This document shows, piece after piece, positions 1-64,000 of a DNA stretch of 64,000 bases. Each line of letters begins with the position of its first letter. Within the stretch, counting starts at the first letter, position 1. This stretch comes from Rhodococcus sp. W8901. Its GTDB lineage: Bacteria; Actinomycetota; Actinomycetes; Mycobacteriales; Mycobacteriaceae. Position numbers and translations under genes: made by a program. The stretch spans positions 434,001-498,000 of the forward strand of contig NZ_CP054690.1 in NCBI RefSeq assembly GCF_013348805.1, given 5' to 3'. The notes under the pieces were generated by a model that saw only the letters and a list, made by a program, of their open reading frames with translations, made no database searches and had not been told where the DNA came from.

Positions 1-1
1 C

Positions 2-700
2 GCCCGCGGCCAGCTCCGCGAGGGCCTGCGCTACGTCCGCGGCAACCGCAATCTCGCGGTGCCGCTGCTGATGATGGCGTTCATCGGATGCCTCGCGTTC
101 GAGTTCCAGGTGGTGCTCCCGATCGTCGCCGATCAAACGTTCGGCGCCGGCTCCGAGGCGTACGGGTTCATGACGGCCGCGATGGGCATCGGCGCGGTGT
201 GCGGCGGCCTGCTGGTCGCCACGTGGGGTCGCACCGGCACTCGCGTCCTGATCGTCGCGGCCGCCGCGTTCGGTTTCTCGCTGGTGGCCGCGGCCGCCGC
301 GCCCACGCTGGCGGTGGAACTGATCGCGCTGGTGATCGTCGGCGCCGTCAGCATCGCGTTCAACTCCACCACCAACAGCACCCTCCAGCTCGAGGCCGAA
401 CCACAGATGCGTGGCCGTGTCATGGCGCTGTGGGCCACGGCGTTCCAGGGCTCGACGGCCATCGGAGGCCCCGTCGCCGGCTGGGTCAGCCAGGAGTGGG
501 GCGGCCGGGCCGGGCTGCTGCTCGGCGCGATCACGTGTCTGGTCGTCGCCCTGGTCGCGGCGATCGTGATCGGCCGCGGCAAGAAGGTCACCGCCCAGGC
601 GCAACCGATCCCCGAGGATCCGGAGGAACCGACCGCCCCGGCCCCCGCGATCGCCGAGGGCCCGGCGTCCACCGAGGCCGTCCGTTCGAAAGCGGCTTGA
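2..700 (+). CDS. MFS exporter, 3' part only
   Basis: Partial gene: the reading frame is already open at base 2, so the N-terminal half lies outside the window. The visible part gives about five hydrophobic segments and the EntS/MFS_3-like pattern of a putative drug or siderophore efflux protein (REGLRYVRGN, then a helix pair around GIGAVCGGLL and a conserved MRGRVMALW loop). The C-terminus is a hydrophilic, Pro/Ala/Glu-rich tail of about 40 residues. It ends 33 bp before the MerR-clamp gene on the same strand. The family is clear; the substrate cannot be told from this fragment. Confidence 0.85.
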   Translation, partial: ARGQLREGLRYVRGNRNLAVPLLMMAFIGCLAFEFQVVLPIVADQTFGAGSEAYGFMTAAMGIGAVCGGLLVATWGRTGTRVLIVAAAAFGFSLVAAAAAPTLAVELIALVIVGAVSIAFNSTTNSTLQLEAEPQMRGRVMALWATAFQGSTAIGGPVAGWVSQEWGGRAGLLLGAITCLVVALVAAIVIGRGKKVTAQAQPIPEDPEEPTAPAPAIAEGPASTEAVRSKAA

Positions 701-733
701 CCTTCAAGCTGGTCGAGACTCCATGATGGCCCG

Positions 734-1774
734 ATGAGCGAATTCGGAACGGACAGGTTGATCACGATCGGCGTGCTCGCGCGAGCGAGCGGACTGACAC
801 CGAGCGCGCTGCGCTTCTACGCCGACTGCGGGCTACTCGTCCCGGCCTGCGTCGATCCGTCGACCGGGTACCGGTACTACACCGAGGCCCAACGCGACCA
901 GGCCACGATGATCCGCCGGCTGCGGGAGATCGCCGTCCCGCTGGACGTCGTGGCGCGGATCCTCGACGGGGTCGACGACGCCGGGCGCCTGCTCGACGCA
1001 CACGTCCGCGCGCTGCGGGAGCGGGCCGACGCCGCCGCCGCGGTCGCCGAGTCCGTCCGACAGGCGCCGCCGCCGCGGCCCTCGGCGTCGATCTGCGCCG
1101 CCACGCTCGCCGATGCCATCGGGCAGGTGCGGGTCGCTGTGGCGTCGGATCCCGCGTTTCCGGTCCTGGCCGGGATTCTCGTGGAGGTGGGGGACGGGGC
1201 CGTCACACTCACCGCCACCGACCGATACCGCCTGTCGACGCGCAGCATCGCCTGCCCCGGCGCGGGTGATCCGTGGGCCGTCGTCGTGGCCGCCGCCGAG
1301 CTTGCCGCGCTCGGCCCGTGGCTGCGTGGGTGCCGGGACGTCGTCCTCCGATCCGGATCCGATCGCTTGGTCGTCGCCGCCGGCGATGACGAAAGACGGT
1401 GCGCCACCATCGACGACGCGTTCCCCGACTACCGGGCGATGCTCACCGCCCTGCCCGCCGCGTCCACCCGGGTCGTCGTGTCCCGGGACGCCCTGCTCGC
1501 CGCGATCGAGGACAGTCCCGACGCGAGGATCCGGTGCACGATCGCCACCGACACCGTGGGGGTGTGTGTCGGCGAGGGCGAAACGCGCCTCACCGCCGAG
1601 GTGTCCGGCCCGGGCATCGAGGTGCACTTCGCGTCCGGCACCCTGCGCGCCGCGCTCGCCACGGCTGTCGGACCGGACGTCATGCTCGACCTCTCCGCCG
1701 CCGACCAGCCCGTCGTCATCCGCTCCGCCACCGTCGGCGACCTCACCACGCTCGCCATGCCCACTGCCCCGTAA
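734..1774 (+). CDS. MerR-type HTH fused to DnaN-like clamp domains
   Basis: 346 aa. Residues about 9-75 are a MerR winged helix (TIGVLARASG, ALRFYADCGLL, GYRYY) followed by a short helical linker rich in Arg/Ala. From about 118 the protein switches to DNA polymerase III beta-clamp sequence: FPVLAGILVEV and TATDRYRLSTR match clamp domain II, and FPDYRAML, the VVVSRDALLAAI helix and the final LAMP match domain III. Clamp domain I is absent and the HTH sits in its place. It is too short for a replicative clamp, so a DNA-binding regulator that may dimerise through clamp folds is the best guess. A 114-aa TPR-like gene follows after 25 bp, probably in the same operon. Similar fusions exist in actinobacterial annotations; I know of no assigned function. 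Confidence 0.8.
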   Translation: MSEFGTDRLITIGVLARASGLTPSALRFYADCGLLVPACVDPSTGYRYYTEAQRDQATMIRRLREIAVPLDVVARILDGVDDAGRLLDAHVRALRERADAAAAVAESVRQAPPPRPSASICAATLADAIGQVRVAVASDPAFPVLAGILVEVGDGAVTLTATDRYRLSTRSIACPGAGDPWAVVVAAAELAALGPWLRGCRDVVLRSGSDRLVVAAGDDERRCATIDDAFPDYRAMLTALPAASTRVVVSRDALLAAIEDSPDARIRCTIATDTVGVCVGEGETRLTAEVSGPGIEVHFASGTLRAALATAVGPDVMLDLSAADQPVVIRSATVGDLTTLAMPTAP

Positions 1775-1799
1775 CTTCCACCGCGACAGGAGAACCGCG

Positions 1800-2144
1800 A
1801 TGACCACGGACCTCACGACGGACGCGATCATCCGTGCCGTCACGCTCGGCCGCGACGGCGACCCGGACGCCGCCCGCGCCGATGCCCTCACGAATGACCG
1901 TGTCCGGCAACACCGCGCGGGTCTCGTGGTTCGCGGCTTCTATCCGTCGCTGCACCTCAATCTCGCCGACAACCTCCGGCAGCTCGGATCGTTCGACCAG
2001 GCGCGCGAGCATCGCGATGCGGCCGGTCGGTATTTCGACGCGCTCGGCGACGACGGGTACGGGGCGATGATCCGCACGGCCGTCGACGAGGTCGGCGTGG
2101 CCGTCACCGAACGTTCCGTCGAACCGAGGCCCTCGCACCCGTAG
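1800..2144 (+). CDS. Small TPR-like protein
   Basis: 114 aa starting at ATG 1800, supported by an AGGAG ribosome site 6 bp upstream; the longer open frame over the preceding gene is a shadow. The middle (HLNLADNLRQLGSFDQAREH, then a second helix with YFDALGDDGYGAMI) looks like one or two tetratricopeptide helices. The N-terminal DAIIRAVTLGRDGDPDAARA is also helical. It sits 25 bp behind the MerR-clamp gene and is probably co-transcribed and functionally linked to it. No catalytic motif is visible; function unknown. Confidence 0.7.
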   Translation: MTTDLTTDAIIRAVTLGRDGDPDAARADALTNDRVRQHRAGLVVRGFYPSLHLNLADNLRQLGSFDQAREHRDAAGRYFDALGDDGYGAMIRTAVDEVGVAVTERSVEPRPSHP

Positions 2145-2199
2145 ACCGCTGGACGTCGACACGGTTGCGTCAGGGCGTGTGCGTCGCTGTCGGTATCCA

Positions 2200-2935
2200 G
2201 TTGCCGTGGAATCCGGCCTCCGCGCAAACGGAAGACGCGGGATGAAAGACGAACTCCCCGATCGCCGATCGGGGATCGAAGTCGCGAGTGGCGGCCACGC
2301 CGCGGTCACGGTCCGTTCGGAGGCCAATGCCGCCAAGGGGGCGCAGTGGCCGGGCCACGTTGGCCGCGACGGCGCTTCGAACGTCGAACGTCACCGGCAG
2401 GTCGTAGACCACCACGTAGTCGCGACTCAGGGAGAAGGCGTGCATCATCGGACTGCCGCCGACGCGGATCGGGATCTTCTTCCGGAGGTGGCCGTCGGCG
2501 CCGATCACGTTGTACTGCACGGTGTTTCCCCTACCGAAGTGGTACGAAACCGCATGGAGCTCACCGGTTTCCGGATCCCCCGATGGGTGCGCTGTGTATC
2601 CGCCGCGAACGGTGCCGTCGAAGTCGCAGACATCGACGGTGTCGAGTTCCTCGGACAGTTCCACGCACGCCAGACCGCCCTCGACCAGGGCGAGCGTCTT
2701 GCCGGTGAACCCGATGACGTTCGTGTTCGCAGACGGTCCGTGCAGGGGTGATCGGCCGCGCTCGGAGGGGGCCAACCGTTGCAGGGTCGCCGACGTCGCT
2801 TCCGAGTCGACCCACCGGTTCCGGTACCACAGTGCCTGCCCGTCGCCGAGTCGGACGCCGTGAACCATGCCGTCGCCGGTGAACCAGTTGTATCCGGTCC
2901 GGAAGATCTTCCCGTGCGGGATACCTGCCAGACCG
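2200..2935 (-). pseudogene. Carotenoid oxygenase fragment
   Basis: The minus strand encodes an RPE65/carotenoid cleavage oxygenase core: PHGKIFRTGYNWFTGDGMVH near the start, then a GPSANTNVIG segment, LALVEGGL, GYTAHPSGDPETGELH and VVVYDLPVTFD. A full family member is about 450-500 aa; here only about 190 good residues survive. The N-terminal strand-forming region is replaced by unrelated sequence, and after the DLPVTFD motif the similarity fades although a late FVFHP resembles the family's YVFHP. The Fe-binding His set cannot be complete. I read this as a decayed remnant. Confidence 0.7.
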
Positions 2936-2983
2936 GTCCCGGCCGATCCGGCAGGCATCACCCGACGAGACCCGAGTCGGCGG

Positions 2984-3070
2984 CTACAGCAGCGGCGGGG
3001 CCGTTGCCGCGCTCGGAACCTCCAGACCGGTGGGCCGGAGCATGCGAGCGCGGCGTTCACCGAGACGCAC
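2984..3070 (-). pseudogene. Benzoylformate decarboxylase 3'-end remnant
   Basis: About 90 bases (2976-3070 including the flank) align at close to 90% identity with the 3' end of the intact benzoylformate decarboxylase gene at 8139-8230, including the TAG stop. On the minus strand the last codons read EVPSAATAPPLL and stop, against EVPIAATVPPLL in the intact copy. A single-base deletion in the run of C at about 3036 shifts the frame immediately upstream. Similarity stops near 3070. It abuts the carotenoid oxygenase remnant. Confidence 0.75.
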
Positions 3071-3350
3071 CCCGTCTGGAACTCCAACGCGGAGGGACTC
3101 GCTCGCATTCGTCGTGTCCGGGAGCCCCGACCTCGTCCCACTCCTCGAACACGATGACCGGATCGGAGAACAGGGTGTCCACCAAAATGATTGAGAGTTT
3201 CGGCGCGGGCTGAGAACGAGTGGTGGGGGGCTCGCGGTGATTGCTCCAATGAGCCTGCCGCTCTCGAAAGTCTTGCTATCGTTCGCCTAATCCAGTTTCG
3301 AGATCTCGACGAAGAAGCCAGCTCTTTCGAGAGCTGCGGAAGGTGGAGTG
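3071..3350. other. Non-coding stretch with gene debris
   Basis: No convincing gene. Together with the two remnants it makes 2145-3350 a 1.2-kb region without an intact gene. The minus strand around 3100-3190 has a short plausible frame (ILVDTLFSDPVIVFEEWDEV), possibly another truncated gene end, but it has no start or family I recognise. The last 60 bases should hold the promoter of the amide hydrolase gene at 3351. Confidence 0.4.
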
Positions 3351-4340
3351 ATGTGCACCAGGGTGATCTGGCCGGACGCCGCAGGGGCTGTGCTCGTCGG
3401 GCGAAATATGGACTATCACCGAGATACCGGAACGAACCTGTGGTCGCTTCCCCGGGGAATCAAACGTGATGACGGCGTCGGTGGTTCACTCAGCTGGGCC
3501 GCCGAATACGGCAGTGTCGTGGCCGGTGCGTTCGACATGATGACGGTGGACGGCATGAACGAGGCGGGGCTGGCGGGGCACGTCCTGTGGCTCGCGGAGT
3601 CCGAGTACGGCACCCATGACAAGTCGCGGCCGGCTCTGAGCATGGCGATCTGGCTTCAGTACTTCCTGGACAACTTCGCCACGGTGGCGGACGCCGCCGC
3701 GTGGATCACCGAGTCCGACGTTCAGGTTGTACCGCTCGGGGACCCGGCGACCGGCGAGGTGCCCGCGGTACACCTCGCGCTGGATGATGCGACCGGAGAT
3801 TCGGCGATCATCGAGTACGTCGACGGCAAGGCCACCGTCTGGCACGACCGCGCCTATCGCGTGATGACCAATTCGCCGACCTACGACAAGCAGATCGAAC
3901 TGCTCGAGGAGATCGACGGGTTCGGTGGGACCAGGCCCCTGCCCGGGACCACGCTCGCGACCGACCGGTTCGCCCGCGCCGCGTACTACGTGGGCCGGTT
4001 GCCCGAGCCCAAGACCGAGGTCGAGGCGGTCGCGGGAATGTTCAGCGTCATCCGCAATGCCGCCCAGCCTTTCCGCATCCCCGATCCCGACAAGCCGTAT
4101 GCGTCGCAGACGATTTGGCAGACGGTTGCCGACCTGACCAACAAGCGGTTCGTCTTCGACTCGACGACACGGCCCAACATCGTGTGGGTGGACCTGGACA
4201 AGCTGGATTTCGGGGTGGGCGCGCCGGCGGGCAAGCTTGACCTGATGAGCGATACGGCGCTCGAGGGCGGACTCGCCGGCAACGTCACCGGCCGCTTCGC
4301 GGAAACGGCCCCGATGCAGTTCCTGACTCTGCCGTCCTGA
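3351..4340 (+). CDS. Choloylglycine hydrolase-family amidase (Ntn)
   Basis: 329 aa. The start is placed at ATG 3351 rather than GTG 3348 because family members expose Cys2 as N-terminal nucleophile after Met removal, and the protein begins MCTRVIW. The following GRNMDYH, the TVDGMNEAGLAGHVLWL segment (substrate pocket), an Asn-rich VMTNSPTYDKQ motif and a late Arg/Asn patch fit bile-salt hydrolase / penicillin V acylase / linear amide C-N hydrolases. A GGTGGAG ribosome site lies just upstream. It probably cleaves an acyl amide, such as an N-acyl amino acid, N-acyl homoserine lactone or beta-lactam side chain. An MFS pump follows after 44 bp. Confidence 0.85.
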   Translation: MCTRVIWPDAAGAVLVGRNMDYHRDTGTNLWSLPRGIKRDDGVGGSLSWAAEYGSVVAGAFDMMTVDGMNEAGLAGHVLWLAESEYGTHDKSRPALSMAIWLQYFLDNFATVADAAAWITESDVQVVPLGDPATGEVPAVHLALDDATGDSAIIEYVDGKATVWHDRAYRVMTNSPTYDKQIELLEEIDGFGGTRPLPGTTLATDRFARAAYYVGRLPEPKTEVEAVAGMFSVIRNAAQPFRIPDPDKPYASQTIWQTVADLTNKRFVFDSTTRPNIVWVDLDKLDFGVGAPAGKLDLMSDTALEGGLAGNVTGRFAETAPMQFLTLPS

Positions 4341-4384
4341 TCTTCAGGCTCGAACCCACTGCACGATCCCCGAGGGGTGCACCT

Positions 4385-6013
4385 ATGGACACCGCTGATC
4401 AGCAGCCTGCCGTTCGTGTGACAACCGAGAGCGCGGACGAGGCGCTGCTGCGAGCGAGCTGGTTGCCGCTGATTCTCGTGTGTTTCACTGGTCTCGTCTC
4501 GGTGTTCAACGCGTCGGTGCTACCCATGGCGATCAGCGGCGTGGTCGAGGGCCTGGACACCACGATCTCGAACGTGCAGTTGGCGATCGTCGCGTACGGG
4601 GTGTTCGTTGCCGCCTTCACGGTCACGGGCGGCAAGATCAGCGGAGTCCTCGGTGCCAAGAACACCCAGCTGCTCGGCTTGACCGTCTACATCGCAGGCA
4701 TGCTGATCTGTCTCCTGGCCCGGGATGTCTCGGCGCTGATCGCGGGCGAAGCGGTCGCGGGACTCGGTGGCGCGCTGCTCGTTCCCAACGCGCTGGCGAT
4801 TCTCGGTCAGGCCTACTCCGGCACACAGCGCACCGTCGCTGTGTCGATCCTGGCGGGCAGCACGGGTATCGGTGCTGCGCTCGCGCTGTTGGTCGGTGGA
4901 TTCCTCGTGCAGACCTGGGGCTGGCGGGCGCCCTTCCTCCTTCTGCTCGTTGTCATCGCGGGGACCATCGTCATCGCTTCCCGGGTGGTTCTGCCCCGGA
5001 CTCCCTTCCGGGGCTCCATCGACAAGGCGAGTATCGCGCTGTCGGCGGTCGGTGTGCTCTTGTTGGTCGCGGCGATCAACCAGATCGGCGCATGGGGACT
5101 TCTCCTGGCCGCCGAGTCGGCGCCGGTGAGTGTGCTCGGCCTGTCGCCCGTGCTGGCATTTTTGCTGCTCGGCGTGCTGGTGCTGCATGTGTTCGCCGCG
5201 CGGCAGCATTCGCTCGTCGACGGTGGCAGGACGGCCCTGCTCGACCCCCAGGTGTTCGGGTCGGGGCTCAACCGTGCCTGCCTGATTGGTCTGGTCGCGG
5301 TGAACCTGCTGATGGCCGGCGTGAGTTACCTGTTGCCGTTGTACACCCAGATGGTATTGGGCAAGACGCCCGTGGGTTCGGCACTGATGCTGGTGCCGAT
5401 CTCCCTCGCCGCGCTCGTCTCGGCGGCTGCGACACCGGTTCTGATGCGATTGTTCGCGTGCCGCTGGCTGTTGACCGGTGCCCATGTGCTCGCTGCCGCA
5501 GCCGTGATGCTGCTGGCACTGACCATTTCGAATCAGTGGTCGGGTGTGTGGACCGGGGTCAGCGAGGTGTGCCTGGGTCTCGGTATCGGAGTCGGACTGA
5601 GTGCGGGAAGTGCACTGCTCATGGAGACCAGCCCGCAGTCGCTCTCCGGAGAGATCGGCAGTGCTCGGGGTATGGCGAACTTCCTCGGACTCTGCACCGG
5701 TACTGCCGTCGCGGGAGCCGTGCTGATGTCCGTGCTCGCCCAATCCGCCTCGGGCCGTGTCGCTGACGACCCGGATCTGCGGTCCGACAGCAGAATCGAA
5801 GTGACCACCAGTTCGGTCAGCTTCGTCGCGAACGATGACCTCCGCGGCCGTCTCGCCGGACTGGACTTGACCTCGGCACAGCTCGACCGCGCGGTGGAGA
5901 TCAACGTCGATTCCAGACTGGTCGCGCTGCGCGCGAGCCTGTTCGTGCTCGGACTTGCGGTATTGCTGCCACTCGTGACGTTCCGCCAACTGCCCACTCG
6001 ACGGGAACAGTGA
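4385..6013 (+). CDS. MFS multidrug transporter, DHA2 type
   Basis: 542 aa with about 14 hydrophobic segments, the size and topology of DHA2-type drug:H+ antiporters. The N-terminus carries FNASVLPMAISGV, and the conserved motif-C-like GSTGIGAALALLVGGFLVQ sits in TM5. A hydrophilic loop between the last two helices (about residues 455-510) is typical of actinobacterial members. It lies 44 bp downstream of the Ntn amidase gene and is likely co-transcribed, suggesting the amidase and pump act on related amide compounds. Substrate unknown. Confidence 0.85.
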   Translation: MDTADQQPAVRVTTESADEALLRASWLPLILVCFTGLVSVFNASVLPMAISGVVEGLDTTISNVQLAIVAYGVFVAAFTVTGGKISGVLGAKNTQLLGLTVYIAGMLICLLARDVSALIAGEAVAGLGGALLVPNALAILGQAYSGTQRTVAVSILAGSTGIGAALALLVGGFLVQTWGWRAPFLLLLVVIAGTIVIASRVVLPRTPFRGSIDKASIALSAVGVLLLVAAINQIGAWGLLLAAESAPVSVLGLSPVLAFLLLGVLVLHVFAARQHSLVDGGRTALLDPQVFGSGLNRACLIGLVAVNLLMAGVSYLLPLYTQMVLGKTPVGSALMLVPISLAALVSAAATPVLMRLFACRWLLTGAHVLAAAAVMLLALTISNQWSGVWTGVSEVCLGLGIGVGLSAGSALLMETSPQSLSGEIGSARGMANFLGLCTGTAVAGAVLMSVLAQSASGRVADDPDLRSDSRIEVTTSSVSFVANDDLRGRLAGLDLTSAQLDRAVEINVDSRLVALRASLFVLGLAVLLPLVTFRQLPTRREQ

Positions 6014-6246
6014 AGGGAAAAATGGAACAGGGCTGGCACCCACAGGGCGTGAGCGTTGTCGCGTGGGTGAGGGTGGTAGTTCCGGTCGAGTGGACGATCT
6101 CGTCCACCCCGGTCAGGCGTCGCTGACGTTTCCCGACGATCTACGGGTCGAACGAGGCATCGGTGACTCTCGATACTTCCCGCCAGGCTCACGCCCGGCG
6201 TGTCAGACCACGACCGGATCCACCGTTTCTCAGGCAGTCCCACTAG
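6014..6246. other. Intergenic region left of the IS
   Basis: No gene is visible between the MFS stop and the insertion sequence. Bases 6085-6104 contain a short inverted repeat (GTGGACGA / TCGTCCAC), which may serve as the transcription terminator of the MFS gene. The last four bases (6243-6246, CTAG) are the left copy of the target duplication of the IS. Confidence 0.5.
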
Positions 6247-7936
6247 CCTCGATCTTTCGTGAGCGCGGCGTGCCGGCCTGATCGAGTTCGGATTTCTTGT
6301 CCCGGTGATGGTTCCGGTTTCCGGACGTGGCGGGGTGGCCGACGCGGTCGGGTTGCGTCGGGGTCCACGGCCCCGAATGATGGTGCTCCTTTCGTCCCGG
6401 CGGGGAAGATTTCCGCTGGTCAGGTCACTGTTTTTGGTGTCGTCACGCGTGTGATCGCGGCGACGAGCAGGTCGACGTGGGGTGCGTGGGCGGCGAGTTT
6501 GAGGTGGATGCGTCGGGCGTGACGGACGATGCGGCCGGCGATGTGGAACAGCCGGAGTCGGAGTCGTTTCGGTTCCCAGCGTCGGGCGGTTTCGGTGTCG
6601 AACGCGAGGAGTTGTGTCCAGGCGATCAGTTCGCCGGCGAGTTGCACGATCTGCAGCCAGATCCGGTTCTGGTCGAACCCGTGTAGCGGAAGGTTCTGCA
6701 GGCCAGTGTCTTTCGCGCCCCGGATCCGGTCCTCGCAACGGGCCCGGCGGCGGTGCCGCAGCTCGAGATCCGGGAGTTGGCCGCGGGTGGTGTTGGTGGC
6801 GAACGCGGTCAACCGCAGACCCTCGTGGTCGGTGAACCGCAGTTGCGCGCCGGGGTGCGGCCGCTCCTTGCGGACGATGACCCGCATCCCAGCGGGCCAG
6901 GTAGACAGGTCGATCAGCCCGGTGAGCTCGGCGACCCAGGCGCCGTCACGGACCTTCCCGTCGGCGTCGTAGGCGGGCGTCCACACGGTCTTCGGGATCA
7001 GGTCGATCGCCGCGGTCATGGTGTCGGTGAGCCCGAACCCGATCGAGTACGCCAACCGCCGCTTGGTCAGGTAGTCGAGAAAGTCGTGCGTGCCGCCGGC
7101 GCCATCGGTGCGGATCAACACTTTCTTCCCGACCCGGTAGCCCGGATCGAACGGCAACTGCGCCAACGCATCCTTGACCACGGTCACATGGTCTGCAGCG
7201 GTGTTCGAGCCGGCATTTCCGGGCCGCAGGAGCATCGCCACCGGCTCACCGGTCCCGCCATCACCGTGGTCGACGAACGCGCACAACGGATGAAACCCGA
7301 AGCCACGCTTGAATGTCGGGGCTGCGGATTCCTTCTCCGAGTGCGCGGTCACCAGGGTGGCATCGATGTCGACGACCAGCGGATCCTTCTCGTCGATCCG
7401 ATGATCGGGTGTCCGGTCTCCGGCCGCGGCCCATGCACGGCGTCGGGCCGCAGCGCGAGCACTCCCGATCGCCGCGAGTGCGGCGCCGGGGTCCGCGGCC
7501 AGCGCGGTGACCAGCCTCGATACGGTCGGGTCGGAGGCGACCGGACCGAACACCTGCGGGTGCGCCCGCAACTGCGCGATGTCGGCCAGGCAGTCACCGC
7601 CGAGCGCGAGCGTGACCGCGAGATCCAACACGATCTTGCCCGGGTCGTGCGTCGCGAGGGGCTTGCGCCACGGCTCGAGCGCGGCCGACAGGGCGGTGGT
7701 CAGGCCTGTTTTCTCGGCGGTACGCAGCAACAAGACCGTCCCGGCATGCGACACGACGCCGGTTCCGGTGGCCGATGCGGACAGGTGTGGGTACGGGGAC
7801 GTAGACTTGGCCACCTGAAAGGTGCTCCTTGATCACGCGATTGTTCAACCTTAGACAAGTCGAATTATCGCAGGTCGGAGCACCTTTCTTCGTCAGTGAC
7901 ACAGGTGTTCAGCCGAATTACCGTGAAAGCGGCAGG
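6247..7936 (-). mobile_element. IS1380-family insertion sequence (IS1676-like)
   Basis: About 1690 bp, complete. CTAG flanks both sides (6243-6246 and 7937-7940), fitting the 4-bp target duplication of the IS1380 family. Just inside are imperfect inverted ends: the left end starts CCTCGATCTTTC and the right end, read inward on the minus strand, CCTGCCGCTTTC. One transposase gene fills the element on the minus strand. The open frame is intact and the ends are present, so it may still be mobile. It interrupts no recognisable gene. Confidence 0.8.
6420..7814 (-). CDS. IS1380-family transposase
   Basis: 464 aa DDE transposase of the IS1380 family in the IS4 clan. Acidic residues fit the usual spacing: VVDIDATLVT near residue 148 for the first Asp, IRTDGAGGTHDF near 254 for the second, and CEDRIRGAKDTGLQNLP near 358 for the Glu region. 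The N-terminal third is helical and basic. Length is normal for intact family members. The ATG at 7814 is preceded by AAAGGTG within the right arm of the element. It catalyses cut-and-paste movement of the surrounding IS. Confidence 0.9.
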   Translation of the reverse strand: MAKSTSPYPHLSASATGTGVVSHAGTVLLLRTAEKTGLTTALSAALEPWRKPLATHDPGKIVLDLAVTLALGGDCLADIAQLRAHPQVFGPVASDPTVSRLVTALAADPGAALAAIGSARAAARRRAWAAAGDRTPDHRIDEKDPLVVDIDATLVTAHSEKESAAPTFKRGFGFHPLCAFVDHGDGGTGEPVAMLLRPGNAGSNTAADHVTVVKDALAQLPFDPGYRVGKKVLIRTDGAGGTHDFLDYLTKRRLAYSIGFGLTDTMTAAIDLIPKTVWTPAYDADGKVRDGAWVAELTGLIDLSTWPAGMRVIVRKERPHPGAQLRFTDHEGLRLTAFATNTTRGQLPDLELRHRRRARCEDRIRGAKDTGLQNLPLHGFDQNRIWLQIVQLAGELIAWTQLLAFDTETARRWEPKRLRLRLFHIAGRIVRHARRIHLKLAAHAPHVDLLVAAITRVTTPKTVT

Positions 7937-7944
7937 CTAGGCAG

Positions 7945-7977
7945 CCAACACCGCCGGCGCGGGCGGGGCGGTGTTGG
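7945..7977 (-). terminator. Hairpin downstream of mdlC-like gene
   Basis: Perfect 11-bp stem CCAACACCGCC / GGCGGTGTTGG with an 11-nt G/C-rich loop, directly outside the right target duplication of the IS and about 160 bp after the stop of the minus-strand benzoylformate decarboxylase gene. There is no T-run, which is common for terminators in this GC range. The region 7978-8138 contains nothing else I recognise. Confidence 0.5.
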
Positions 7978-8138
7978 TTCTGCTCGCGGTTCAGCTCGGC
8001 ACGGCCACTTGTCTGGCGAAGTCGGGTCTATCAGATCAGGCCACCTCGAATGTCGAAGCGGCTGTGGGTCGCTGCTAACGGCAGCGCGTCAGGTAGTCGA
8101 TCGGCGTCTGGGTAGTCGATCGAGGAGTCCATGTCGGG

Positions 8139-9767
8139 CTACAGCAGTGGCGGGACCGTTGCTGCGATCGGAACCTCCAGAACGGTGGGGCCGGAGCGTG
8201 CGAGCGCGGCCTTCACCGCGATCTGCACCTCGTCCACGGTCTCCGCTCGTTCGCCTGCGCATCCGTATCCCTCTCCGAGGGAGACGAAGTCGAGGGACGG
8301 GATGTCGAGTCCCGGCACTCCTGGCGTCTCCTCCAGCTTGGCGAACGCCTTGAGGATGGCGTACTCCTCGTTCCGAGGAACCACGTAGAGGATCGGTAGT
8401 TCGTGGGCGGCGGCGGTCCACAACGCCTGGATGGCGTACTGGAACGATCCGTCGCCTATCATCACCACCACCGGGCGATTGCGGCCTGAATCACGTTCCG
8501 CGAGACAGATACCCACACTGGCCGGCAGATTCCAGCCGAGGCTGCCGCTCGCGGCGGTGTAGAACGAGTCGGGCTTCTCGATGGGCCACGCGGTGTGCAA
8601 CTCCGCGATGTTGGACGGCGACTCCTCCATCAGGACGGTGCCGTCGGGCACCACGGACCGGATCGCCTCGAACACCTCGAGCGCGGTCAGTGTCCCGCCC
8701 GCCTCGCCCGCCTCGGCGACAAGCGGCGCCGGATGCGGGGCCATGCGGTGCGGATTCACGGCGACGGGGCCACTCGGGGCCCGTTCCTCGACCCGCTCGA
8801 GCAAACCCTCGAGGGCCAGGACCGCATCGCACAGCAGACTGTCGCCGACCGGGGCCTTCCCTGCCTCGGCGGGGTCGTCGGTGACGTGCAGGAGTGACAT
8901 GCCCTCCGGTAGATACTCTCCCGGAACGTACGGGTAGTAGCGGAACACCGGTGCCCCGATGACGATTCCGATGTCGTGGCCCGCCAGTCGTTCCGACAGG
9001 GGGCCGATGGCGAACGGCAGCCCGCCCCTGTACTTGGGGTGGTTCTCGGGGAACGGCGGGCGCTCCGAGGACGGTGCCGCCCACACGGGTGCACCGAGCT
9101 TCTCCGCCAGTGCCACCGCCTGTGCCCAGCCGTCCCCGCGCGCGATCGAGGAGCCGTAGATGAGCACCGGGTTCTTCGCGTCGGACAACCGGCGGGCGAA
9201 CTCCTCGATTCGGTCGGGGTCCGGTCCGATCCGCGTCGTCACCGAGCGAAGCACCGGGGTGCTCGCCGCGGGTCGGTCCCAGTCGTCCAGCGGGATCGAG
9301 AGGAAGACCGGACCGGCCGGCGGCTGCATCGCCATCGCGTACGCACGCATGAACGCCGCGGGCACGTCCTCGGCGCGCACCGGTTGGTAGCTCCACTTGG
9401 CCCAGGGCTTCGTCAGCATTTCGGGCTCGACGTTGGTCAGCCACGGCTCCATCAGGAGCATTTCTCGCGTCTGGTTTCCGGCGGTCACGATGAGCGGGGT
9501 GTGATTCATCGCCGCAGTCATGATGTTGCTCATCGCGTTGGAAATGCCCGCCGATGTGTGCACGTTGACCAGCGCGGGGGAGCGGGTGGCCTGAGCGTAG
9601 CCGTCGGCTATGGCGACTGCTGAAGCCTCCTGCAGCGCCAGGATGTATCTGAAGTCGCTGGGCAGATCCTTCAGGAATGTCTCCTCGGTCGAACCTGGAT
9701 TGCCGAATACCGTGGTAATTCCGAGTTTGCGCAGAAGATCGAACGTGACGTCGCGAATCGTACTCAT
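8139..9767 (-). CDS. mdlC: Benzoylformate decarboxylase
   Basis: 542 aa TPP enzyme. Ser26 (GNPGSTEETF), Glu47 (LQEASAVAIADGYA) and His70 (NVHTSAGISNAM) stand at the numbering of the Pseudomonas putida enzyme, and a C-terminal GDGS...N cofactor motif is present. It would decarboxylate phenylglyoxylate, or a related aryl 2-oxoacid, to the aldehyde. At the place of the second catalytic His (His281 in P. putida, RYHQY) this protein has Tyr (VFRYYPY, about 278). A GGAGGA ribosome site precedes ATG 9767. The gene is monocistronic; no mandelate racemase or dehydrogenase lies in the window. A 3'-end remnant of a second copy is at 2984. Confidence 0.85.
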   Translation of the reverse strand: MSTIRDVTFDLLRKLGITTVFGNPGSTEETFLKDLPSDFRYILALQEASAVAIADGYAQATRSPALVNVHTSAGISNAMSNIMTAAMNHTPLIVTAGNQTREMLLMEPWLTNVEPEMLTKPWAKWSYQPVRAEDVPAAFMRAYAMAMQPPAGPVFLSIPLDDWDRPAASTPVLRSVTTRIGPDPDRIEEFARRLSDAKNPVLIYGSSIARGDGWAQAVALAEKLGAPVWAAPSSERPPFPENHPKYRGGLPFAIGPLSERLAGHDIGIVIGAPVFRYYPYVPGEYLPEGMSLLHVTDDPAEAGKAPVGDSLLCDAVLALEGLLERVEERAPSGPVAVNPHRMAPHPAPLVAEAGEAGGTLTALEVFEAIRSVVPDGTVLMEESPSNIAELHTAWPIEKPDSFYTAASGSLGWNLPASVGICLAERDSGRNRPVVVMIGDGSFQYAIQALWTAAAHELPILYVVPRNEEYAILKAFAKLEETPGVPGLDIPSLDFVSLGEGYGCAGERAETVDEVQIAVKAALARSGPTVLEVPIAATVPPLL

Positions 9768-9886
9768 TGAGATCCATCCTCCCCGTGGCCGCCCCGAAGC
9801 GGGGTTCGGTGATGTCCGGCTTGGTCTTGATGGGTTTTCGATCTGCAGTGCTCATCAGCCTTGTCGAGTGAATCATGGCCGGAGTG

Positions 9887-9899
9887 TTCCGATTCGGAA
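9887..9899. promoter_or_regulatory. Palindrome upstream of mdlC, IclR-like
   Basis: TTCCGATTCGGAA, a perfect 13-base palindrome about 120 bp before the mdlC start, within the gene-free stretch 9768-10082. It resembles IclR-family operators (compare 33827 and 34678) but with a shorter core, so a different regulator is likely. A near-tandem 12-base repeat (TCGACGGATGAA) occupies 9900-9925 next to it. Nothing else is seen in the stretch. Confidence 0.45.
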
Positions 9900-10082
9900 G
9901 TCGACGGATGAATCGACGGATGAATTCGATGCGGCGACGATGCGGGATTCTGAACACGAGGTCGACCGGGCCCGGCGTTTCGAGGCGGACGTGCGGGGCC
10001 GAGCGGCGCACCGGTGGTCGAGACCTCACCGGGCGGCGACGTAGCCGTGGTGCCTACCCCGTCGTGCTCATACGCTGTGCCG

Positions 10083-10684
10083 ATGAAGAAGTGGTGGCTC
10101 ATCGGTGGCGCGGTCGTGGTGGTGCTCGCAGGTGTTCCGGCGGGCCCCTGGATCTACGGTGAGTTCATCGCCGAGGACGACGCCCCGGCCGCGAGCGTGT
10201 CCACCGAGGGTGCACAGGCGGCGTCGGTTTCGGCGCGCGGGTCACTGTCGTCGGCGCCACCGACCAGGTGGCCGGGACCGCCGACGTCTCCGGTGAGAAG
10301 CTTTCCGGCGCCCAGGTGGTGGTCCAGGTGGCCGCCATCGCCACCGACAACTCGCGTCGCGACGGACAGTTCCGCGGCAACGTCATGGCCGCCGACACGT
10401 TCCCGACCGCGACGTTCACCCTCACGACGCCGGTCGATCCGGCCTCGCTACCCACCGACGGAACCGCCACCACCGTGAAGGCGGACGGGAGGCTGACCCT
10501 CGAGGACCAGACCCGGCCGGTGACCGTCGACGTGAAGGTCCTGCACGCCGGCGACAAACTGGTTGCGTCCGGCAGCGTCCCGGTCACGTGGTCCGACTAC
10601 GGAATCACGCCGCCGTCACTGGGATTCGTGACCATCGACGACGCCGGCACGGTCGACTTCCTGGTGAGCATGGACCGCGCCTGA
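10083..10684 (+). pseudogene. YceI-family protein, frame disrupted
   Basis: The 5' part encodes MKKWWLIGGAVVVVLAG, a signal-anchor typical of actinobacterial YceI proteins, continuing to an Ala/Ser-rich linker near 10235. The YceI lipocalin-like domain continues in a different frame from about 10229 (ARVTVVGATDQVAGTADVSG through IATDNSRRDGQFRGNVM to the end at 10684). About 20 residues expected at the start of the domain (the GTW...AGYRVDEVL stretch) are missing, so an out-of-frame deletion of roughly 60 bases explains the break. It could also be a sequence error. YceI proteins bind isoprenoid-like lipids outside the membrane. Confidence 0.7.
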
Positions 10685-11617
10685 CGATGCGACTGGGCGT
10701 CGGCGCCGATCCGACATCGTCCACGGCAGCAGGCCGCCGAGCGAGAGGATGAAGCCGACGCCGAGCCACTGAACCGGGTCGAGGCGTTCGCCGAGAACAA
10801 GGGCCGCGCTGACGATGCCGAAGATCGGTTCGAGAAGACCGATCATGCTCATCGCCACCGATCCCAGACGCCGCATCGCGTAGAACGCGCAACCGATTCC
10901 GACCGGATTGAGCAGTAGCCCCTGCACGACAGCGACGTGCCATACACCCTGTGGCACGGCGAAACTCTGGCTCGTCGCCACAGCGACGATTCCGGTTGTG
11001 ATCGTCGCTCCGACGGTGACGAGCAGTGCCGCGTTGACAACTCCGACCGATCGTCCCCATTCTTCGCCCAGGACCAGATACACCGCGTATCCGGAGGCGC
11101 TGAGCAATGCCGCGCCGACACCGATCACCGTGATCGAGGACGACGCTGCACCGCCACCGGCGACGAGGCCGATCCCGCAGAGCATCGGCACACACAGCGC
11201 CACCGTCCACACGTTGACGCGTTGTCGGCGGGCCAGCCACACCAGCAGCAGCACGAACAACGGGTAGATGTGGACCAGCGCCAGCGCCACCTGGGCGCCG
11301 GTGGCTTGCACCGCCGCGAAGTAGGCCAGGATCTGGACTCCGAAGAGTGGACCGCACAGGAAGAGCAGCGCCGCTGCCGGTCGCCGGCTGATGCCCCGAA
11401 GGCGGCCGGTTCCGGCAGCGATCAACAGCAGCACCACGGAACCGCACACTCCCCGTAGGGTGACGAGGACGGACGGCGAGACTCCGTCGTGGTACGCGAG
11501 GACCGCGACCACGGGAGTCAGACCGTACGCCGCGGCGGACGCGAGCCCGGCGGCCCAGGCGCCTGTCCCTAGCGAACGCGATCCGGCGTTCACGGCGGCG
11601 CCTGGGCCTCGGCTCAT
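10616..11617 (-). CDS. EamA/DMT-family transporter
   Basis: 333 aa with about ten hydrophobic helices in two EamA repeats, drug/metabolite transporter superfamily. The ATG at 11617 overlaps the stop of the acyl-CoA dehydrogenase gene as ATGA, favouring this start over longer upstream frames and indicating translational coupling. The last 23 codons overlap the end of the convergent YceI frame by 69 bp, so the C-terminal tail (about 30 charged residues) may be a readthrough extension. As last gene of the catabolic operon it may export an intermediate or amino acid; substrate unknown. Confidence 0.8.
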   Translation of the reverse strand: MSRGPGAAVNAGSRSLGTGAWAAGLASAAAYGLTPVVAVLAYHDGVSPSVLVTLRGVCGSVVLLLIAAGTGRLRGISRRPAAALLFLCGPLFGVQILAYFAAVQATGAQVALALVHIYPLFVLLLVWLARRQRVNVWTVALCVPMLCGIGLVAGGGAASSSITVIGVGAALLSASGYAVYLVLGEEWGRSVGVVNAALLVTVGATITTGIVAVATSQSFAVPQGVWHVAVVQGLLLNPVGIGCAFYAMRRLGSVAMSMIGLLEPIFGIVSAALVLGERLDPVQWLGVGFILSLGGLLPWTMSDRRRRPVASSGAVHAHQEVDRAGVVDGHESQ

Positions 11618-12774
11618 CAGAGCTTCCGGGAAATGATGAGCCGCATGATGTCGGAGGTGCCTTCCTCGATCTCCTCGAGCTTGACATCCCGCATCCACTG
11701 CTCGACCGGGTACTCGCGCGAGTAGCCCCAGCCGCCGAGGGTCTGGACGGCGGCGTGGGTCACGAACATTGCGGTCTCGGACGCGGTCAGCTTGGCCATC
11801 GCTGCCAGCCCGGTGGTGTTCACGCCCGCGTCGATCGAGCGCGCGGCGTGATGGACCATGAGCCGTGACGCCTCGATCCGGGTTGCCATGTCCGCCAGTC
11901 GGAATGCGACGGCCTGGTGCTCAATGATCGGCTTGCCGAACTGCTTGCGGGTGCGGGCGTACTCGAGCGCGTACTCGTAGGCGGCGCGGGCAGCTCCCAC
12001 GGCGGCCGCACCGAGGACGATTCGTGAGATGTCGAAGGTCTCCATGAGACCGTAGAAGCCCTGGCCCTCGTCGCCGAGCCGGTTCTCCTCGGGGACGAAC
12101 ACATCGTCGAAGAACAGCTCGCGGCAGACGATCGCACGCTGCCCCATCTTCTTCATCGGTTCACCCCATGTGAAGCCGGGCGTGTCCTTGGTGAGCAGGA
12201 ATGCGGTGACGCCCTTGGACCGTTCGTTGCGATCGGTCTTGGCGAACACCACGTACTGGTCGGCAGCGCCCGCATTGGAGATCCACGCCTTCTGGCCGTT
12301 GATCCGGTACCCGCCGTCCACGCGGGCGGCGGTGGTGATGATCGACGCGGCGTCCGAGCCCGAGCCGGGCTCGGTGGTGGCCAGCGCCGTCATCAGCGGA
12401 TTGGTGCCGGTGAGCGGCCGCAGCCACTTCTCCTTCTGCTCGGCGGTGCCGAGTGCCATCAGGGGGTCGGAGAAGAAGCCGTTGGAGCACACCAGGTTTC
12501 CGATGCCGGGGTCGCCCCAGCAGAGCTCCTCCTGCACCAGGCACTGCGTGAACACGTCGGTCATGCCGCCGCCACCGAACTCCTCGGCGATCATGAAGTC
12601 GGTGATGCCGACCTGGGCGGCCTTGGCGAAGATGTCGACGGGCGTGACCACGTCGGCCTCGTCGACCTCGCGGCCGCGCGGGCGGATCTCCTTCTCGGCG
12701 AAATCACGGCAGAGCTTGACGGTCTCGCGCTGCTCGACGGTGAGCGGCCACGGATCGAACTGGGTGCTGGTCAT
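11617..12774 (-). CDS. Acyl-CoA dehydrogenase
   Basis: 385 aa, full length for the family. Visible are the FAD/substrate loops (ALATTEPGSGSDA near 125, KAWISNAG near 155), the quinone-like GWGYSREYPVEQWMRD region near 350 and the C-terminal IEEGTSDIMR with the usual catalytic Glu. It introduces a 2,3 double bond into a short- or branched-chain acyl-CoA and passes electrons to ETF. AGAGG lies at the expected distance before ATG 12774. It is 71 bp behind the aldehyde dehydrogenase and overlaps the DMT gene, so it should act on the acyl-CoA made by the upstream enzymes. Confidence 0.9.
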   Translation of the reverse strand: MTSTQFDPWPLTVEQRETVKLCRDFAEKEIRPRGREVDEADVVTPVDIFAKAAQVGITDFMIAEEFGGGGMTDVFTQCLVQEELCWGDPGIGNLVCSNGFFSDPLMALGTAEQKEKWLRPLTGTNPLMTALATTEPGSGSDAASIITTAARVDGGYRINGQKAWISNAGAADQYVVFAKTDRNERSKGVTAFLLTKDTPGFTWGEPMKKMGQRAIVCRELFFDDVFVPEENRLGDEGQGFYGLMETFDISRIVLGAAAVGAARAAYEYALEYARTRKQFGKPIIEHQAVAFRLADMATRIEASRLMVHHAARSIDAGVNTTGLAAMAKLTASETAMFVTHAAVQTLGGWGYSREYPVEQWMRDVKLEEIEEGTSDIMRLIISRKL

Positions 12775-12845
12775 GGGGAGCCTCTTTCGGCGTTGGTGAA
12801 GGTGTGTGTTGCTGAGGGGGAATCAGGGGAGTCGGCGGTCCATCG

Positions 12846-14261
12846 TCAGAGTTGGACAGCCGTCAGTTCGGTGTATTCGTCGATGCCGACGCGGCCCAAC
12901 TCTCGACCGAGGCCGGAGTTCTTCCAACCGCCGAAGGGGGCCAGCGGATTGAAATCGGCACCGTTGACGTCGACCTGACCGGTGTCCATGCGACCGGCCA
13001 CCGCCAGCGCGCGATCGCGGTCCGCCGACCAGACTGCGCCGGCAAGTCCGTACTCGCTGTCGTTGGCCGTTTCGATCGCGTCGTCGTCGCCGTCGTGGGG
13101 AAGGACCACGAGCACCGGGCCGAAGATCTCCTCCCGGGCAATCGGGTCCGCCCGGTCGACGTCGGCCAGGACCGTGGGGCGAAGGTAGTGTCCGCGGTCC
13201 GAAATCGTCTGAGTGCCACCGGCAGCTAATCGAGCGCCACGGGCGAGTGCGCGCTCGACCGAGTCCGCAATCGCGGCCCGCTGCTGACCGGAGACCACCG
13301 GCCCCAGTTGGGTGTTGCGATCGAGCGGGTCGCCCACGGTCATCGCCTCGGAATGGGCCGCCGCCATCTCGACGGCCTCGGCGTACCGCTGCCGCGGAAC
13401 CAACAGCCGGGTCCAGGCGCTGCACGTCTGCCCGCTGTTGAGCATCGCAGCTTCCACCGAGCCGACGACCGCACTCGACAGGTCGGCGTCATCGAGGACC
13501 ACGCTGGCCGACTTGCCTCCCAGTTCCAGGCACGCACGCTTGAGTTGCTCACCCGCCACCCGCCCCACCTGGCGGCCCACCGTCGTCGAACCGGTGAACG
13601 AGACCACGTCCACGCCGGGATGCTCGACGATGGCGGCACCGACGACCGATCCGCGCCCGGGAACGAGATTGACGACACCCGAAGGCATTCCGGCCTCGAG
13701 TAGAGCGTCGCAGAACAGGTACGTCGAGAGCGGGGTGAGCTCGGCAGGCTTGACGACCGTGGTGCACCCGGCGGCCAGCGCCGCGCCGACCTTCGCCGCC
13801 AGTTGGTACAGAGGGTAGTTCCAGGGCGTGATGCAGCCGACCACCCCGGCCGGGCGCCGTAGGATGGTCGAGTTGCCGATCGTGTCGTGTGCCGGCATCC
13901 GTCGGGCGATGTCGGCGAACGATGCGATGATCTCGATCGCCAGGTCGACGTGCGAGGCCTCGGCGACGGTCACCGGGGCGCCCACCTCCGCGACCGTGGC
14001 GGCCACGAGTCGATCGCGCCCGGAGACCAACTGAGCATGGAGGGCGTCCAACAGGTCGGCGCGGGTGCCGGTATCGGTTCGGCCCCAGTCCTTCCCCGCG
14101 TTCCGTGCGGACCGCACCGCCGCATCGACATCGGCGATCGATGCTGTCGCGGCGCTGCCGACGACCTCCTCCGTCGCCGGGTTGTACACGTCGGAGACGG
14201 TCGGGCAGCGGCGCCACTCGTTGTCGATCAGGACCGCGTCACGCATCCACGATGTCGTCAC
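12846..14261 (-). CDS. NAD(P)-dependent aldehyde dehydrogenase
   Basis: 471 aa ALDH. Conserved parts include [18 protein letters not shown] with the catalytic Asn, [20 protein letters not shown], the Glu motif [12 protein letters not shown] and the nucleophile region [13 protein letters not shown] (Cys near residue 283). It oxidises an aldehyde to the acid; in this operon the natural substrate is the product of the adjacent TPP decarboxylase. The start overlaps the stop of that gene by 4 bases (ATGA). Aromatic or aminoalkyl aldehydes are both plausible. Confidence 0.9.
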
Positions 14262-15850
14262 TGCTCCACCTCTTCCTCGCGCACATGGATCAGGGTCGGA
14301 CGGTCCGCAGTGAGGGCGGCCGCGACCGCGGGACCAACTTCCTCCGAGGATCCGACAGCTACCCCGTAGCAGCCGAGAGCGCGAGCCAGCGCGGGGAAGT
14401 CGGGGGTGCCGAGGTCGACGGCGTGGACCCGGTCGTCGCGGTCGACCATCTCGTTGCGGATCTCCCCATAGCCGCCGTTGTCGACGATCACCACGGGGAT
14501 CGGCAGCCGGGCCTCGGCCGCCGCGGCGAGCTCGGCGATCGTGAACATCACCCCGCCGTCACCCAGCATCGCAACCACCTGCCGCTCCGGTGCACCGACT
14601 TTCGCTCCGATCGCCGCGGGCAGGCCGTAGCCGAGGGTGCCGAGCCCGGTGGGGTAGAGGAAGGACCGCGGCCGGTGCAGCGGAAGGTTCGACAGCGCTC
14701 CGTAGTAACAGGCCATTGCACTGTCGGCGGCCAGCACGGCGGTGTCGTCGAGCACCGCATCGAGCGACCTACACAGCCGCACGTAGCGAGCCCCCTCGTC
14801 GCGCGCATCCGCCTGCAGTCGCTCGCGCCACAGTTGTGCTCTCGCGGCACCGTCCCGCGGAGCTCCCGTGTACGCGGCGGTCAACGCAGCGAGGGATTTC
14901 GCGGCGTCGCCGACGATGGCAACGGTGGGCCGCGCATTGGTCGAGACCGAGGTGGGGTCGACATCGATCCGGATCAGCGTGGTGTCGGCGATAGGCCCCC
15001 ACCACCAGTCCGAGGGAGCGAGCTCGGTGCCCACCGCAATCACCAGGTCGCTGTCGGCGACCAGTTTCGCGACCGACGGGTGCTGCAGTCCCGCACCGAG
15101 GGCGAGCGGATGCGATTCCTCCAGTGTGCCTTTTCCGTTCGCGGTCGTGATCACCGGTGCGCCCAGCAGTTCGGCTAGCGCACGAACCTCGGAGGCGGCC
15201 CCTGCTGCACCGCCACCGACGATCAACAGTGGCTGCTCGGATCGGCCCAGCAATGCCTGAGCCTCGTCCAGGAGCGATGGTGCCGGTGTGATGATGGAGG
15301 GGCTCACCGGCGCGACGGGAATCACGGGGGCGCTTTCGTCGAGCAGATCGAGAGGAATCTCGAGGTATGCGGGACGCGGACGTCCGGTTGCCATGGCGGC
15401 GAAGCACTGCGCAACGGCGAGAGGGATTTCCGCGACGCTCGTGACGCGTTGTGCGTGACCGACGACGGAGTCCATCGCCCGAAACTGGTCCCGGACCTCG
15501 TGCAGGTAGCCGTTGCCGTTGCTCGGGTGACCGAGCGGCAGGCCGGGCGCGACGAACAGGACCGGCACCGAATCCGAGTATGCTTGCGCCGCAGCAGCTG
15601 CCGCATTCAGGATGGCGGGACCGGTTGTCGTGATACAGACCCCGGGGCGACCGCTGACGCGGGCGTACCCGTCGGCACCGTATCCCGCGCCCTGCTCGTG
15701 ACGCGGTGAGACGTGTTCGATGCCGGACTCGGCGAGAGCGGCGTAGATCGACAGATTGTGCGTGCCCGGAATCCCGAACACCACGTCGACGCCGTGTCGA
15801 GCCAGGGCGTCGACGAGCGCCTGCCCGCCGGTGCGAACTGTGCTCTGCAT
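14258..15850 (-). CDS. TPP-dependent 2-oxoacid decarboxylase
   Basis: About 530 aa, three TPP-enzyme domains: N-terminal FGIPGTHNLSIY and catalytic-Glu segment PRHEQGAGYGADGYARVSG, a middle domain with LLIVGGGAAG, and a C-terminal LGDGGVMFTIAEL...VDNGGYGEI cofactor motif. ATG 15850 is chosen over GTG 15859 because it directly follows the SDR stop (1-base gap) and has GAAGGG 7 bases upstream. The PRHEQGAG pattern recalls the AruI (5-guanidino-2-oxopentanoate decarboxylase) group more than acetolactate synthase; no small ALS subunit is present. It probably converts the keto acid from the amino-acid dehydrogenase to an aldehyde. Confidence 0.75.
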   Translation of the reverse strand: MQSTVRTGGQALVDALARHGVDVVFGIPGTHNLSIYAALAESGIEHVSPRHEQGAGYGADGYARVSGRPGVCITTTGPAILNAAAAAAQAYSDSVPVLFVAPGLPLGHPSNGNGYLHEVRDQFRAMDSVVGHAQRVTSVAEIPLAVAQCFAAMATGRPRPAYLEIPLDLLDESAPVIPVAPVSPSIITPAPSLLDEAQALLGRSEQPLLIVGGGAAGAASEVRALAELLGAPVITTANGKGTLEESHPLALGAGLQHPSVAKLVADSDLVIAVGTELAPSDWWWGPIADTTLIRIDVDPTSVSTNARPTVAIVGDAAKSLAALTAAYTGAPRDGAARAQLWRERLQADARDEGARYVRLCRSLDAVLDDTAVLAADSAMACYYGALSNLPLHRPRSFLYPTGLGTLGYGLPAAIGAKVGAPERQVVAMLGDGGVMFTIAELAAAAEARLPIPVVIVDNGGYGEIRNEMVDRDDRVHAVDLGTPDFPALARALGCYGVAVGSSEEVGPAVAAALTADRPTLIHVREEEVEQ

Positions 15851-15851
15851 G

Positions 15852-16658
15852 TCACGCACCCTTCGTCGGATCGGTGTAGATGGCCTTGCCCAGCCACTGG
15901 CCGCCGTCGACGACGAGGACGTCGCCCGTCACGTACGCGGCCCGCTCGGAGAGCAGGTAGGCGGCGGACTCGGCCACCTCGTCGGGCGTGGTGAAACGCC
16001 CGGCGGGGACGCTCGAGAGCACCTGACTGCGCGCCTCCTCCGTGGGCCACAGCGCGGCCCCGGCGCCGGCGGTCTCGGTCGGACCCGGGGCGATGCAGTT
16101 GAGGCGAACGCCTCGCGCAGCCCACTCGACCGCGAGCGTGCGCGTCATCGCGACGACGCCGGCCTTGGCTGCGGCACTGTGGACGGTGCCGGGGTGGCCG
16201 TGCCAGGCGTATGTGGCGATCACGCTGAGGATCGACCCGGAGCCGGCGGCGAGCATGTGGCGGGAGGCGGCCCGGGTGCAGTAGAAGGTTCCGTTGAGCA
16301 CGATGTCGATGACGGCCTTCCAGCCGTTCGGAGACAGGTTCTCGCCCGGCACCACGAAATTGCCCGCGGCGTTGTTGACCAGCGCGTCCAGCCGTCCGGT
16401 CCGTTCCACAACCGAGTCGATCGCCGCGTCGACGGCGGCGGCGTCGCGCACGTCGCAAGGCAGTGCGATGCCCTTGCCGCCGGCCTGCTCGGCGAGGGCG
16501 ACGGTCTCGTTGAGGGCGTCTTCGCGGCGTCCCATCACGGCGACGGTGCCGCCGGCGGCCGCCCAGCGCACCGCGACGGCCCGGCCGATCCCGGATCCGC
16601 CGCCGGTGACGACCGCCACGCGGTCGGCGAACTCGGCTCTGATGTCAGGTGCAGTCAT
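15852..16658 (-). CDS. 2,4-dienoyl-CoA reductase-like SDR
   Basis: 268 aa Rossmann SDR: cofactor motif TGGGSGIGRA near 20, NNAAGNF near 94, C-terminal VVDGGQWLG. The catalytic YxxxK is absent; the motif reads VHSAAAKAGVVAMTRTLAVEW, with Lys kept but no Tyr, the signature of peroxisomal-type 2,4-dienoyl-CoA / enoyl-CoA reductases. It probably reduces an unsaturated acyl-CoA with NADPH rather than oxidising an alcohol. It lies 51 bp behind the acyl-CoA synthetase gene and 1 base before the TPP enzyme start, so it shares the operon. Confidence 0.8.
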   Translation of the reverse strand: MTAPDIRAEFADRVAVVTGGGSGIGRAVAVRWAAAGGTVAVMGRREDALNETVALAEQAGGKGIALPCDVRDAAAVDAAIDSVVERTGRLDALVNNAAGNFVVPGENLSPNGWKAVIDIVLNGTFYCTRAASRHMLAAGSGSILSVIATYAWHGHPGTVHSAAAKAGVVAMTRTLAVEWAARGVRLNCIAPGPTETAGAGAALWPTEEARSQVLSSVPAGRFTTPDEVAESAAYLLSERAAYVTGDVLVVDGGQWLGKAIYTDPTKGA

Positions 16659-16709
16659 GAATCGTTCCTTGGATACGGGGGGATACGGGATGGGTCGGTC
16701 AGTGATGGG

Positions 16710-18758
16710 TCAGTACTGCTGCTCGATGACGAGCGCGTCGACGGCGAGGACCCCGTCGGGGCCCACCCGAAGCGGGTTGATCTCGATTTCGGCGATGCCC
16801 GGGTGCGCGGCGGCGAGTTGGGACACCGCGGCCACTGCGGAGGCGAGGGCCGCGACGTCGACCGCCGGCCGTCCGCGCCAGCCCTGCAGGAGCGGGAAGC
16901 AGGTGAGGCGCTCGAGCATCTGCCGGGCCGTGCCGGTGTCGACAGGGGCCGACTCGACGGCGACGTCCCGGTACACCTCCGCCTCGGTACCGCCGGCGCC
17001 GACGACGACCACCGCGCCCAGGTCGGGGTCGCGCCGGGCACCGAGCAGGATCTCCACCGTGTGTGGGCGGGTGTCGAGTTCCTCGACGACGTAGTCGCCG
17101 TCACCCAGGGCGGCGTGCATGGCATCGAACGCGGCGGCCAGTGCGGCGGCGTCGGGCAGGTTGACCCGGACACCGCCGACCTCGCTCTTGTGCTCGAGCC
17201 AGGCGGCCTTGAGGACGTACGGTGGTGTGAGCCGCGCGGTTGCGACCGCGAGGTCGTCGCGCCCGCGCACCGGTACGCTCCCGGGAAATCGGATTCCGGT
17301 GTCGCCCAGAAGTTTCTGTGCTCCCAGATAGCCCGCATCGAGGATGTCGGTGCGTTGTGTCGGGTGGCGCTGCTCGCGTCCGGCCTCGGCCAGTCGGACA
17401 CCGTGCGCGAGCGCGCGGACCGTGGCGTCGATCGCCGGGTAGGTCGGGACCGACCGGGCGGCCATCTCCTCGGTGGCGGCGTTGCCGTCGACCATGGTGT
17501 GCACCAGCAGCGGCTTGCCGGACACCGAGGCCGCCGTGCCCAGGGCGCGTACGATCTCGAGCTCACGGTCGGCGAGCGACGGGGTGTCCGCGCCGTAGGT
17601 GCCGAAGTACCCGGTGAGCACGACGGCGTCCACCTCGTCGGACGCGAGCAGCAGCGAGACGACGTCGGAGTAGGACGCCAGGTCGCGCTCACCCGCCCCG
17701 GCGAGGTCGACCGGGTTGCTGCACGCCGCTCCGGACGGGAGTTGCCTCGCGAGAGCCGATTCCAGGTCGGGCGAGAACTCGGGAACCTGCAGCCCGGCGT
17801 GCGCCGTGACGTCCGCCGCGATGCCGGTCTGGCCTCCGCTGTCGCCGACGATGGCCACCCGGCCGCCTCCCGGCAGCGCGCTCGAGAGGAGTAACCGAGC
17901 GAGGTCGACGAGTTCGGTGGGGGTGGCGACCCGGACGGCGCCCGCGACCCGCAACGCGGCGTCGACGACGTCGGTGCTCGACGTGAGCGAACCGGTGTGA
18001 GAGCGGGCCAGGCGGGTGCTGGCCTCACTCCCGCCGACGGTCAGTACGACGGTGTGCTTGCCGGCCCGCCGGAGTCGGCCGATCGCGTCGACGATCTCCA
18101 AGCCGCCCGCGAACGACTCGAGATAGAGGGCGACCACGCGGGTGGACTCGTCGGTGGCGAGCGCGTCGAGCAGCTCCGCGGCCCGCACGTCGGTCTGGTT
18201 GCCGATCGAGACGAACCGGGAGATCCCGAGCCCGGCGCGGGCGGCGAGCAGCGCGATCTCGGAGCCCACCTGGCCGCTCTGTGAGACCACCGCGATCGGC
18301 CCGGGGGTGAACTGTCCCCAGGCCAGGCACAGTTCGGCCGCGCTGTCGTAGAGACCGAGGCTGTTCATGCCGACCAACCTGGCCCCGCCGGCGTGGATAC
18401 GGGCGGCGATGTCGGGCTCGTCCGGAACGCCGGCCGTGATGCCCAGGAAGCCGCGGACGCCGAGCGCGAGGCCCTCGTCGACCACCGCTCCGATGTGTGC
18501 CGCGGGCACGCACAGGGCCACGAGTTCCGGTACATCCGGCAGCTCACTGAGACTGCCGTAGCTTGCTTCACCCAGGATCTCCGCCCTCGTCCGGTTGACG
18601 AGGTGCACCTGACGGCGATGGCGCCCGGTCAGGGCGCCCCGAGTGAGCCAGTAGCCCCACTTGGCGGGATCGGCGGTGGACCCGACGACGGCCACCGACG
18701 CGGGGTCGCTGAAGACCCTCAGATCGGTGCCGGTCGTCGGCGACGGTGTGGATGCCAT
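16710..18758 (-). CDS. ADP-forming acyl-CoA synthetase (fused alpha/beta)
   Basis: 682 aa. Residues about 15-140 form the CoA-binding domain (SVAVVGSTADPAKWGY), 150-450 the succinyl-CoA-ligase-like domains with VSQSGQVG and the phospho-His motif ARSHTGSL near 255, and 470-682 an ATP-grasp domain (PYVLKAAWLEHKSEVGGV, EIEINPLRV). It reversibly couples acyl-CoA and ADP+Pi to acid, CoA and ATP; here it likely activates the acid made by the aldehyde dehydrogenase. It lies 43 bp downstream of the amino-acid dehydrogenase. Confidence 0.85.
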   Translation of the reverse strand: MASTPSPTTGTDLRVFSDPASVAVVGSTADPAKWGYWLTRGALTGRHRRQVHLVNRTRAEILGEASYGSLSELPDVPELVALCVPAAHIGAVVDEGLALGVRGFLGITAGVPDEPDIAARIHAGGARLVGMNSLGLYDSAAELCLAWGQFTPGPIAVVSQSGQVGSEIALLAARAGLGISRFVSIGNQTDVRAAELLDALATDESTRVVALYLESFAGGLEIVDAIGRLRRAGKHTVVLTVGGSEASTRLARSHTGSLTSSTDVVDAALRVAGAVRVATPTELVDLARLLLSSALPGGGRVAIVGDSGGQTGIAADVTAHAGLQVPEFSPDLESALARQLPSGAACSNPVDLAGAGERDLASYSDVVSLLLASDEVDAVVLTGYFGTYGADTPSLADRELEIVRALGTAASVSGKPLLVHTMVDGNAATEEMAARSVPTYPAIDATVRALAHGVRLAEAGREQRHPTQRTDILDAGYLGAQKLLGDTGIRFPGSVPVRGRDDLAVATARLTPPYVLKAAWLEHKSEVGGVRVNLPDAAALAAAFDAMHAALGDGDYVVEELDTRPHTVEILLGARRDPDLGAVVVVGAGGTEAEVYRDVAVESAPVDTGTARQMLERLTCFPLLQGWRGRPAVDVAALASAVAAVSQLAAAHPGIAEIEINPLRVGPDGVLAVDALVIEQQY

Positions 18759-18801
18759 GGCAACAGCTCCTGGGCGAGATCGCGTGTGTACGAGTGGGGG
18801 A

Positions 18802-20025
18802 TCAGAAGGTGGGGAACTGACGGGTCAGTTCGGTCAACTTGTCCGAAGCCAGCGCGAATGCGGCGGCCCGAGCACTGATTCCGTGCCGGTCGGCATAGTC
18901 GAACATCTGGTCGCTCAGTGCGCGCATCCGATTGCTGATCTTCTGGAAGGACTGCTCGGCGCTGCCGTCGATGTCTCCGAAGAACACCCACCACCACCAG
19001 GCGTTGGTCGCCGAGTTGGCCACGAAGTCGGGCGAGACCACGACGCCCCTGGCGACGAGGGACTCCTCGGCGCTCGGCGTGATCGGCATGTTGGCGGCTT
19101 CGACGACGAGGACGGCACGCACCTCGGCCTGGTTGGAATCGTCGATGCAGTACGACGTCGCGGCCGGGATCAGGACCTCTGCTTCGATCGAAAGCCACTG
19201 GGAGGAGCTGAGTTCCGTGTCACCGTCCGCCAGCTGCGTGCGGTCGACCCCACCCGTCGCATCACGCGTCAGGAGGAGCTTCTCGACGTCGAGGCCGTTC
19301 GGGTTCGCGACCACTCCGTGCACGTCGGCAATACCGACGATGCGCACGCCGGCCTTCGCGAGGTAGCGCGCCGTGGCGCCGCCCATGGATCCGAAGCCCT
19401 GCACCACGGCCCGCGATGCCGCGGGATCGAGGCCCTGACGCGCCATGGCGGCGAGAGCAGCCTCGGCGACGCCGTAGCCGCCGACCAGTTCGTCGAGCGA
19501 GACCCCGTCGACCACCGTGGTGAACGCCGTCTTCATGCGGGCGGCCGCCGCGGCGGCGTCGTCGATGACGCGATGCGCGGCCTGGACGGAGCTCTCGACT
19601 CCGATCTCGGCGAGTGCTGCGTCGACGGCGTCCTGCCGAATCCCGAAGTCCTCGCCCATGTTCCAGCGCTGCTCGATGAGCGGAGCCATGGCCTCGAGGT
19701 AGCGGCGCAGCACGCTGTCGGCGTCGGGGTGGTACGGGTCGAAGTCGATGCCGCCCTTGGCGCCGCCGAGCGGGACGTAGTGGGCGCCCTCCTCGAAGTG
19801 GATCGCTTCCTTGAGGGTCATTCCGCGTGCGAGCCCGCGGACCTCGTTGAGGGTGCAGCCGGCGCGCATTCGCAGGCCGCCGCTGGAGATGCCACGGACG
19901 AGCCGGTCGATGACCAGGTATCCCGTTGCCTCGCTTTCGGTATCGCGCCAGATTGCCTCGAAGAACGGGTCGTCGGTGCGGTTGGCATCGGTCGAGCCGA
20001 TGGCGTTCGGAAGGGTCAAGGACAT
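18802..20025 (-). CDS. Glu/Leu/Phe/Val-type amino-acid dehydrogenase
   Basis: 407 aa. The substrate domain shows ISSGGLRMRAGC and VPLGGAKGGIDFDP (Lys90), then MGEDFGI; the NAD domain begins near residue 216 with VQGFGSMGGATARYL and includes VEAANMPITPSAEE. It oxidatively deaminates an L-amino acid to a 2-oxoacid with NAD(P)+. The residues do not tell me which amino acid; the Cys57 and Ala89 variations differ from classic glutamate enzymes. It is the first gene of the minus-strand run 10616-20025, and a TetR-type operator lies 25-44 bp upstream. Confidence 0.85.
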   Translation of the reverse strand: MSLTLPNAIGSTDANRTDDPFFEAIWRDTESEATGYLVIDRLVRGISSGGLRMRAGCTLNEVRGLARGMTLKEAIHFEEGAHYVPLGGAKGGIDFDPYHPDADSVLRRYLEAMAPLIEQRWNMGEDFGIRQDAVDAALAEIGVESSVQAAHRVIDDAAAAAARMKTAFTTVVDGVSLDELVGGYGVAEAALAAMARQGLDPAASRAVVQGFGSMGGATARYLAKAGVRIVGIADVHGVVANPNGLDVEKLLLTRDATGGVDRTQLADGDTELSSSQWLSIEAEVLIPAATSYCIDDSNQAEVRAVLVVEAANMPITPSAEESLVARGVVVSPDFVANSATNAWWWWVFFGDIDGSAEQSFQKISNRMRALSDQMFDYADRHGISARAAAFALASDKLTELTRQFPTF

Positions 20026-20049
20026 GGAGCGTTCCTGTTCTCTCAGCTA

Positions 20050-20069
20050 CTAACTGATTGCTCAGTCAG
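20050..20069. promoter_or_regulatory. TetR-type operator, site 1
   Basis: CTAACTGATTGCTCAGTCAG, containing ACTGA-N4-TCAGT, 25 bp upstream of the amino-acid dehydrogenase start. It agrees at 17 of 20 positions with site 2 at 23755-23774 upstream of the M20 amidohydrolase. The TetR gene lies between the two. Inference: TetR at 20162 represses both units until an intermediate binds. Confidence 0.7.
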
Positions 20070-20161
20070 TATGCGAGAGTGGGGTCGGTCACGTCAAGGG
20101 TTCATTTCAGGTCAGTCCCGGTGGCCCACCGAACGCGAAGGCCTGGCGGTGGCCGTGCGGA

Positions 20162-20764
20162 TCAGATCCCCAGCTCGGAGCGGACGGCCTGATCCATCCA
20201 CTCGGCCGCATCCTTCTTCGAGACTCCGCCGTCGAGCGCGACGAGCTGGACCGCGAGCCCGTCGAGTAGGGCGGTCAGCCGCCAGGCCGCACCCTGCGGA
20301 TCCTCGGTGCGGAAGTCGCCGGCCGCCACCCCGGCGCGGATCAGGTCGGCCACGACTTCACGCCAGCGGAGATCGAGCCGGTGCGTGACATCGCGCAGCG
20401 CAGGCTGGCGCAGACACGCGGACCAGGTCTCGATCCATAGCCGCCAGCCGACGGCCCGGCCGGTGGGGCCGTACTCGTACAGGACGGCGCGCAGCCGGGT
20501 CTCGATGTCGCCGTCGGTGTTTGCCAGGACGTTGTCGAGGTTGTCGAGGTCGTTCTCGGCGGCGAGTTCGAATGCGCTGACGACCACGTTCTCGAGCGTC
20601 TTGAAGTGGTAGAAGATCAGCGCGGTGCTGATTCCCAGTTCCTTGGCGATGTCCGCAGCGCGCAGCCGATCGATCCCGGACTCGGTGATCAAGTCGAGTG
20701 TGGTGGACAGGATCTCGTTACGTCGATCCTGGGTTTCTTTCCGCTGCTTCGTCTGCTTCGACAC
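20162..20764 (-). CDS. TetR-family regulator
   Basis: About 200 aa from GTG 20764; TTG 20773 is also possible, and the longer frame runs into the terminator hairpin and is unlikely. The HTH is in residues about 12-60 (RNEILSTTLDLITESG, RAADIAKELGISTALIFYHF). The rest is the helical ligand domain with Trp-rich WRLWIETWSACLRQPAL, suggesting a hydrophobic or aromatic ligand. It lies between the dehydrogenase and symporter units on the same strand; the repeated operator at 20050 and 23755 is its likely target. Confidence 0.85.
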   Translation of the reverse strand: MSKQTKQRKETQDRRNEILSTTLDLITESGIDRLRAADIAKELGISTALIFYHFKTLENVVVSAFELAAENDLDNLDNVLANTDGDIETRLRAVLYEYGPTGRAVGWRLWIETWSACLRQPALRDVTHRLDLRWREVVADLIRAGVAAGDFRTEDPQGAAWRLTALLDGLAVQLVALDGGVSKKDAAEWMDQAVRSELGI

Positions 20765-20830
20765 ACTGGTCAAGCTACTGCACCGGGCCGGGCGGGTGGA
20801 CGGCTGTCCGTGCAGGCGTGCGACGACACG

Positions 20831-20887
20831 CGGGAACGGGGCGTGCCGGGCAGCTCGTCCAGAGCTGCCCGGCACGCCCCGTTCCCG
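20831..20887 (-). terminator. 26-bp perfect hairpin after the symporter gene
   Basis: Two perfectly complementary 26-base arms (20831-20856, 20862-20887) with a 5-base loop GTCCA. It starts 13 bases after the symporter stop and precedes the TetR gene, all minus strand, so it should end the M20-symporter transcript and insulate the regulator. It has no T-run. The length and perfect pairing are well above ordinary terminators here. Confidence 0.7.
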
Positions 20888-20899
20888 AGGATTGGATGA

Positions 20900-22357
20900 T
20901 CAGACCCTCGCGGCCATGGAGGTGTCGTCCGGGAACGTCTCCGGATGGGCTCGCGCCGAGCGTGACAGCCGGAGCACGGTTTCCACCAGCGTGATCACGA
21001 GGATGTTCACGACCAGACCGCTGATCCCGGTGTTGATATCCGGACCGTGGATCGGTGAGAAGGTGAACAGGATCACTACGAAGACGCCCGCACACAGCCC
21101 CGCGATGACCGATGCCTTGTCCAGCTTGCGCTTGAGCAGGAGCACCGCAGCGATCGCGGGGACCACCTGGGTCGAGCCGCTGAAGGTCAGTAGCAGCATG
21201 TTGCCCAGGAGGTTCGGCATCGACAGCGCCAGGACGAGGGCGGCGAGTCCGAACACCACCACGACGATCTGGTTGACGGCGAACTTCTTCTTCTCATCCT
21301 TGATCATGAAGACGTTGTTGACCGCCAGGGGCGCGATCGCGATCAGAAGTGCAGCGGACGGAACCATCGCCGTGGCTGCCGCGGCGGTCAACACGACTCC
21401 CATCGCCCACGGCGGCAACGCTTCCGATGCCATCTGCAGCATCGCGGAGTCGCCGTCCTGATCGATGCCGAACGCGACGATCGCCGTGTACCCAAGCAGC
21501 ATCGGGATGCTGGCCAGCGCACTGTAGATCGGCAGGTAGATGAGATTCCGGCGAACCGCCCTCTCGCTGTTGCTGGCCATGACGGCCGGCCAGTTGTGCG
21601 GCAGCGCGTAGAACATGACGCCGATCATGCTGATCGCCATGCTCGTGATGAACCACCAGGTGCCGTATGTGCCGTTCTGGACGTAGAGCAGTTGCGGCAT
21701 CTCGGCGGCGATGGTGCTCATTCCGAAGTCGATCCCGCCGTTGAAGTGCATCGGGATCGCGACGCTGATCACGAGCATCACGATGATCATCAGCACGTCC
21801 TTGAAGTAGGACGTGCGGGCGACACCGTGCAGGCCGGACCACAATACGAAGGCGATGACGAGAACGAACGCGACTATGCTGCTGAGCTTTCCGTCGAAAG
21901 CCCCGCCGGTGGCGGCCTTGACGATCAGGCCGAGCCCCGTGATCTGCAACTGGAGGTACGGGAGCAGGAACACGATCCCGAACACCGCGGACAGCAGTCC
22001 GAGAGCGGGGCTGTCATAGTTGCCGCGGAGGAAATCGGATTGGGTGACGTAGCCGGACGCCTTCGCCTGCCGCCACAGCTTCGGTGCGATCCAGTACATG
22101 ACGATGTAGGCCAGCGGGATGTACGGAATGCAGTAGAACGCCGAGGCTCCGAGCGAGACGACCAGCCCGACCGTTCCGAGGAAGGTGAAGGTCGTGAAGG
22201 TTTCGCCCGCCTGGAGGATCCAGGTCGTCATGACGCCGAAGCGGCGACCCGCGACCGCCCACTCGCCCATGTCCTTCACGGGCTGACGTCGCCCCCAGAA
22301 TCCGATCGCCGCGATCAGGACGATGCCGAGAATTCCGATCGTCAACGTGACGTTCAT
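20900..22357 (-). CDS. Sodium:solute symporter (SSS family)
   Basis: 485 aa with about 13 hydrophobic helices. The TM1 region NVTLTIGILGIVLIAAIGFWGRR is shortened in this family; WAVAGRRFGVMTTWILQAGETFT fits the SSS signature near residue 33, and PSAALLIAIAPLAVNN the later core. It would import a solute with Na+ (pantothenate/proline/monocarboxylate group). Its start overlaps the 69-aa membrane protein by 4 bases (ATGA), and the M20 amidohydrolase is first in the operon, so the solute is probably the conjugate that enzyme hydrolyses. Confidence 0.9.
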   Translation of the reverse strand: MNVTLTIGILGIVLIAAIGFWGRRQPVKDMGEWAVAGRRFGVMTTWILQAGETFTTFTFLGTVGLVVSLGASAFYCIPYIPLAYIVMYWIAPKLWRQAKASGYVTQSDFLRGNYDSPALGLLSAVFGIVFLLPYLQLQITGLGLIVKAATGGAFDGKLSSIVAFVLVIAFVLWSGLHGVARTSYFKDVLMIIVMLVISVAIPMHFNGGIDFGMSTIAAEMPQLLYVQNGTYGTWWFITSMAISMIGVMFYALPHNWPAVMASNSERAVRRNLIYLPIYSALASIPMLLGYTAIVAFGIDQDGDSAMLQMASEALPPWAMGVVLTAAAATAMVPSAALLIAIAPLAVNNVFMIKDEKKKFAVNQIVVVVFGLAALVLALSMPNLLGNMLLLTFSGSTQVVPAIAAVLLLKRKLDKASVIAGLCAGVFVVILFTFSPIHGPDINTGISGLVVNILVITLVETVLRLSRSARAHPETFPDDTSMAARV

Positions 22358-22563
22358 GCCTCACTCCCGTCCTCGTCGAGGTCTTTCCGGGTGTATTCGA
22401 AGTAGGCGAGGACTCCGGAGACGCCGACACTGCTGACGAGCGTGACCCAGAGGAACAGGGATGGGGATCCAAACCACACGTGGGGCCCGTTGATCTGGGG
22501 GAGCCACGTGACCAGGAATATGAGGATGAACGGAATGGATCCGACTATCCAGTACTTTCGCAT
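22354..22563 (-). CDS. Small membrane partner of SSS symporter
   Basis: 69 aa with two hydrophobic segments (YWIVGSIPFILIFLVTWL and LFLWVTLVSSVGVSGVLAYF) and a charged C-terminus. Size, topology and position immediately before an SSS symporter with a 4-base overlap match DUF3311-like small subunits that accompany these symporters. It may stabilise or regulate the transporter. It is 24 bp after the M20 gene. Confidence 0.75.
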   Translation of the reverse strand: MRKYWIVGSIPFILIFLVTWLPQINGPHVWFGSPSLFLWVTLVSSVGVSGVLAYFEYTRKDLDEDGSEA

Positions 22564-22587
22564 GAGAACCGCCTTGGTGGGGTGAGG

Positions 22588-23742
22588 TCAGCGTCCCGAA
22601 ATGAACTGCTCGCGCAGCGTCGGGTCTGTGGCGATGTCGACGATGGTCCAGGCCATCGCCGTGGCCCCGTCCACGAGCGCACGGTCGGCCGACGGGCCGG
22701 CGCAGTGCGCTGCGAACTCGGGCTGATGGTTCACGGATGCTCCGCAGTCGAGAGCGACATTCGGGTGGATCGCGGGGATCACCCGCGACACGTTGCCCAT
22801 ATCGGTCGAGCCGAGCGGCGAATGTGCTTCTTCTACCGGGGCGAATGACCGGCCGAGTCGCACCGCATTTCGCTCGTACAGTCCGGCGAGTGCGGTGTCG
22901 TTGCGGAACTCGGAGTAGTCGGGGGAGGTGTGCGAGGTGGTCAGTTCGCACCCTGTGGCGAGTGCGGCGGCCTCGAAGCAGCGTTGTACGCGTTCTTCGA
23001 GTGCCTTCAGCGCATCGAGATCGGATGCTCGAATGTAGTAGTGCGCACCGGCTTTCGCAGGAATGATGTTCGGAGCTTCACCACCGTTCGTCACGATGCC
23101 GTGGATCTGGTCTCCGGGGCGGAACTGCTGCCGGAGAAGGCCTACGGCGACCTGGGCGAGCGTGACGGCGTCGCCGGCGTTCACCCCCTCGTACGGTGCC
23201 GCCGAGGCGTGCGCGTTCCGTCCAGTGAAGTCAACGAGGACGTCGCCGATGGCGAGTGCGTTCGTGTACACCTGGTCGACCGTGGACGGGTGAATCATCA
23301 TCGCGGCGTGGGTGCCGTCGAACACCCCGGCCTCGAGCATGCGCACCTTGCCGCCCCCGTTCTCCTCGGCGGGGGTTCCGAACACCTTGACCGTGATTCC
23401 GAGATCATCGGCGAGCGGGGCCAGCCCGGACGCGGCGGCGACCGCCGCCCCCGCGATGACGTTGTGCCCGCACGCATGACCGATACCGGGGAGCGCGTCG
23501 TACTCGGCGCAGATGCCGATGACCAGGGGGCCACTGCCGGCGGTGGCCACGAGCGCAGTGGGCATTCCGGCTACATCGGGGTTCACCGTGAACCCTGCTT
23601 CCGACAGCGCGTCGCCGACCCAGTGGGAGGCGCGGACTTCCTCGAAGCCGATCTCCGGATGGGCGTGGATGCGATGACTGAGTTCGACGGCGGACTGCTC
23701 GGCTCGCCCGATGTGGTGCCGGACGGCTTCCTTCAGGTCCAC
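22588..23742 (-). CDS. M20-family amidohydrolase
   Basis: 384 aa M20D-type enzyme (IAA-amino acid / hippurate / aminobenzoyl-glutamate hydrolase group). Metal-ligand and core motifs: RIHAHPEIGFEEVRAS near 25, AEYDALPGIGHACGHNV near 83, TPAEENGGGKVRMLEAG near 122, IHPSTVDQ, HAHASAAPYEG near 172 and a late GSTDMGNVS. It hydrolyses an amide bond between an acyl group and an amino acid or aromatic amine in the cytoplasm. It is the first gene of an operon with the symporter; a TetR operator sits 13-32 bp before the start. Confidence 0.9.
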   Translation of the reverse strand: MDLKEAVRHHIGRAEQSAVELSHRIHAHPEIGFEEVRASHWVGDALSEAGFTVNPDVAGMPTALVATAGSGPLVIGICAEYDALPGIGHACGHNVIAGAAVAAASGLAPLADDLGITVKVFGTPAEENGGGKVRMLEAGVFDGTHAAMMIHPSTVDQVYTNALAIGDVLVDFTGRNAHASAAPYEGVNAGDAVTLAQVAVGLLRQQFRPGDQIHGIVTNGGEAPNIIPAKAGAHYYIRASDLDALKALEERVQRCFEAAALATGCELTTSHTSPDYSEFRNDTALAGLYERNAVRLGRSFAPVEEAHSPLGSTDMGNVSRVIPAIHPNVALDCGASVNHQPEFAAHCAGPSADRALVDGATAMAWTIVDIATDPTLREQFISGR

Positions 23743-23754
23743 GATGTCTCCTTA

Positions 23755-23774
23755 CTGACTAATTGATCAGTCAG
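23755..23774. promoter_or_regulatory. TetR-type operator, site 2
   Basis: CTGACTAATTGATCAGTCAG, an inverted repeat with 6-base arms CTGACT / AGTCAG, 13 bp before the M20 start. It is the better palindrome of the pair and differs from site 1 (20050-20069) at three positions. Its position overlaps where the promoter or 5' leader should be, consistent with repression. Confidence 0.7.
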
Positions 23775-23882
23775 AGTATGAGACGCCACTCACACTCGCG
23801 TCAATGGATTGCGCGAATAAATCTTGAAACTCGGCACGAGGGCGGGTGCGGAAAGCCGTGGGATCGTGGGCGTTCCGAGTCG

Positions 23883-24842
23883 TCAGGGGCCCGTGCTCTC
23901 GGGGGCGACCGAGCGGTCAGTTTTCGGTTGGGGCTCGACCGCGCCCGACGGCGCCCATCCGGGCGGGCCGAACGTGTAGCCCAGGCGGTCGCGCCACGAC
24001 GCGGCCGCACGGACGTCGCGGGCGATCGCCGCGTACTCGTGGGTCTGCAGCCTCCATATGTCGTAGGTGCCGACCGGTTTCGTCAGACCGTAGGTGGGGC
24101 GCTGCTTCTCGGCCTGGAACGTGCCGAACATGCGGTCCCACACGATGAGGATCCCGCCGTAATTGCGGTCCAGGTATTCGGGATCGCAGCCGTGGTGCAC
24201 GCGGTGGTGCGACGGGGTGTTGAACACGAACTCGAGCAGTCTCGGCAACTTCCCGACCCGCTCGGTGTGCACGAAGAACTGGTACACCAGATTCACCGAG
24301 AACCCGACGAAGATCATCCACGGCGGAATGCCGATCAGCGGCAACGGAATCCACATCAGGATCTCGCCACTGTTGTTCCACTTCTGACGCAGCGCGGTGG
24401 AAAAGTTGAAGTACTCGCTCGAATGGTGCGCCTGATGAGTCGCCCAGATCAGCCGGATCCGGTGCGCCATGCGGTGATACGTGTAGTACAGCAGGTCGAT
24501 GCCGACCAGCAGGATCACCCACGTGTACCAGGCGTTCGCCGGCAGGTGCCACGGCGCGAGATACACCCAGATCGCGGAGTAGCCGATGAGGGCGAGGAAC
24601 TTCCAGAAGGCCGTCGTCGCGATCGAGACCAGGCCCATCGAGATCGACGCCCGCGCGTCGCGGAACTCGTAGCCCGCGGTAGGCGGGAACGCGCGACCGT
24701 CGCGGACGTCGGCGGCCTCGAGCTTGCGGGCCGCGAACCACTCCAGCCCCAGGAAGACGAGGAAGGCCGGTATCGCCAGGGTCACCGGGTCGCCGAGCGG
24801 TTCGAGCAGCGAACCCCACGCGGTGGTGAGGGTCTCCCACAT
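23883..24842 (-). CDS. Sterol desaturase / fatty acid hydroxylase-family protein
   Basis: 319 aa integral membrane di-iron protein. The three His clusters of the family are visible: YHRMAHRIRL near 120, THQAHHSSEYF near 134 and SHHRVHHGCDPEYLDRNYGG near 210. Four or five hydrophobic helices surround them. The substrate (sterol, carotenoid or lipid) cannot be told. It is divergent from an Rrf2 regulator gene with two palindromes in the 123-bp gap, so it is probably the regulator's target. Confidence 0.85.
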   Translation of the reverse strand: MWETLTTAWGSLLEPLGDPVTLAIPAFLVFLGLEWFAARKLEAADVRDGRAFPPTAGYEFRDARASISMGLVSIATTAFWKFLALIGYSAIWVYLAPWHLPANAWYTWVILLVGIDLLYYTYHRMAHRIRLIWATHQAHHSSEYFNFSTALRQKWNNSGEILMWIPLPLIGIPPWMIFVGFSVNLVYQFFVHTERVGKLPRLLEFVFNTPSHHRVHHGCDPEYLDRNYGGILIVWDRMFGTFQAEKQRPTYGLTKPVGTYDIWRLQTHEYAAIARDVRAAASWRDRLGYTFGPPGWAPSGAVEPQPKTDRSVAPESTGP

Positions 24843-24889
24843 GTGTCCTCCAGGCTGTCGCGCACCTGTCGGGAAATCTACCGGGTGGA

Positions 24890-24936
24890 GTGACCTGGGT
24901 CACCGTCCGGTCGGGGATCGGTAGGATTCCCTACCG
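24890..24936. promoter_or_regulatory. Two palindromes between desaturase and Rrf2 genes
   Basis: GTGACCTGGGTCAC at 24890-24903 (6-base arms, TG core) and CGGTAGGATTCCCTACCG at 24919-24936 (7-base arms, 4-base core). Both lie in the divergent promoter region. The second has the size and CCTA-type arms expected of an Rrf2 site and lies 30 bp before the Rrf2 start, suggesting autoregulation. Confidence 0.6.
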
Positions 24937-24965
24937 AGACGGTGGGGATCGACCAGGGGGTGCCA

Positions 24966-25421
24966 GTGCATATCACCGCGCGAGTCGACTACGCCGTCCG
25001 CACGCTCGTCGAACTGGCGGCCGTCGGGCCCACGCCCGCGAAGGCCGAGTTCCTGGCCGGCGCCCAGTCCATTCCCCACAAGTTCCTCGAGGCCGTGCTC
25101 GCCGACCTACGTCGCGGCGGCCTCGTGAACAGCCGCCGCGGTCCCGACGGCGGCTACTGGCTGGCCCGACCGGCCGAGGAGATCACCGTCGCCGACGTCA
25201 TCCGTACCGTCGAGGGGCCGCTGGCGTCGGTGCGTGGCGAGCGCCCCGAGGACGTCACCTACGACGGCCCGGCCGAGCCGCTGCAGCAGGTGTGGATCGC
25301 GGTCCGGGTGAACCTACGGTCCGTGCTCGAGGGCGTCACGATCGCCGACGTCGCGGCCGGGGCGCTGCCCGCATTCGTCGACGATCTCACCGCGGATCCC
25401 GGGGCGTGGCGGCGGCGCTGA
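24966..25421 (+). CDS. Rrf2-family regulator without Fe-S cysteines
   Basis: 151 aa from GTG 24966, preceded by AGGGGG; the longer frame from 24942 has no ribosome site. Winged HTH: HITARVDYAVRTLVELA, IPHKFLEAVLADLRRGGLV, SRRGPDGGYWLARP, the classic Rrf2 layout. The whole protein has no Cys, so it cannot hold the [Fe-S] cluster of IscR, NsrR or RirA and must sense something else. Divergent from the sterol desaturase-like gene. Confidence 0.9.
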   Translation: MHITARVDYAVRTLVELAAVGPTPAKAEFLAGAQSIPHKFLEAVLADLRRGGLVNSRRGPDGGYWLARPAEEITVADVIRTVEGPLASVRGERPEDVTYDGPAEPLQQVWIAVRVNLRSVLEGVTIADVAAGALPAFVDDLTADPGAWRRR

Positions 25422-25550
25422 GTTGCCAGGCCACCGAGATCGTCCCGCGGCTCCGTGCCGGACGGGCGAGTTGTCCGGTCCGGAGCCGCGGTGCAGAGGG
25501 ACGGGCCGATGCCGCCCATGTCATCGCCGTATCGGCAGCGATGCCGGGGC

Positions 25551-26753
25551 TCAGGCCGAGAGCCGCACCGGAAGCGTCTTCCACGTTTGCAGCGTGTTGT
25601 TCACGCCCCTCTCGGGGGCGCCGGCCAATTCGATCGTCTTCACCTTCTCGGCCAGGACGGTCAGGAGCGCTTCCGCCTCGAGCCGCGCGACATGTTGGCC
25701 GACGCACTGGTGAAGACCCATCCCGAATCCGAGGTGGCCGGAGGGGTCGCGCGTGAGTGTGAAACGGTCACCGTCCTCCCATCGCCGCGGGTCCGTGTTG
25801 CCGGCGCCGATCACGAGCAAGATCTTGCTGTGCTTTCCGAGTTGGACGCCTTCGAGTTCGACAGCCTTCGCCGTTGTGTGGAAGACGAACTGGAGAGGTG
25901 ACGCCCAGCGGACGGCTTCGTCGAAAGCTCGACGGACCAGCTGGGGTTCGCTGCGCAGTCGCTGCCATTCGTCCGGATGTGTGGCGAAGGCGTGGAGGAT
26001 GGCGGCGACACCGTGGACGGTGGTGTCGATGCCGGCCGACAGGAGGGAACGAACGACGAGTGGGGCCTGGTCGGCCGTCAGTTCCCCTCGGTCGGATGCC
26101 TCCCAGATCTTGGCGCCGAATCCGTCCGGGCTCAGGCTCTCGCGCTCGCAGAGAGTGGCGACCCATTGGGAGAGCTCGGACAGCCGAGCGGCCCCGCGGT
26201 GGAAATGCTCGTTCTGGGGCCCGAAGGCATTGAAGACCAGATCGCCGTAGGCGAGGAGGTTGTCCCGGTTCTCGGGTGGAAGACCGACGGCGTCGGGGAA
26301 GACCTTCAAGGGAAACGCAGAGGCCAAGTCCTTCATGGCATCGACCTCCGGGCCGCGAGCGAGAACCCGATCGACGACCTCCTCGGCCTCCTCGAGCCAG
26401 TGCTCGCGCAGCCGCCGCAGCGCTCTCATGCCGAGCACGTCGGTGAGTACCCTTCGGGGAGCATCGTGCTCGGGAGGGTCGGTCTCCGTCGGATTTGCCT
26501 TCGGGCGCCAGGGCTTTTCGGTGTGAAAATTGGCGAGACCCACGCCGGCGCCCACTTGGTAGGTGGGCCAGTCGGCGAACACCTCGCGGATCGTGTCGTA
26601 GCGTCCGGTGGCGTACACGCCGTAGGCGTTGAGGTAGACGACCGGCGCGGTCTCCCGGATCTCCTGCTGTACCCGTGATCGGTCGAGGAGATTCTCGAGC
26701 GCGAAAGGGTCGATATCCAGTTCTGTAACTGGTGCAAGCTGTGCTGGCATCAC
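25551..26753 (-). CDS. Cytochrome P450
   Basis: 400 aa soluble bacterial P450. The oxygen-activation helix is LLSAGIDTTVHGVA near 235, the ExxR helix lies near 270 (FDEAVRWASP), and the heme loop FGMGLHQCVGQ puts the axial Cys at 350. Size and motifs resemble P450s that hydroxylate terpenoids, alicyclics or aromatic ethers. It is the last gene of the 33744-25551 operon, 20 bp behind the reductase gene that should feed it electrons. Together they would carry out the first hydroxylation. Confidence 0.9.
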   Translation of the reverse strand: MMPAQLAPVTELDIDPFALENLLDRSRVQQEIRETAPVVYLNAYGVYATGRYDTIREVFADWPTYQVGAGVGLANFHTEKPWRPKANPTETDPPEHDAPRRVLTDVLGMRALRRLREHWLEEAEEVVDRVLARGPEVDAMKDLASAFPLKVFPDAVGLPPENRDNLLAYGDLVFNAFGPQNEHFHRGAARLSELSQWVATLCERESLSPDGFGAKIWEASDRGELTADQAPLVVRSLLSAGIDTTVHGVAAILHAFATHPDEWQRLRSEPQLVRRAFDEAVRWASPLQFVFHTTAKAVELEGVQLGKHSKILLVIGAGNTDPRRWEDGDRFTLTRDPSGHLGFGMGLHQCVGQHVARLEAEALLTVLAEKVKTIELAGAPERGVNNTLQTWKTLPVRLSA

Positions 26754-26772
26754 ATGGTCCGATCTGCTGGGT

Positions 26773-27765
26773 TTACAAGTCGAGGACGAGGCGCTCGGTC
26801 TGTGCTCGCGAGACGCACGAAATCATGCAGTCGCCCGCCTGTCGGTCGACTTCACTGAGCACGCTGTCACGGTGATCGGGTACTCCGTCGACCACGGTGA
26901 CCTCGCAGGTTCCGCACGTTCCCTGGCGGCAGGACGAGAGGATTCCGATTCCCGCTCCGGCGAGTGCGTCGAGGGCGCTCACCCCGGGAGGAACATCGAT
27001 GTCGGTGCCCGATCGGGTGAGTCGGAGTGTGAACGGTCGATCCTGTGACGATTCTGCTGCCGATGCCGTGAACCGCTCTGTGTGCAGTGTGTACGGCGGC
27101 AGGTGTCGGCAGGCAGCTTCGACCGCTTCCAGCAGTCCGGCCGGCCCACAGCAGTAGACCTTCGTTCCTGGACCCTCATCGGCCAGGATCGCGTCGAGAT
27201 CGAGGAGGCCGACCTCGTCCTGGGGCGCAAAGTGCACGTGATCCCCCAATCTCTCGAGATCGTCGAAAAATGCCATCGACTGCCGACTGCGGCCCCCGTA
27301 CACCAGGCGCCACGGGCGGTCGGTCCGCTCTGCTTGATCGATCATCGGGATCATCGGCGTGATACCGATGCCGCCGGCAATGAACAAGTAGCGGTCGGCG
27401 GGAACCAGGGGGAAGTGGTTCCTCGGCCCGCCGTGGCCGAGCACGTCGCCTTCGCGGACGTTCTCGTGAATCCATCGCGACCCACCGCGTCCATCAGGCT
27501 CGTTCAGCACAGCGATCCGGTAACGGTATGTATCCCAGCGGTTTCCGCAGAGTGAGTACTGGCGCGACATACCGTTGGGCAGGATCAGATCGATGTGCGA
27601 TCCGGGTGTCCACGGCGTGAGGCGCCGGCCGAGAGGATCGGCCAGCGTCAGCGACACGACATCGGCGGAAACCTCCTCGCGGGATTCCACGCGCAACGCA
27701 GCCAGCGTCGGGCCGGTCAGCAGGGACGCTGAACTGCCGGCACTGCTCACATCGGTCGTGTTCAT
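26773..27765 (-). CDS. PDR-type ferredoxin reductase with [2Fe-2S] domain
   Basis: 330 aa from ATG 27765, which overlaps the BVMO stop as ATGA. FAD/FMN domain with RQYSLCGN near 70, NAD domain with GGIGITPMIPMI near 130 and VYCCGPAGLLEAV near 213, and a C-terminal plant-type ferredoxin domain with CRQGTCGTC near 280 and final Cys near 315. This phthalate dioxygenase reductase arrangement takes electrons from NAD(P)H to a partner oxygenase; the adjacent P450 is the obvious one. No separate ferredoxin gene is present. Confidence 0.9.
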   Translation of the reverse strand: MNTTDVSSAGSSASLLTGPTLAALRVESREEVSADVVSLTLADPLGRRLTPWTPGSHIDLILPNGMSRQYSLCGNRWDTYRYRIAVLNEPDGRGGSRWIHENVREGDVLGHGGPRNHFPLVPADRYLFIAGGIGITPMIPMIDQAERTDRPWRLVYGGRSRQSMAFFDDLERLGDHVHFAPQDEVGLLDLDAILADEGPGTKVYCCGPAGLLEAVEAACRHLPPYTLHTERFTASAAESSQDRPFTLRLTRSGTDIDVPPGVSALDALAGAGIGILSSCRQGTCGTCEVTVVDGVPDHRDSVLSEVDRQAGDCMISCVSRAQTERLVLDL

Positions 27766-29756
27766 CGGAAGTCGCCCGTGAGGTCGAATGCCGACAGATC
27801 CGGTGTCCGCGTCAGCTGGTAGAACTCGAGCAGTGAGAACGGCCAGACCTGCGTGGCGCGGCCGAATCGGTTGCGGTACCAGGTGTGTACGTCGGCAACC
27901 CCCCAGGTGCGGAGACGATTTCCCGCGTCGACCCGGTCGCAGAATTCGTCCATCGCTTCGGCGTGCGGCTCGATGTTCTGCTTTCGTGCACGGAGGAGTT
28001 CGCCGAGACACTCGACGGTGTACTCGGCCGCACACTCGGCCATGTACAGGGCGCTGCCATTGACGACGACACCGGTGTTCGGGCCCATGAGCATGAAGAG
28101 ATTCGGAAAGGACGGGACCGTGATACCCATGTACGCCCGTGCGTCGCCGCCCCACGATTCGTGGAGGTCCTTCCCGCCGCGCCCGGTGATGGTGATCGGT
28201 TCAAGGTAGTCGGAAGCCCGAAATCCGGTTGCGAAGACGATGACGTCGACCTCGTGCAGGACGCCGTCGACCGTGCGGATCCCCGCCGGAGTGACGGCCT
28301 CGATTCCGTCGGTGACGAGATCGACATGCGATTGCATGAGCGTCGTTGCCCACATGCCGTTGTCGCGAAGCATGCGCTTGGCGCCCGGTGGGTACTTCGG
28401 CGTCATCTTCTCCAGGAGGTCCGGATGACCCTCGAGCTGTCTGCTGAGGTGGGTCAGCAACTGACGGCGTAGCTCGGCATTGTTTGCCGAGGTGCTGCCC
28501 TCTTCTGTCCAGTCGGGATCTGCTTCGACGAAAGGCAGACGCCCTTCTGCGGCAATCCAGAACTGCCAGAAGCGATACCACCGTCCGTAGTGCGGGACAT
28601 GGCGCAGCAGCCAGGCCATGCCGGCAGGGATATCCGCGAGGTAGCCGGGCGTGGGGAGCATCCACGGGGCATTCCGTTGGAAGACGCTCAGATGCTGCAC
28701 CGTGCCGGCGATCGAGGGAACGATCTGGTACGCGCTCGCGCCGGTCCCGACCACGGCTACCCTCAGTCCGCTCAGATCCACCGACGTGTCCCACTGCGAC
28801 GAGTGGAAGCAACGTCCCGCGAACGAGTCGAGCCCGGGGATCTGAGGAATATTGGGCCGATTGAGCTGTCCGACAGCGGTAATCACGGCGTTCACCCGCC
28901 GGATTCCGCGGATTCCGTCCGCGGTCTCGGTGGTAACGGTCCAGGTTCCGCTGTCGTCGTCGAACGACAGGGAAGTCACTTCGGTCCCGAACTCGACGTT
29001 GGGTCGCAGGTCGAACGTGGTTGCCACGTCCTGCAGATAGGTCTCGATCTCGTCCCGCGTGGAGAACTGCTGCGGCCAGTCGGCTTTCTGCGCGAACGAG
29101 TAGCTGTAGGCGAAGTTCGGGGTGTCGAGTCGACAACCGGGGTAGACGTTCTCCCACCAGGTGCCGCCGACCTCGGTGTTCTTCTCGAACACCACGTACT
29201 CGATCCCGGCCTGCTGCAGCCGGTGTGCGGCGGCCATGCCGGAGATTCCGGCGCCGATGATCGCCACGCTGAAATCGATCTCGGGGGCAACCTCCGACTT
29301 CTTCCACGCCGGGGCGCCGTAGTCGTTCGGGATTCCCAGTTCGTGTCGCAGCAGGGGCAGGTAGTCGTCGCTCGCGTCCTTGGTCAGGAAGCGCATGATG
29401 TGTGCGAGAAATTCCTCGGAAGGCTGCGCCGCCGGGACGGATCCTCGATCACGAAAGGCCTTGAGGGCGTTGGCAGCGACCCTGCGGGCCGACTTCTGGG
29501 CCTCGGTGGACATTCCCCCTTGTGGAGCGATCACCGAGTCCATCGGAGGCAGCGGAGGCCGAAGCTCGTCGGCAAGCAACGACGGATCGGCATTCGCCAG
29601 TGCCAGGGCGGCAAGTAGAGCCGGAAGTTCCGCACTTTGTACCGCCTGCTCGAGGAAGTCGTCGTCCTCGACGATCGGTAGGCAGGCGTCGTAGTGCCCG
29701 GGCCGAGCGACCTCGCGCGGGTGCGCTTCGTCCGTGGTGAAGGTGGTGGGGGTCAT
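27762..29756 (-). CDS. Baeyer-Villiger monooxygenase
   Basis: 664 aa from ATG 29756. Two Rossmann motifs (AIIGAGISGMAAAH near 168; VVGTGASAYQ near 340) flank the BVMO fingerprint FAGRCFHSSQWDTS (F-x-G-x3-H-x3-W-D). About 150 extra residues precede the first Rossmann fold, as in the long-N-terminus BVMO group that includes cyclopentadecanone-type enzymes. It inserts oxygen next to a ketone to give an ester or lactone using NADPH. Overlaps of 4 bases with both neighbours show tight coupling to the hydrolase upstream and the reductase downstream. Confidence 0.9.
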   Translation of the reverse strand: MTPTTFTTDEAHPREVARPGHYDACLPIVEDDDFLEQAVQSAELPALLAALALANADPSLLADELRPPLPPMDSVIAPQGGMSTEAQKSARRVAANALKAFRDRGSVPAAQPSEEFLAHIMRFLTKDASDDYLPLLRHELGIPNDYGAPAWKKSEVAPEIDFSVAIIGAGISGMAAAHRLQQAGIEYVVFEKNTEVGGTWWENVYPGCRLDTPNFAYSYSFAQKADWPQQFSTRDEIETYLQDVATTFDLRPNVEFGTEVTSLSFDDDSGTWTVTTETADGIRGIRRVNAVITAVGQLNRPNIPQIPGLDSFAGRCFHSSQWDTSVDLSGLRVAVVGTGASAYQIVPSIAGTVQHLSVFQRNAPWMLPTPGYLADIPAGMAWLLRHVPHYGRWYRFWQFWIAAEGRLPFVEADPDWTEEGSTSANNAELRRQLLTHLSRQLEGHPDLLEKMTPKYPPGAKRMLRDNGMWATTLMQSHVDLVTDGIEAVTPAGIRTVDGVLHEVDVIVFATGFRASDYLEPITITGRGGKDLHESWGGDARAYMGITVPSFPNLFMLMGPNTGVVVNGSALYMAECAAEYTVECLGELLRARKQNIEPHAEAMDEFCDRVDAGNRLRTWGVADVHTWYRNRFGRATQVWPFSLLEFYQLTRTPDLSAFDLTGDFR

Positions 29757-30583
29757 TCGAGACCTCCGGTGAGGAAGTCGACGATGAGGCCGGCGGTCTC
29801 GGCGGGTGCATCGATGTTGGGTTCGTGCGCGTAGTCGAGTTCCGCTGCGCGTGCCATCGGGGTGAGATCGGCGAGCTTCTTCGACCATCCCGACTCGAGG
29901 AGTTCGTCACGCGTGCCCTCGACGAGCAGCACCGGGATCTGTGTCGCGGCCAAGAGATCGAGGAACGGGTCGGCGATCTGGGTTCGCTCGACCGACGGGT
30001 TGCTCAGTCGAGGCGCGGCCATCGCCTCCCAGTGCCCGGGAATGAGGCTGTTCTCGAACCGCTGTCGGATGTGCTCGTCCATTCCGTCCAGACTCCGCAC
30101 CATGTATCCGGTCATTCGGGCGGCATCCTCGAGGCTGGGCGTGTAGTCGGCCAGGGCGGCGATGCCCTCGGGCAGCCGGTACGGTCCGCCCGTTCCGGAG
30201 ATGCTCACCGCGCGGTCGACCGGCCACGGGCTCGTGGGATCGGTGATTGCGCGCATGACCATCGACCCACCGAAGGAGGCCCCGACGAAGTGAGCCCGGT
30301 CCACTCCGAGTTCCTGGCAGAACGCCGCGATGTGCTTCACCCGGGGCGCGAACGGCGGCCGGTCGAGGAAGACCGCCTTGTCGGTTCCGCCCCATCCGAG
30401 CAGGTCGGGGGCGAGAACGTGGAAACGATCGGTGAGGTGCGGGATCATCTCGGACCAGCACAGTTCGGCGGTGGACCCGAAACCGCCGTCGTGGATCAGG
30501 ACGATCGTGTCCTTGTCGGGGTTGCCGGCCTCGATGTAGGTGGTGTGGAACCCGTCGGCGATGAGTGACTTCTTCTCGTACAT
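29753..30583 (-). CDS. Alpha/beta hydrolase (lactone/ester or C-C hydrolase)
   Basis: 276 aa. Oxyanion region LIHDGGFGSTAE, nucleophile elbow VGASFGGSM (Ser near 101), Asp region VLLVEGTRDELL, and final catalytic His in AHEPNIDAPAE. The first motif HDGG...S rather than HGxG recalls meta-cleavage C-C hydrolases (MhpC/BphD group), but esterase or lactonase action is equally possible. Next to the BVMO, hydrolysis of its lactone or ester product is the likely job. Confidence 0.8.
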   Translation of the reverse strand: MYEKKSLIADGFHTTYIEAGNPDKDTIVLIHDGGFGSTAELCWSEMIPHLTDRFHVLAPDLLGWGGTDKAVFLDRPPFAPRVKHIAAFCQELGVDRAHFVGASFGGSMVMRAITDPTSPWPVDRAVSISGTGGPYRLPEGIAALADYTPSLEDAARMTGYMVRSLDGMDEHIRQRFENSLIPGHWEAMAAPRLSNPSVERTQIADPFLDLLAATQIPVLLVEGTRDELLESGWSKKLADLTPMARAAELDYAHEPNIDAPAETAGLIVDFLTGGLE

Positions 30584-30628
30584 GGTTGGTTTCCGTTCTC
30601 TAGCGAAGATCGAGATTTGCAGGGGCCG

Positions 30629-31318
30629 TCAGTTCTTGACCGAGCCGCCGTCGACACAGATCGTCTGGCCGGTGACGAAGGCCGCACCGGGGCCGAGCAG
30701 GAACTTCACCGGGCCGACGATGTCCTCCGGGTATGCCCGTCGCTTGATCGAGCGGCTGGCGATGTTGTTCTCTTCGGTGTGGGCCATGTCCGTGATCATC
30801 GGTGTCGCTGTGATGCCCGGGCTGACGACGTTGACCGTGATCTCGTCATCGCCGAGTTCATCTGCCAGGCAGCGCGCGAAGCCGATCACGCCGGCCTTCG
30901 ACGCGACGTATGCGAAGAGGTTCCTGGCGCCCTTGAACACGGTGCCGGAGGCGAAGAGCACGATCCGCGATCCCCGCGGCATCAGAGGTACGACTGCTTG
31001 GGTGATGGCGATCGTTCCCTCGAGGTTTGTGCGCAGGATGCGCTCCCAGGCATCCCGGGGGGTATCGCGGAACGATGACCATTGTCCCATGGCGGCGCAA
31101 TGGACGAGGTTGTCTATCTCCTGTCCGGCAAGGGATTCGAGGACAGTCGAGATGCCTTCCGACGAGCTGAGGTCTGCCCGGATGTAGAGGTCGGTGAACC
31201 CGTCGGCTGGGGGTTCGGCGATATCGATGACGATTGTGCGATGTCCGTCGTTGCGCAGTTCGTCGACGACAGCTCGGCCGATGCCGCTGGCGCCTCCGGT
31301 AATGATCGTTGTGGTCAT
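30629..31318 (-). CDS. Short-chain dehydrogenase/reductase
   Basis: 229 aa from ATG 31318; ATG 31324 two codons earlier is also possible. TGGASGIGRAV at the N-terminus, HCAAMG in place of NNAG, active site Ser and YVASKAGV (Tyr near 145, Lys +4), and PGITATPM. It would oxidise the alcohol made by the P450 to the ketone needed by the BVMO, or act in a later step. It lies between two hydrolases in the operon, 11 bp after one and 45 bp before the other. Confidence 0.85.
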   Translation of the reverse strand: MTTTIITGGASGIGRAVVDELRNDGHRTIVIDIAEPPADGFTDLYIRADLSSSEGISTVLESLAGQEIDNLVHCAAMGQWSSFRDTPRDAWERILRTNLEGTIAITQAVVPLMPRGSRIVLFASGTVFKGARNLFAYVASKAGVIGFARCLADELGDDEITVNVVSPGITATPMITDMAHTEENNIASRSIKRRAYPEDIVGPVKFLLGPGAAFVTGQTICVDGGSVKN

Positions 31319-31329
31319 GCGCATGCTTT

Positions 31330-32103
31330 CTAGTCGATGGTGGCGCGCTCGTCGACGCGCGCGAGGAAGGACGTGATCACCGCATTGAAGTGGGCGGGGT
31401 TCTCGATGCACGACAGGTGGCCGGCGCGGGGAACGACCTCATGCTCGGCGTGGGCGATGCCGCCGATGATCTCGGCCGTGCGTTCGCTCGGAATCTTGGC
31501 GTCGAGTTCGCCTGTGACAACGAGCGCGGGGCAGGTGATCGAGTCGAGTAGGGGAACCACGTCGGCGCGGAACGTCGCCGCCGCAGACGCGAGGTACGAC
31601 TCGGGGGTCATCGCGGAAATCGCGTCGTAGAGGGCGGCGTAGTCGGAGCTGTCGAGTGGCTGTGTGAGTGTTTGGTCGAGGTACTCCTTTGCGAATGCGG
31701 CCATGCCGTTGCGAGTGATCGACTCCGTGGAGCCGTTGACGCGGGCGTCGGCGACGTCGATCGGGAGTCGCGCGAACGAGTTGGCGATGGTGACGCTACG
31801 GACCAGGTCGGGGTGCTTTGCGGCAAAGGCGATCGCCTGCAGCCCACCCATGGACAGTCCGACCAGGTGCACGGGACCGCGATCCTTGACGACCCGGTAG
31901 AGGTCATCGGACCAGGCATCGAGGTTGATCGCTCCGGTCGCCGAGGACTTGCCGTGTCCCCGGCTGTCCGGCGTCGACAGATCGTAGTGTGTTGTCAGGG
32001 AGCTGATTTGATGGCGCCAGAGCCGGTGGTCCGTGCCGAGGCTGTGCAGCAGAACAACCGTCGGTCGATCGGAGTGGGGTGCGACAGCTTCCGCGAGTTC
32101 CAT
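31330..32103 (-). CDS. Alpha/beta hydrolase, enol-lactonase-like
   Basis: 257 aa. VVLLHSLGTDHRLW oxyanion region, DSRGHGKS, nucleophile LVGLSMGGLQAIAF (Ser near 89), Asp in VVTGELDAKIP and His in AGHLSCIE. The whole pattern resembles 3-oxoadipate enol-lactonase (PcaD) and related lactonases. It is the second hydrolase of the operon and could open the lactone while the other acts on a later intermediate. 34 bp behind the tautomerase gene. Confidence 0.85.
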   Translation of the reverse strand: MELAEAVAPHSDRPTVVLLHSLGTDHRLWRHQISSLTTHYDLSTPDSRGHGKSSATGAINLDAWSDDLYRVVKDRGPVHLVGLSMGGLQAIAFAAKHPDLVRSVTIANSFARLPIDVADARVNGSTESITRNGMAAFAKEYLDQTLTQPLDSSDYAALYDAISAMTPESYLASAAATFRADVVPLLDSITCPALVVTGELDAKIPSERTAEIIGGIAHAEHEVVPRAGHLSCIENPAHFNAVITSFLARVDERATID

Positions 32104-32137
32104 TCTGTCCTTTCCTGATACAGCAGAACGGGGCTCG

Positions 32138-32335
32138 TCAAGACTTCGCGTTGCGCCTGGACAGGCTTTCGCCTCCGACAGCCCAGCGTTCCGTGGGGAC
32201 CTGCTGGACCAGTACGTGGACCGCCGCGGGATTCGCCTTGGTGACCGACGTGTAGACCTCGGTCAGGCCCTCCATCAGTGCTTCGATCTGTTCCGCGGTC
32301 AGTGGGCTGGCGTGATTGACATTGATGATGGGCAT
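32138..32335 (-). CDS. 4-oxalocrotonate tautomerase-like protein
   Basis: 65 aa starting at ATG 32335 so that Pro2 (MPIINVNH) becomes the N-terminal catalytic base; five extra upstream residues in frame are ignored for this reason. Length and the VLVQQVPTERWAVGG segment fit the tautomerase fold, which assembles as a hexamer. It would isomerise an enol or unsaturated keto acid. It sits between the transporter and hydrolase genes in the operon. Confidence 0.85.
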   Translation of the reverse strand: MPIINVNHASPLTAEQIEALMEGLTEVYTSVTKANPAAVHVLVQQVPTERWAVGGESLSRRNAKS

Positions 32336-32382
32336 TTCCTGCTCCTGCACTTCGATGGTGACGGTTGGTGAATTGGCCGGTG

Positions 32383-33744
32383 TCAGGCTCGGTCGTGGGC
32401 CGCAACCACGGCGGCTTCCGAAGGCTCGGCCTGATCGTGCTCGCCGAGGCCGAGATGGCGGGTCTCACGCACGCTGAGTGCCGCCAGGAGGAAGACAATC
32501 GCGGCGACCGTGATGGCGATGGCCAGTCGGACCGGGATGTCGCTGACGCTCGGGCTGACGGCCGTCACGATCGCGGGCATGATTCCACCGATTGCGAAGC
32601 CGATGTTCCAGCTCAGCCCGGTGCCCGTCGCGCGAATCTCGGTGGGGAAGCGTTCGTTGAGGAAGATCAGTACCGGTGCGGAGCCAGCCATGACGATCAC
32701 AGCCATCGCGGTCGATATGACGGTGACCAGGGCGATCGAGCCCGAGCTCAGGGATGCGAGCCAGAGGTAGAGCAAGGGTAGAAGCACGACGTTGGGCACG
32801 CCGAACCAGAGGAAGACCGCCCGCCGGCCGATCCGGTCGCTGAGGTGCCCGCCCAGGGCTCCACCCGCGATGACCCCCACGTTGGCGACGATCAGGATCA
32901 TGGCCGAGGTCGTCTTGCCGATCCCGAGGTTCGCGCCGAAGAAGGTCGGGAAGAAGCCAACCGTGAGGTAGTACGCGGTTGCTCCGCCCGCGGCGAGGGC
33001 GATGTTGAGCGACGTCGTCTTGCGGTAGCGCGGCCCGAAGATGACTCGAAGAGGCGACTTTCGGACTGCCGGTCCCGACGACTTCCCATGCCACAGAGGC
33101 GATTCCTCGGTGCGTCGGTAGATGTAGAAGCTGAAGGCCGCAGTCAGAAGGCCGGTGAAGAACATCACGCGCCATCCGTAGACGCCGAAGTCCTCGCTGG
33201 GAACGACGGCCGAAACGACGAAGTACACGATCGAAGCGACCACGGCGCCGGCGCCGGCGCCGCCGCCGGCGACCAAACCCGACATCAGCCCGCGATGTTC
33301 CGGTGCGACAGTTTCGGTTCCGAGCGTGTGGGTCGAAGCGACGACGCCGCCGACGAACACCCCCTGCACGATGCGCAAGGCGAGGAAGAGGATCGGAGCA
33401 GCAAATCCGATGGTCGCGTATGTCGGCACCGCTCCCATGCACGCGGTCGACAGCCCGACACCCAGAATCGCGAACATCATCGCTTGCTTGCGCCCGTTGC
33501 GATCGGCGTAGGCGCCGAACAGCGCAGAACCGAGCGGGCGGAAGAGGAGGGTCACCGCGAAAGATGCGTAGACGAACGTCAATTGGAGCGTCGCGTTGTG
33601 GGCGGGGAACAGAAGCGGCCCGATAGTAGGGGCGAGGTAGAGGATGATCGTCAGATCGTAGAGATCCATCGCCCATCCGGTGATCGAAGCGATCCCCGCA
33701 GAGCGAACCTGCTTTCTGCGGGCACTGTCCTGGAAATTCTCCAA
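32383..33744 (-). CDS. MFS transporter, metabolite:H+ symporter type
   Basis: 453 aa, 12 predicted helices. Family features: GWAMDLYDLTIILYLAP in TM1, FGAYADRNGRKQAM as the loop 2-3 motif, RIVQGVFVGG, and the long central loop with SPLWHG. The MHS group imports carboxylates and other polar metabolites. First gene of the eight-gene operon running to 25551; divergent from the IclR regulator. A matching pair of IclR operators lies just upstream and further away. The likely role is uptake of the operon's growth substrate. Confidence 0.85.
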   Translation of the reverse strand: MENFQDSARRKQVRSAGIASITGWAMDLYDLTIILYLAPTIGPLLFPAHNATLQLTFVYASFAVTLLFRPLGSALFGAYADRNGRKQAMMFAILGVGLSTACMGAVPTYATIGFAAPILFLALRIVQGVFVGGVVASTHTLGTETVAPEHRGLMSGLVAGGGAGAGAVVASIVYFVVSAVVPSEDFGVYGWRVMFFTGLLTAAFSFYIYRRTEESPLWHGKSSGPAVRKSPLRVIFGPRYRKTTSLNIALAAGGATAYYLTVGFFPTFFGANLGIGKTTSAMILIVANVGVIAGGALGGHLSDRIGRRAVFLWFGVPNVVLLPLLYLWLASLSSGSIALVTVISTAMAVIVMAGSAPVLIFLNERFPTEIRATGTGLSWNIGFAIGGIMPAIVTAVSPSVSDIPVRLAIAITVAAIVFLLAALSVRETRHLGLGEHDQAEPSEAAVVAAHDRA

Positions 33745-33826
33745 AGCTGCCTCCTGGCCGAGTGGTCGTCACGGCTGTGACGTGATCTGCACCATAGACA
33801 TGTGGTTCCTTAATGCTCAACGAGCG

Positions 33827-33841
33827 TTCCGCATTGCGAAA
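33827..33841. promoter_or_regulatory. IclR-type operator, site 1
   Basis: TTCCGCATTGCGAAA, near-palindromic, lying between the transporter start (33744) and the divergent IclR start (33878). It differs from site 2 at 34678 in two positions. Placement allows control of the P450/BVMO operon and of the regulator itself. Confidence 0.7.
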
Positions 33842-33877
33842 CGAATCTTCCGTCGTTGGTTCCGTTATGGTGATTCC

Positions 33878-34645
33878 ATGGTCGAATCGCGCGCAACGGA
33901 CACGCTCGGCTCCGTCAATCGGGCGCTCTCACTCCTGGAGCTCCTGGCGGAGAACAACGGACTCACTGTCACCCAGCTGGCGGACCGCCTCGGCGTCGGC
34001 AAGACGACGGCATTTCGCCTGGCCAAGACGCTTGTCGAGCGTGGATGGGTGGAGAAGGACGACGAGCTGCGATACCGACTGGGGCCAGGATTGCTCAGCC
34101 TTGCGCCGGGTCTTCAAGTCGGGCAAGACATTCGGAGCAGGCTCCGGCCGATCATGGATGAACTCCACGACGAGACGCAGGAGACCATTCACCTCACCGT
34201 GCTCCAGGGGAGGTACGTCATCTATGTCGAGCAGCTCGTCTCGCCGAAGCCGGTCCACTCGGTGAGCACGCTCGGCAGCCGGTCTCCCGCGCACTGCGTG
34301 TCGCCGGGGCTTGCGCAGCTGGCGGCACTGCCCGATGACGCGGTCGACTGGGTTCTGGCGGGTCCGCTGCGCCGATACACCGAACGGTCGCTGACCGACC
34401 CGGCGGATGTTCGCAAGGAGCTGCAGCACGTCCGGTCGACCGGATATGCGGTGAATCGGGGAGGCTTTCGGGCCGAGGTCGGCGGCGTCGGGGTGGCTGT
34501 CCTCAATGATCGTGGGAAGCCCATCGCGGCTCTCTCGGTCTGCATGCCCATCTATCGGATGCAGACGACGGATTTGGAAGCGGTTGGTGCGCATCTTGTT
34601 TCGGCCGCAGCTGATGCCCACCGGGTGCTCGAGGTTTCCCGCTGA
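33878..34645 (+). CDS. IclR-family regulator
   Basis: 255 aa from ATG 33878, in frame with a longer open frame but with the usual IclR beginning (TLGSVNRALSLLELLAENNG). Winged HTH VTQLADRLGVGKTTAFRLAKTL near 30-55, then the effector domain with VIYVEQLVSPKPVH and a final RVLEVSR. It is divergent from the eight-gene operon and 102 bp before an SDR gene; TTCCGC-type palindromes lie in front of both. It probably responds to the pathway substrate. Confidence 0.9.
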   Translation: MVESRATDTLGSVNRALSLLELLAENNGLTVTQLADRLGVGKTTAFRLAKTLVERGWVEKDDELRYRLGPGLLSLAPGLQVGQDIRSRLRPIMDELHDETQETIHLTVLQGRYVIYVEQLVSPKPVHSVSTLGSRSPAHCVSPGLAQLAALPDDAVDWVLAGPLRRYTERSLTDPADVRKELQHVRSTGYAVNRGGFRAEVGGVGVAVLNDRGKPIAALSVCMPIYRMQTTDLEAVGAHLVSAAADAHRVLEVSR

Positions 34646-34677
34646 TACGGGGGTCGAAGGGGTCGGGGAGTAAGTCA

Positions 34678-34692
34678 TTCCGCATGGCGGAA
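34678..34692. promoter_or_regulatory. IclR-type operator, site 2
   Basis: TTCCGCATGGCGGAA, perfect 6-base arms around a 3-base core, 56 bp upstream of the SDR start at 34748 and 33 bp after the IclR stop. It matches site 1 in 13 of 15 positions, placing the SDR in the same regulon. Confidence 0.75.
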
Positions 34693-34747
34693 TCAAACTT
34701 TCCGTCGAGACGCGCGATCGATGTCGCGGGCTTGCTAGCCTCATGGA

Positions 34748-35590
34748 ATGTCGGATTCTCGCCAAAGTTCCAGTGCTGCAATCGGTCAAGAGTTCAGCCG
34801 TCCGGAGGTGGGCCATGTCGAGGGGGAGTCCGCGGGGCGTAGATTCCTCGTGACCGGGGCCGCGTCCGGGATCGGACGCGAGACTGCAATCTTGTTGGGT
34901 CTCCGGGGCTCGCGAGTTGTTGTCGTCGATCGCAGTCTCGAGAGCGTCTCCAAGGTCTCCGCCGACATCAACGCCTCCGGTGGGGAAGCTGTCGCGCTCG
35001 TCGCGGACATCTCGAACGAGGCGGATGTCGAACGCATGATCGCCGATGCGATGTCTGCTTTCGGAGGGCTCGACGGGGCCTTCAACAACGCGGGGATTTC
35101 CGCCGCGGGGGCCTACTCGTTCGGTACGGCCCTCGCCGATACGGACGTAGCCGACTTCCGTGAACTCGTCGACGTCAACCTGGTGGGCATGTTTCTCTGC
35201 CTCAAGCATGAGCTGCGGCACTTGCGAAGCGGGGCATCGATCGTGAACAACGCCTCGGCCGCCGGTTTGATCGGCGTCTCCCACGGCGCCGCGTATGTCG
35301 CGTCCAAGCACGGTGCGGTCGGACTGACAAAGGCTGCGGCACTGGAAGGCTCGAGCAAGGGTATTCGCGTGAATGCCACCTGCCCTGGATTCGTCGAAAC
35401 GCCGATGCTTCTCGAGAACGCGACGGACGAAGGCAAGCAGGCGAGGCGGGCTATGACTCCGATGGGGCGTCTGGGGCAAGCGTCGGAGATTGCGGAACTG
35501 GTCGCATGGTTGCTCTCGCCTGCCTCCTCGTTCGTCACCGGAGCATGCATCCCGGTAGACGGAGGACTTACGGTCGGAGGCTCTCGCTGA
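34748..35590 (+). CDS. SDR-family dehydrogenase
   Basis: 280 aa. A hydrophilic 30-residue leader precedes the Rossmann motif FLVTGAASGIGRETA; a later start would be possible, but no better ribosome site is seen. Then NNAGIS near 116, Ser and YVASKHGAVG (Tyr near 181), and PVDGGLTVGGSR at the end. Classic NAD(H)-dependent SDR able to oxidise a secondary alcohol. The operator in front suggests it serves the P450/BVMO pathway, perhaps as the alcohol-to-ketone step. Confidence 0.85.
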   Translation: MSDSRQSSSAAIGQEFSRPEVGHVEGESAGRRFLVTGAASGIGRETAILLGLRGSRVVVVDRSLESVSKVSADINASGGEAVALVADISNEADVERMIADAMSAFGGLDGAFNNAGISAAGAYSFGTALADTDVADFRELVDVNLVGMFLCLKHELRHLRSGASIVNNASAAGLIGVSHGAAYVASKHGAVGLTKAAALEGSSKGIRVNATCPGFVETPMLLENATDEGKQARRAMTPMGRLGQASEIAELVAWLLSPASSFVTGACIPVDGGLTVGGSR

Positions 35591-35726
35591 GGTTGTCGCG
35601 TCGATTCCGAGTACGGACAAGGCCGCCCGAGATGCGCTGCGGCCTGCTGGCGGATTCCTCGCGGAGTCGCATTCGGTAGGTGGAGATCAACTGCGTGCGA
35701 GAGATATTCGGTGCGGTCAGACCTGA

Positions 35727-35758
35727 AGCATGCCCCCCCCGTAGCACTCGGGCATGCT
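35727..35758. terminator. Hairpin between convergent genes
   Basis: 9-bp stem AGCATGCCC / GGGCATGCT with a C-rich 14-base loop. It lies between the SDR (plus) and the RdgB-like gene (minus), touching the stop codon of the latter, so it may end transcription from both sides. The stretch 35591-35726 holds nothing else obvious. Confidence 0.5.
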
Positions 35759-36384
35759 CATCGGCACGTTTGGACGTTGGTCAGCGCTTCGAGAGCCGGA
35801 ACGAGTGCTTTGAACGCGCGTGCCCGGTGTGAACTCCGATATCTGTCCTCGGTGTCCCATTCGGCGACGGTGCGCTCGTGACCGGGCGTTTGGCCGTCCG
35901 GGACGAAGATCGAGTCGTACGGGAATCCGTCGTCACCTGCCGGCGTGAGGGCCAGTCGGCCCGACCAGTGTTCCATGGCAACGTATTCGGCACCGCTGGG
36001 GGCGACGAGCGCGAGCGCTGAAGTAAATCGTGCGGTGCGGTGCGGTGCGGCGACGCCTGAGAGTTGGTCGAGTAGCAGATTACGGTTGGCGGTGTGGTCC
36101 TTACGGTGTCCCGCCCAGTAGGCCGAGAAGACGCCGGGCGCGCCTCCGAGTACGTCCACGCACAATCCGGAATCGTCGGCGACAGCTGGAAGGCCGGAGT
36201 GTGCGGCGGCAACGCGTGCTTTGATGAGGGCGTTGTCGCGGAAACTGAGTCCGTCCTCGTCCGGCTCGGGACCGTCGTAGGAGGCCGGCGTCCAGCCCGG
36301 CAGCATCGACTCTGCGATGAATCGGTACTCGGCGACTTTGGTTGCGTTGTGGGTCGCGAGAACGAACGTGTTGTGTGTGGCCAT
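35758..36384 (-). CDS. RdgB/HAM1-family NTP pyrophosphatase
   Basis: 208 aa. N-terminal VLATHNATKVAEYRF (the SxNxxK-type nucleotide motif), then EDGLSFRDNALIKA, the metal site VADDSGLCVDVLGG near 70, and FPYDSIFVPDG in place of the usual FGYDPIF. It should hydrolyse dITP/XTP-like nucleotides to prevent misincorporation. A textbook AAAGGAGGT ribosome site precedes ATG 36384. It is not beside rph as the housekeeping copy usually is, so it may be a second copy. An aberrant tRNA gene lies upstream. Confidence 0.8.
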   Translation of the reverse strand: MATHNTFVLATHNATKVAEYRFIAESMLPGWTPASYDGPEPDEDGLSFRDNALIKARVAAAHSGLPAVADDSGLCVDVLGGAPGVFSAYWAGHRKDHTANRNLLLDQLSGVAAPHRTARFTSALALVAPSGAEYVAMEHWSGRLALTPAGDDGFPYDSIFVPDGQTPGHERTVAEWDTEDRYRSSHRARAFKALVPALEALTNVQTCR

Positions 36385-36472
36385 GCTCGACCTCCTTTGG
36401 CGGACAAAGGGTCTGGATATGCATCAGGTGTGTCGCACGGCGGGTTCGAGCCCACTGTGCGGTATCCCGTCG

Positions 36473-36543
36473 AGGTGGGTGCAGGATTCGAACCTGCATG
36501 CGCGGTGTTGCGCACCGCTACCTGGCCATTCGGCCACCCCACC
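36473..36543 (-). tRNA. tRNA-Cys-like gene, non-canonical anticodon loop
   Basis: 71 nt. Strong tRNA features: acceptor GGTGGGG with ACCCACC and discriminator T, D-arm GCC...GGT, 5-bp T-arm GCAGG-TTCGAAT-CCTGC. The sequence resembles bacterial tRNA-Cys, and GCA falls at the anticodon position. Oddities: loop GCGCAAC has C at position 33 instead of U, G32 and C38 can pair and shrink the loop to five bases, and G7 faces A66 in the acceptor. CCA is not encoded. Downstream of the GABA aminotransferase-like gene by 35 bp, same strand. May be a diverged, non-decoding or decayed tRNA. Confidence 0.7.
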
Positions 36544-36578
36544 GTGTGTGCCGACGTTTCCGTCGGCACAGCGCCGAC

Positions 36579-37919
36579 TCATTCGTGCCCGTTCAGTGCT
36601 TCCTCGATCACTGTGAGCGCGTACTGGAGGAGATCGTCGGTGACGTCGAGGGTCGGCAGGAACCTGATGACGTTGCCGTCGCTGCCCGCGATGATCAGGA
36701 CCACGCCCCGCCGGGCCGCGTGCTCGCTGATCGCAGCGGCGCTCCCGGGCAACGGTCGAGTCGTTCCAGCCTGCGTCAGCTCGAAGGCGATCATCGCACC
36801 GTGCCCCCGGACATCGCCGATGACGGGATAGGTTTCGGCAATTCGCCGTAGGCCACTGGTGAGGGTGTTGCCGATCCGGCGTGCGGCGGCGAACTGTTCC
36901 TCGTCTTCCAGAAAGTCGAGAACGGCGTGCGCGGCGGCGATCGAGACGGGGTTGCCGCCGAAGGTCCCGCCGAGGCCGCCGGGTGCGGCGGCATCCATGA
37001 TCTCCGCTCGTCCGGTGACCCCGGCCAGGGGTAGGCCGGCGGCGATCTGCTTGGCGGTGAGCACCACGTCCGGTACGAGGCCGAACAGTTCGCTGGCGAA
37101 CCAGGTCCCGGTCCGTCCGAGCCCGCACTGGATTTCGTCGGCGACGAGAACGACGCCGTTTCGGTTGGCCCATTCTTGCAGGGCCGGTAGATATCCGTCT
37201 GCGGGCACGATGAATCCGCCCTCGCCCTGGATGGGTTCGACGACGAGCGCGGCGAGGTCGGCGGAGCCTACGCGCTCTTCCAGGTATGCGATCGTCCGTG
37301 CTGCAGCCTGCTGACCCGTGAGCCCGTCCCGGAACGGATAGGAGTTCGGTACCCGGTGGACATCGGGTGCGAACGGCCCGAAACCGGTCGCGTACGGGAC
37401 CGCCCGGTGGTTCATCGCGAGAGTTAGATTGGTGCGGCCGTGGAACCCGTGGTCCAAGGACGCAACTGCGCGCCGACCCGTGTACGCCCGGGCGACCTTC
37501 ACGGCGTTCTCGACCGCTTCGGCACCGGAGTTGACGAACATGGTCTTCTTCGCGTGCGCCCCGGGGGTCTTCGCGGACAGACGTTCGGCCAGGCGCACGT
37601 AACCCTCGTAGGGCGTGATGCCGAACAGCGTGTGGGTGACCCGGTTCAGTTGCGCAGACGCCGCATCGATGATGCTCTGCTGGTGGTGGCCGACCATGTT
37701 GACGCCTGCGCCGCAACCCAAGTCCAGAAACCGGTTGCCATCGACGTCGATGAGCCACGGGCCTTCGGCGTGATCGATGTAGATTGGCAGCGCGCTGCCA
37801 ATTCCGCGCGGCACGGCCGCCGTCTTGCGGCTGTGGAGCTCGCGACTCTTCGGCCCTGGAACCTCGGTGACCAGTGCAGGTCCAGTTGAGGTGGATGCGG
37901 CTGGAAGTGTTTCGGTCAT
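36579..37919 (-). CDS. Class III aminotransferase (GABA transaminase-like)
   Basis: 446 aa from ATG 37919; the longer frame upstream overlaps the next gene and is a shadow. PLP fold-type I class III: FVNSGAEAVENAVKVAR near 114, HGFHGRTNL, VVEPIQGEGGF near 212, LVADEIQCGLGRTG near 243, and catalytic Lys in VLTAKQIAAGLPLAG near 276. It transfers an omega-amino group, as in 4-aminobutyrate, to 2-oxoglutarate. It follows a class I/II aminotransferase by 38 bp. The two may act on the same amino compound. Confidence 0.85.
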   Translation of the reverse strand: MTETLPAASTSTGPALVTEVPGPKSRELHSRKTAAVPRGIGSALPIYIDHAEGPWLIDVDGNRFLDLGCGAGVNMVGHHQQSIIDAASAQLNRVTHTLFGITPYEGYVRLAERLSAKTPGAHAKKTMFVNSGAEAVENAVKVARAYTGRRAVASLDHGFHGRTNLTLAMNHRAVPYATGFGPFAPDVHRVPNSYPFRDGLTGQQAAARTIAYLEERVGSADLAALVVEPIQGEGGFIVPADGYLPALQEWANRNGVVLVADEIQCGLGRTGTWFASELFGLVPDVVLTAKQIAAGLPLAGVTGRAEIMDAAAPGGLGGTFGGNPVSIAAAHAVLDFLEDEEQFAAARRIGNTLTSGLRRIAETYPVIGDVRGHGAMIAFELTQAGTTRPLPGSAAAISEHAARRGVVLIIAGSDGNVIRFLPTLDVTDDLLQYALTVIEEALNGHE

Positions 37920-37957
37920 CTGCGTTCTTTCTTGTCTCGGTTCGGTTTTGGGAGTCG

Positions 37958-39223
37958 TCACACCGCGCGGCGGTGTGGGTCTTGCCGGTAGTCGCTGAGG
38001 AACCGGGCGAAACGTTCCAGGGCGTCGGCGAGAACTGGAGTACGGGGAAGAAAGGCGATGCGCAGGTGGTCGGGGCGTGCCCAGTTGAACGCGCGACCGT
38101 GGACGAGGAGGACGTGCTCGGCGTCGAGGAAGTCGAGCACGAGTTGTTCGTCGTCCGCGATCCCGTAGACGTCGGGGTCGATGCAGGGGAAGACGTACAG
38201 ACCGCCCCCGGGCTCGTGACAGGTCACTCCGGGGATGTCCTGCAGCAGTCCGACAGTCAGAGCGCGTTGCTCGAAGAGTCGGCCTCCCGGCATCCGGAGC
38301 GCGGCGATCGTGTCGTCGTGCTGCAACGCCGCGGTGATCGCGTGCTGCGCGGGAACGGAGGCACACATACGCATCGACGCGAGCAGGCGAAGTCCTGCTG
38401 GGTACCCGTCGTCGGGACTGAACCCGGTAGCGATAACCCACCCGGCCCGGTAGCCGGCCACACGCGAGGTCTTGGACAGCCCCGAGAAGGTGATGCAGGG
38501 ATGCGTCGGCGCAACCTGCGCAGTGCTGACGTGGACGTGCCCCGGGTAGACGATCCGGTCGTAGATCTCGTCGGAGAGCAGGAGGAGCCCGTGCCGATCT
38601 GCGACAGCGGCGATCTCCTCGAGTGTGCGCCGTGAGTACACCGCGCCGGTGGGGTTGTTGGGGTTGATGACGACGATCGCCCGGGTGCGGGGCGTCACCA
38701 TGCGCCCCAATTCCTCTGTGTCCGGACTCCATCCGTTGTCTTCGTCGCACGGGTAGTGCCGGGGTACCCCACCGGCGAGCACGGTCGACGCCGTCCACAA
38801 GGGGTAGTCCGGAGAGGGGATGAGGACTTCGTCACCGGGTTCGAGGAGAGCCTGCAGGGTGAGGGTTACCAACTCGGAGACGCCGTTGCCGATGAGGATG
38901 TCGTCGATACCCGCGGCCGGGAACCCGGGCCGCGCAGCGTAGTGGTCCCGGATCGCTTCGCGGGCGGAGCCGAGTCCTTGCGACTCGGAGTAGCCGTGCG
39001 CGTGCGGAAGCGCCTCCCGGAGCGCGTCGACCACGACCTCGGGAGCCTCGAATCCGAACGGGGCCGGGTTCCCGATGTTCAGGCGCAGGATCTCCTGCCC
39101 GCACCGCTCCAGTTCGACGGCGCGTTCGTGTACGGGTCCGCGGAGGTCGTAGAGGACTCCGTTCAGCCTCGACGACGAGTTCACGATCACGGGCTTCTCG
39201 GCCGGCGTCACGTGGGTTGTCAC
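37958..39223 (-). CDS. Class I/II aminotransferase (AlaA/AlaT-like)
   Basis: 421 aa. NIGNPAPFGFEAPE near 50, IGNGVSELVTLTLQALL near 108, IPSPDYPLW, VVINPNNPTGAVYSR near 183, the PLP Lys in TFSGLSKTSRVAGYRAGW near 248, and LRIAFLP near the end. The segment order matches glutamate-pyruvate aminotransferases of the AlaA type. It makes or degrades alanine or a related amino acid with PLP. First of a two-gene unit with the GABA aminotransferase. Confidence 0.85.
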   Translation of the reverse strand: MTTHVTPAEKPVIVNSSSRLNGVLYDLRGPVHERAVELERCGQEILRLNIGNPAPFGFEAPEVVVDALREALPHAHGYSESQGLGSAREAIRDHYAARPGFPAAGIDDILIGNGVSELVTLTLQALLEPGDEVLIPSPDYPLWTASTVLAGGVPRHYPCDEDNGWSPDTEELGRMVTPRTRAIVVINPNNPTGAVYSRRTLEEIAAVADRHGLLLLSDEIYDRIVYPGHVHVSTAQVAPTHPCITFSGLSKTSRVAGYRAGWVIATGFSPDDGYPAGLRLLASMRMCASVPAQHAITAALQHDDTIAALRMPGGRLFEQRALTVGLLQDIPGVTCHEPGGGLYVFPCIDPDVYGIADDEQLVLDFLDAEHVLLVHGRAFNWARPDHLRIAFLPRTPVLADALERFARFLSDYRQDPHRRAV

Positions 39224-39289
39224 AGTCCTGCTCCTGTAGTGAGTGCGGCCGTCGTGGCCTTGGTGAGAGCATCGGCGAGCCGCCGGCCT

Positions 39290-39317
39290 GCCCTGGTCCG
39301 ATCAACAGGACCAGGGC
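39290..39317 (-). terminator. Hairpin after GNAT gene
   Basis: 10-bp stem GCCCTGGTCC / GGACCAGGGC with an 8-base loop, between the GNAT stop (39404) and the aminotransferase start (39223), both minus strand. Likely terminator of the GNAT transcript. Confidence 0.55.
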
Positions 39318-39403
39318 AAGTCAATGGATCGACTCGTCTTGCCGCCGCCGCCCCGTGCCACCGCCCAGAGACCTCTGGCGGCAGCGGGTTCATGTTGCAG
39401 TGC

Positions 39404-39868
39404 TCACTTCGCGGAGGGTTCGGCCTCGTAGGTAACCCAGCTCGTTCGCGTGGCGAGGGTGTTGTAGAGCGCCTGGGCTTGATGGTTGTCGTCGGCGGTC
39501 ACCCACTGCACCACGGCGCGGCCCTCGGCGGTGGCCATCTCGGTCAGACGCCCGATCAGTGCACGTCCGACGCCCCGGCCTCGGGCCGCGGGGTCGGTGA
39601 ACAGGTCGTCGAGGAAGAGGCCGGTGGTTCCGGTGTAGGGCGAGGAGAACCGGCGATGGTGTGCGAACCCGAGGATCTCGCCGTCCGCTTCCGCAACGAG
39701 AGCCTTGCATTCGTGTCGGGGATCCATGAACCATCCCCATGCGCGGGAGACGATGTCCTCGGATTCGGGCAGCTTGTAGAACTCGCGGTACTCGCGGAAG
39801 AGGACACGCCAGCGACTCTCATCGGTGGCGTCGAGCGGCCGGATCGTCGGAAGGGTGGTCGTTGCCAT
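39404..39868 (-). CDS. GNAT-family N-acetyltransferase
   Basis: 154 aa from ATG 39868 with AGGAGCCACC just upstream; 16 residues of upstream frame are excluded for that reason. Acetyl-CoA site DPAARGRGVGRALIGRLTEMA (R/Q-x-x-G-x-G/A) near residue 95 and C-terminal NHQAQALYNTLATRTSW. It transfers an acetyl group to an amine; substrate unknown. Transcribed alone between the BenE-type transporter and the aminotransferase pair. Confidence 0.85.
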   Translation of the reverse strand: MATTTLPTIRPLDATDESRWRVLFREYREFYKLPESEDIVSRAWGWFMDPRHECKALVAEADGEILGFAHHRRFSSPYTGTTGLFLDDLFTDPAARGRGVGRALIGRLTEMATAEGRAVVQWVTADDNHQAQALYNTLATRTSWVTYEAEPSAK

Positions 39869-39987
39869 GGTGGCTCCTATCGGTGTTCGAAGGTCTCGGC
39901 AGAGCTGTACTGCCACCTACTGTCTGAGCGTTCTCTGCCCGCGAGGATTGAAGATTCGATGCGGGATGCGCGGCGCGCGGGCCTCGG

Positions 39988-41214
39988 TCATGTGATCACC
40001 GCGTTCTCCTTTCCTGATTCGCCTGTTCGGGTTCGTGGTCGGCGTGGGGCCAGGAGGAGATACACGGCGCTGCCCGCGACGAGGCCCCAGAACGCGGCAC
40101 CGACGCTGAAGAACACGACGCCCGACATGGTGACCGCGAGCGTGGTGAGGGCCGCGATCCCGGTGCGGGCATCGCCGCCCATCGCGCCCTCGAGTGCGGT
40201 GAGCGCTGATCCGAGCAGCGCGACGGCGGCAAGTACCGAAACCGTTTCGGTCGGGATCGCCTGGAACCCGGCCACAAGCACGCCCCCGAACGAGCCGACC
40301 AGCAAGTAGGTGAGGCCGCCCGAGAGGCCCGCGATGTAGCGCTTTGCGCGATCCGGGTGCGACTCGGGGCCGAGCGCGATTGCCGCCGTGATCGCGCCGA
40401 GGTTGATGCCGTGGCAGCCGAAGGGCGCGAGGACCGCCGAAACCGTCGAGATGGCACCGACGACCAGGCGGTCGTTCGGCTCGTACCCCTGCGAGTGGAG
40501 CAGTGCGAGGCCCGGTGCGTTCTGTGAGGCCATCGTGACGATGAACAGTGGCAGCGCGATGCTCACGAGTGCGGCCGGGGTGAACGCCGGCATCGTGAAC
40601 ACAGGGCCGCCGAGCTCGAGCGACGGCGCGACCTCGCGGAAGGATCCGGTCGCCCAGGTCACCGCAATCCCGGCGACGAGTCCGGCGAGCACTGCGTATC
40701 GGTCGAAGAAGCGCTTGCCGAGAAAGAATGCGACGACGATGCTCCCCGCAATCAGCGGCGCGCTCGTGAAGGCGCCCGCCGCGGTCACGACGAAGGGCAG
40801 CAGGATCCCGGCGAGCAGCGCCTGCAGCACCGGGCCGGGCACCCTGGCGAGTATCCAGCCGAACCAGCCCGTGTACCCGACCACTGCAGCGGCGACCGAG
40901 GCGACGAGGAACGCGCCGACTGCCTCGGCGAACGAGAAGCCGCCGAGCGAGGCGATCAGCAGCGCCGCTCCGGGTGTCGACCAAGCGACGATCACGGGGA
41001 TACGGGTGAAGAGGCTCAGCGCGATGCTGCACACACCGTTGCCGATCGACACCGCCCAGACCCAGGACGCGGTCTGCGCCTCGTTCAGACCTGCCGCGCG
41101 GGTGGCCTCGAGCACGATCAGGAACGGGCCGGCGAAGTTGATGAGCGCAGAGAGGACGCCCGCGACGACCGCGGACACCGAGACATCCCGCAGAACGGAG
41201 GAAGCCCGACTCAT
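39988..41214 (-). CDS. BenE-family transporter
   Basis: 408 aa, about 12 hydrophobic helices. Family landmarks: TPGAALLIASLGGFSFAEAVGAF near 78, LPLFIVTMASQNAPGLALLHSQGY near 240, and APFGCHGINLGAITAAI near 285, which match benzoate/H+ symporter BenE and relatives. The C-terminus is basic. No benzoate catabolic genes lie adjacent, so the substrate may differ. It is divergent from a MocR-type regulator with direct repeats in the gap, so it is probably regulated by it. Confidence 0.85.
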   Translation of the reverse strand: MSRASSVLRDVSVSAVVAGVLSALINFAGPFLIVLEATRAAGLNEAQTASWVWAVSIGNGVCSIALSLFTRIPVIVAWSTPGAALLIASLGGFSFAEAVGAFLVASVAAAVVGYTGWFGWILARVPGPVLQALLAGILLPFVVTAAGAFTSAPLIAGSIVVAFFLGKRFFDRYAVLAGLVAGIAVTWATGSFREVAPSLELGGPVFTMPAFTPAALVSIALPLFIVTMASQNAPGLALLHSQGYEPNDRLVVGAISTVSAVLAPFGCHGINLGAITAAIALGPESHPDRAKRYIAGLSGGLTYLLVGSFGGVLVAGFQAIPTETVSVLAAVALLGSALTALEGAMGGDARTGIAALTTLAVTMSGVVFFSVGAAFWGLVAGSAVYLLLAPRRPRTRTGESGKENAVIT

Positions 41215-41257
41215 CGGTGCGCCACCGAGATTGCTGACTTCACGCCCGGCCGATAGC

Positions 41258-41291
41258 GTAACAATATTGCGGAAACTAGAGTAACGTTATT
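41258..41291. promoter_or_regulatory. Direct repeats in the BenE-MocR promoter
   Basis: GTAACAATATT (41258-41268) and GTAACGTTATT (41281-41291), 23 bp apart start to start, in the 87-bp gap between the divergent genes. MocR/PdxR regulators typically bind direct repeats about two helical turns apart. The short 11-bp distance to the MocR start suggests autoregulation. Confidence 0.6.
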
Positions 41292-41301
41292 CACTAGTGT
41301 C

Positions 41302-42684
41302 ATGTCGAATGATAACAGGTCCTCGGAGATTGCGGCACGCCTCCGCCAGCGGATCGCGACGATGGGTACGGGGGAGAAGCTGCCGGGCGTCCGAGAACTC
41401 TCCGTGGAGTTCCAGGCAAGTGCGGCCACCATCTCGGCAGCTCTTTCGGAACTGAGCGCATTCGGGCTGGTCCGGGCTGAGCCCGGACGGGGAACGTTCG
41501 TGGCGGGCCACGAACGACTTCCGGAACCGGACTTTTCCTGGCAGTCTCAGGCGCTTGGCCGCGCCAGAGTGGACGCCGACCGGGCCGCTCGTCTGGGCGG
41601 CTACGGTACTCCCGAGCACATCCCGCTCTCCTGGGGATACCTTGCCCCCGAACTACTGCCGAACGAGGAACTGCATCGCATCGGCTCGCGTGCGGCAAAG
41701 AGCGGTCGTGCCTGGATGATGACACCGCCAGCGGGATCGCCGGAACTGCGGCGCATCCTCGCCTCCGAATACCGCGCCGACCCGAACGACGTGCTTGTGG
41801 TCTCCGGCGGGCAGCAGGGCCTCGTCTTCGCAATGCGCACACTCGCCGAGCCCGGGTCGGCGGTCATCACCGAGAGTCCGAGCTATCCGGGCGCGATCCT
41901 CGCTGCGCAGAGCGCAGGCCTCAACCTCTCGTCGGTACCCGCCGACGCCGACGGGATCCAGGTCGACCGCCTCGCCGACGAACTCGAACGCACGCGAGCG
42001 CGAGTGGTCTACCTCCAGCCGAGCTACGCGAATCCCACCGGCGCGGTCTTGAGTTCGGAGCGCCGGAAGCAGGTGCTCGAACTCGCCGCCCGACACGGTG
42101 CGTTCATTATCGAGGACGACTGGGCCAGACATCTCGGCATCGACGGACAGGCCCCACCCCCACTCTTCACCGAAGACCCTCACGGACACGTCGTGTCGAT
42201 CCTCACCCTGTCGAAGCCTGCCTCCCCAGGCCTCAGGCTCGGCGCGGTCATCGCGCGCGGTCCGGCAGGCGAGCGGCTCCGGGCCGCGCGCACCGCCGAC
42301 GACCTCTGCGTCGCGCCGCTGGTGCAGGAAATCGCCTGCGGTCTCCTGACCTCGAATGTGTGGCCCCGGCACCTGAAGCGCCTGCGCGCCGAGCTCGCGA
42401 CGCGACGCGACGCACTTGCCTCCGCGATTCGTGCCACGACGCCCGGCATCCGCATTCCGTGCGTCCCGCGCGGTGGCATTCACCTCTGGGCCAGGCTTCC
42501 CCAGGGCGCAGATACCCGCGAGGTCTGCGCCGCCGCATACGCGGCCGGGGTGCTCATAGGAGACGGGCGTCACTTCTTCGTGGACGAACCACCCGCACCG
42601 TTCCTGCGCTTCTCCTACGGGGCCGCAACTGAAGCCCAGATCGCCGAAGGCGTCAGGCGACTCTCCGAAATCCTCCAGCGGTGA
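41302..42684 (+). CDS. MocR-type regulator (GntR HTH + aminotransferase)
   Basis: 460 aa. Residues 1-75 are a GntR winged helix (AARLRQRIATMGTGEKLPGV, SAATISAALSELSAFGLVRA, GRGTFVAG). Residues 110-460 are a class I aminotransferase fold: VVSGGQQGLVFAMRTL near 157, QPSYANPTG near 235, and the PLP Lys in ILTLSKPASPGLRLG near 299. These regulators use PLP as effector. Divergent from a BenE-type transporter gene; may regulate uptake of an amine or carboxylate. Confidence 0.9.
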   Translation: MSNDNRSSEIAARLRQRIATMGTGEKLPGVRELSVEFQASAATISAALSELSAFGLVRAEPGRGTFVAGHERLPEPDFSWQSQALGRARVDADRAARLGGYGTPEHIPLSWGYLAPELLPNEELHRIGSRAAKSGRAWMMTPPAGSPELRRILASEYRADPNDVLVVSGGQQGLVFAMRTLAEPGSAVITESPSYPGAILAAQSAGLNLSSVPADADGIQVDRLADELERTRARVVYLQPSYANPTGAVLSSERRKQVLELAARHGAFIIEDDWARHLGIDGQAPPPLFTEDPHGHVVSILTLSKPASPGLRLGAVIARGPAGERLRAARTADDLCVAPLVQEIACGLLTSNVWPRHLKRLRAELATRRDALASAIRATTPGIRIPCVPRGGIHLWARLPQGADTREVCAAAYAAGVLIGDGRHFFVDEPPAPFLRFSYGAATEAQIAEGVRRLSEILQR

Positions 42685-42717
42685 GGGTCGTCGGTACGAC
42701 CGGCAAGACGTCCGCCG

Positions 42718-43503
42718 TCAGCTCCCTGCCGGGCGGGCGCTCGGGGTGAGCGCTGCCCGCATCTGCATGTACTGGAAGAGCCCCGGCCGCCCCGACACCT
42801 CCTCGTAGGCGCGCATCCAGTCGTCGATGAACCGCGGACGGTCGTCGGGGTCCAGTCGGTGTGTCCAGGCGTCGGCGCCGGCGGTGCACCACTGTGCGAA
42901 CGCTTCCCGGGTGCCGAAGTCCCAGGTGACGTCGTGGACCGACAGATCGGTTACGCGCAGGCCCGCGGACGCCGCGAGTTCCGGGTAGTCATCGGGCTCG
43001 ACGTGGACGAACGGTGGCGTGAATGCGGCGAACCGGTCCACCCATCGGGGCGTGCCCGCGACCTCCATCGCGATGGTCTCGAGGCTCACGCGGTCACCCG
43101 CGCACACCACCTGGATCAGGACCCGCGCGCCCGGCCGCGCGGCGTCGGCGATCGACGCCAGCGCCTGCTGCTGTTCGGGCACCCAGTGCAGCGCGTTGAA
43201 GGACACCACGACGTCGAATCGATCCCGGAACGGCAGTCGTCGCGCGTCCGCGACCATGAACCGCACCCGAGGATCCGTCGCGCCCGACGCGGCCTTCTCG
43301 ATCATCTGCGGCGACGCATCGACGCCGATCGCGTAGCCGTCGGTGAGTCGGTCCGCGAGCATGCGGGTGACGAACCCGTCGCCGCAGCCGACGTCGAGCA
43401 CGCGACCGTGTGGATCCAGGTCGAGTCCGTCGAGTGCACGGGTCGCCATCGTCCGCTGCAGTTCGCTCGCCTGTGCGTACTGTTCGCCGTCCCAATCGGG
43501 CAT
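42718..43503 (-). CDS. SAM-dependent methyltransferase
   Basis: 261 aa from ATG 43503 (MPDWDGEQYAQASELQ); the longer frame crosses the TetR operator and is rejected. SAM motif VLDVGCGDGFVTRML near 41, Asp in IGVDASPQM, VADARRLPF and SFNALHWVPEQ match the trans-aconitate methyltransferase / UbiE-like class I group. The methyl acceptor is unknown. It is divergent from the TetR-MMPL genes, with the palindromic operator lying between, so it may be in the same regulon. Confidence 0.8.
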   Translation of the reverse strand: MPDWDGEQYAQASELQRTMATRALDGLDLDPHGRVLDVGCGDGFVTRMLADRLTDGYAIGVDASPQMIEKAASGATDPRVRFMVADARRLPFRDRFDVVVSFNALHWVPEQQQALASIADAARPGARVLIQVVCAGDRVSLETIAMEVAGTPRWVDRFAAFTPPFVHVEPDDYPELAASAGLRVTDLSVHDVTWDFGTREAFAQWCTAGADAWTHRLDPDDRPRFIDDWMRAYEEVSGRPGLFQYMQMRAALTPSARPAGS

Positions 43504-43624
43504 CGTCGCCGCCGTTTCCGAGGTGCGCGGGTTTGTGGGATCAGCGTAGGCCGCGAACGCGTGCGACGTGACCCCGATCACTCTCCTTGTGCGGGTGTGC
43601 CGAAGCCCACAAAAGTGCACTCGA

Positions 43625-43648
43625 CTGCAACATTGCAGAGCTCTGCAA
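43625..43648. promoter_or_regulatory. Overlapping palindromes before TetR
   Basis: CTGCAACATTGCAG (43625-43638) and TTGCAGAGCTCTGCAA (43633-43648) share a half-site, giving three CTGCAA/TTGCAG half-sites in 24 bases. They lie 20 bp before the TetR start and between the divergent methyltransferase and TetR genes. Likely TetR autoregulatory operator. Confidence 0.7.
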
Positions 43649-43667
43649 CTTCGGTACCTTCGAAGGG

Positions 43668-44276
43668 GTGAGTGAAGCACTCGGTCTGAGGGACCGGAAG
43701 AAGGCGGCGACGCGCATCGCGCTCAGTGAGGCCGCCGCGCGCCTCGCCAAGGGTCGGGGCATCGAACTCGTCACCGCCGACATGATCGCCTCCGAAGCCG
43801 GCGTGTCCACGCGCACGTTCCACAACTACTTCTCCAGCAAGGAGGAGGCCGTCCTGCACCACCTCGAGGCCTCGGTCTACGAGTGGGCGGACTGGCTCCG
43901 AGAACGGCCCGCGTCCGAGCCGATCCTCGATTCCCTCGAACACGTCGTGATCCGGGCCGTCACCGATCCGGAGCACGACATCGAGGAGATGCAGGCGCTG
44001 GCCGAGCTCATCGACGCCAGCCCCACGCTGCTGGCGAAGAAACTCGAGATGCACCTCCGGGTCACCCCGGTGCTCGCCGACGTCATAGCCGAGCGCACCG
44101 GCACCGACAGCGCCACCGATCTGTATCCCAACCTGCTGCACATGGTCGTCGGTGCAGCCTGCAAGGCATCGATGGACCTGTGGATGAGCGGTCGAGCGTC
44201 CGCCGCGAACCCCGAAGAAGTCGTCCGAGCGGCATTCGACCAACTGCGGCGAGGCCTCGCCGTGCCCGCCCGCTAG
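43668..44276 (+). CDS. TetR-family regulator of MMPL pump
   Basis: 202 aa from GTG 43668, which keeps the operator out of the gene. HTH region: RDRKKAATRIALSEAAARLA, VTADMIASEAGVSTRTFHNYF, then a helical ligand domain with IEEMQALAELIDASPTLLAKKLE. The MMPL transporter gene starts 28 bp downstream, so they are likely co-transcribed. It probably represses the pump until a toxic or lipid ligand binds. Confidence 0.9.
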   Translation: MSEALGLRDRKKAATRIALSEAAARLAKGRGIELVTADMIASEAGVSTRTFHNYFSSKEEAVLHHLEASVYEWADWLRERPASEPILDSLEHVVIRAVTDPEHDIEEMQALAELIDASPTLLAKKLEMHLRVTPVLADVIAERTGTDSATDLYPNLLHMVVGAACKASMDLWMSGRASAANPEEVVRAAFDQLRRGLAVPAR

Positions 44277-44303
44277 ACCCCACCCGATCAAGAAGGAGCC
44301 ACC

Positions 44304-46637
44304 ATGGCCACCTATCTCTATCGGATCGGCAGATTCGCCTACCGGCGAAAAGGCACGGTCCTCTCCATCTGGCTGGCCATCCTGGTTCTGATGGGTGTCG
44401 GTGCCGCGACGCTGTCGGGTCCGACGAAGGACTCGTTCTCCATCCCGGGCACCCCGGCGCAGCAGGCGCAGGACCTGATGTCCGAGCGCTTCGGTGACCA
44501 GGGCAGCGGGATGGACTCGCTCTCGGCCCGCTACGTGTTCGCGGCCCCGGACGGTCAGACCCTCGATACCCCGGCGAACCAGGCCGCGATGGACGAGGTG
44601 CTCGCGAAGGTCCGCGGCATTGACAAGGTCAGCGCGGCCGCCAAGGCCGACCCGACCGCGGGGACGCCAGGGGCCCTGGTCAACCCGGTGACCGCCGACG
44701 CCGGTCTCGCGCAGATGGCCAAGGCCGGCGCCGCGGACCAGGGCATCCCCGAGGACGTCGCGGTCTCGAACGCCCAGGCACTGTCGCCGCTCAGTGAGAA
44801 TCGCACCGTCGGCTACGTCGAGGTCCCGTTCGACGGCGAGTACAGCGACATGGACCAGGCGACGCGCGACCAGATCAAGGAGGCCGCCGACATCGGTCGG
44901 GGTGCCGGCCTCGACGTCCAGGTCAGCGGCTCCGCCGCGATGGAGGCCGAGATGCCCGGCGGCATCACCGAGCTGATCGGTATCGCCGTCGCCGCCATCG
45001 TCCTCGTCATCACGTTCGGCTCGCTGGTGGCCGCGGGCCTGCCGCTGATCACCGCGATCATCGGCATCATGATCGGCAGCCTCGGCATCACCGTCGCGAC
45101 CGGTTTCATGGACCTCAGCTCGATGACCCCGACGCTCGCGGTCATGATCGGCCTGGCCGTCGCGATCGACTACTCGCTGTTCATCGTCTCGCGCTTCAAA
45201 CACGAACTCGAGCTCACCGACGACCGCTCCGAGGCCGCGGGCCGCGCGGTCGGCACCGCCGGTTCGGCCGTCGTGTTCGCGGGCCTGACGGTCATCATCG
45301 CGCTCGTCGCGCTGCGCGTCGTCGGCATCCCCTTCCTGTCCGACATGGGCGCCGCGGCCGCATCGACGGTGTTCATCGCGGTCCTCATCGCACTGACCCT
45401 GCTGCCGGCGATCCTCGGCCTGTTCGGGCGCAAGGCGTTCGCCGGCCGCGTCCCCGGTCTGGATCAGCGAGACGCCGAGGGCGACGACGGCAAGAAGACG
45501 TTCTCGAAGCGCTACAGCCGTGCGGTGGTCCGCCGACCGGCGATCGGTGTGATCATCGGCGTCGTATTGCTGGGTGTGCTCGCGATTCCCGCGGCGAAGC
45601 TCGAACTGGCGCTGCCCAACGAGGGCAGCGGTGACCCGGCGACCAGCGCCCGCCAGGCCTACGACCTGGTGAACGAGGGCTTCGGGCCCGGCAAGAACGG
45701 ACCCCTGCTGGTCGTCGTGGATGCGCAGGACGCGACCGTCCCGGCGGGTGAGGCGTTCGGTGACGTCGTCGCGAAGATCTCCGAGCAGCCCGACGTGCTC
45801 AATGCGCAGGTTGTCGGCGCCAACGAGGCGGGCGATACCGCGCAGATCCTGGTGACCCCGCGCAGCGGCCCGAGTGATCCGTCGACGATGGACCTGGTCG
45901 CCGACATCCGCGCGGCCGAGTCCGACCTGCACGACTCGATCGGCATCAACTACGGCGTCACCGGCCAGACGGCACTCGAGGGTGACATCTCCGAGCGTCT
46001 GCTGGACGCGCTGGTGCCGTACCTCGCGGTGGTCGTCGGACTCGCGTTCGTGCTGCTGATGCTGGTGTTCCGTTCGATTCTGGTGCCGCTGACCGCGACC
46101 CTGGGTTTCCTGCTCAGCGTCGCCGCCACGTTCGGTGCCACCGTCGCGGTGTTCCAGGAGGGCTGGGGCGGACTGGCCGCCAACCCGCAGCCCATCGTCA
46201 GCTTCATGCCGATCTTCCTGATCGGTGTGGTGTTCGGCCTCGCGATGGACTACCAGGTGTTCCTGGTGACGCGCATGCGCGAGGAGTACGTGCACGGCGC
46301 GTCCGCGAAGGACGCGGTCGCGATCGGGTTCAACCACGGTGCCCGCGTCGTGACGGCGGCGGCGATCATCATGATCTCCGTGTTCGCGGCGTTCATCGCG
46401 GAACCGAACTCGTTCATCAAGTCGATGGGCTTCGCGCTCGCCGCGGCGGTGTTCTTCGACGCCTTCGTCGTCCGCATGCTCGTCATCCCGTCGGTGATGG
46501 CGCTGCTCGGCGACAAGGCGTGGTGGCTGCCGAAGTGGCTCGACAAGATCCTGCCGAACGTCGACATCGAGGGCGAGAAGTTGGCCCGTGCACTCCCGCA
46601 GGAGGGACGCGAGCGCGAGGACGTGCCCGTCTCCTGA
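44304..46637 (+). CDS. MMPL/RND-family transporter
   Basis: 777 aa with 12 TM helices in two repeats. TM1 SIWLAILVLMGVGAATL, an outer domain of about 150 residues, a helix block with MIGLAVAIDYSLFIVSRFKHEL near 280 and the second with FGLAMDYQVFLVTRMREEY near 642 (the Asp-Tyr pairs of proton-relay MMPL proteins). GAGAAGGAGCC lies before ATG 44304. It exports lipids or drugs by proton motive force. Regulated by the TetR gene directly upstream. Followed by a strong terminator. Confidence 0.95.
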   Translation: MATYLYRIGRFAYRRKGTVLSIWLAILVLMGVGAATLSGPTKDSFSIPGTPAQQAQDLMSERFGDQGSGMDSLSARYVFAAPDGQTLDTPANQAAMDEVLAKVRGIDKVSAAAKADPTAGTPGALVNPVTADAGLAQMAKAGAADQGIPEDVAVSNAQALSPLSENRTVGYVEVPFDGEYSDMDQATRDQIKEAADIGRGAGLDVQVSGSAAMEAEMPGGITELIGIAVAAIVLVITFGSLVAAGLPLITAIIGIMIGSLGITVATGFMDLSSMTPTLAVMIGLAVAIDYSLFIVSRFKHELELTDDRSEAAGRAVGTAGSAVVFAGLTVIIALVALRVVGIPFLSDMGAAAASTVFIAVLIALTLLPAILGLFGRKAFAGRVPGLDQRDAEGDDGKKTFSKRYSRAVVRRPAIGVIIGVVLLGVLAIPAAKLELALPNEGSGDPATSARQAYDLVNEGFGPGKNGPLLVVVDAQDATVPAGEAFGDVVAKISEQPDVLNAQVVGANEAGDTAQILVTPRSGPSDPSTMDLVADIRAAESDLHDSIGINYGVTGQTALEGDISERLLDALVPYLAVVVGLAFVLLMLVFRSILVPLTATLGFLLSVAATFGATVAVFQEGWGGLAANPQPIVSFMPIFLIGVVFGLAMDYQVFLVTRMREEYVHGASAKDAVAIGFNHGARVVTAAAIIMISVFAAFIAEPNSFIKSMGFALAAAVFFDAFVVRMLVIPSVMALLGDKAWWLPKWLDKILPNVDIEGEKLARALPQEGREREDVPVS

Positions 46638-46662
46638 CCACCTCCTGACAGTTTCGTGAACG

Positions 46663-46706
46663 GGGAGGGATCGGTCCCGGCAGTCCGGCCCGATCCCTCC
46701 CTTTTT
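46663..46706 (+). terminator. Rho-independent terminator after MMPL gene
   Basis: 12-bp GC stem GGGAGGGATCGG / CCGATCCCTCCC with a 15-base loop, followed by TTTTT. It lies 25 bases after the MMPL stop. The only classical T-run terminator I found in the window. Confidence 0.9.
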
Positions 46707-46736
46707 CACCCTTCGGATTGGTAACCTTCGCCCACC

Positions 46737-48470
46737 ATGCTGATCAGACTTCTCGGCACCTACCTGGGGCCATACAAGCGCGACCTTGCCGGCGTCATAC
46801 TCCTCCAACTCGTCGCCACCGGCGCTGCGCTGTATCTCCCCAGCGTCAACGCCGACCTGATCGACAACGGTGTGGCCGCCGGCGACACCGGCTACATCAT
46901 GACCGCGGGCGCGAAGATGCTGCTCGTGACCGTGGTTCAGATCATCTGCTCCATCGGGTCGGTGTACTTCGGTGCCCGTGCCGCGATGGGCTTCGGTCGG
47001 GACGTGCGCAGCGCGGTCGTGAGCCGCGCCCGGTCCTTCTCGTCCCGTGAATTCGGGCGGTTCGGTGCGCCGTCGCTCATCACCCGCAGCACCAACGACG
47101 TGCAGCAGGTGCAGATGATGGTGGTGCTCGGCGCCACCATCCTCGTGATGGCACCGATCATGTGCATCGGTGGCATCGTGATGGCGATCCGGCAGGACGC
47201 CGGACTGTCGTGGATCCTCGCGGTGAGCGTGCCGCTCCTCGCCCTCGTGATGATCGTGATGATCACGAAGATGGTGCCCGCGTTCCGCACCATGCAGACG
47301 CGGATCGATGCGGTGAACCGCGTGCTGCGCGAACAGATCACTGGCATCCGCGTGGTCCGCGCGTTCGTGCGGGAGCGGTCCGAGGCGGAGCGGTTCGACG
47401 AGGCCAATTCGGCCCTGACGAACACCGCGTTGAAGGTCGGCCGGATGAGCGCGTTGATGATTCCGCTCGTGATGATGATCGCGAACCTCACCAGCGTCGC
47501 CGTCATCTGGTTCGGCGGCCACGAGATCGACAACGGCAGCATGGGTGTCGGCTCGTTGACCGCGATGCTCAGCTACATCATGCAGATCCTGATGGCGGTC
47601 ATGATGGCGTCGATGATCGCGATGCTCGCGCCCCGCGCCGCGGTGTGTGCCGAGCGCATCACCGAGGTGCTCGACACCGAGCCGTCGGTGGTGGCCCCGG
47701 TCAACCCCGTCACCGCCATGGACCAGCCCGCGCTCGTCGAACTGCGCGACGCCGAGTTCAAGTACCCGGGCGCCGAGGAGCCGGTGCTGCGCGGCATCAG
47801 CTTCACCGCCGAACCCGGCAAGACCACCGCGATCATCGGCGGCACCGGATCCGGCAAGACCACGCTGCTCGGCCTGATCCCGCGTCTGATCGACGTCACC
47901 TCCGGCGCCGTCACCGTGTCGGGCACCGACGTGCGCGACCTCGACCCCGAGCTGCTGCGTTTGCAGATCGGCCTCGTGCCGCAGAAGGCATTCCTGTTCT
48001 CCGGCACCGTCGCGACCAACCTGCGCTACGGCAAGCCGGACGCCACCGACGAGGAGCTGTGGCGCGCGCTCGAGATCGCGCAGGCCGCCGACTTCGTCCG
48101 CGCGATGCCCGAGGGCCTCGACACGCCGATCTCGCAGGGCGGCACCACCGTCTCCGGCGGGCAGCGGCAGCGTCTCGCGATCGCCCGCGCGCTCGTGCGC
48201 CGCCCCGCGGTGTACCTGTTCGACGATTCGTTCTCGGCGCTCGACCTGAGCACCGATGCCCGGCTGCGCGCGGCGATGCGGCCCGAAACCGAGGATGCCT
48301 GCGTGATCATCGTGGCCCAGCGTGTGTCGACGATCATCGACGCCGACCAGATCATCGTCCTCGAGGAGGGCGCGACGGTCGGCATCGGCACGCACGAGCA
48401 ACTTCTCGAGACCTGTTCGACGTACGTCGAGATCGTGGAGTCCCAGCGTTCGGTTCAGGAGGCGCTGTGA
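46737..48470 (+). CDS. ABC exporter half-transporter A
   Basis: 577 aa: about six TM helices (1-300) then an ATPase domain (about 340-577). Walker A GGTGSGKTTL, signature VSGGQRQRL, Walker B VYLFDDSFSALD. The residue after the Walker B Asp is Asp where active sites have Glu, so one ATP site of the pair is likely weak. The stop overlaps the start of the second half-transporter as GTGA. Together they form a heterodimeric exporter (LmrCD/TmrAB type) for drugs or lipids. Confidence 0.95.
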   Translation: MLIRLLGTYLGPYKRDLAGVILLQLVATGAALYLPSVNADLIDNGVAAGDTGYIMTAGAKMLLVTVVQIICSIGSVYFGARAAMGFGRDVRSAVVSRARSFSSREFGRFGAPSLITRSTNDVQQVQMMVVLGATILVMAPIMCIGGIVMAIRQDAGLSWILAVSVPLLALVMIVMITKMVPAFRTMQTRIDAVNRVLREQITGIRVVRAFVRERSEAERFDEANSALTNTALKVGRMSALMIPLVMMIANLTSVAVIWFGGHEIDNGSMGVGSLTAMLSYIMQILMAVMMASMIAMLAPRAAVCAERITEVLDTEPSVVAPVNPVTAMDQPALVELRDAEFKYPGAEEPVLRGISFTAEPGKTTAIIGGTGSGKTTLLGLIPRLIDVTSGAVTVSGTDVRDLDPELLRLQIGLVPQKAFLFSGTVATNLRYGKPDATDEELWRALEIAQAADFVRAMPEGLDTPISQGGTTVSGGQRQRLAIARALVRRPAVYLFDDSFSALDLSTDARLRAAMRPETEDACVIIVAQRVSTIIDADQIIVLEEGATVGIGTHEQLLETCSTYVEIVESQRSVQEAL

Positions 48471-50395
48471 GCACCGCGACCCAGTCCTCGCCCCCGATGC
48501 CCGGCGCACCCGGGGCCCCCGCCGCGAAGGCGGAGAACTTCGGCGCATCCATGAAGCGCCTGCTCGGACGACTGCGCTCGCACCGGACCGCGGTCACGGT
48601 CGTCCTGATCCTGGCCGCGGCCAGCGTCGTGCTGTCGGTCATCGGCCCGCGCCTGATGGGCCACGCCACGAACATCATCTTCGACGGTGTGATCGGCCGG
48701 CAGCTGCCGGACGGCCTGACCAAGGACCAGGCCGTCGACGGACTCCGCGCCGCCGGCGAGAACCAGTTCGCCGACATGGTCTCGGGCATGGACGTCGTGC
48801 CCGGTGCGGGCATCGACTTCACCGCCGTCGGCCAGGTGCTCGCGCTGGTGCTGGCGCTGTACCTCGCGTCGGCGTTCGTGTCGTGGCTCGCCGCGTACCT
48901 GCTGAACATCATCGTGCAGGGCGTCGTGCGGGATCTGCGCAACGAGGTGGAGCGGAAGATCAACCGACTTCCGTTGCGCTACTTCGACACCTCCTCGCGA
49001 GGTGACCTGCTCAGCCGCGTCACCAACGACATCGACAACGTCTCGCAGAGCCTGCAGCAGACGCTCAGCCAGTTGGTGACCGCCACGCTCAGCGTCATCG
49101 GCATCCTGGCGATGATGATCGTCATCTCGCCGCTGCTGGCGCTCATCGCGGTGCTCACCGTGCCGCTGTCCGCGGTCGTCGCGGCCAAGATCGCGAAGCG
49201 GTCCAAGCCCCACTTCGGTGCGGTGTGGAAGACCACCGGCGAGCTCAACGGTCAGGTCGAGGAGGCCCTCACCGGCCACGAACTGGTCACCGCCTACGGC
49301 CGCGGCCGTGAGGTCCAGGCCCAGTTCCAGGAGAAGAACGAGCATCTGTACCAGTCCGGGTTCAAGGCGCAGTTCATCTCCGGCATGGTGATGCCGGCGA
49401 TCATGTTCCTCGGCAACCTCAACTACGTCGCGATCGCCGTGATCGGCGGCATGCGGGTCGCGTCGGGCACGATGAGCCTCGGCGACGTGCAGGCGTTCAT
49501 CCAGTACTCCCGCCAGTTCACGCAGCCGCTCACCCAGATCGGTTCGATGGTGAACCTGCTGCAGTCGGGCATCGCGTCCGCCGAGCGCGTGTTCGCGGTC
49601 CTCGACGAGGACGAGGAGTCGGAGGATCCGGATCCCGCGCTCAGCCCGGCGCAGGCCCGAGGCCGCGTGGAGTTCGAGGACGTCCGGTTCGGCTACGACG
49701 CGGAGACCCCGCTCATCGAGGGCCTTTCGCTCACCGCGGAGCCGGGACAGATGGTCGCGATCGTCGGGCCGACGGGCGCCGGCAAGACCACGCTGGTGAA
49801 CCTGATCATGCGGTTCTACGAGCTCGACGGCGGCCGCATCACGCTCGACGGCGTCGACATCTCGCAGATGACCCGCGACGATCTGCGCTCGCGGATCGGC
49901 ATGGTCCTGCAGGACACGTGGCTGTTCGGCGGGACCATCCGCGACAACATCGCGTACGGTCACCCCAACGCCACCGACGAGCAGGTCCGCGAGGCCGCCC
50001 GGATGAGCTACGTGGACCGCTTCGTGCACATGCTGCCCGACGGCTACGACACGGTCATCGACGAAGAGGGCAGCAACGTCAGTGCCGGCGAGAAGCAGCT
50101 GATCACGATCGCCCGGGCGTTCATCGCGCAGCCGTCGATCCTGATCCTCGACGAGGCCACCAGCTCGGTCGACACCCGCACCGAACTGCTCGTCCAGCAG
50201 GCCACCGCGGTGCTGCGCAGCGACCGGACCAGCTTCGTGATCGCGCACCGGCTGTCCACGATCCGCGACGCCGACCTGATCGTCGTCATGGAGGACGGTC
50301 ACATCGTCGAGCAGGGCAACCACGACGAACTGCTGGAACGGCGCGGCGCCTACTACATGCTGTACAACAGCCAGTTCGTGGGAGCCGTGGACTGA
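48467..50395 (+). CDS. ABC exporter half-transporter B
   Basis: 642 aa from GTG 48467; the longer upstream frame is a shadow. A 60-residue Ala/Pro-rich N-terminus precedes six TM helices, with an extra extracellular segment (GRQLPDGLTKDQAVDGL near 82). ATPase domain: Walker A GPTGAGKTTL, signature VSAGEKQL, a departure from LSGGQ, Walker B ILILDEATSSVD with intact catalytic Glu, and H-loop IAHRLSTI. The altered signature and half A's Asp fit an asymmetric pair with one active and one degenerate ATP site. Confidence 0.95.
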   Translation: MSTATQSSPPMPGAPGAPAAKAENFGASMKRLLGRLRSHRTAVTVVLILAAASVVLSVIGPRLMGHATNIIFDGVIGRQLPDGLTKDQAVDGLRAAGENQFADMVSGMDVVPGAGIDFTAVGQVLALVLALYLASAFVSWLAAYLLNIIVQGVVRDLRNEVERKINRLPLRYFDTSSRGDLLSRVTNDIDNVSQSLQQTLSQLVTATLSVIGILAMMIVISPLLALIAVLTVPLSAVVAAKIAKRSKPHFGAVWKTTGELNGQVEEALTGHELVTAYGRGREVQAQFQEKNEHLYQSGFKAQFISGMVMPAIMFLGNLNYVAIAVIGGMRVASGTMSLGDVQAFIQYSRQFTQPLTQIGSMVNLLQSGIASAERVFAVLDEDEESEDPDPALSPAQARGRVEFEDVRFGYDAETPLIEGLSLTAEPGQMVAIVGPTGAGKTTLVNLIMRFYELDGGRITLDGVDISQMTRDDLRSRIGMVLQDTWLFGGTIRDNIAYGHPNATDEQVREAARMSYVDRFVHMLPDGYDTVIDEEGSNVSAGEKQLITIARAFIAQPSILILDEATSSVDTRTELLVQQATAVLRSDRTSFVIAHRLSTIRDADLIVVMEDGHIVEQGNHDELLERRGAYYMLYNSQFVGAVD

Positions 50396-50396
50396 T

Positions 50397-51560
50397 ATGA
50401 CCATGAAGCCGCTGGACCTCTTCGGGATCGACGCCCTCCTCTCGGAGGAGGAGCGGGACATCCAGGCGACGGTCCGGCGGCTCGTGGACGAACGACTCCG
50501 GCCACAGCTGCCGGAGTGGTTCGAGTCCGGCACGCTGCCGCGCGAGATCGCCCGCGATCTCGGCGGGCTCGGGCTGTTCGGCATGCACCTGCAGGGCTAC
50601 GGCTGCGCCGGCACCAACGCCGTCAGCTACGGGCTCGCGTGCCTCGAGCTCGAGGCCGGCGACAGCGGGCTGCGCAGCTTCGTCTCGGTGCAGGGCTCGC
50701 TGTCGATGTTCTCGATCCACCGCTACGGCTCGGAGGAGCAGAAGCAGGAGTGGCTGCCGCGGCTGGCGACCGGTGAGGCGCTCGGCTGCTTCGGGCTCAC
50801 CGAGCCGGACTTCGGATCCAACCCGGCGGGCATGCGGACCCGAGCCCGCCGCGACGGCGACGACTGGATCCTCGACGGCACCAAGATGTGGATCACCAAC
50901 GGCAGCCTCGCCGACGTCGCGACGGTATGGGCGCAGACCGACGACGGCGTCCGCGGCTTCCTGGTCCCCACGGACACACCGGGATTCACCGCCAACACCG
51001 TGCACGGGAAGCTGTCGATGCGGGCGTCGGTGACGTCGGAGCTGGTGCTCGACGGGGTCCGGCTGCCGGCGTCCGCGCAGCTGCCGGGCGCGCACAGCCT
51101 CGGCGCGCCGCTGTCATGCCTCAACGAGGCCCGGTTCGGCATTGTGTTCGGCGCGCTCGGCGCCGCCCGCGACAGCCTCGAGACGGCCATCGAATATGCC
51201 GGGACCCGAGAGGTGTTCGACCGCCCCCTCGCCGGCTACCAGCTCACGCAGGAGAAGCTCGCCGACATGACCCTCGAGCTCGGCAAGGGCATGCTGCTCG
51301 CGATCCAGCTGGGCCGGACAAAGGACCGCGGCGACATCACGCCCGACCAGATCAGCGTCTGCAAGCTCAACAACGTGCGCGAGGCCATCGCGATCGCGCG
51401 CGAGTGCCGGACCATCCTCGGCGCCAACGGCATCACGCTCGAGTACTCGCCGCTGCGGCACGCCAACAACCTCGAGTCGGTGCTCACCTACGAGGGCACC
51501 AGCGAGATGCACCTGCTCTCGATCGGTCGGGCCCTCACCGGGCACGCCGCGTTCCGCTGA
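50397..51560 (+). CDS. Acyl-CoA dehydrogenase, glutaryl-CoA dehydrogenase-like
   Basis: 387 aa starting 1 base after the ABC gene stop; ATG 50403 is an alternative. GCAGTNAVSYGLACLELEAG, the FAD loop CFGLTEPDFGSNPAGM near 131, KMWITNGSLADVA near 162 and the final LTYEGTSEMHLLSIGRALTG, with catalytic Glu, match glutaryl-CoA dehydrogenases and relatives. It oxidises an acyl-CoA with FAD. It is an odd companion for an ABC exporter, but the spacing implies co-transcription. Confidence 0.9.
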   Translation: MTMKPLDLFGIDALLSEEERDIQATVRRLVDERLRPQLPEWFESGTLPREIARDLGGLGLFGMHLQGYGCAGTNAVSYGLACLELEAGDSGLRSFVSVQGSLSMFSIHRYGSEEQKQEWLPRLATGEALGCFGLTEPDFGSNPAGMRTRARRDGDDWILDGTKMWITNGSLADVATVWAQTDDGVRGFLVPTDTPGFTANTVHGKLSMRASVTSELVLDGVRLPASAQLPGAHSLGAPLSCLNEARFGIVFGALGAARDSLETAIEYAGTREVFDRPLAGYQLTQEKLADMTLELGKGMLLAIQLGRTKDRGDITPDQISVCKLNNVREAIAIARECRTILGANGITLEYSPLRHANNLESVLTYEGTSEMHLLSIGRALTGHAAFR

Positions 51561-51610
51561 GACACCTTAGGCTGGCACCGTAGAGCCGTCACCGACCAGG
51601 AGGCCGCACC

Positions 51611-52072
51611 ATGGCTGTCGCAACCGCCGCACACGTCACCCGTGACCAGTTGCTCGACTTCATCCGCTCACGTCATCGCAGCGTTCTCGTCACCCGGAAA
51701 CAGTCTGGGGGACTGCAGATCTCGCCCGTCACCTCGGGGCTGGACGCCGAGGGGCGGATCGTCGTCTCCACGTATCCGCAGCGGGCCAAGGCCGCGAATC
51801 TGCGCCGTGATCCGCAGGCGAGTGTGTGCGTGCTGTCCGACGAGTTCAACGGCGCCTACGTGCAGGTCGACGGCACGGCCGAGGTCCTCGACATGCCCGA
51901 CGCGCTCGAACCGCTCGTCGAGTACTTCCGGTGTATCTCGGGCGAGCACCCCGATTGGGACGAGTACCGCGAAGCGATGCGCGCGCAGAACAAGAGCCTG
52001 ATCCGCATCACCATCGACAACTGGGGACCGATCGCCACCGGAGGGTTCCCGCCGAGCCTCGCCCGCGACTGA
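51611..52072 (+). CDS. PPOX-class F420-dependent protein
   Basis: 153 aa split-barrel protein of the pyridoxamine-phosphate-oxidase/F420 class. RHRSVLVTRKQSGGLQISPVT near 21, STYPQRAKAANLRRDPQASV near 53 and GAYVQVDGTAEVLD form the conserved cofactor-binding core. Such actinobacterial proteins bind F420 or flavin and reduce small molecules. AGGAGG precedes ATG 51611. It follows the acyl-CoA dehydrogenase by 50 bp and is followed by a hairpin. Confidence 0.85.
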   Translation: MAVATAAHVTRDQLLDFIRSRHRSVLVTRKQSGGLQISPVTSGLDAEGRIVVSTYPQRAKAANLRRDPQASVCVLSDEFNGAYVQVDGTAEVLDMPDALEPLVEYFRCISGEHPDWDEYREAMRAQNKSLIRITIDNWGPIATGGFPPSLARD

Positions 52073-52078
52073 CGCCGC

Positions 52079-52106
52079 GAGGAGTCTCCGAGACCGGAGG
52101 CTCCTC
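52079..52106 (+). terminator. Hairpin after PPOX gene
   Basis: 12-bp stem GAGGAGTCTCCG / CGGAGGCTCCTC (one T-G pair) with a 4-base loop, 7 bases after the stop. A second small hairpin CAGTGG-TCGG-CCACTG follows at about 52117. No gene is seen from 52107 to 52173. Confidence 0.65.
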
Positions 52107-52145
52107 ACGACCGTGGGCAGTGGTCGGCCACTGTCCGTCGATGTG

Positions 52146-52167
52146 GCGGAGGCGGAGGCGGAGGCGG
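52146..52167. repeat. Hexanucleotide tandem repeat
   Basis: GCGGAG repeated three times plus GCGG (22 bases), six bases from the D-aminoacylase stop codon. Such short tracts can vary in copy number; it lies outside the coding region. Confidence 0.7.
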
Positions 52168-52173
52168 TTTCGG

Positions 52174-53910
52174 TCAGCGGGCGCCGCGGACCAGGGCGCC
52201 GGGCCGGGCTCCGGTGTCCTCGCCGTCGCGCAACACGACCTGACCGGACACGATGGTGGCCCGGTACCCGTCGGCGCGTTGCAGCAGCCGCCGCGCCCCG
52301 CCGGGCAGGTCGTGTTCCACGGCCGGCGGCCGCAGTTGCAGCCGCTCGAAGTCGATGACGTTGAGGTCGGCCTTCTTGCCCTCGGCGATGACGCCGCGAT
52401 CGCCGAGCCCGTAGATGGTCGCCGTGTCCAGCGTCATCTTCTTCACCGCGGTCGCCAACGGAATCTGCGCGCCCCGGGTGCGGTCGCGCGCCCAATGGGT
52501 GAGCAGATACGTGGTGTTGGACGCGTCGCAGATGGCGCCCGCGTGCGCGCCGCCGTCCCCGAGCCCGACCGCGGTCGCGGGGTGCACCAGCATCTCCCGG
52601 ATCGCATCGTGGGTGAACTCGGAGTAGTTGAGCAGCGGCCGGAAGAACAGTGCGCGACCCCAATCCGAGAGCAACAGGTAGTAGGCGTAGTCGAACGGAT
52701 CCCGCCCGGCACGCTCGGCCTCCCGCGCGAGGCTGGCCTCGGGTGCCGGCTCGTACTCCGGCGGGTTGCCGAGGTTGAAGGTCCGGTCCAGTTGGCTGAG
52801 ATAGGGCATCTTGTTGGTGGGCGAGTCGGACTCGGTGAGTACGGCCCGTCGGACCGCGGGGTCGCGAAGGGCGGCGACCAGTGCGTCGAGGTCTCCGGCG
52901 GAGCGTTCGACGGCGGCGAGGTAGCTGGGCCGGGTCGAGAACGCGTTGAACGTCTGCAACCCGGTCAGCAGGCCCAGCGGACGTGCCGGGACCTGCGGGC
53001 GCAGCGGAATGCCGGCCTCGTACGCGCCGGCGGCGAGGTCCAGCAACCGCTTCCAGTCGTCCGGTACGGCATCGTGCTGCATCAGACCGAAACACACTGT
53101 CCGCCCGGTGAGTTCGGCCAGCCGCAGCATCCAGTCCATTTCTCGATCGGGTGCCGCGAGGTCCTCGCCCATGATGCCCGCGGGCGCGAGTTCGAAGACC
53201 CCGGTGCCCGCGGCGGCCAACGCCTGCCCGATCGCGAACAGTTCGTCCTCCGCGGCGAAGGTGCCCGGTACCGGCTCGCCGTCGATGGCCTTGTGCGCGA
53301 TGGTGCGTGAGGTCGAGAACCCCAGCGCCCCGGCCTCGACGCCTTCGCGGACCAACTTCGCCATCAGCGCGATGTCCTCGGGCGAGGCGGGCTCGTTGCG
53401 GGCTCCCCGCTCGCCCATGACATAGGCCCGCACCGATCCGTGCGGTACGTGCGTCCCGACATCGATGGCCAGCGGCAGGCGATCGATCTCGTCGAGATAC
53501 TGCGGGAACGACTCCCAGCCCCACTTGATGCCCTCCGACAGCGCGGCGCCCGGAATGTCCTCCACGCCCTCCATCAACCCGATCAGCCACTGTCGCTTGG
53601 CCTCGGTCACGGGCGCGAATCCCACGCCGCAATTGCCCATCACCGCGGTGGTGACGCCGTGCCAGCAGCTGGGCGTCAGCATCGGATCCCAGGTGACCTG
53701 CCCGTCGTAGTGGGTATGGATGTCGACGAATCCCGGTGTCACCACCAAGCCGGTTGCGTCGATGACCTCGTCGGCGTCGGCATCGCTGAGGCCGCCGCCG
53801 GGCGTGACCGCCGCGATCCGGCCGTCGCGGACACCGATGTCGGCGACATAGGGCTCGCCCCCGGTCCCGTCCACCACTGTTCCGTTCGAGATGACAAGAG
53901 AGAAATTCAT
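52174..53910 (-). CDS. N-acyl-D-amino-acid deacylase-like amidohydrolase
   Basis: 578 aa amidohydrolase. [20 protein letters not shown] near 55 carries the HxH metal motif, [11 protein letters not shown] near 87 the usual Cys ligand region, and ALGFSTSRT and [20 protein letters not shown] near 450 the later metal site with Asp. The N-terminal [18 protein letters not shown] and C-terminal [16 protein letters not shown] strands match the composite beta domain. It probably deacylates N-acyl-D-amino acids or related amides with Zn. It is monocistronic. Confidence 0.85.
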
Positions 53911-54146
53911 AGTCAGTCCTCGCTGATCGGGAATCTGCGCGCCATCCGTACCGTGCTGACGTTCCGCAGGTTAACTCGACAGGGTGTCAGCGAGAGGCGT
54001 TTTGGCTGTTTGTTCGGGGGTGGCGAGGTTGAGGCTCCGACGGCGCCGGAAACGGCAGGGGGTCCGGCCATCACGTGAGAGAACGTGTTCGTGACCGCCA
54101 AGAACGAGAGAAATGCCCGGATACATCGCGCGTCTGTCGAAGAACT

Positions 54147-54380
54147 CTAACGATCGAGCGGTGCTTCGAGCGCGACGTGGGGTTCCCAGCGATAGCACCA
54201 CGTGGACAGCGGTTGGCCAGATTCGTCGAGCTCGGGGCCCACCCTGGCATAGACCTCGTTCGCGGAGGTGGTGATTGTTGGTGGCAGGGGGATCGAAACG
54301 TCCTTGGAGTCGCCATGTTGCGGTCCGCCGTACAGCCATGCCGTGACGACAGTTCGAGCGGAACGCGACTGACCACTCAC
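54147..54380 (-). CDS. Small conserved-looking protein, function unknown
   Basis: 77 aa from GTG 54380. The sequence is unusually un-shadow-like for this GC range: TAWLYGGPQHGDSKDV, LPPTITTSANEVYARVGPEL, STWCYRWEPHVALEAPLD. Balanced composition with Trp/Tyr pairs suggests a real small beta-rich protein. It lies alone between the D-aminoacylase and the carboxymuconolactone decarboxylase-like gene. No family recognised. The remainder of 53911-54146 has nothing I recognise. Confidence 0.5.
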   Translation of the reverse strand: MSGQSRSARTVVTAWLYGGPQHGDSKDVSIPLPPTITTSANEVYARVGPELDESGQPLSTWCYRWEPHVALEAPLDR

Positions 54381-54450
54381 AGGCTTGATTGTATTGGGGG
54401 CCCTGGGTCTGCCCGGACAAACCCGGAAATGCTCGCCGGATAGACGCCAA

Positions 54451-54496
54451 GCAGCTCTGTGCGAGCACCGATATCACGGTGCTCGCACAGAGCTGC
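54451..54496 (-). terminator. 20-bp perfect hairpin after CMD gene
   Basis: Arms 54451-54470 and 54477-54496, perfectly complementary, loop ATATCA. It begins 20 bases after the CMD-like gene stop (minus strand). No clear T-run. It should end the CMD transcript and shield the small gene downstream. Confidence 0.7.
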
Positions 54497-54516
54497 TGTT
54501 CGGGCTTCGGCCCGGC

Positions 54517-54903
54517 TCAGTCCTCGGACTGCTTCTGCCGGCGCGCGGTCATTTCCTCCACCAGGATGGGAACACCGAGGTTGCAGGAGTGGATGCCCAC
54601 GATCGTTGCGAGCTTGAGCACCTCGAGAATCTCCTCGGGCGTCACTCCCATATCCAACGCGGCCTGAATATGACGCCGCGTGCCGGGCGCATACATGTGG
54701 GTCGCCGACGCATCGACCGCAATGCACAGCAATTGCACCACCTTCGGTGGGATGACGCCGCTCTGGAACGGCTGCATCGCCATCTTCATGTACAGCTCGG
54801 TCCACTCGGGGTCCATTTCGTACAGCCCGTCCCAGAGCTCGTTCCAGCCGCCGCCGGCCTTCATACCCTCGACAACGGGGAAGTCGCTGTTCGCTTGAGT
54901 CAT
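54517..54903 (-). CDS. Carboxymuconolactone decarboxylase-family protein
   Basis: 128 aa from ATG 54903. Central IPPKVVQLLCIAVDASATHMYAPGTRRHI and LDMGVTPEEILEVLKLATIVGIHSCN match the CMD/AhpD helical fold. Two Cys (about 62 and 113) are not in the CxxC pair of AhpD peroxidases, so a decarboxylase or non-redox role is more likely. Divergent from the AraC regulator, with a 40-bp operator between them that recurs before the BKACE gene, so it belongs to that regulon. Confidence 0.8.
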   Translation of the reverse strand: MTQANSDFPVVEGMKAGGGWNELWDGLYEMDPEWTELYMKMAMQPFQSGVIPPKVVQLLCIAVDASATHMYAPGTRRHIQAALDMGVTPEEILEVLKLATIVGIHSCNLGVPILVEEMTARRQKQSED

Positions 54904-55160
54904 CGTGTTATCTCCTATTGGCGGGATTTCTGTTGGCCGTGATCGGCGAAGGGGTGGCAGCCGGCCGAATCTTCGAGTAGCGCAGACCGATTGAGCATTG
55001 GCGGGCAGCGGTGTTCCCGTGGCCACCCGCACTCGCGCGTGACGAGGCCCGTGCTGGTGGCGTCGTTGACGGCGATTTCGATGATCGCGGTCGTGGGCGA
55101 TCGTCGGGGGACATCACAGGTGGCTACGGGGTGATGGCGATCACGCTATCGTAGAGCGTC

Positions 55161-55200
55161 GGACTCGGACTTGACGATGCGGGTCGCCAAACTTGACCAA
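55161..55200 (-). promoter_or_regulatory. AraC-type operator, copy 1
   Basis: On the minus strand, GGTCAAG and CGTCAAG lie 22 bp apart, with GCGACCC between. The 40 bases match copy 2 (56396-56435) at 30 positions. It sits 19 bp before the AraC start and on the CMD side of the gap 54904-55218, which otherwise contains nothing I recognise. Likely site for autoregulation and CMD activation. Confidence 0.75.
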
Positions 55201-55218
55201 TGGGGAGACTGAGCCCGG

Positions 55219-56241
55219 ATGCTGATGCTCAGAAGTGCCGTTCTGAACGGCTATGTCGAGGTGGCGGAGTCGGTGGGTTTGAACCCCCACCCGCTGATGC
55301 GAGTCGCGGGGATCGACCCGGGCGCCTTCGCAGCCACCACCGGGTGGATCTCGGCGCAGTCGGTGGACCACTTGCTCGAGATCTCCGCGGCGCAGTCGGG
55401 CCGTGCGGATTTCGGCATCAGGATGTCAGGCAACCGCGGGGTGTCCAACCTCGGTCCGGTGGGGCTCGTCGCCCGGGAGGAGCCCGACGTCCGCAGTGCG
55501 TTGGGAATCGTCCTGCGCCACATGAACCTGCACAACGAGGCCATCAGCCTTGGTCTGACCGAGTCGAGAGGCCTGGCCACCTTCCACGCGCAGTCCGCCC
55601 CGGGAATCACCCTGGGGCACCAATCCCTCGAACTGGTGGTCGCGTCCGTCTTCCGAATTCTCGCGGATCTACTCCCCGAGGGCTGGCGTCCGGTGGCCAC
55701 CTATTTCGCGCACGAGGCACCTCCCGATATCGCGATGCACCACCAGGTGTTCGGCCCAACCGTGGTCTTCGGGCATGAGATTGACGGGATCATCATCCCG
55801 GCCAGCGATCTCGACACGCCGAACCCACTGTCCAACCCGATGCTGCGACCCTTCGCGCAGGAGTATCTAGGGCTGCTGGCCCCGGCCACCGGGGCCTCGG
55901 TTTCGCTCCAGGTCCGCGACCTGATCGCCACGCTCTTGCCCACGGAGAGCTGCTCGGTCTCGCGTATCGCGCACAGCTTGGGCATGGATCGGCGCACGCT
56001 GCACCGCCATCTGGCTCATTCGGGCGACTCGTACTCCTCGATTCTCGACTCCGTTCGCAAGGAGCACGCACGACTCGCGATCGAGCACGGAGACCGCTCC
56101 CTCACCGAGATCGCTGCGGAGTTGGGGTTCTCGGAGCTGAGTGCCTTCTCGAGGTGGTTCCGGCAGCGATTCGGCGTCAGCCCGCGGGCCTGGGCGAAAA
56201 CGTCCGCAGCGGACACCTCCTTCTCGCCGCCTGCCGGCTGA
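55219..56241 (+). CDS. AraC-family regulator (OruR/ArgR-like N-domain)
   Basis: 340 aa. Residues about 15-200 form the arabinose-binding-like domain of the AraC/OruR group (GWISAQSVDHLLEISAAQ, FGIRMSGNRGVSNLGPVG). The C-terminal 100 residues hold two HTHs: CSVSRIAHSLGMDRRTLHRHL near 250 and LTEIAAELGFSELSAFSRWFRQRFGVSPRAW near 290. It stands between CMD and BKACE-ABC genes; a 40-bp repeat in front of both makes it their probable activator. Confidence 0.9.
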   Translation: MLMLRSAVLNGYVEVAESVGLNPHPLMRVAGIDPGAFAATTGWISAQSVDHLLEISAAQSGRADFGIRMSGNRGVSNLGPVGLVAREEPDVRSALGIVLRHMNLHNEAISLGLTESRGLATFHAQSAPGITLGHQSLELVVASVFRILADLLPEGWRPVATYFAHEAPPDIAMHHQVFGPTVVFGHEIDGIIIPASDLDTPNPLSNPMLRPFAQEYLGLLAPATGASVSLQVRDLIATLLPTESCSVSRIAHSLGMDRRTLHRHLAHSGDSYSSILDSVRKEHARLAIEHGDRSLTEIAAELGFSELSAFSRWFRQRFGVSPRAWAKTSAADTSFSPPAG

Positions 56242-56395
56242 TGAAACCTTCTGTCCCGCTTAATGCTCCGGCGACGCATTCGGCGCCGGACTGATCTTTT
56301 CGCAGTGGGCGAAGCTGTCGGATATCAGCGCGATCGGTGTGGACTTCGCCGAGGGGGAGTCGCGGTGGCGCGCGCCGATTCACAAACGATCCCAA

Positions 56396-56435
56396 TCGGT
56401 CAAGAGTTGCGACCCAAACCGTCAAGTTTGAGCCC
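56396..56435 (+). promoter_or_regulatory. AraC-type operator, copy 2
   Basis: GGTCAAG and CGTCAAG half-sites 22 bp apart around GCGACCC, in the 337-bp gap before the BKACE gene. The copy matches the AraC/CMD site at 30 of 40 positions and points toward the BKACE gene, about 144 bp before its start. The rest of 56242-56578 holds no gene. Confidence 0.75.
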
Positions 56436-56578
56436 CGTCTCCGGGCTACTGTGATCGCCATCACCCCGCAGCCGCGTGTGGTGTCGCCCAGATGGCCGAT
56501 CGGGCGTGACGGCATATCGCGCGGTGGCCCAGTCCGTGTTCTCGGCTGGCGCCTCTCTTCCACGAACGGAGTTCCACA

Positions 56579-57634
56579 ATGCATTTCCACGATGACGCAC
56601 TGTTCCCGGAGAACCAGGAGAAGCTGGTTATCACTGTCGCGCCGTACGGCCCGGAGTGGGCGGTGGAGGACTTCCCGGAGGATCTGCCGTTGACGATGGA
56701 CGAGCATGTCCAGCAGGCGGTGGACTGCTACGAGGCCGGCGCGACGGTGCTGCACATCCATGTCCGTGAGGAGGACGGTAAGGGCTCCAAGCGGCTGTCG
56801 AAGTTCAACGAGCTCCTCGGTCGCCTGCGTGAGGCGGTGCCGGACATGATCCTGCAGGTCGGTGGTTCGATCTCGTTCGCGCCGGAAGGTGAAGGCGCGG
56901 ATGCGAAGTGGCTCTCGGATGATGTCCGGCACATGCTCGCCGAGTTGGATCCGAAGCCGGACCAGGTCACGATCGCGATCAACACCAGCCAGATGAACAT
57001 CATGGAGTTGATGACGCCGGGCGACATCAAGGGCACCTCTCTGGAGAACGCCGAGCTCGCCTCGACCTACCGTGAGATGACGGTTCCCGCCGGCCCCGAG
57101 TGGGTCGAGGAGCACCTGCGTCGTCTGCAGGCGGCGGGGATCCAGCCGCATTTCCAGCTTTCGTCGATTCCGCAGCTCGAGACGGTGGAGCGGTTGATCC
57201 GTCGGGGCGTGTACACCGGTCCGTTGAACCTGACCTGGGTGGCGATCGGTGGTGGCTTCGACGGCCCGAACCCGTACAACATGATGCAGTTCATCAATCG
57301 GGTTCCGGACGGCGCGTGCCTGACGCTGGAGACGCTGATGCGCAGCGTGTTGCCGGTGAACACGATGGCGATCGCGATGGGTCTGCACCCGCGCTGCGGT
57401 AACGAGGACAACCTGTGGGCGCCGAGCGGCGAGGTCAAGATCACCTCGGCCGAGCAGGTCCGTCAGCTGGTGCGGGTCGCCAAGGAGCTCGGCCGTGAGG
57501 TTGCCACGGGCAAGGAGGCTCGCGACATCTACAAGATCGGCACCACCTACGCGAACGCCGACGAGACCCTCGCCGAGCTCGGTTACGCCCCGAACCGTCG
57601 CCCCGGCCAGGTCGGCTTCACCCAGCACGCCTGA
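56579..57634 (+). CDS. BKACE-family beta-keto acid cleavage enzyme
   Basis: 351 aa. VLHIHVREEDG near 63 supplies the two His Zn ligands, then VGGSISFAPE, VTIAINTSQMN near 130, the GIQPHFQLSSIPQLE segment and HPRCGNEDNLW near 270 with the conserved Glu. The DUF849 (3-keto-5-aminohexanoate cleavage) family converts a beta-keto acid and acetyl-CoA to a CoA ester and acetoacetate. The substrate is unknown; lysine fermentation genes are absent. First gene after an AraC operator; an ABC importer follows after 83 bp. Confidence 0.85.
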   Translation: MHFHDDALFPENQEKLVITVAPYGPEWAVEDFPEDLPLTMDEHVQQAVDCYEAGATVLHIHVREEDGKGSKRLSKFNELLGRLREAVPDMILQVGGSISFAPEGEGADAKWLSDDVRHMLAELDPKPDQVTIAINTSQMNIMELMTPGDIKGTSLENAELASTYREMTVPAGPEWVEEHLRRLQAAGIQPHFQLSSIPQLETVERLIRRGVYTGPLNLTWVAIGGGFDGPNPYNMMQFINRVPDGACLTLETLMRSVLPVNTMAIAMGLHPRCGNEDNLWAPSGEVKITSAEQVRQLVRVAKELGREVATGKEARDIYKIGTTYANADETLAELGYAPNRRPGQVGFTQHA

Positions 57635-57717
57635 CAATTCAGCAGCGGAAGCCTTCGTTGGGCAGGACGCGGCGTGTATCCCCGCCTCCGCCAACTTCAG
57701 CAATCAGAGGACTTTAG

Positions 57718-58743
57718 ATGAGCACATTCCGCACGCGTGCGGCCAAGACGGTTGCGATCGCCGCAACCGCTGTCGGCGCGATCACCCTGGGAGCATGTGG
57801 CGGGAACACTTCGGCCGCAGACGGTTCCGTGATGAAGGTCGGCGTCACCCAGGGTGTGCCTGGCGACCTGATCGCGGTCGTCGCCGAGAATGAGGGGTTC
57901 TTCGACAAGCGTGGCGTCAATGTCGAGTTGATGCCCCCGTCGTTGACCACCGCGCAGTCCGCCGCCGTCATCTCCAATGACCTCACGGTCGGCACCATGG
58001 TGCCCGGCACGCTGTGGCCGGCGGTCGACAAGGGCGCCTGCGTGAAGGCGCTCGGCTCCACCCTGGGCAACACGCTGGATGTCATCGCGCAGCCCGGCAC
58101 GGAGATCAAGGGCGACCCCACCGATCCCGACACCACCATGAAGAGCCTCCAGGGCAAGACCATTGGCGTCACCTCCCGCGGCTCCGGCATGGAGCTGTGG
58201 ATCACCGAGCTGCTGAACGAGGCGGGCCTGGACCCCGCGAAGGATGTCACGTTCGTGGCCGTCGGCGCTCCCGCGACCGCCATCCAGGCCTTCAACGCCA
58301 AGCAGGTCGACGCCATGTACTACGGCCCGACGATGGAGGAGCAGCTGCCCCCGTCGAAGGTCACCCGCGTCACCGACATCGTCGGCCGGGACGGCAACGC
58401 ACTCTCGCCGCTGGTCCAGGGTTATCCGTCCGCGTCGTGCGACACGATCGAGCAGCGCCCCAACGACGTGCTGAACTACTGCAAGGCCATGTGGGACGCC
58501 TACGACTACTCGCGGGACCCGCAGAACGCGGCGACGATGGCCAAGTGGCTCGGTGAGCTCGTCGGCGTCTCGCCCGAGGGTGCGCCCGCGCTGTGGGAGT
58601 CCATCAAGGACGTCTACCTGCCCTTCACCATCACCGAGGATTCCTGGGCGGCGCAGGCGCCGCTGGCAGGCTCGCCTGCTCCCCAGGTGCCGGACTTTGC
58701 CGACACCGTCCACGCGCCGTGTGCAGGCGGCGATCCGCGATGA
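57718..58743 (+). CDS. ABC importer solute-binding lipoprotein
   Basis: 341 aa. Signal peptide with lipobox ITLGAC, Cys27 being lipidated. NMT1/SsuA-like domain: GVTQGVPGDLIAVVAENEGFFDKRGVNVE and DDLTVGTM-like LTVGTMVPGTLWPAV, then TSRGSGMELWITELLNEAGLDP. It presents a small organic solute (sulfonate, nitrile, pyrimidine or keto-acid type) to the permease. Its stop overlaps the permease start (ATGA). In context it should bring in the precursor for the BKACE enzyme. Confidence 0.9.
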   Translation: MSTFRTRAAKTVAIAATAVGAITLGACGGNTSAADGSVMKVGVTQGVPGDLIAVVAENEGFFDKRGVNVELMPPSLTTAQSAAVISNDLTVGTMVPGTLWPAVDKGACVKALGSTLGNTLDVIAQPGTEIKGDPTDPDTTMKSLQGKTIGVTSRGSGMELWITELLNEAGLDPAKDVTFVAVGAPATAIQAFNAKQVDAMYYGPTMEEQLPPSKVTRVTDIVGRDGNALSPLVQGYPSASCDTIEQRPNDVLNYCKAMWDAYDYSRDPQNAATMAKWLGELVGVSPEGAPALWESIKDVYLPFTITEDSWAAQAPLAGSPAPQVPDFADTVHAPCAGGDPR

Positions 58744-59630
58744 GTGTGACCTCGACAACCCCCACCGCGGCCGCCGGCGCGGCCGTGACGGCGGGCGGCA
58801 AACGTGCCGCCGATGCCAAGAAAAAGAAGAAGGTCGTTGTCGGCGCGACCGGTGTGAAGGCCAAGCTGTCGGGCGGGCCGCTGCTGGCGGTGCAGATCCT
58901 GCTCCTGGCCGCGCTGCTGGGACTGTGGCAGCTCAGCTACAACTTCGCCGGCAGCAACAAGCTGGTGGTCTCGAACCCGCAGCTGGTGTGGAAGGCGTTC
59001 GTGGCCTGGCAGGACAAGGGCACCTTCTGGCCGGATCTGTGGTCGACGGTGTCGGCGGCGTTGATCGCGCTGGTCGCCAGTGCCGTGATCGGCATCGCCG
59101 TGGGCATCGGCCTGGCGCTGTCCCCGAGTGTGGAGGCGGTGGTCTCCCCGTTCCTGGACGCGATCAACGCCATGCCGCGCATCGCGCTGGCCCCGGTGTT
59201 CGTGATCTATTTCGGCATCGGGTCGACGTCGAAGATCGTGCTGGCCTTCACGCTGGTGGTGTTCATCATCACCATCAACACCCGTGCGGGTGTCGCCAGC
59301 GCGGACCCGGAGTTGCTGCGACTGTCGGTGGTGATGGGCGCGAACAAGTGGCAGCGCTTCTACAAGGTGCTGCTGCCGGTGGCGGTTCCCTCGATCTTCG
59401 CGGGCCTGCGACTGGGCCTGATCTACTCGCTGCTCGGCGTGGTCGGCGCGGAGCTGATCGCGTCCACGGCCGGCCTGGGCCAGCAGATCTCCGCGTCCTC
59501 GGCCGCCTTCGACCTCGGCACCGTCTATGCGGCGCTGATCGTGCTGGCGATCATCGCGGCGGCGTTCAATGCGGCGTCGGGCCGGATCGAAAAGGCGATT
59601 CTCCGTTGGCAACCCCCTCAGGACTCATGA
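58740..59630 (+). CDS. ABC importer permease
   Basis: 296 aa. About six TM helices with an N-terminal hydrophilic Ala/Lys-rich stretch (DAKKKKKVVVG). The EAA loop is LLRLSVVMGANKWQRFYKVLLP near 198, of the SsuC/TauC type. It forms the channel with the lipoprotein and the ATPase. Start ATG 58740 overlaps the upstream stop; the longer frame is a shadow. Confidence 0.9.
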   Translation: MSVTSTTPTAAAGAAVTAGGKRAADAKKKKKVVVGATGVKAKLSGGPLLAVQILLLAALLGLWQLSYNFAGSNKLVVSNPQLVWKAFVAWQDKGTFWPDLWSTVSAALIALVASAVIGIAVGIGLALSPSVEAVVSPFLDAINAMPRIALAPVFVIYFGIGSTSKIVLAFTLVVFIITINTRAGVASADPELLRLSVVMGANKWQRFYKVLLPVAVPSIFAGLRLGLIYSLLGVVGAELIASTAGLGQQISASSAAFDLGTVYAALIVLAIIAAAFNAASGRIEKAILRWQPPQDS

Positions 59631-60439
59631 TGACGCATACGGACGTGACGACAACGGGCGCCGTCGGCGCCACCACCATCGAGGATCCGGCCTTCGAGAT
59701 CCGCTCCGCGACACTGGATTACACCCCGCCGGGTGCGACCACCTACTCGGGTGTTCGGGACCTGTCGATCACCGGCAAGCGGGGCGAGCTGCTGGTCTTG
59801 GTCGGGCACAGCGGCTGCGGCAAGACCACCGCGCTGAACCTGATGGGCGGACTGATCCAGCCGACCACCGGTTCGGTGTCGGTGCTGGGCACCAGCCCGG
59901 CCCAGGCGCGCTCGCAGATGGGCTACATGTTCGCCCGCGACGCGCTCTACCCGTGGCGGACTGCGCTGCGCAACGTCGAGCTGGGCATGGAGATCGCGCA
60001 CGTCGACAAGACCGAGCGGCGCGAACGCGCGATGGACATGCTGCGCAGAGTCGGCCTCGAGTCGGCGGCCGACCGCTACCCCTGGCAGCTGTCACAGGGC
60101 ATGCGCCAGCGGGTCGCCCTGGCCCGGACCTGGGTGATGAAACCCGCCCTGATCCTGATGGACGAGCCGTTCTCCGCCCTCGACGCGCAGACACGTGACG
60201 TGGTGCGCGACGAATTCCTCAACGTGTGGAGCCAGGAACGGCAGACCGTTGTGTTCGTCACCCACGACCTCAACGAGGCGCTGCTGATCGCCGATCGCGT
60301 CGTCGCGATGCGTGAAGGTCGCATCGTGATCGACACGAAGGTAGAACTCGACCGGCCCCGCGACGCCATCGACACCGAGAGCTCCGCCGAGTACCGGGAC
60401 ATGCTCGCCGAACTGCGCGAAACGCTCAATCAGCACTGA
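59627..60439 (+). CDS. ABC importer ATPase
   Basis: 270 aa from ATG 59627 (ATGA overlap; ATG 59630 possible). Walker A VGHSGCGKTTALN near 63, Q-loop variant GYMFARDALYPWRTALRN, signature LSQGMRQRVALAR, Walker B ILMDEPFSALD with catalytic Glu and H-loop VTHDLNEAL. SsuB/TauB-type ATPase. The Q-loop shows A-R-D where most have Q-x-x. Closes the four-gene operon, followed by a strong hairpin. Confidence 0.9.
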   Translation: MMTHTDVTTTGAVGATTIEDPAFEIRSATLDYTPPGATTYSGVRDLSITGKRGELLVLVGHSGCGKTTALNLMGGLIQPTTGSVSVLGTSPAQARSQMGYMFARDALYPWRTALRNVELGMEIAHVDKTERRERAMDMLRRVGLESAADRYPWQLSQGMRQRVALARTWVMKPALILMDEPFSALDAQTRDVVRDEFLNVWSQERQTVVFVTHDLNEALLIADRVVAMREGRIVIDTKVELDRPRDAIDTESSAEYRDMLAELRETLNQH

Positions 60440-60463
60440 CCGCAACACACACCCCGGACAGCA

Positions 60464-60498
60464 ACAGGGGCCGGCCCGGACAACGGGCCGGCCCCTGT
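60464..60498 (+). terminator. Hairpin after BKACE-ABC operon
   Basis: 14-bp perfect stem ACAGGGGCCGGCCC / GGGCCGGCCCCTGT with a 7-base loop, 24 bases after the ATPase stop, followed by CTCAG. Terminator of the operon. Confidence 0.75.
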
Positions 60499-60621
60499 CT
60501 CAGTCCCGACCGGAATCATCGGACGGCAGATTCGGGCCATGTCGCATCCGCGCCGCGGGGTGCGCGCGGGCCACCCCTGGGGGCCCTTGTTCCCGATGCC
60601 GTCGGGGCGCAGGCTCGAACC

Positions 60622-61461
60622 ATGACTGAATCACTGGTAGCGAAGGAAGCAGACCGCGTGCTCAAGGCCAAACATCGTGCAATGTGGGCGTCGGGCGACT
60701 ATCCGGCGGTCGCGGCGGACGTGATCCCTGATCTGGGGGCAGTGCTGGTCCGGGCGTGCGGCGTGCGCAGCGGGCAGCGGGTCCTCGACGTCGGTGCGGG
60801 TACCGGCAATGTCGCGATTCCCGCGGCGCTGACCGGCGCCGACGTCGTGGCATCCGATCTGACCCCCGAACTGTTCGACGCGGGCCGCGAGCTGGCCGCC
60901 AAGCGCGGTGCCCAACTCGAGTGGCGCGCCGGCGACGCGGAGGCGTTGCCGTTCCCGGACGACGAGTTCGACGTCGTGACGTCGTGCCTCGGGGTGATGT
61001 TCGCGCCGCACCACCAGAACAGCGCCGACGAGTTGATCCGGGTGTGTCGGCCCGGCGGCACGATCGGGCTGCTCAGCTGGACGCCCGCCGGGTTCATCGG
61101 CCGGATGTTCGCGGCCATGAAGCCGTATGCGCCGCCGCCACCGCCCGGCGCGCAGCCGCCGCCGCTGTGGGGCGACGAAACTCACGTCCGCGAGCTTCTC
61201 GGGGACCGGGTCACCGACGTCGTCGCGCACCGGGACACCGTCCGGGTCGACCACTTCGATGGTCCCGAGGCGTTCCGGGACTACTTCAAGGCCAACTACG
61301 GTCCCACGATCGCGGTGTACAAGGCGATATCGGGCGAGCCCGACAAGGTCGCCGCGCTGGATCGCGATCTCGTGGACCTGGCCCGACAGTTCGACGTCGG
61401 CGCGGGTGCGTTCGCGATGGACTGGGAGTATCTGCTGCTCACCGCGGTCGAGCGCGCGTAA
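60622..61461 (+). CDS. SAM-dependent methyltransferase
   Basis: 279 aa class I methyltransferase. SAM motif VLDVGAGTGNVAIPAA near 53, acidic ASDLTPELFD, AGDAEALPFPDDEFDVVTS and RPGGTIGLLSW are the UbiE/Methyltransf_11 pattern. A proline run (PPPPPGAQPPP) near 173 lies in the insert. Acceptor unknown. It precedes the tRNA-guanine transglycosylase by 31 bp but no functional link is apparent. Confidence 0.85.
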   Translation: MTESLVAKEADRVLKAKHRAMWASGDYPAVAADVIPDLGAVLVRACGVRSGQRVLDVGAGTGNVAIPAALTGADVVASDLTPELFDAGRELAAKRGAQLEWRAGDAEALPFPDDEFDVVTSCLGVMFAPHHQNSADELIRVCRPGGTIGLLSWTPAGFIGRMFAAMKPYAPPPPPGAQPPPLWGDETHVRELLGDRVTDVVAHRDTVRVDHFDGPEAFRDYFKANYGPTIAVYKAISGEPDKVAALDRDLVDLARQFDVGAGAFAMDWEYLLLTAVERA

Positions 61462-61480
61462 CTCACCCGCGGAGCTGTGA

Positions 61481-63513
<2,033 letters not shown>

Positions 63514-63562
63514 ACATTAGGCGTGGTGTGACGGCGATCCGCACCCCGTGTCCGCCCGTTTT

Positions 63563-63612
63563 GCGCACTTACCGCCCCGGCGAGGCTGGTCTCCCCGGGG
63601 CGGTAAGTGCGC
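63563..63612 (-). terminator. 18-bp perfect hairpin between DUF4282 and yhhQ
   Basis: Arms 63563-63580 and 63595-63612, perfectly complementary, 14-base loop. It lies 18 bases after the DUF4282-like stop (minus strand) and 50 bp before the yhhQ start. No T-run on that strand. Terminator of the DUF4282 gene; no riboswitch-like pseudoknot was evident. Confidence 0.7.
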
Positions 63613-63629
63613 GGCGCACAGGGCTGCGG

Positions 63630-64000
63630 TCAGCGGCGCTTGATTTCCTTGACGTCCTCGGAAATCTTGATCACCGCGACGTAGAACTCGAGACTGATGC
63701 GGGCGAGCGCGAGCATCACGATGAAGAACAGGGAACCACCGAGCAACGCCACGAGTCCGATAGCTGGGCTCTCGGAGGCGAATCCAGCGATCGTCCAGAC
63801 GACGACCATCAGCCCGAGGGCGATGGTCACCAGAATGTAGACGACCTTGACGACCTTCGGCGTGACGTAGCTGTTGAAGTTGTAGTCGAACAGCGCGGAG
63901 AAGAAGCTGGTCGGGGGCGGTCCAAGGGGCGGGCCCTGCGGTGCCGGGGGTGCCGGCGCGAATCCGCCGAACCCGGCTCCGGGCGGCTGTCCGGGGTAGC
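63630..64000 (-). CDS. DUF4282-like membrane protein, 3' part
   Basis: The frame is open past the right edge of the window; start missing. Visible C-terminal 123 codons: a Gly/Pro-rich cytoplasmic stretch (GGFGGFAPAPPAPQGPP), FFSALFDYNFNSYVTPK, then two hydrophobic helices (VKVVYILVTIALGLMVVVW and LVALLGGSLFFIVMLALARI) and a charged tail EDVKEIKRR. This is the DUF4282 layout; the function is unknown. Confidence 0.8.
   Translation of the reverse strand, partial: YPGQPPGAGFGGFAPAPPAPQGPPLGPPPTSFFSALFDYNFNSYVTPKVVKVVYILVTIALGLMVVVWTIAGFASESPAIGLVALLGGSLFFIVMLALARISLEFYVAVIKISEDVKEIKRR

Follow-up and report, generated by a model that had tools for sequence, protein, structure and literature searches.

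The window (the whole stretch of 64,000 nucleotides of Rhodococcus sp. W8901 analysed here; NZ_CP054690.1, 434,001–498,000) holds, at what we judge to be even chances, a regulon under TetR control for the catabolism of an alpha-amino acid, most likely one with a cationic side chain (arginine/methylarginine or lysine type), and an Ehrlich-type route to an acyl-CoA is likely. The gene set (Table 1) implies deamination, non-oxidative TPP-dependent decarboxylation, aldehyde oxidation, CoA activation and dehydrogenation. The same chain had been proposed in an earlier note on this DNA and matches the genes found; all those named there were found on the minus strand, each an open frame with a family match. 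The EamA gene was missing from that note.

Table 1. Predicted genes and regulatory sites (positions in the window)
Feature	Position	Strand	Remarks
Promoter-like TTGACG-N18-CATACT	23804-23775	-	just upstream of the CTGACTGATCAATTAGTCAG operator, before M20
TetR-type operator CTGACTGATCAATTAGTCAG	23755..23774	-	before M20
M20 amidohydrolase	23742-22588	-	TIGR01891, 214 bits (cut-off 154)
Sodium:solute-symporter-like permease	22357-20900	-	weak MctP/PutP/PanF similarity
TetR-family regulator	20764-20162	-	BetI-type C-terminal domain
Promoter-like pair, same as that of M20	20097-20068	-	upstream of the CTGACTGAGCAATCAGTTAG operator
TetR-type operator CTGACTGAGCAATCAGTTAG	20050..20069	-	before the GDH-like gene
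GDH-like dehydrogenase (Glu/Leu/Phe/Val-type, glutamate-dehydrogenase fold)	20025-18802	-	family match
NDP-forming acyl-CoA ligase (ACS)	18758-16710	-	family match, phospho-His kept
SDR, 2,4-dienoyl-CoA-reductase type	16658-15852	-	Asn, Tyr, Ser, Lys set
TPP-dependent 2-oxoacid decarboxylase, AruI/PRK07524 clade	start 15859 or 15850, end 14258	-	
Aldehyde dehydrogenase (ALDH)	14261-12846	-	Cys/Glu/Asn kept
Acyl-CoA dehydrogenase (ACAD)	12774-11617	-	Glu371 base, unusual Glu370 before it
EamA/DMT transporter	about 11617 or 11698 to 10616	-	last gene of the unit

Operon structure and regulation

The genes from GDH to EamA (GDH-ACS-SDR-TPP-ALDH-ACAD-EamA) form a tight unit, and the expected catalytic residues were found in every family-alignment row bearing a letter at the position. 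The search for intrinsic terminators gave 0 (4.5 expected in shuffles), and no riboswitch hinting at the substrate was found. The operator shared by the M20 and GDH-like genes would be expected by chance 0.01 times per window; with ≤3 mismatches it occurred only at these two sites in the 5.7-Mb genome (reversed control, 1), and it recurs upstream of GDH and amino-acid permease genes in relatives. The promoter-like sites (2 versus 1.2 by chance) show no excess by number alone and count only because both bear the same hexamers and the operator. The TetR protein is presumed to own the operator. Since box and operator are common to both places, import/hydrolysis (M20 and symporter) and the catabolic unit probably form one regulon; the initial view of M20 and symporter as unrelated genes was reversed by the shared operator. 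A lack of co-expression between the two halves had been named in the earlier note as fatal to its route, and on this point the sharing of an operator favours that route. Either the amino acid or the corresponding oxoacid is the presumed natural inducer, which would free TetR, and the operator is a direct handle through which the regulon could be induced and the inducer identified.

Entry genes

Nearest solved relatives of the M20 enzyme were HmrA and the Xaa-Arg dipeptidase PM20D2; a second M20 copy in the same genome (55% identity) is more widespread. No close M20 homologue was present in the compared loci, where only L095 (31% over 179 aa, E 2e-10) and L056 (E 9e-4) gave matches. The symporter scored best among NCBIfam models against MctP (216 bits, far under the cut-off of 625), matched no Pfam family at E 1e-5, and was represented in the compared loci only by a 24% match in L093 and an 88-aa remnant, 64% identical, at the equivalent place in Nocardia (L073). 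The entry position in relatives is occupied by APC amino-acid permeases, and relatives would import the substrate by these or by ABC transporters. Judged by these comparisons, M20 and symporter are putative lineage-specific entry genes, not conserved beside the unit. The N-acyl pathway of the earlier note was thus ruled out as a fixed feature of the cassette, the compared loci holding no close M20 homologue and only the two symporter matches just given; an N-acylated substrate is kept as one possibility, a dipeptide or a substrate without an acyl group being the others.

Predicted deamination and decarboxylation

The GDH-like protein is 22–30% identical to solved glutamate dehydrogenases among the top-listed matches. 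It retains the catalytic Lys/Lys/Asp (70/70 rows at each position), which we take to be K113, K125 and D165 in Clostridium symbiosum numbering. The residues presumed to bind the gamma-carboxylate in glutamate dehydrogenase, Lys89 and Ser380, are replaced by Ser48 and Ala342 in the window protein; across the family, Lys occurs at the first position in 0/70 rows and Ser at the second in 15/70. Glutamate dehydrogenase proper was rejected on this loss. A 'WWWW' stretch considered as an onium cage was dropped, as it also occurs in relatives without the TPP gene or cassette.

The TPP enzyme narrowly passed the PRK07524 cut-off (502.2 versus 500; 529 for the L090 homologue), the sole cut-off passed among the NCBIfam families shown. 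In a tree of 47 rows, a 98/98 branch united cassette and annotated AruI-type sequences (39/47 rows) without IlvI, Gcl, PoxB or Oxc, and the acetolactate-synthase and oxalyl-CoA readings, which the earlier note had named as fatal to its route, were rejected by this placement and the family scores. The enzyme groups with, and is predicted to be, an AruI-type 2-oxoacid decarboxylase. That it is instead a carboligase or hydroxyacyl-CoA lyase, with genes that form no linear degradation route, is very improbable: its family is kin to acetolactate synthase and 2-hydroxyacyl-CoA lyases, and a D-2-hydroxyacid-dehydrogenase-like gene is present in three cassette loci (L081, L082, L090), but the AruI grouping, the PRK07524 score and the fixed pairing with an amino-acid dehydrogenase all speak against it. 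According to excerpts of PMC7268258, guanidino- and amino-oxopentanoate are substrates of an AruI homologue that has been characterised.

Predicted CoA activation and dehydrogenation

Nearest solved relatives of the ligase were the 3HP-/4HB-CoA ligases and, as third PDB match, the ATP-dependent DMSP lyase DddX, with which it shares fold family, domain order and phospho-His. A Glu aligns with the DddX base Glu432 in 25/25 ligase rows, in a weak part of the alignment; the cation (sulfonium)-binding Trp391 and Phe435 of DddX are lost (Ala in 25/25 and I/L/V/A/T, respectively). Running as proposed, the ligase would consume ATP and conserve none, contrary to what had been suggested.

The DddX kinship bears on S-methylmethionine catabolism, in which GDH-like and TPP enzymes would give DMSP-aldehyde, ALDH would give DMSP and the ligase DMSP-CoA, perhaps followed by acryloyl-CoA and dimethyl sulfide. 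BurB is the methionine S-methyltransferase of DMSP synthesis, and in four Streptomyces loci (L047, L048, L049, L052) the TPP and GDH genes come after one for a ketosynthase and one for a SET protein that has BurB as its single strong PDB match (46.9 bits; next 21.7); L049 also has genes read by eye as metK and metF. The relatives' permease, too, scores best against S-methylmethionine permease, below the cut-off (483 versus 716). We nevertheless regard this substrate as quite improbable, for the loss of Trp391 and Phe435 counts against it, ACAD and the dienoyl-type SDR would be left without explanation, the Streptomyces biosynthetic clusters form a separate TPP branch, and known bacterial DMSP synthesis runs via a PLP decarboxylase and an aminotransferase instead (excerpts of PMC12542666 and PMC7496086). 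A mycothiol formaldehyde dehydrogenase gene adjoins the Streptomyces cassette; this may be its ordinary place and was not used as evidence.

The catalytic Glu371 of ACAD and the preceding Glu370 were each found in 27/28 rows (a gap in the remaining one). The five PDB relatives listed have Tyr before the catalytic Glu, whereas cassette ACADs have Glu. At position 370, the 21 ACADs of the genome have Y (9), G (3), A (3), F (2), L (2), W (1) and E (1, the cassette enzyme). By analogy with MCAD, Glu370 is assumed to lie in the acyl pocket; the AlphaFold model has pLDDT <50 around it (364–368 and 370–373). CaiA-like carnitine chemistry was rejected, since Glu370 is absent from CaiA and from L083's second ACAD. 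In the SDR, the Asn/Tyr/Ser/Lys set, which we take to be the catalytic residues of human DECR1, is complete (14/14 rows at each position; aligned with 1w6u and 3imf).

Recurrence in relatives

GDH, TPP, ACS, SDR and ACAD genes co-occur in 14/77 actinobacterial and other loci compared, and the set without SDR in 24/77. Each of the 77 carries one or more core genes; several were retrieved via TPP or SDR and are hence biased. Same-strand neighbouring core genes in relatives overlap or lie ≤30 bases apart in 78/110 pairs, which argues for clustering beyond chance. L090 has a full operon including a transporter, and EamA-family genes are also present in cassette loci L073, L081, L082, L090, L053 and L024.

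Proposed route and substrate

In the window only, the symporter would import a conjugate (dipeptide or N-acyl derivative) from which the M20 enzyme would release the amino acid. The GDH-like enzyme would then form the 2-oxoacid, the AruI-type enzyme the aldehyde, ALDH an acid one carbon shorter, the ligase its acyl-CoA and ACAD the 2-enoyl-CoA; the substrate of the SDR may be this product or a dienoyl-CoA formed from it, and EamA may transport substrate or by-product.

A cationic substrate fits best because of the AruI kinship, ACAD Glu370 and the dimethylargininase beside a relative's GDH, and is also favoured by the loss of the glutamate-binding Lys/Ser and by the M20 kinship with Xaa-Arg dipeptidase and HmrA. 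In L081 and L177, a dimethylargininase gene (above cut-off; 18651-19448 in L081) lies 67 bases before GDH and adjoins ABC genes whose binding protein is best matched by a Lys/Arg/Orn type, below cut-off. The first open reading frame of L081, also considered as dimethylargininase, is an MFS gene. L098 has an AruI-type TPP gene followed by one annotated as dimethylarginine dimethylaminohydrolase (under NCBIfam cut-offs), and the Mycolicibacterium GDH is adjoined by lysine-decarboxylase-like genes and a cationic-looking permease. Many such neighbours are confined to 1–4 loci, and curated cut-offs were missed by the Lys/Arg/Orn binding protein, a PotD-like protein, the symporter and ALDH as aminobutyraldehyde dehydrogenase. 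The same model found no dimethylargininase in the window genome, no agmatinase or guanidinobutyrase was found at the window locus, and arginase-family genes occurred in 5/106 loci, all five lacking the ACAD-SDR cassette. It is also hard to see what a dienoyl-type SDR would do in arginine breakdown, which counts against an arginine-type substrate. The loss from the ligase of DddX's cation-binding Trp391 and Phe435 likewise speaks against the cationic reading.

For a lysine-type substrate (N-epsilon-methylated lysine, homoarginine or lysine), GDH and TPP enzyme would shorten the substrate to 5-amino- (or onium-/guanidino-) valerate, the ligase would make its CoA ester, and ACAD, with its acidic pocket, would desaturate it; CoA chemistry would thus remove the charged head group as trimethylamine, ammonia or guanidine, leaving 2,4-pentadienoyl-CoA, which the DECR-type SDR would reduce to 3-pentenoyl-CoA for beta-oxidation. 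This sequence is the one that gives all six conserved enzymes a job; as a whole we consider it rather unlikely.

A neutral (branched-chain or linear) amino acid, which Ehrlich-type steps would turn into isovaleryl-, isobutyryl-, 2-methylbutyryl- or methylthiopropionyl-CoA, is unlikely, given the invariant ACAD Glu370, the AruI clade of the TPP enzyme and an SDR without a role. The genome also encodes two E1 subunits belonging to 2-oxoacid dehydrogenase complexes, by which the cell may already have an oxidative route. The arylacetyl-CoA expected from aromatic amino acids offers acyl-CoA dehydrogenase no bond to desaturate, so chemistry excludes aromatic substrates at the ACAD step; of the aromatic or branched substrates suggested earlier, the former were therefore set aside and the latter gained no special support.

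Were the cationic reading true, soil actinobacteria would hold a regulated, portable route from a charged amino acid via an aldehyde and a charged acyl-CoA to central metabolism, arginine-, methylarginine- or lysine-derived compounds would have a further fate, and substrates could be named for GDH, ACAD and NDP-forming ligase families now only generically annotated.

Comparison with known systems

Few, narrow literature searches brought no paper recognised as describing the cassette, and no claim of absence from print is made. Clostridium aminovalericum uses a 5-hydroxyvaleryl-CoA dehydratase route, of which the lysine-type sequence, if true, would be an aerobic counterpart. Compared with the ELFV dehydrogenases (Glu, Leu, Phe, Val), the GDH-like enzyme belongs to a distinct family with the glutamate-binding Lys and Ser replaced. 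The SDR is strongly similar to 3imf and 1w6u and has the residue set of mitochondrial-type DECR1 and Bacillus PRK07677 (299.5, under the cut-off of 318), with Ser replacing the usual SDR Tyr; unlike in those systems, it is located in an amino-acid operon. Bur DMSP synthesis (BurB/BurI/BurD/BurE), whose BurB-like SET protein adjoins the TPP-GDH pair in the four Streptomyces loci, relies on a PLP decarboxylase together with an aminotransferase; the window has no such SET gene.

A full Ehrlich-like catabolic operon had been called unusual; a complete bacterial route of this type is, however, known for arginine (AruI/IlvB1; excerpts of PMC7268258), so the surprise is the CoA/ACAD/dienoyl-CoA-reductase exit and not the route itself. 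The arginine transaminase pathway of Pseudomonas aeruginosa (AruH/AruI/KauB/guanidinobutyrase) and the transamination network of Sinorhizobium meliloti (IlvB1) follow the same sequence, from amino acid to 2-oxoacid, by AruI-family TPP decarboxylation to an aldehyde and by oxidation to the acid. Neither a transaminase nor a guanidinobutyrase was found among the operon genes of the window locus; a GDH-fold dehydrogenase stands in place of the transaminase, and the acid would be CoA-activated and dehydrogenated, not hydrolysed to GABA. The new parts are the dehydrogenase entry and the CoA/ACAD/dienoyl-reductase exit, and this dehydrogenase-and-CoA version looks like a new variant of the aldehyde route.

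Gene set and conservation

All genes of the earlier note were found in the window as open frames with family matches. From the Glu/Leu/Phe/Val-type dehydrogenase (GDH) at 18802-20025 to the last gene, EamA, genes overlap or are separated by at most 71 bases; the M20, symporter and TetR genes lie upstream of GDH and are followed by 230, 135 and 136 bases, respectively. The other core genes are the AruI-type 2-oxoacid decarboxylase (TPP), NDP-forming acyl-CoA ligase (ACS), dienoyl-CoA-reductase-type SDR, aldehyde dehydrogenase (ALDH) and acyl-CoA dehydrogenase (ACAD). A second TPP enzyme lies outside the operon, and the genome carries a second, more widespread M20 copy (table); of the 61 genomes compared, the own one among them, 26 had an M20 relative as close as this copy.

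A GDH-query scan of genome contigs yielded 64 loci. Gene sets were compared over 77 loci with at least one core gene each, 19 loci (L001-L010, L074-L080, L088, L089) being left out as short or duplicate; in this sample, biased in its frequencies by loci retrieved via TPP or SDR query or clipped by contig ends, GDH+TPP occurred in 39/77 loci, GDH+TPP+ACS+ACAD in 24/77, these four plus SDR in 14/77 and all six, ALDH included, in 6/77. Among 110 core pairs (same-strand neighbours <2 kb apart), 78 overlapped or lay ≤30 bases apart, 62 overlapping outright. One locus, L090, holds the complete set in an unbroken series that also includes EamA, TetR, an ABC transporter of four genes and one gene resembling 2-hydroxyacid dehydrogenases. 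The gene set is rare, since a similarly close SDR was found in 7 genomes of 394 at class level and 3 of 396 at phylum level, the own genome counted in both. Judged from sequence, the window system is real, conserved and, through a shared candidate operator, very probably co-regulated. In Mycolicibacterium (L011, L012, L017) a GDH 73-74% identical stands beside flavin amine oxidase and lysine-decarboxylase-like genes, without TPP.

Features with their coordinates (window positions unless another locus is named)
Feature	Position	Strand	Remark
IS1380-family transposase	6420-7814	-	adjoins region; 356 vs 180
Second TPP enzyme	8139-9767	-	scores as benzoylformate decarboxylase on the curated model, 624 vs 493
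TetR	20162-20764
Symporter	20900-22357		sodium:solute type
M20 amidohydrolase	22588-23742
Candidate operator before GDH			CTGACTGAGCAATCAGTTAG
Candidate operator before M20			CTGACTGATCAATTAGTCAG
Second M20 copy	own genome, C1:4197626-4198756		55% identical
Symporter remnant, Nocardia	L073 8846-9112		88 aa, at place of window symporter
Group II intron match, Nocardia	L073 19363-19436		directly after EamA
Operator site, Gordonia	L152 5838-5857		read by eye

Candidate operator

The stretches upstream of GDH and M20 share a promoter-like TTGACG-N18-CATACT followed by a near-palindrome (table), at 20050-20069 before GDH and at 23755-23774 before M20. At ≤3 mismatches the pattern occurred in the window at these two places only, one on both strands (chance mean 0.01), and in the whole genome at the same two, the reversed control giving one match. 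Among 30 hand-chosen relatives' loci, 20 had at least one site at ≤4 mismatches and 10 had none; a site at ≤3 mismatches lay immediately 5' of GDH in 10/30, and in 7/30 a site separated TetR from a divergently oriented amino-acid permease. Sites were also found upstream of the permease in Nocardia L073, of an amine oxidase/permease pair in Gordonia L016 and L018, and of EamA in Streptomyces L024 and L025. In six further whole-genome scans each genome's perfect match preceded GDH, and two-mismatch sites elsewhere did not exceed control level. Being common to M20 and GDH and recurring before GDH or permeases in relatives, the candidate operator argues for one TetR regulon, which very probably comprises entry genes and catabolic operon; the entry genes are very probably exchangeable within it, M20 and symporter serving in the window and APC permeases elsewhere. 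A Gordonia APC-like permease away from the cassette, 30 bases after its site (L152), is a possible extra member.

Relatedness

The nearest copies are those of Nocardia L073 (TPP 81%, ACAD 94%, SDR 94%), in the same gene order; two other Prescottella genomes carry the cassette with TPP 72-74% identical to that of the window and a different order, which argues that it was likely acquired by horizontal transfer. The adjoining IS1380 transposase is in line with a transferred segment. The Nocardia locus itself contains a symporter remnant and a group II intron match (table).

Substrate and route

Arylacetyl-CoA esters lack a saturated alpha-beta bond, and Phe, Tyr, Trp and His were therefore ruled out at the ACAD step. 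Counted toward a cationic substrate were Glu370, the unusual residue just before catalytic Glu371 of ACAD, the kinship of TPP with AruI, and Xaa-Arg dipeptidase and HmrA as nearest M20 relatives. At L081/L177, a dimethylargininase gene (375 bits, cut-off 340) lies downstream of an ABC transporter and 67 bases 5' of GDH, a pairing seen in 1 of 106 loci compared, with L098 a second, looser case; none was found in the window genome. The SDR catalytic set is complete in 14/14 alignment rows; the best account of its presence is a five-carbon acyl chain bearing a C5 leaving group, hence a lysine-type precursor is favoured for this enzyme, and no role with an arginine substrate is evident.

S-methylmethionine is pointed to instead by clusters in Streptomyces where a BurB-like SET protein gene precedes TPP-GDH. 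Four such clusters (L047, L048, L049, L052) combine ketosynthase, SET protein, TPP and GDH, L049 additionally showing FabG/FabI-like, ACP, SARP-like, metK- and metF-like genes when read by eye; they may encode a polyketide or fatty-acid pathway with a sulfonium starter.

For the window, a cationic amino acid, the particular compound being left uncommitted, is given an even chance; within it, arginine-type and lysine-type substrates are each unlikely taken singly, with similar shares, and other cationic substrates take the rest. Support for the earlier interpretation was partial: the Ehrlich-type route remained likely and the aromatic amino acids fell at the ACAD step; route and cationic substrate are put forward jointly, short of naming the compound, as a reading about evenly balanced between right and wrong. 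Set beside the known AruI-type Ehrlich route, the system would be a variant that differs in its dehydrogenase entry and in its exit via CoA, ACAD and dienoyl-reductase.
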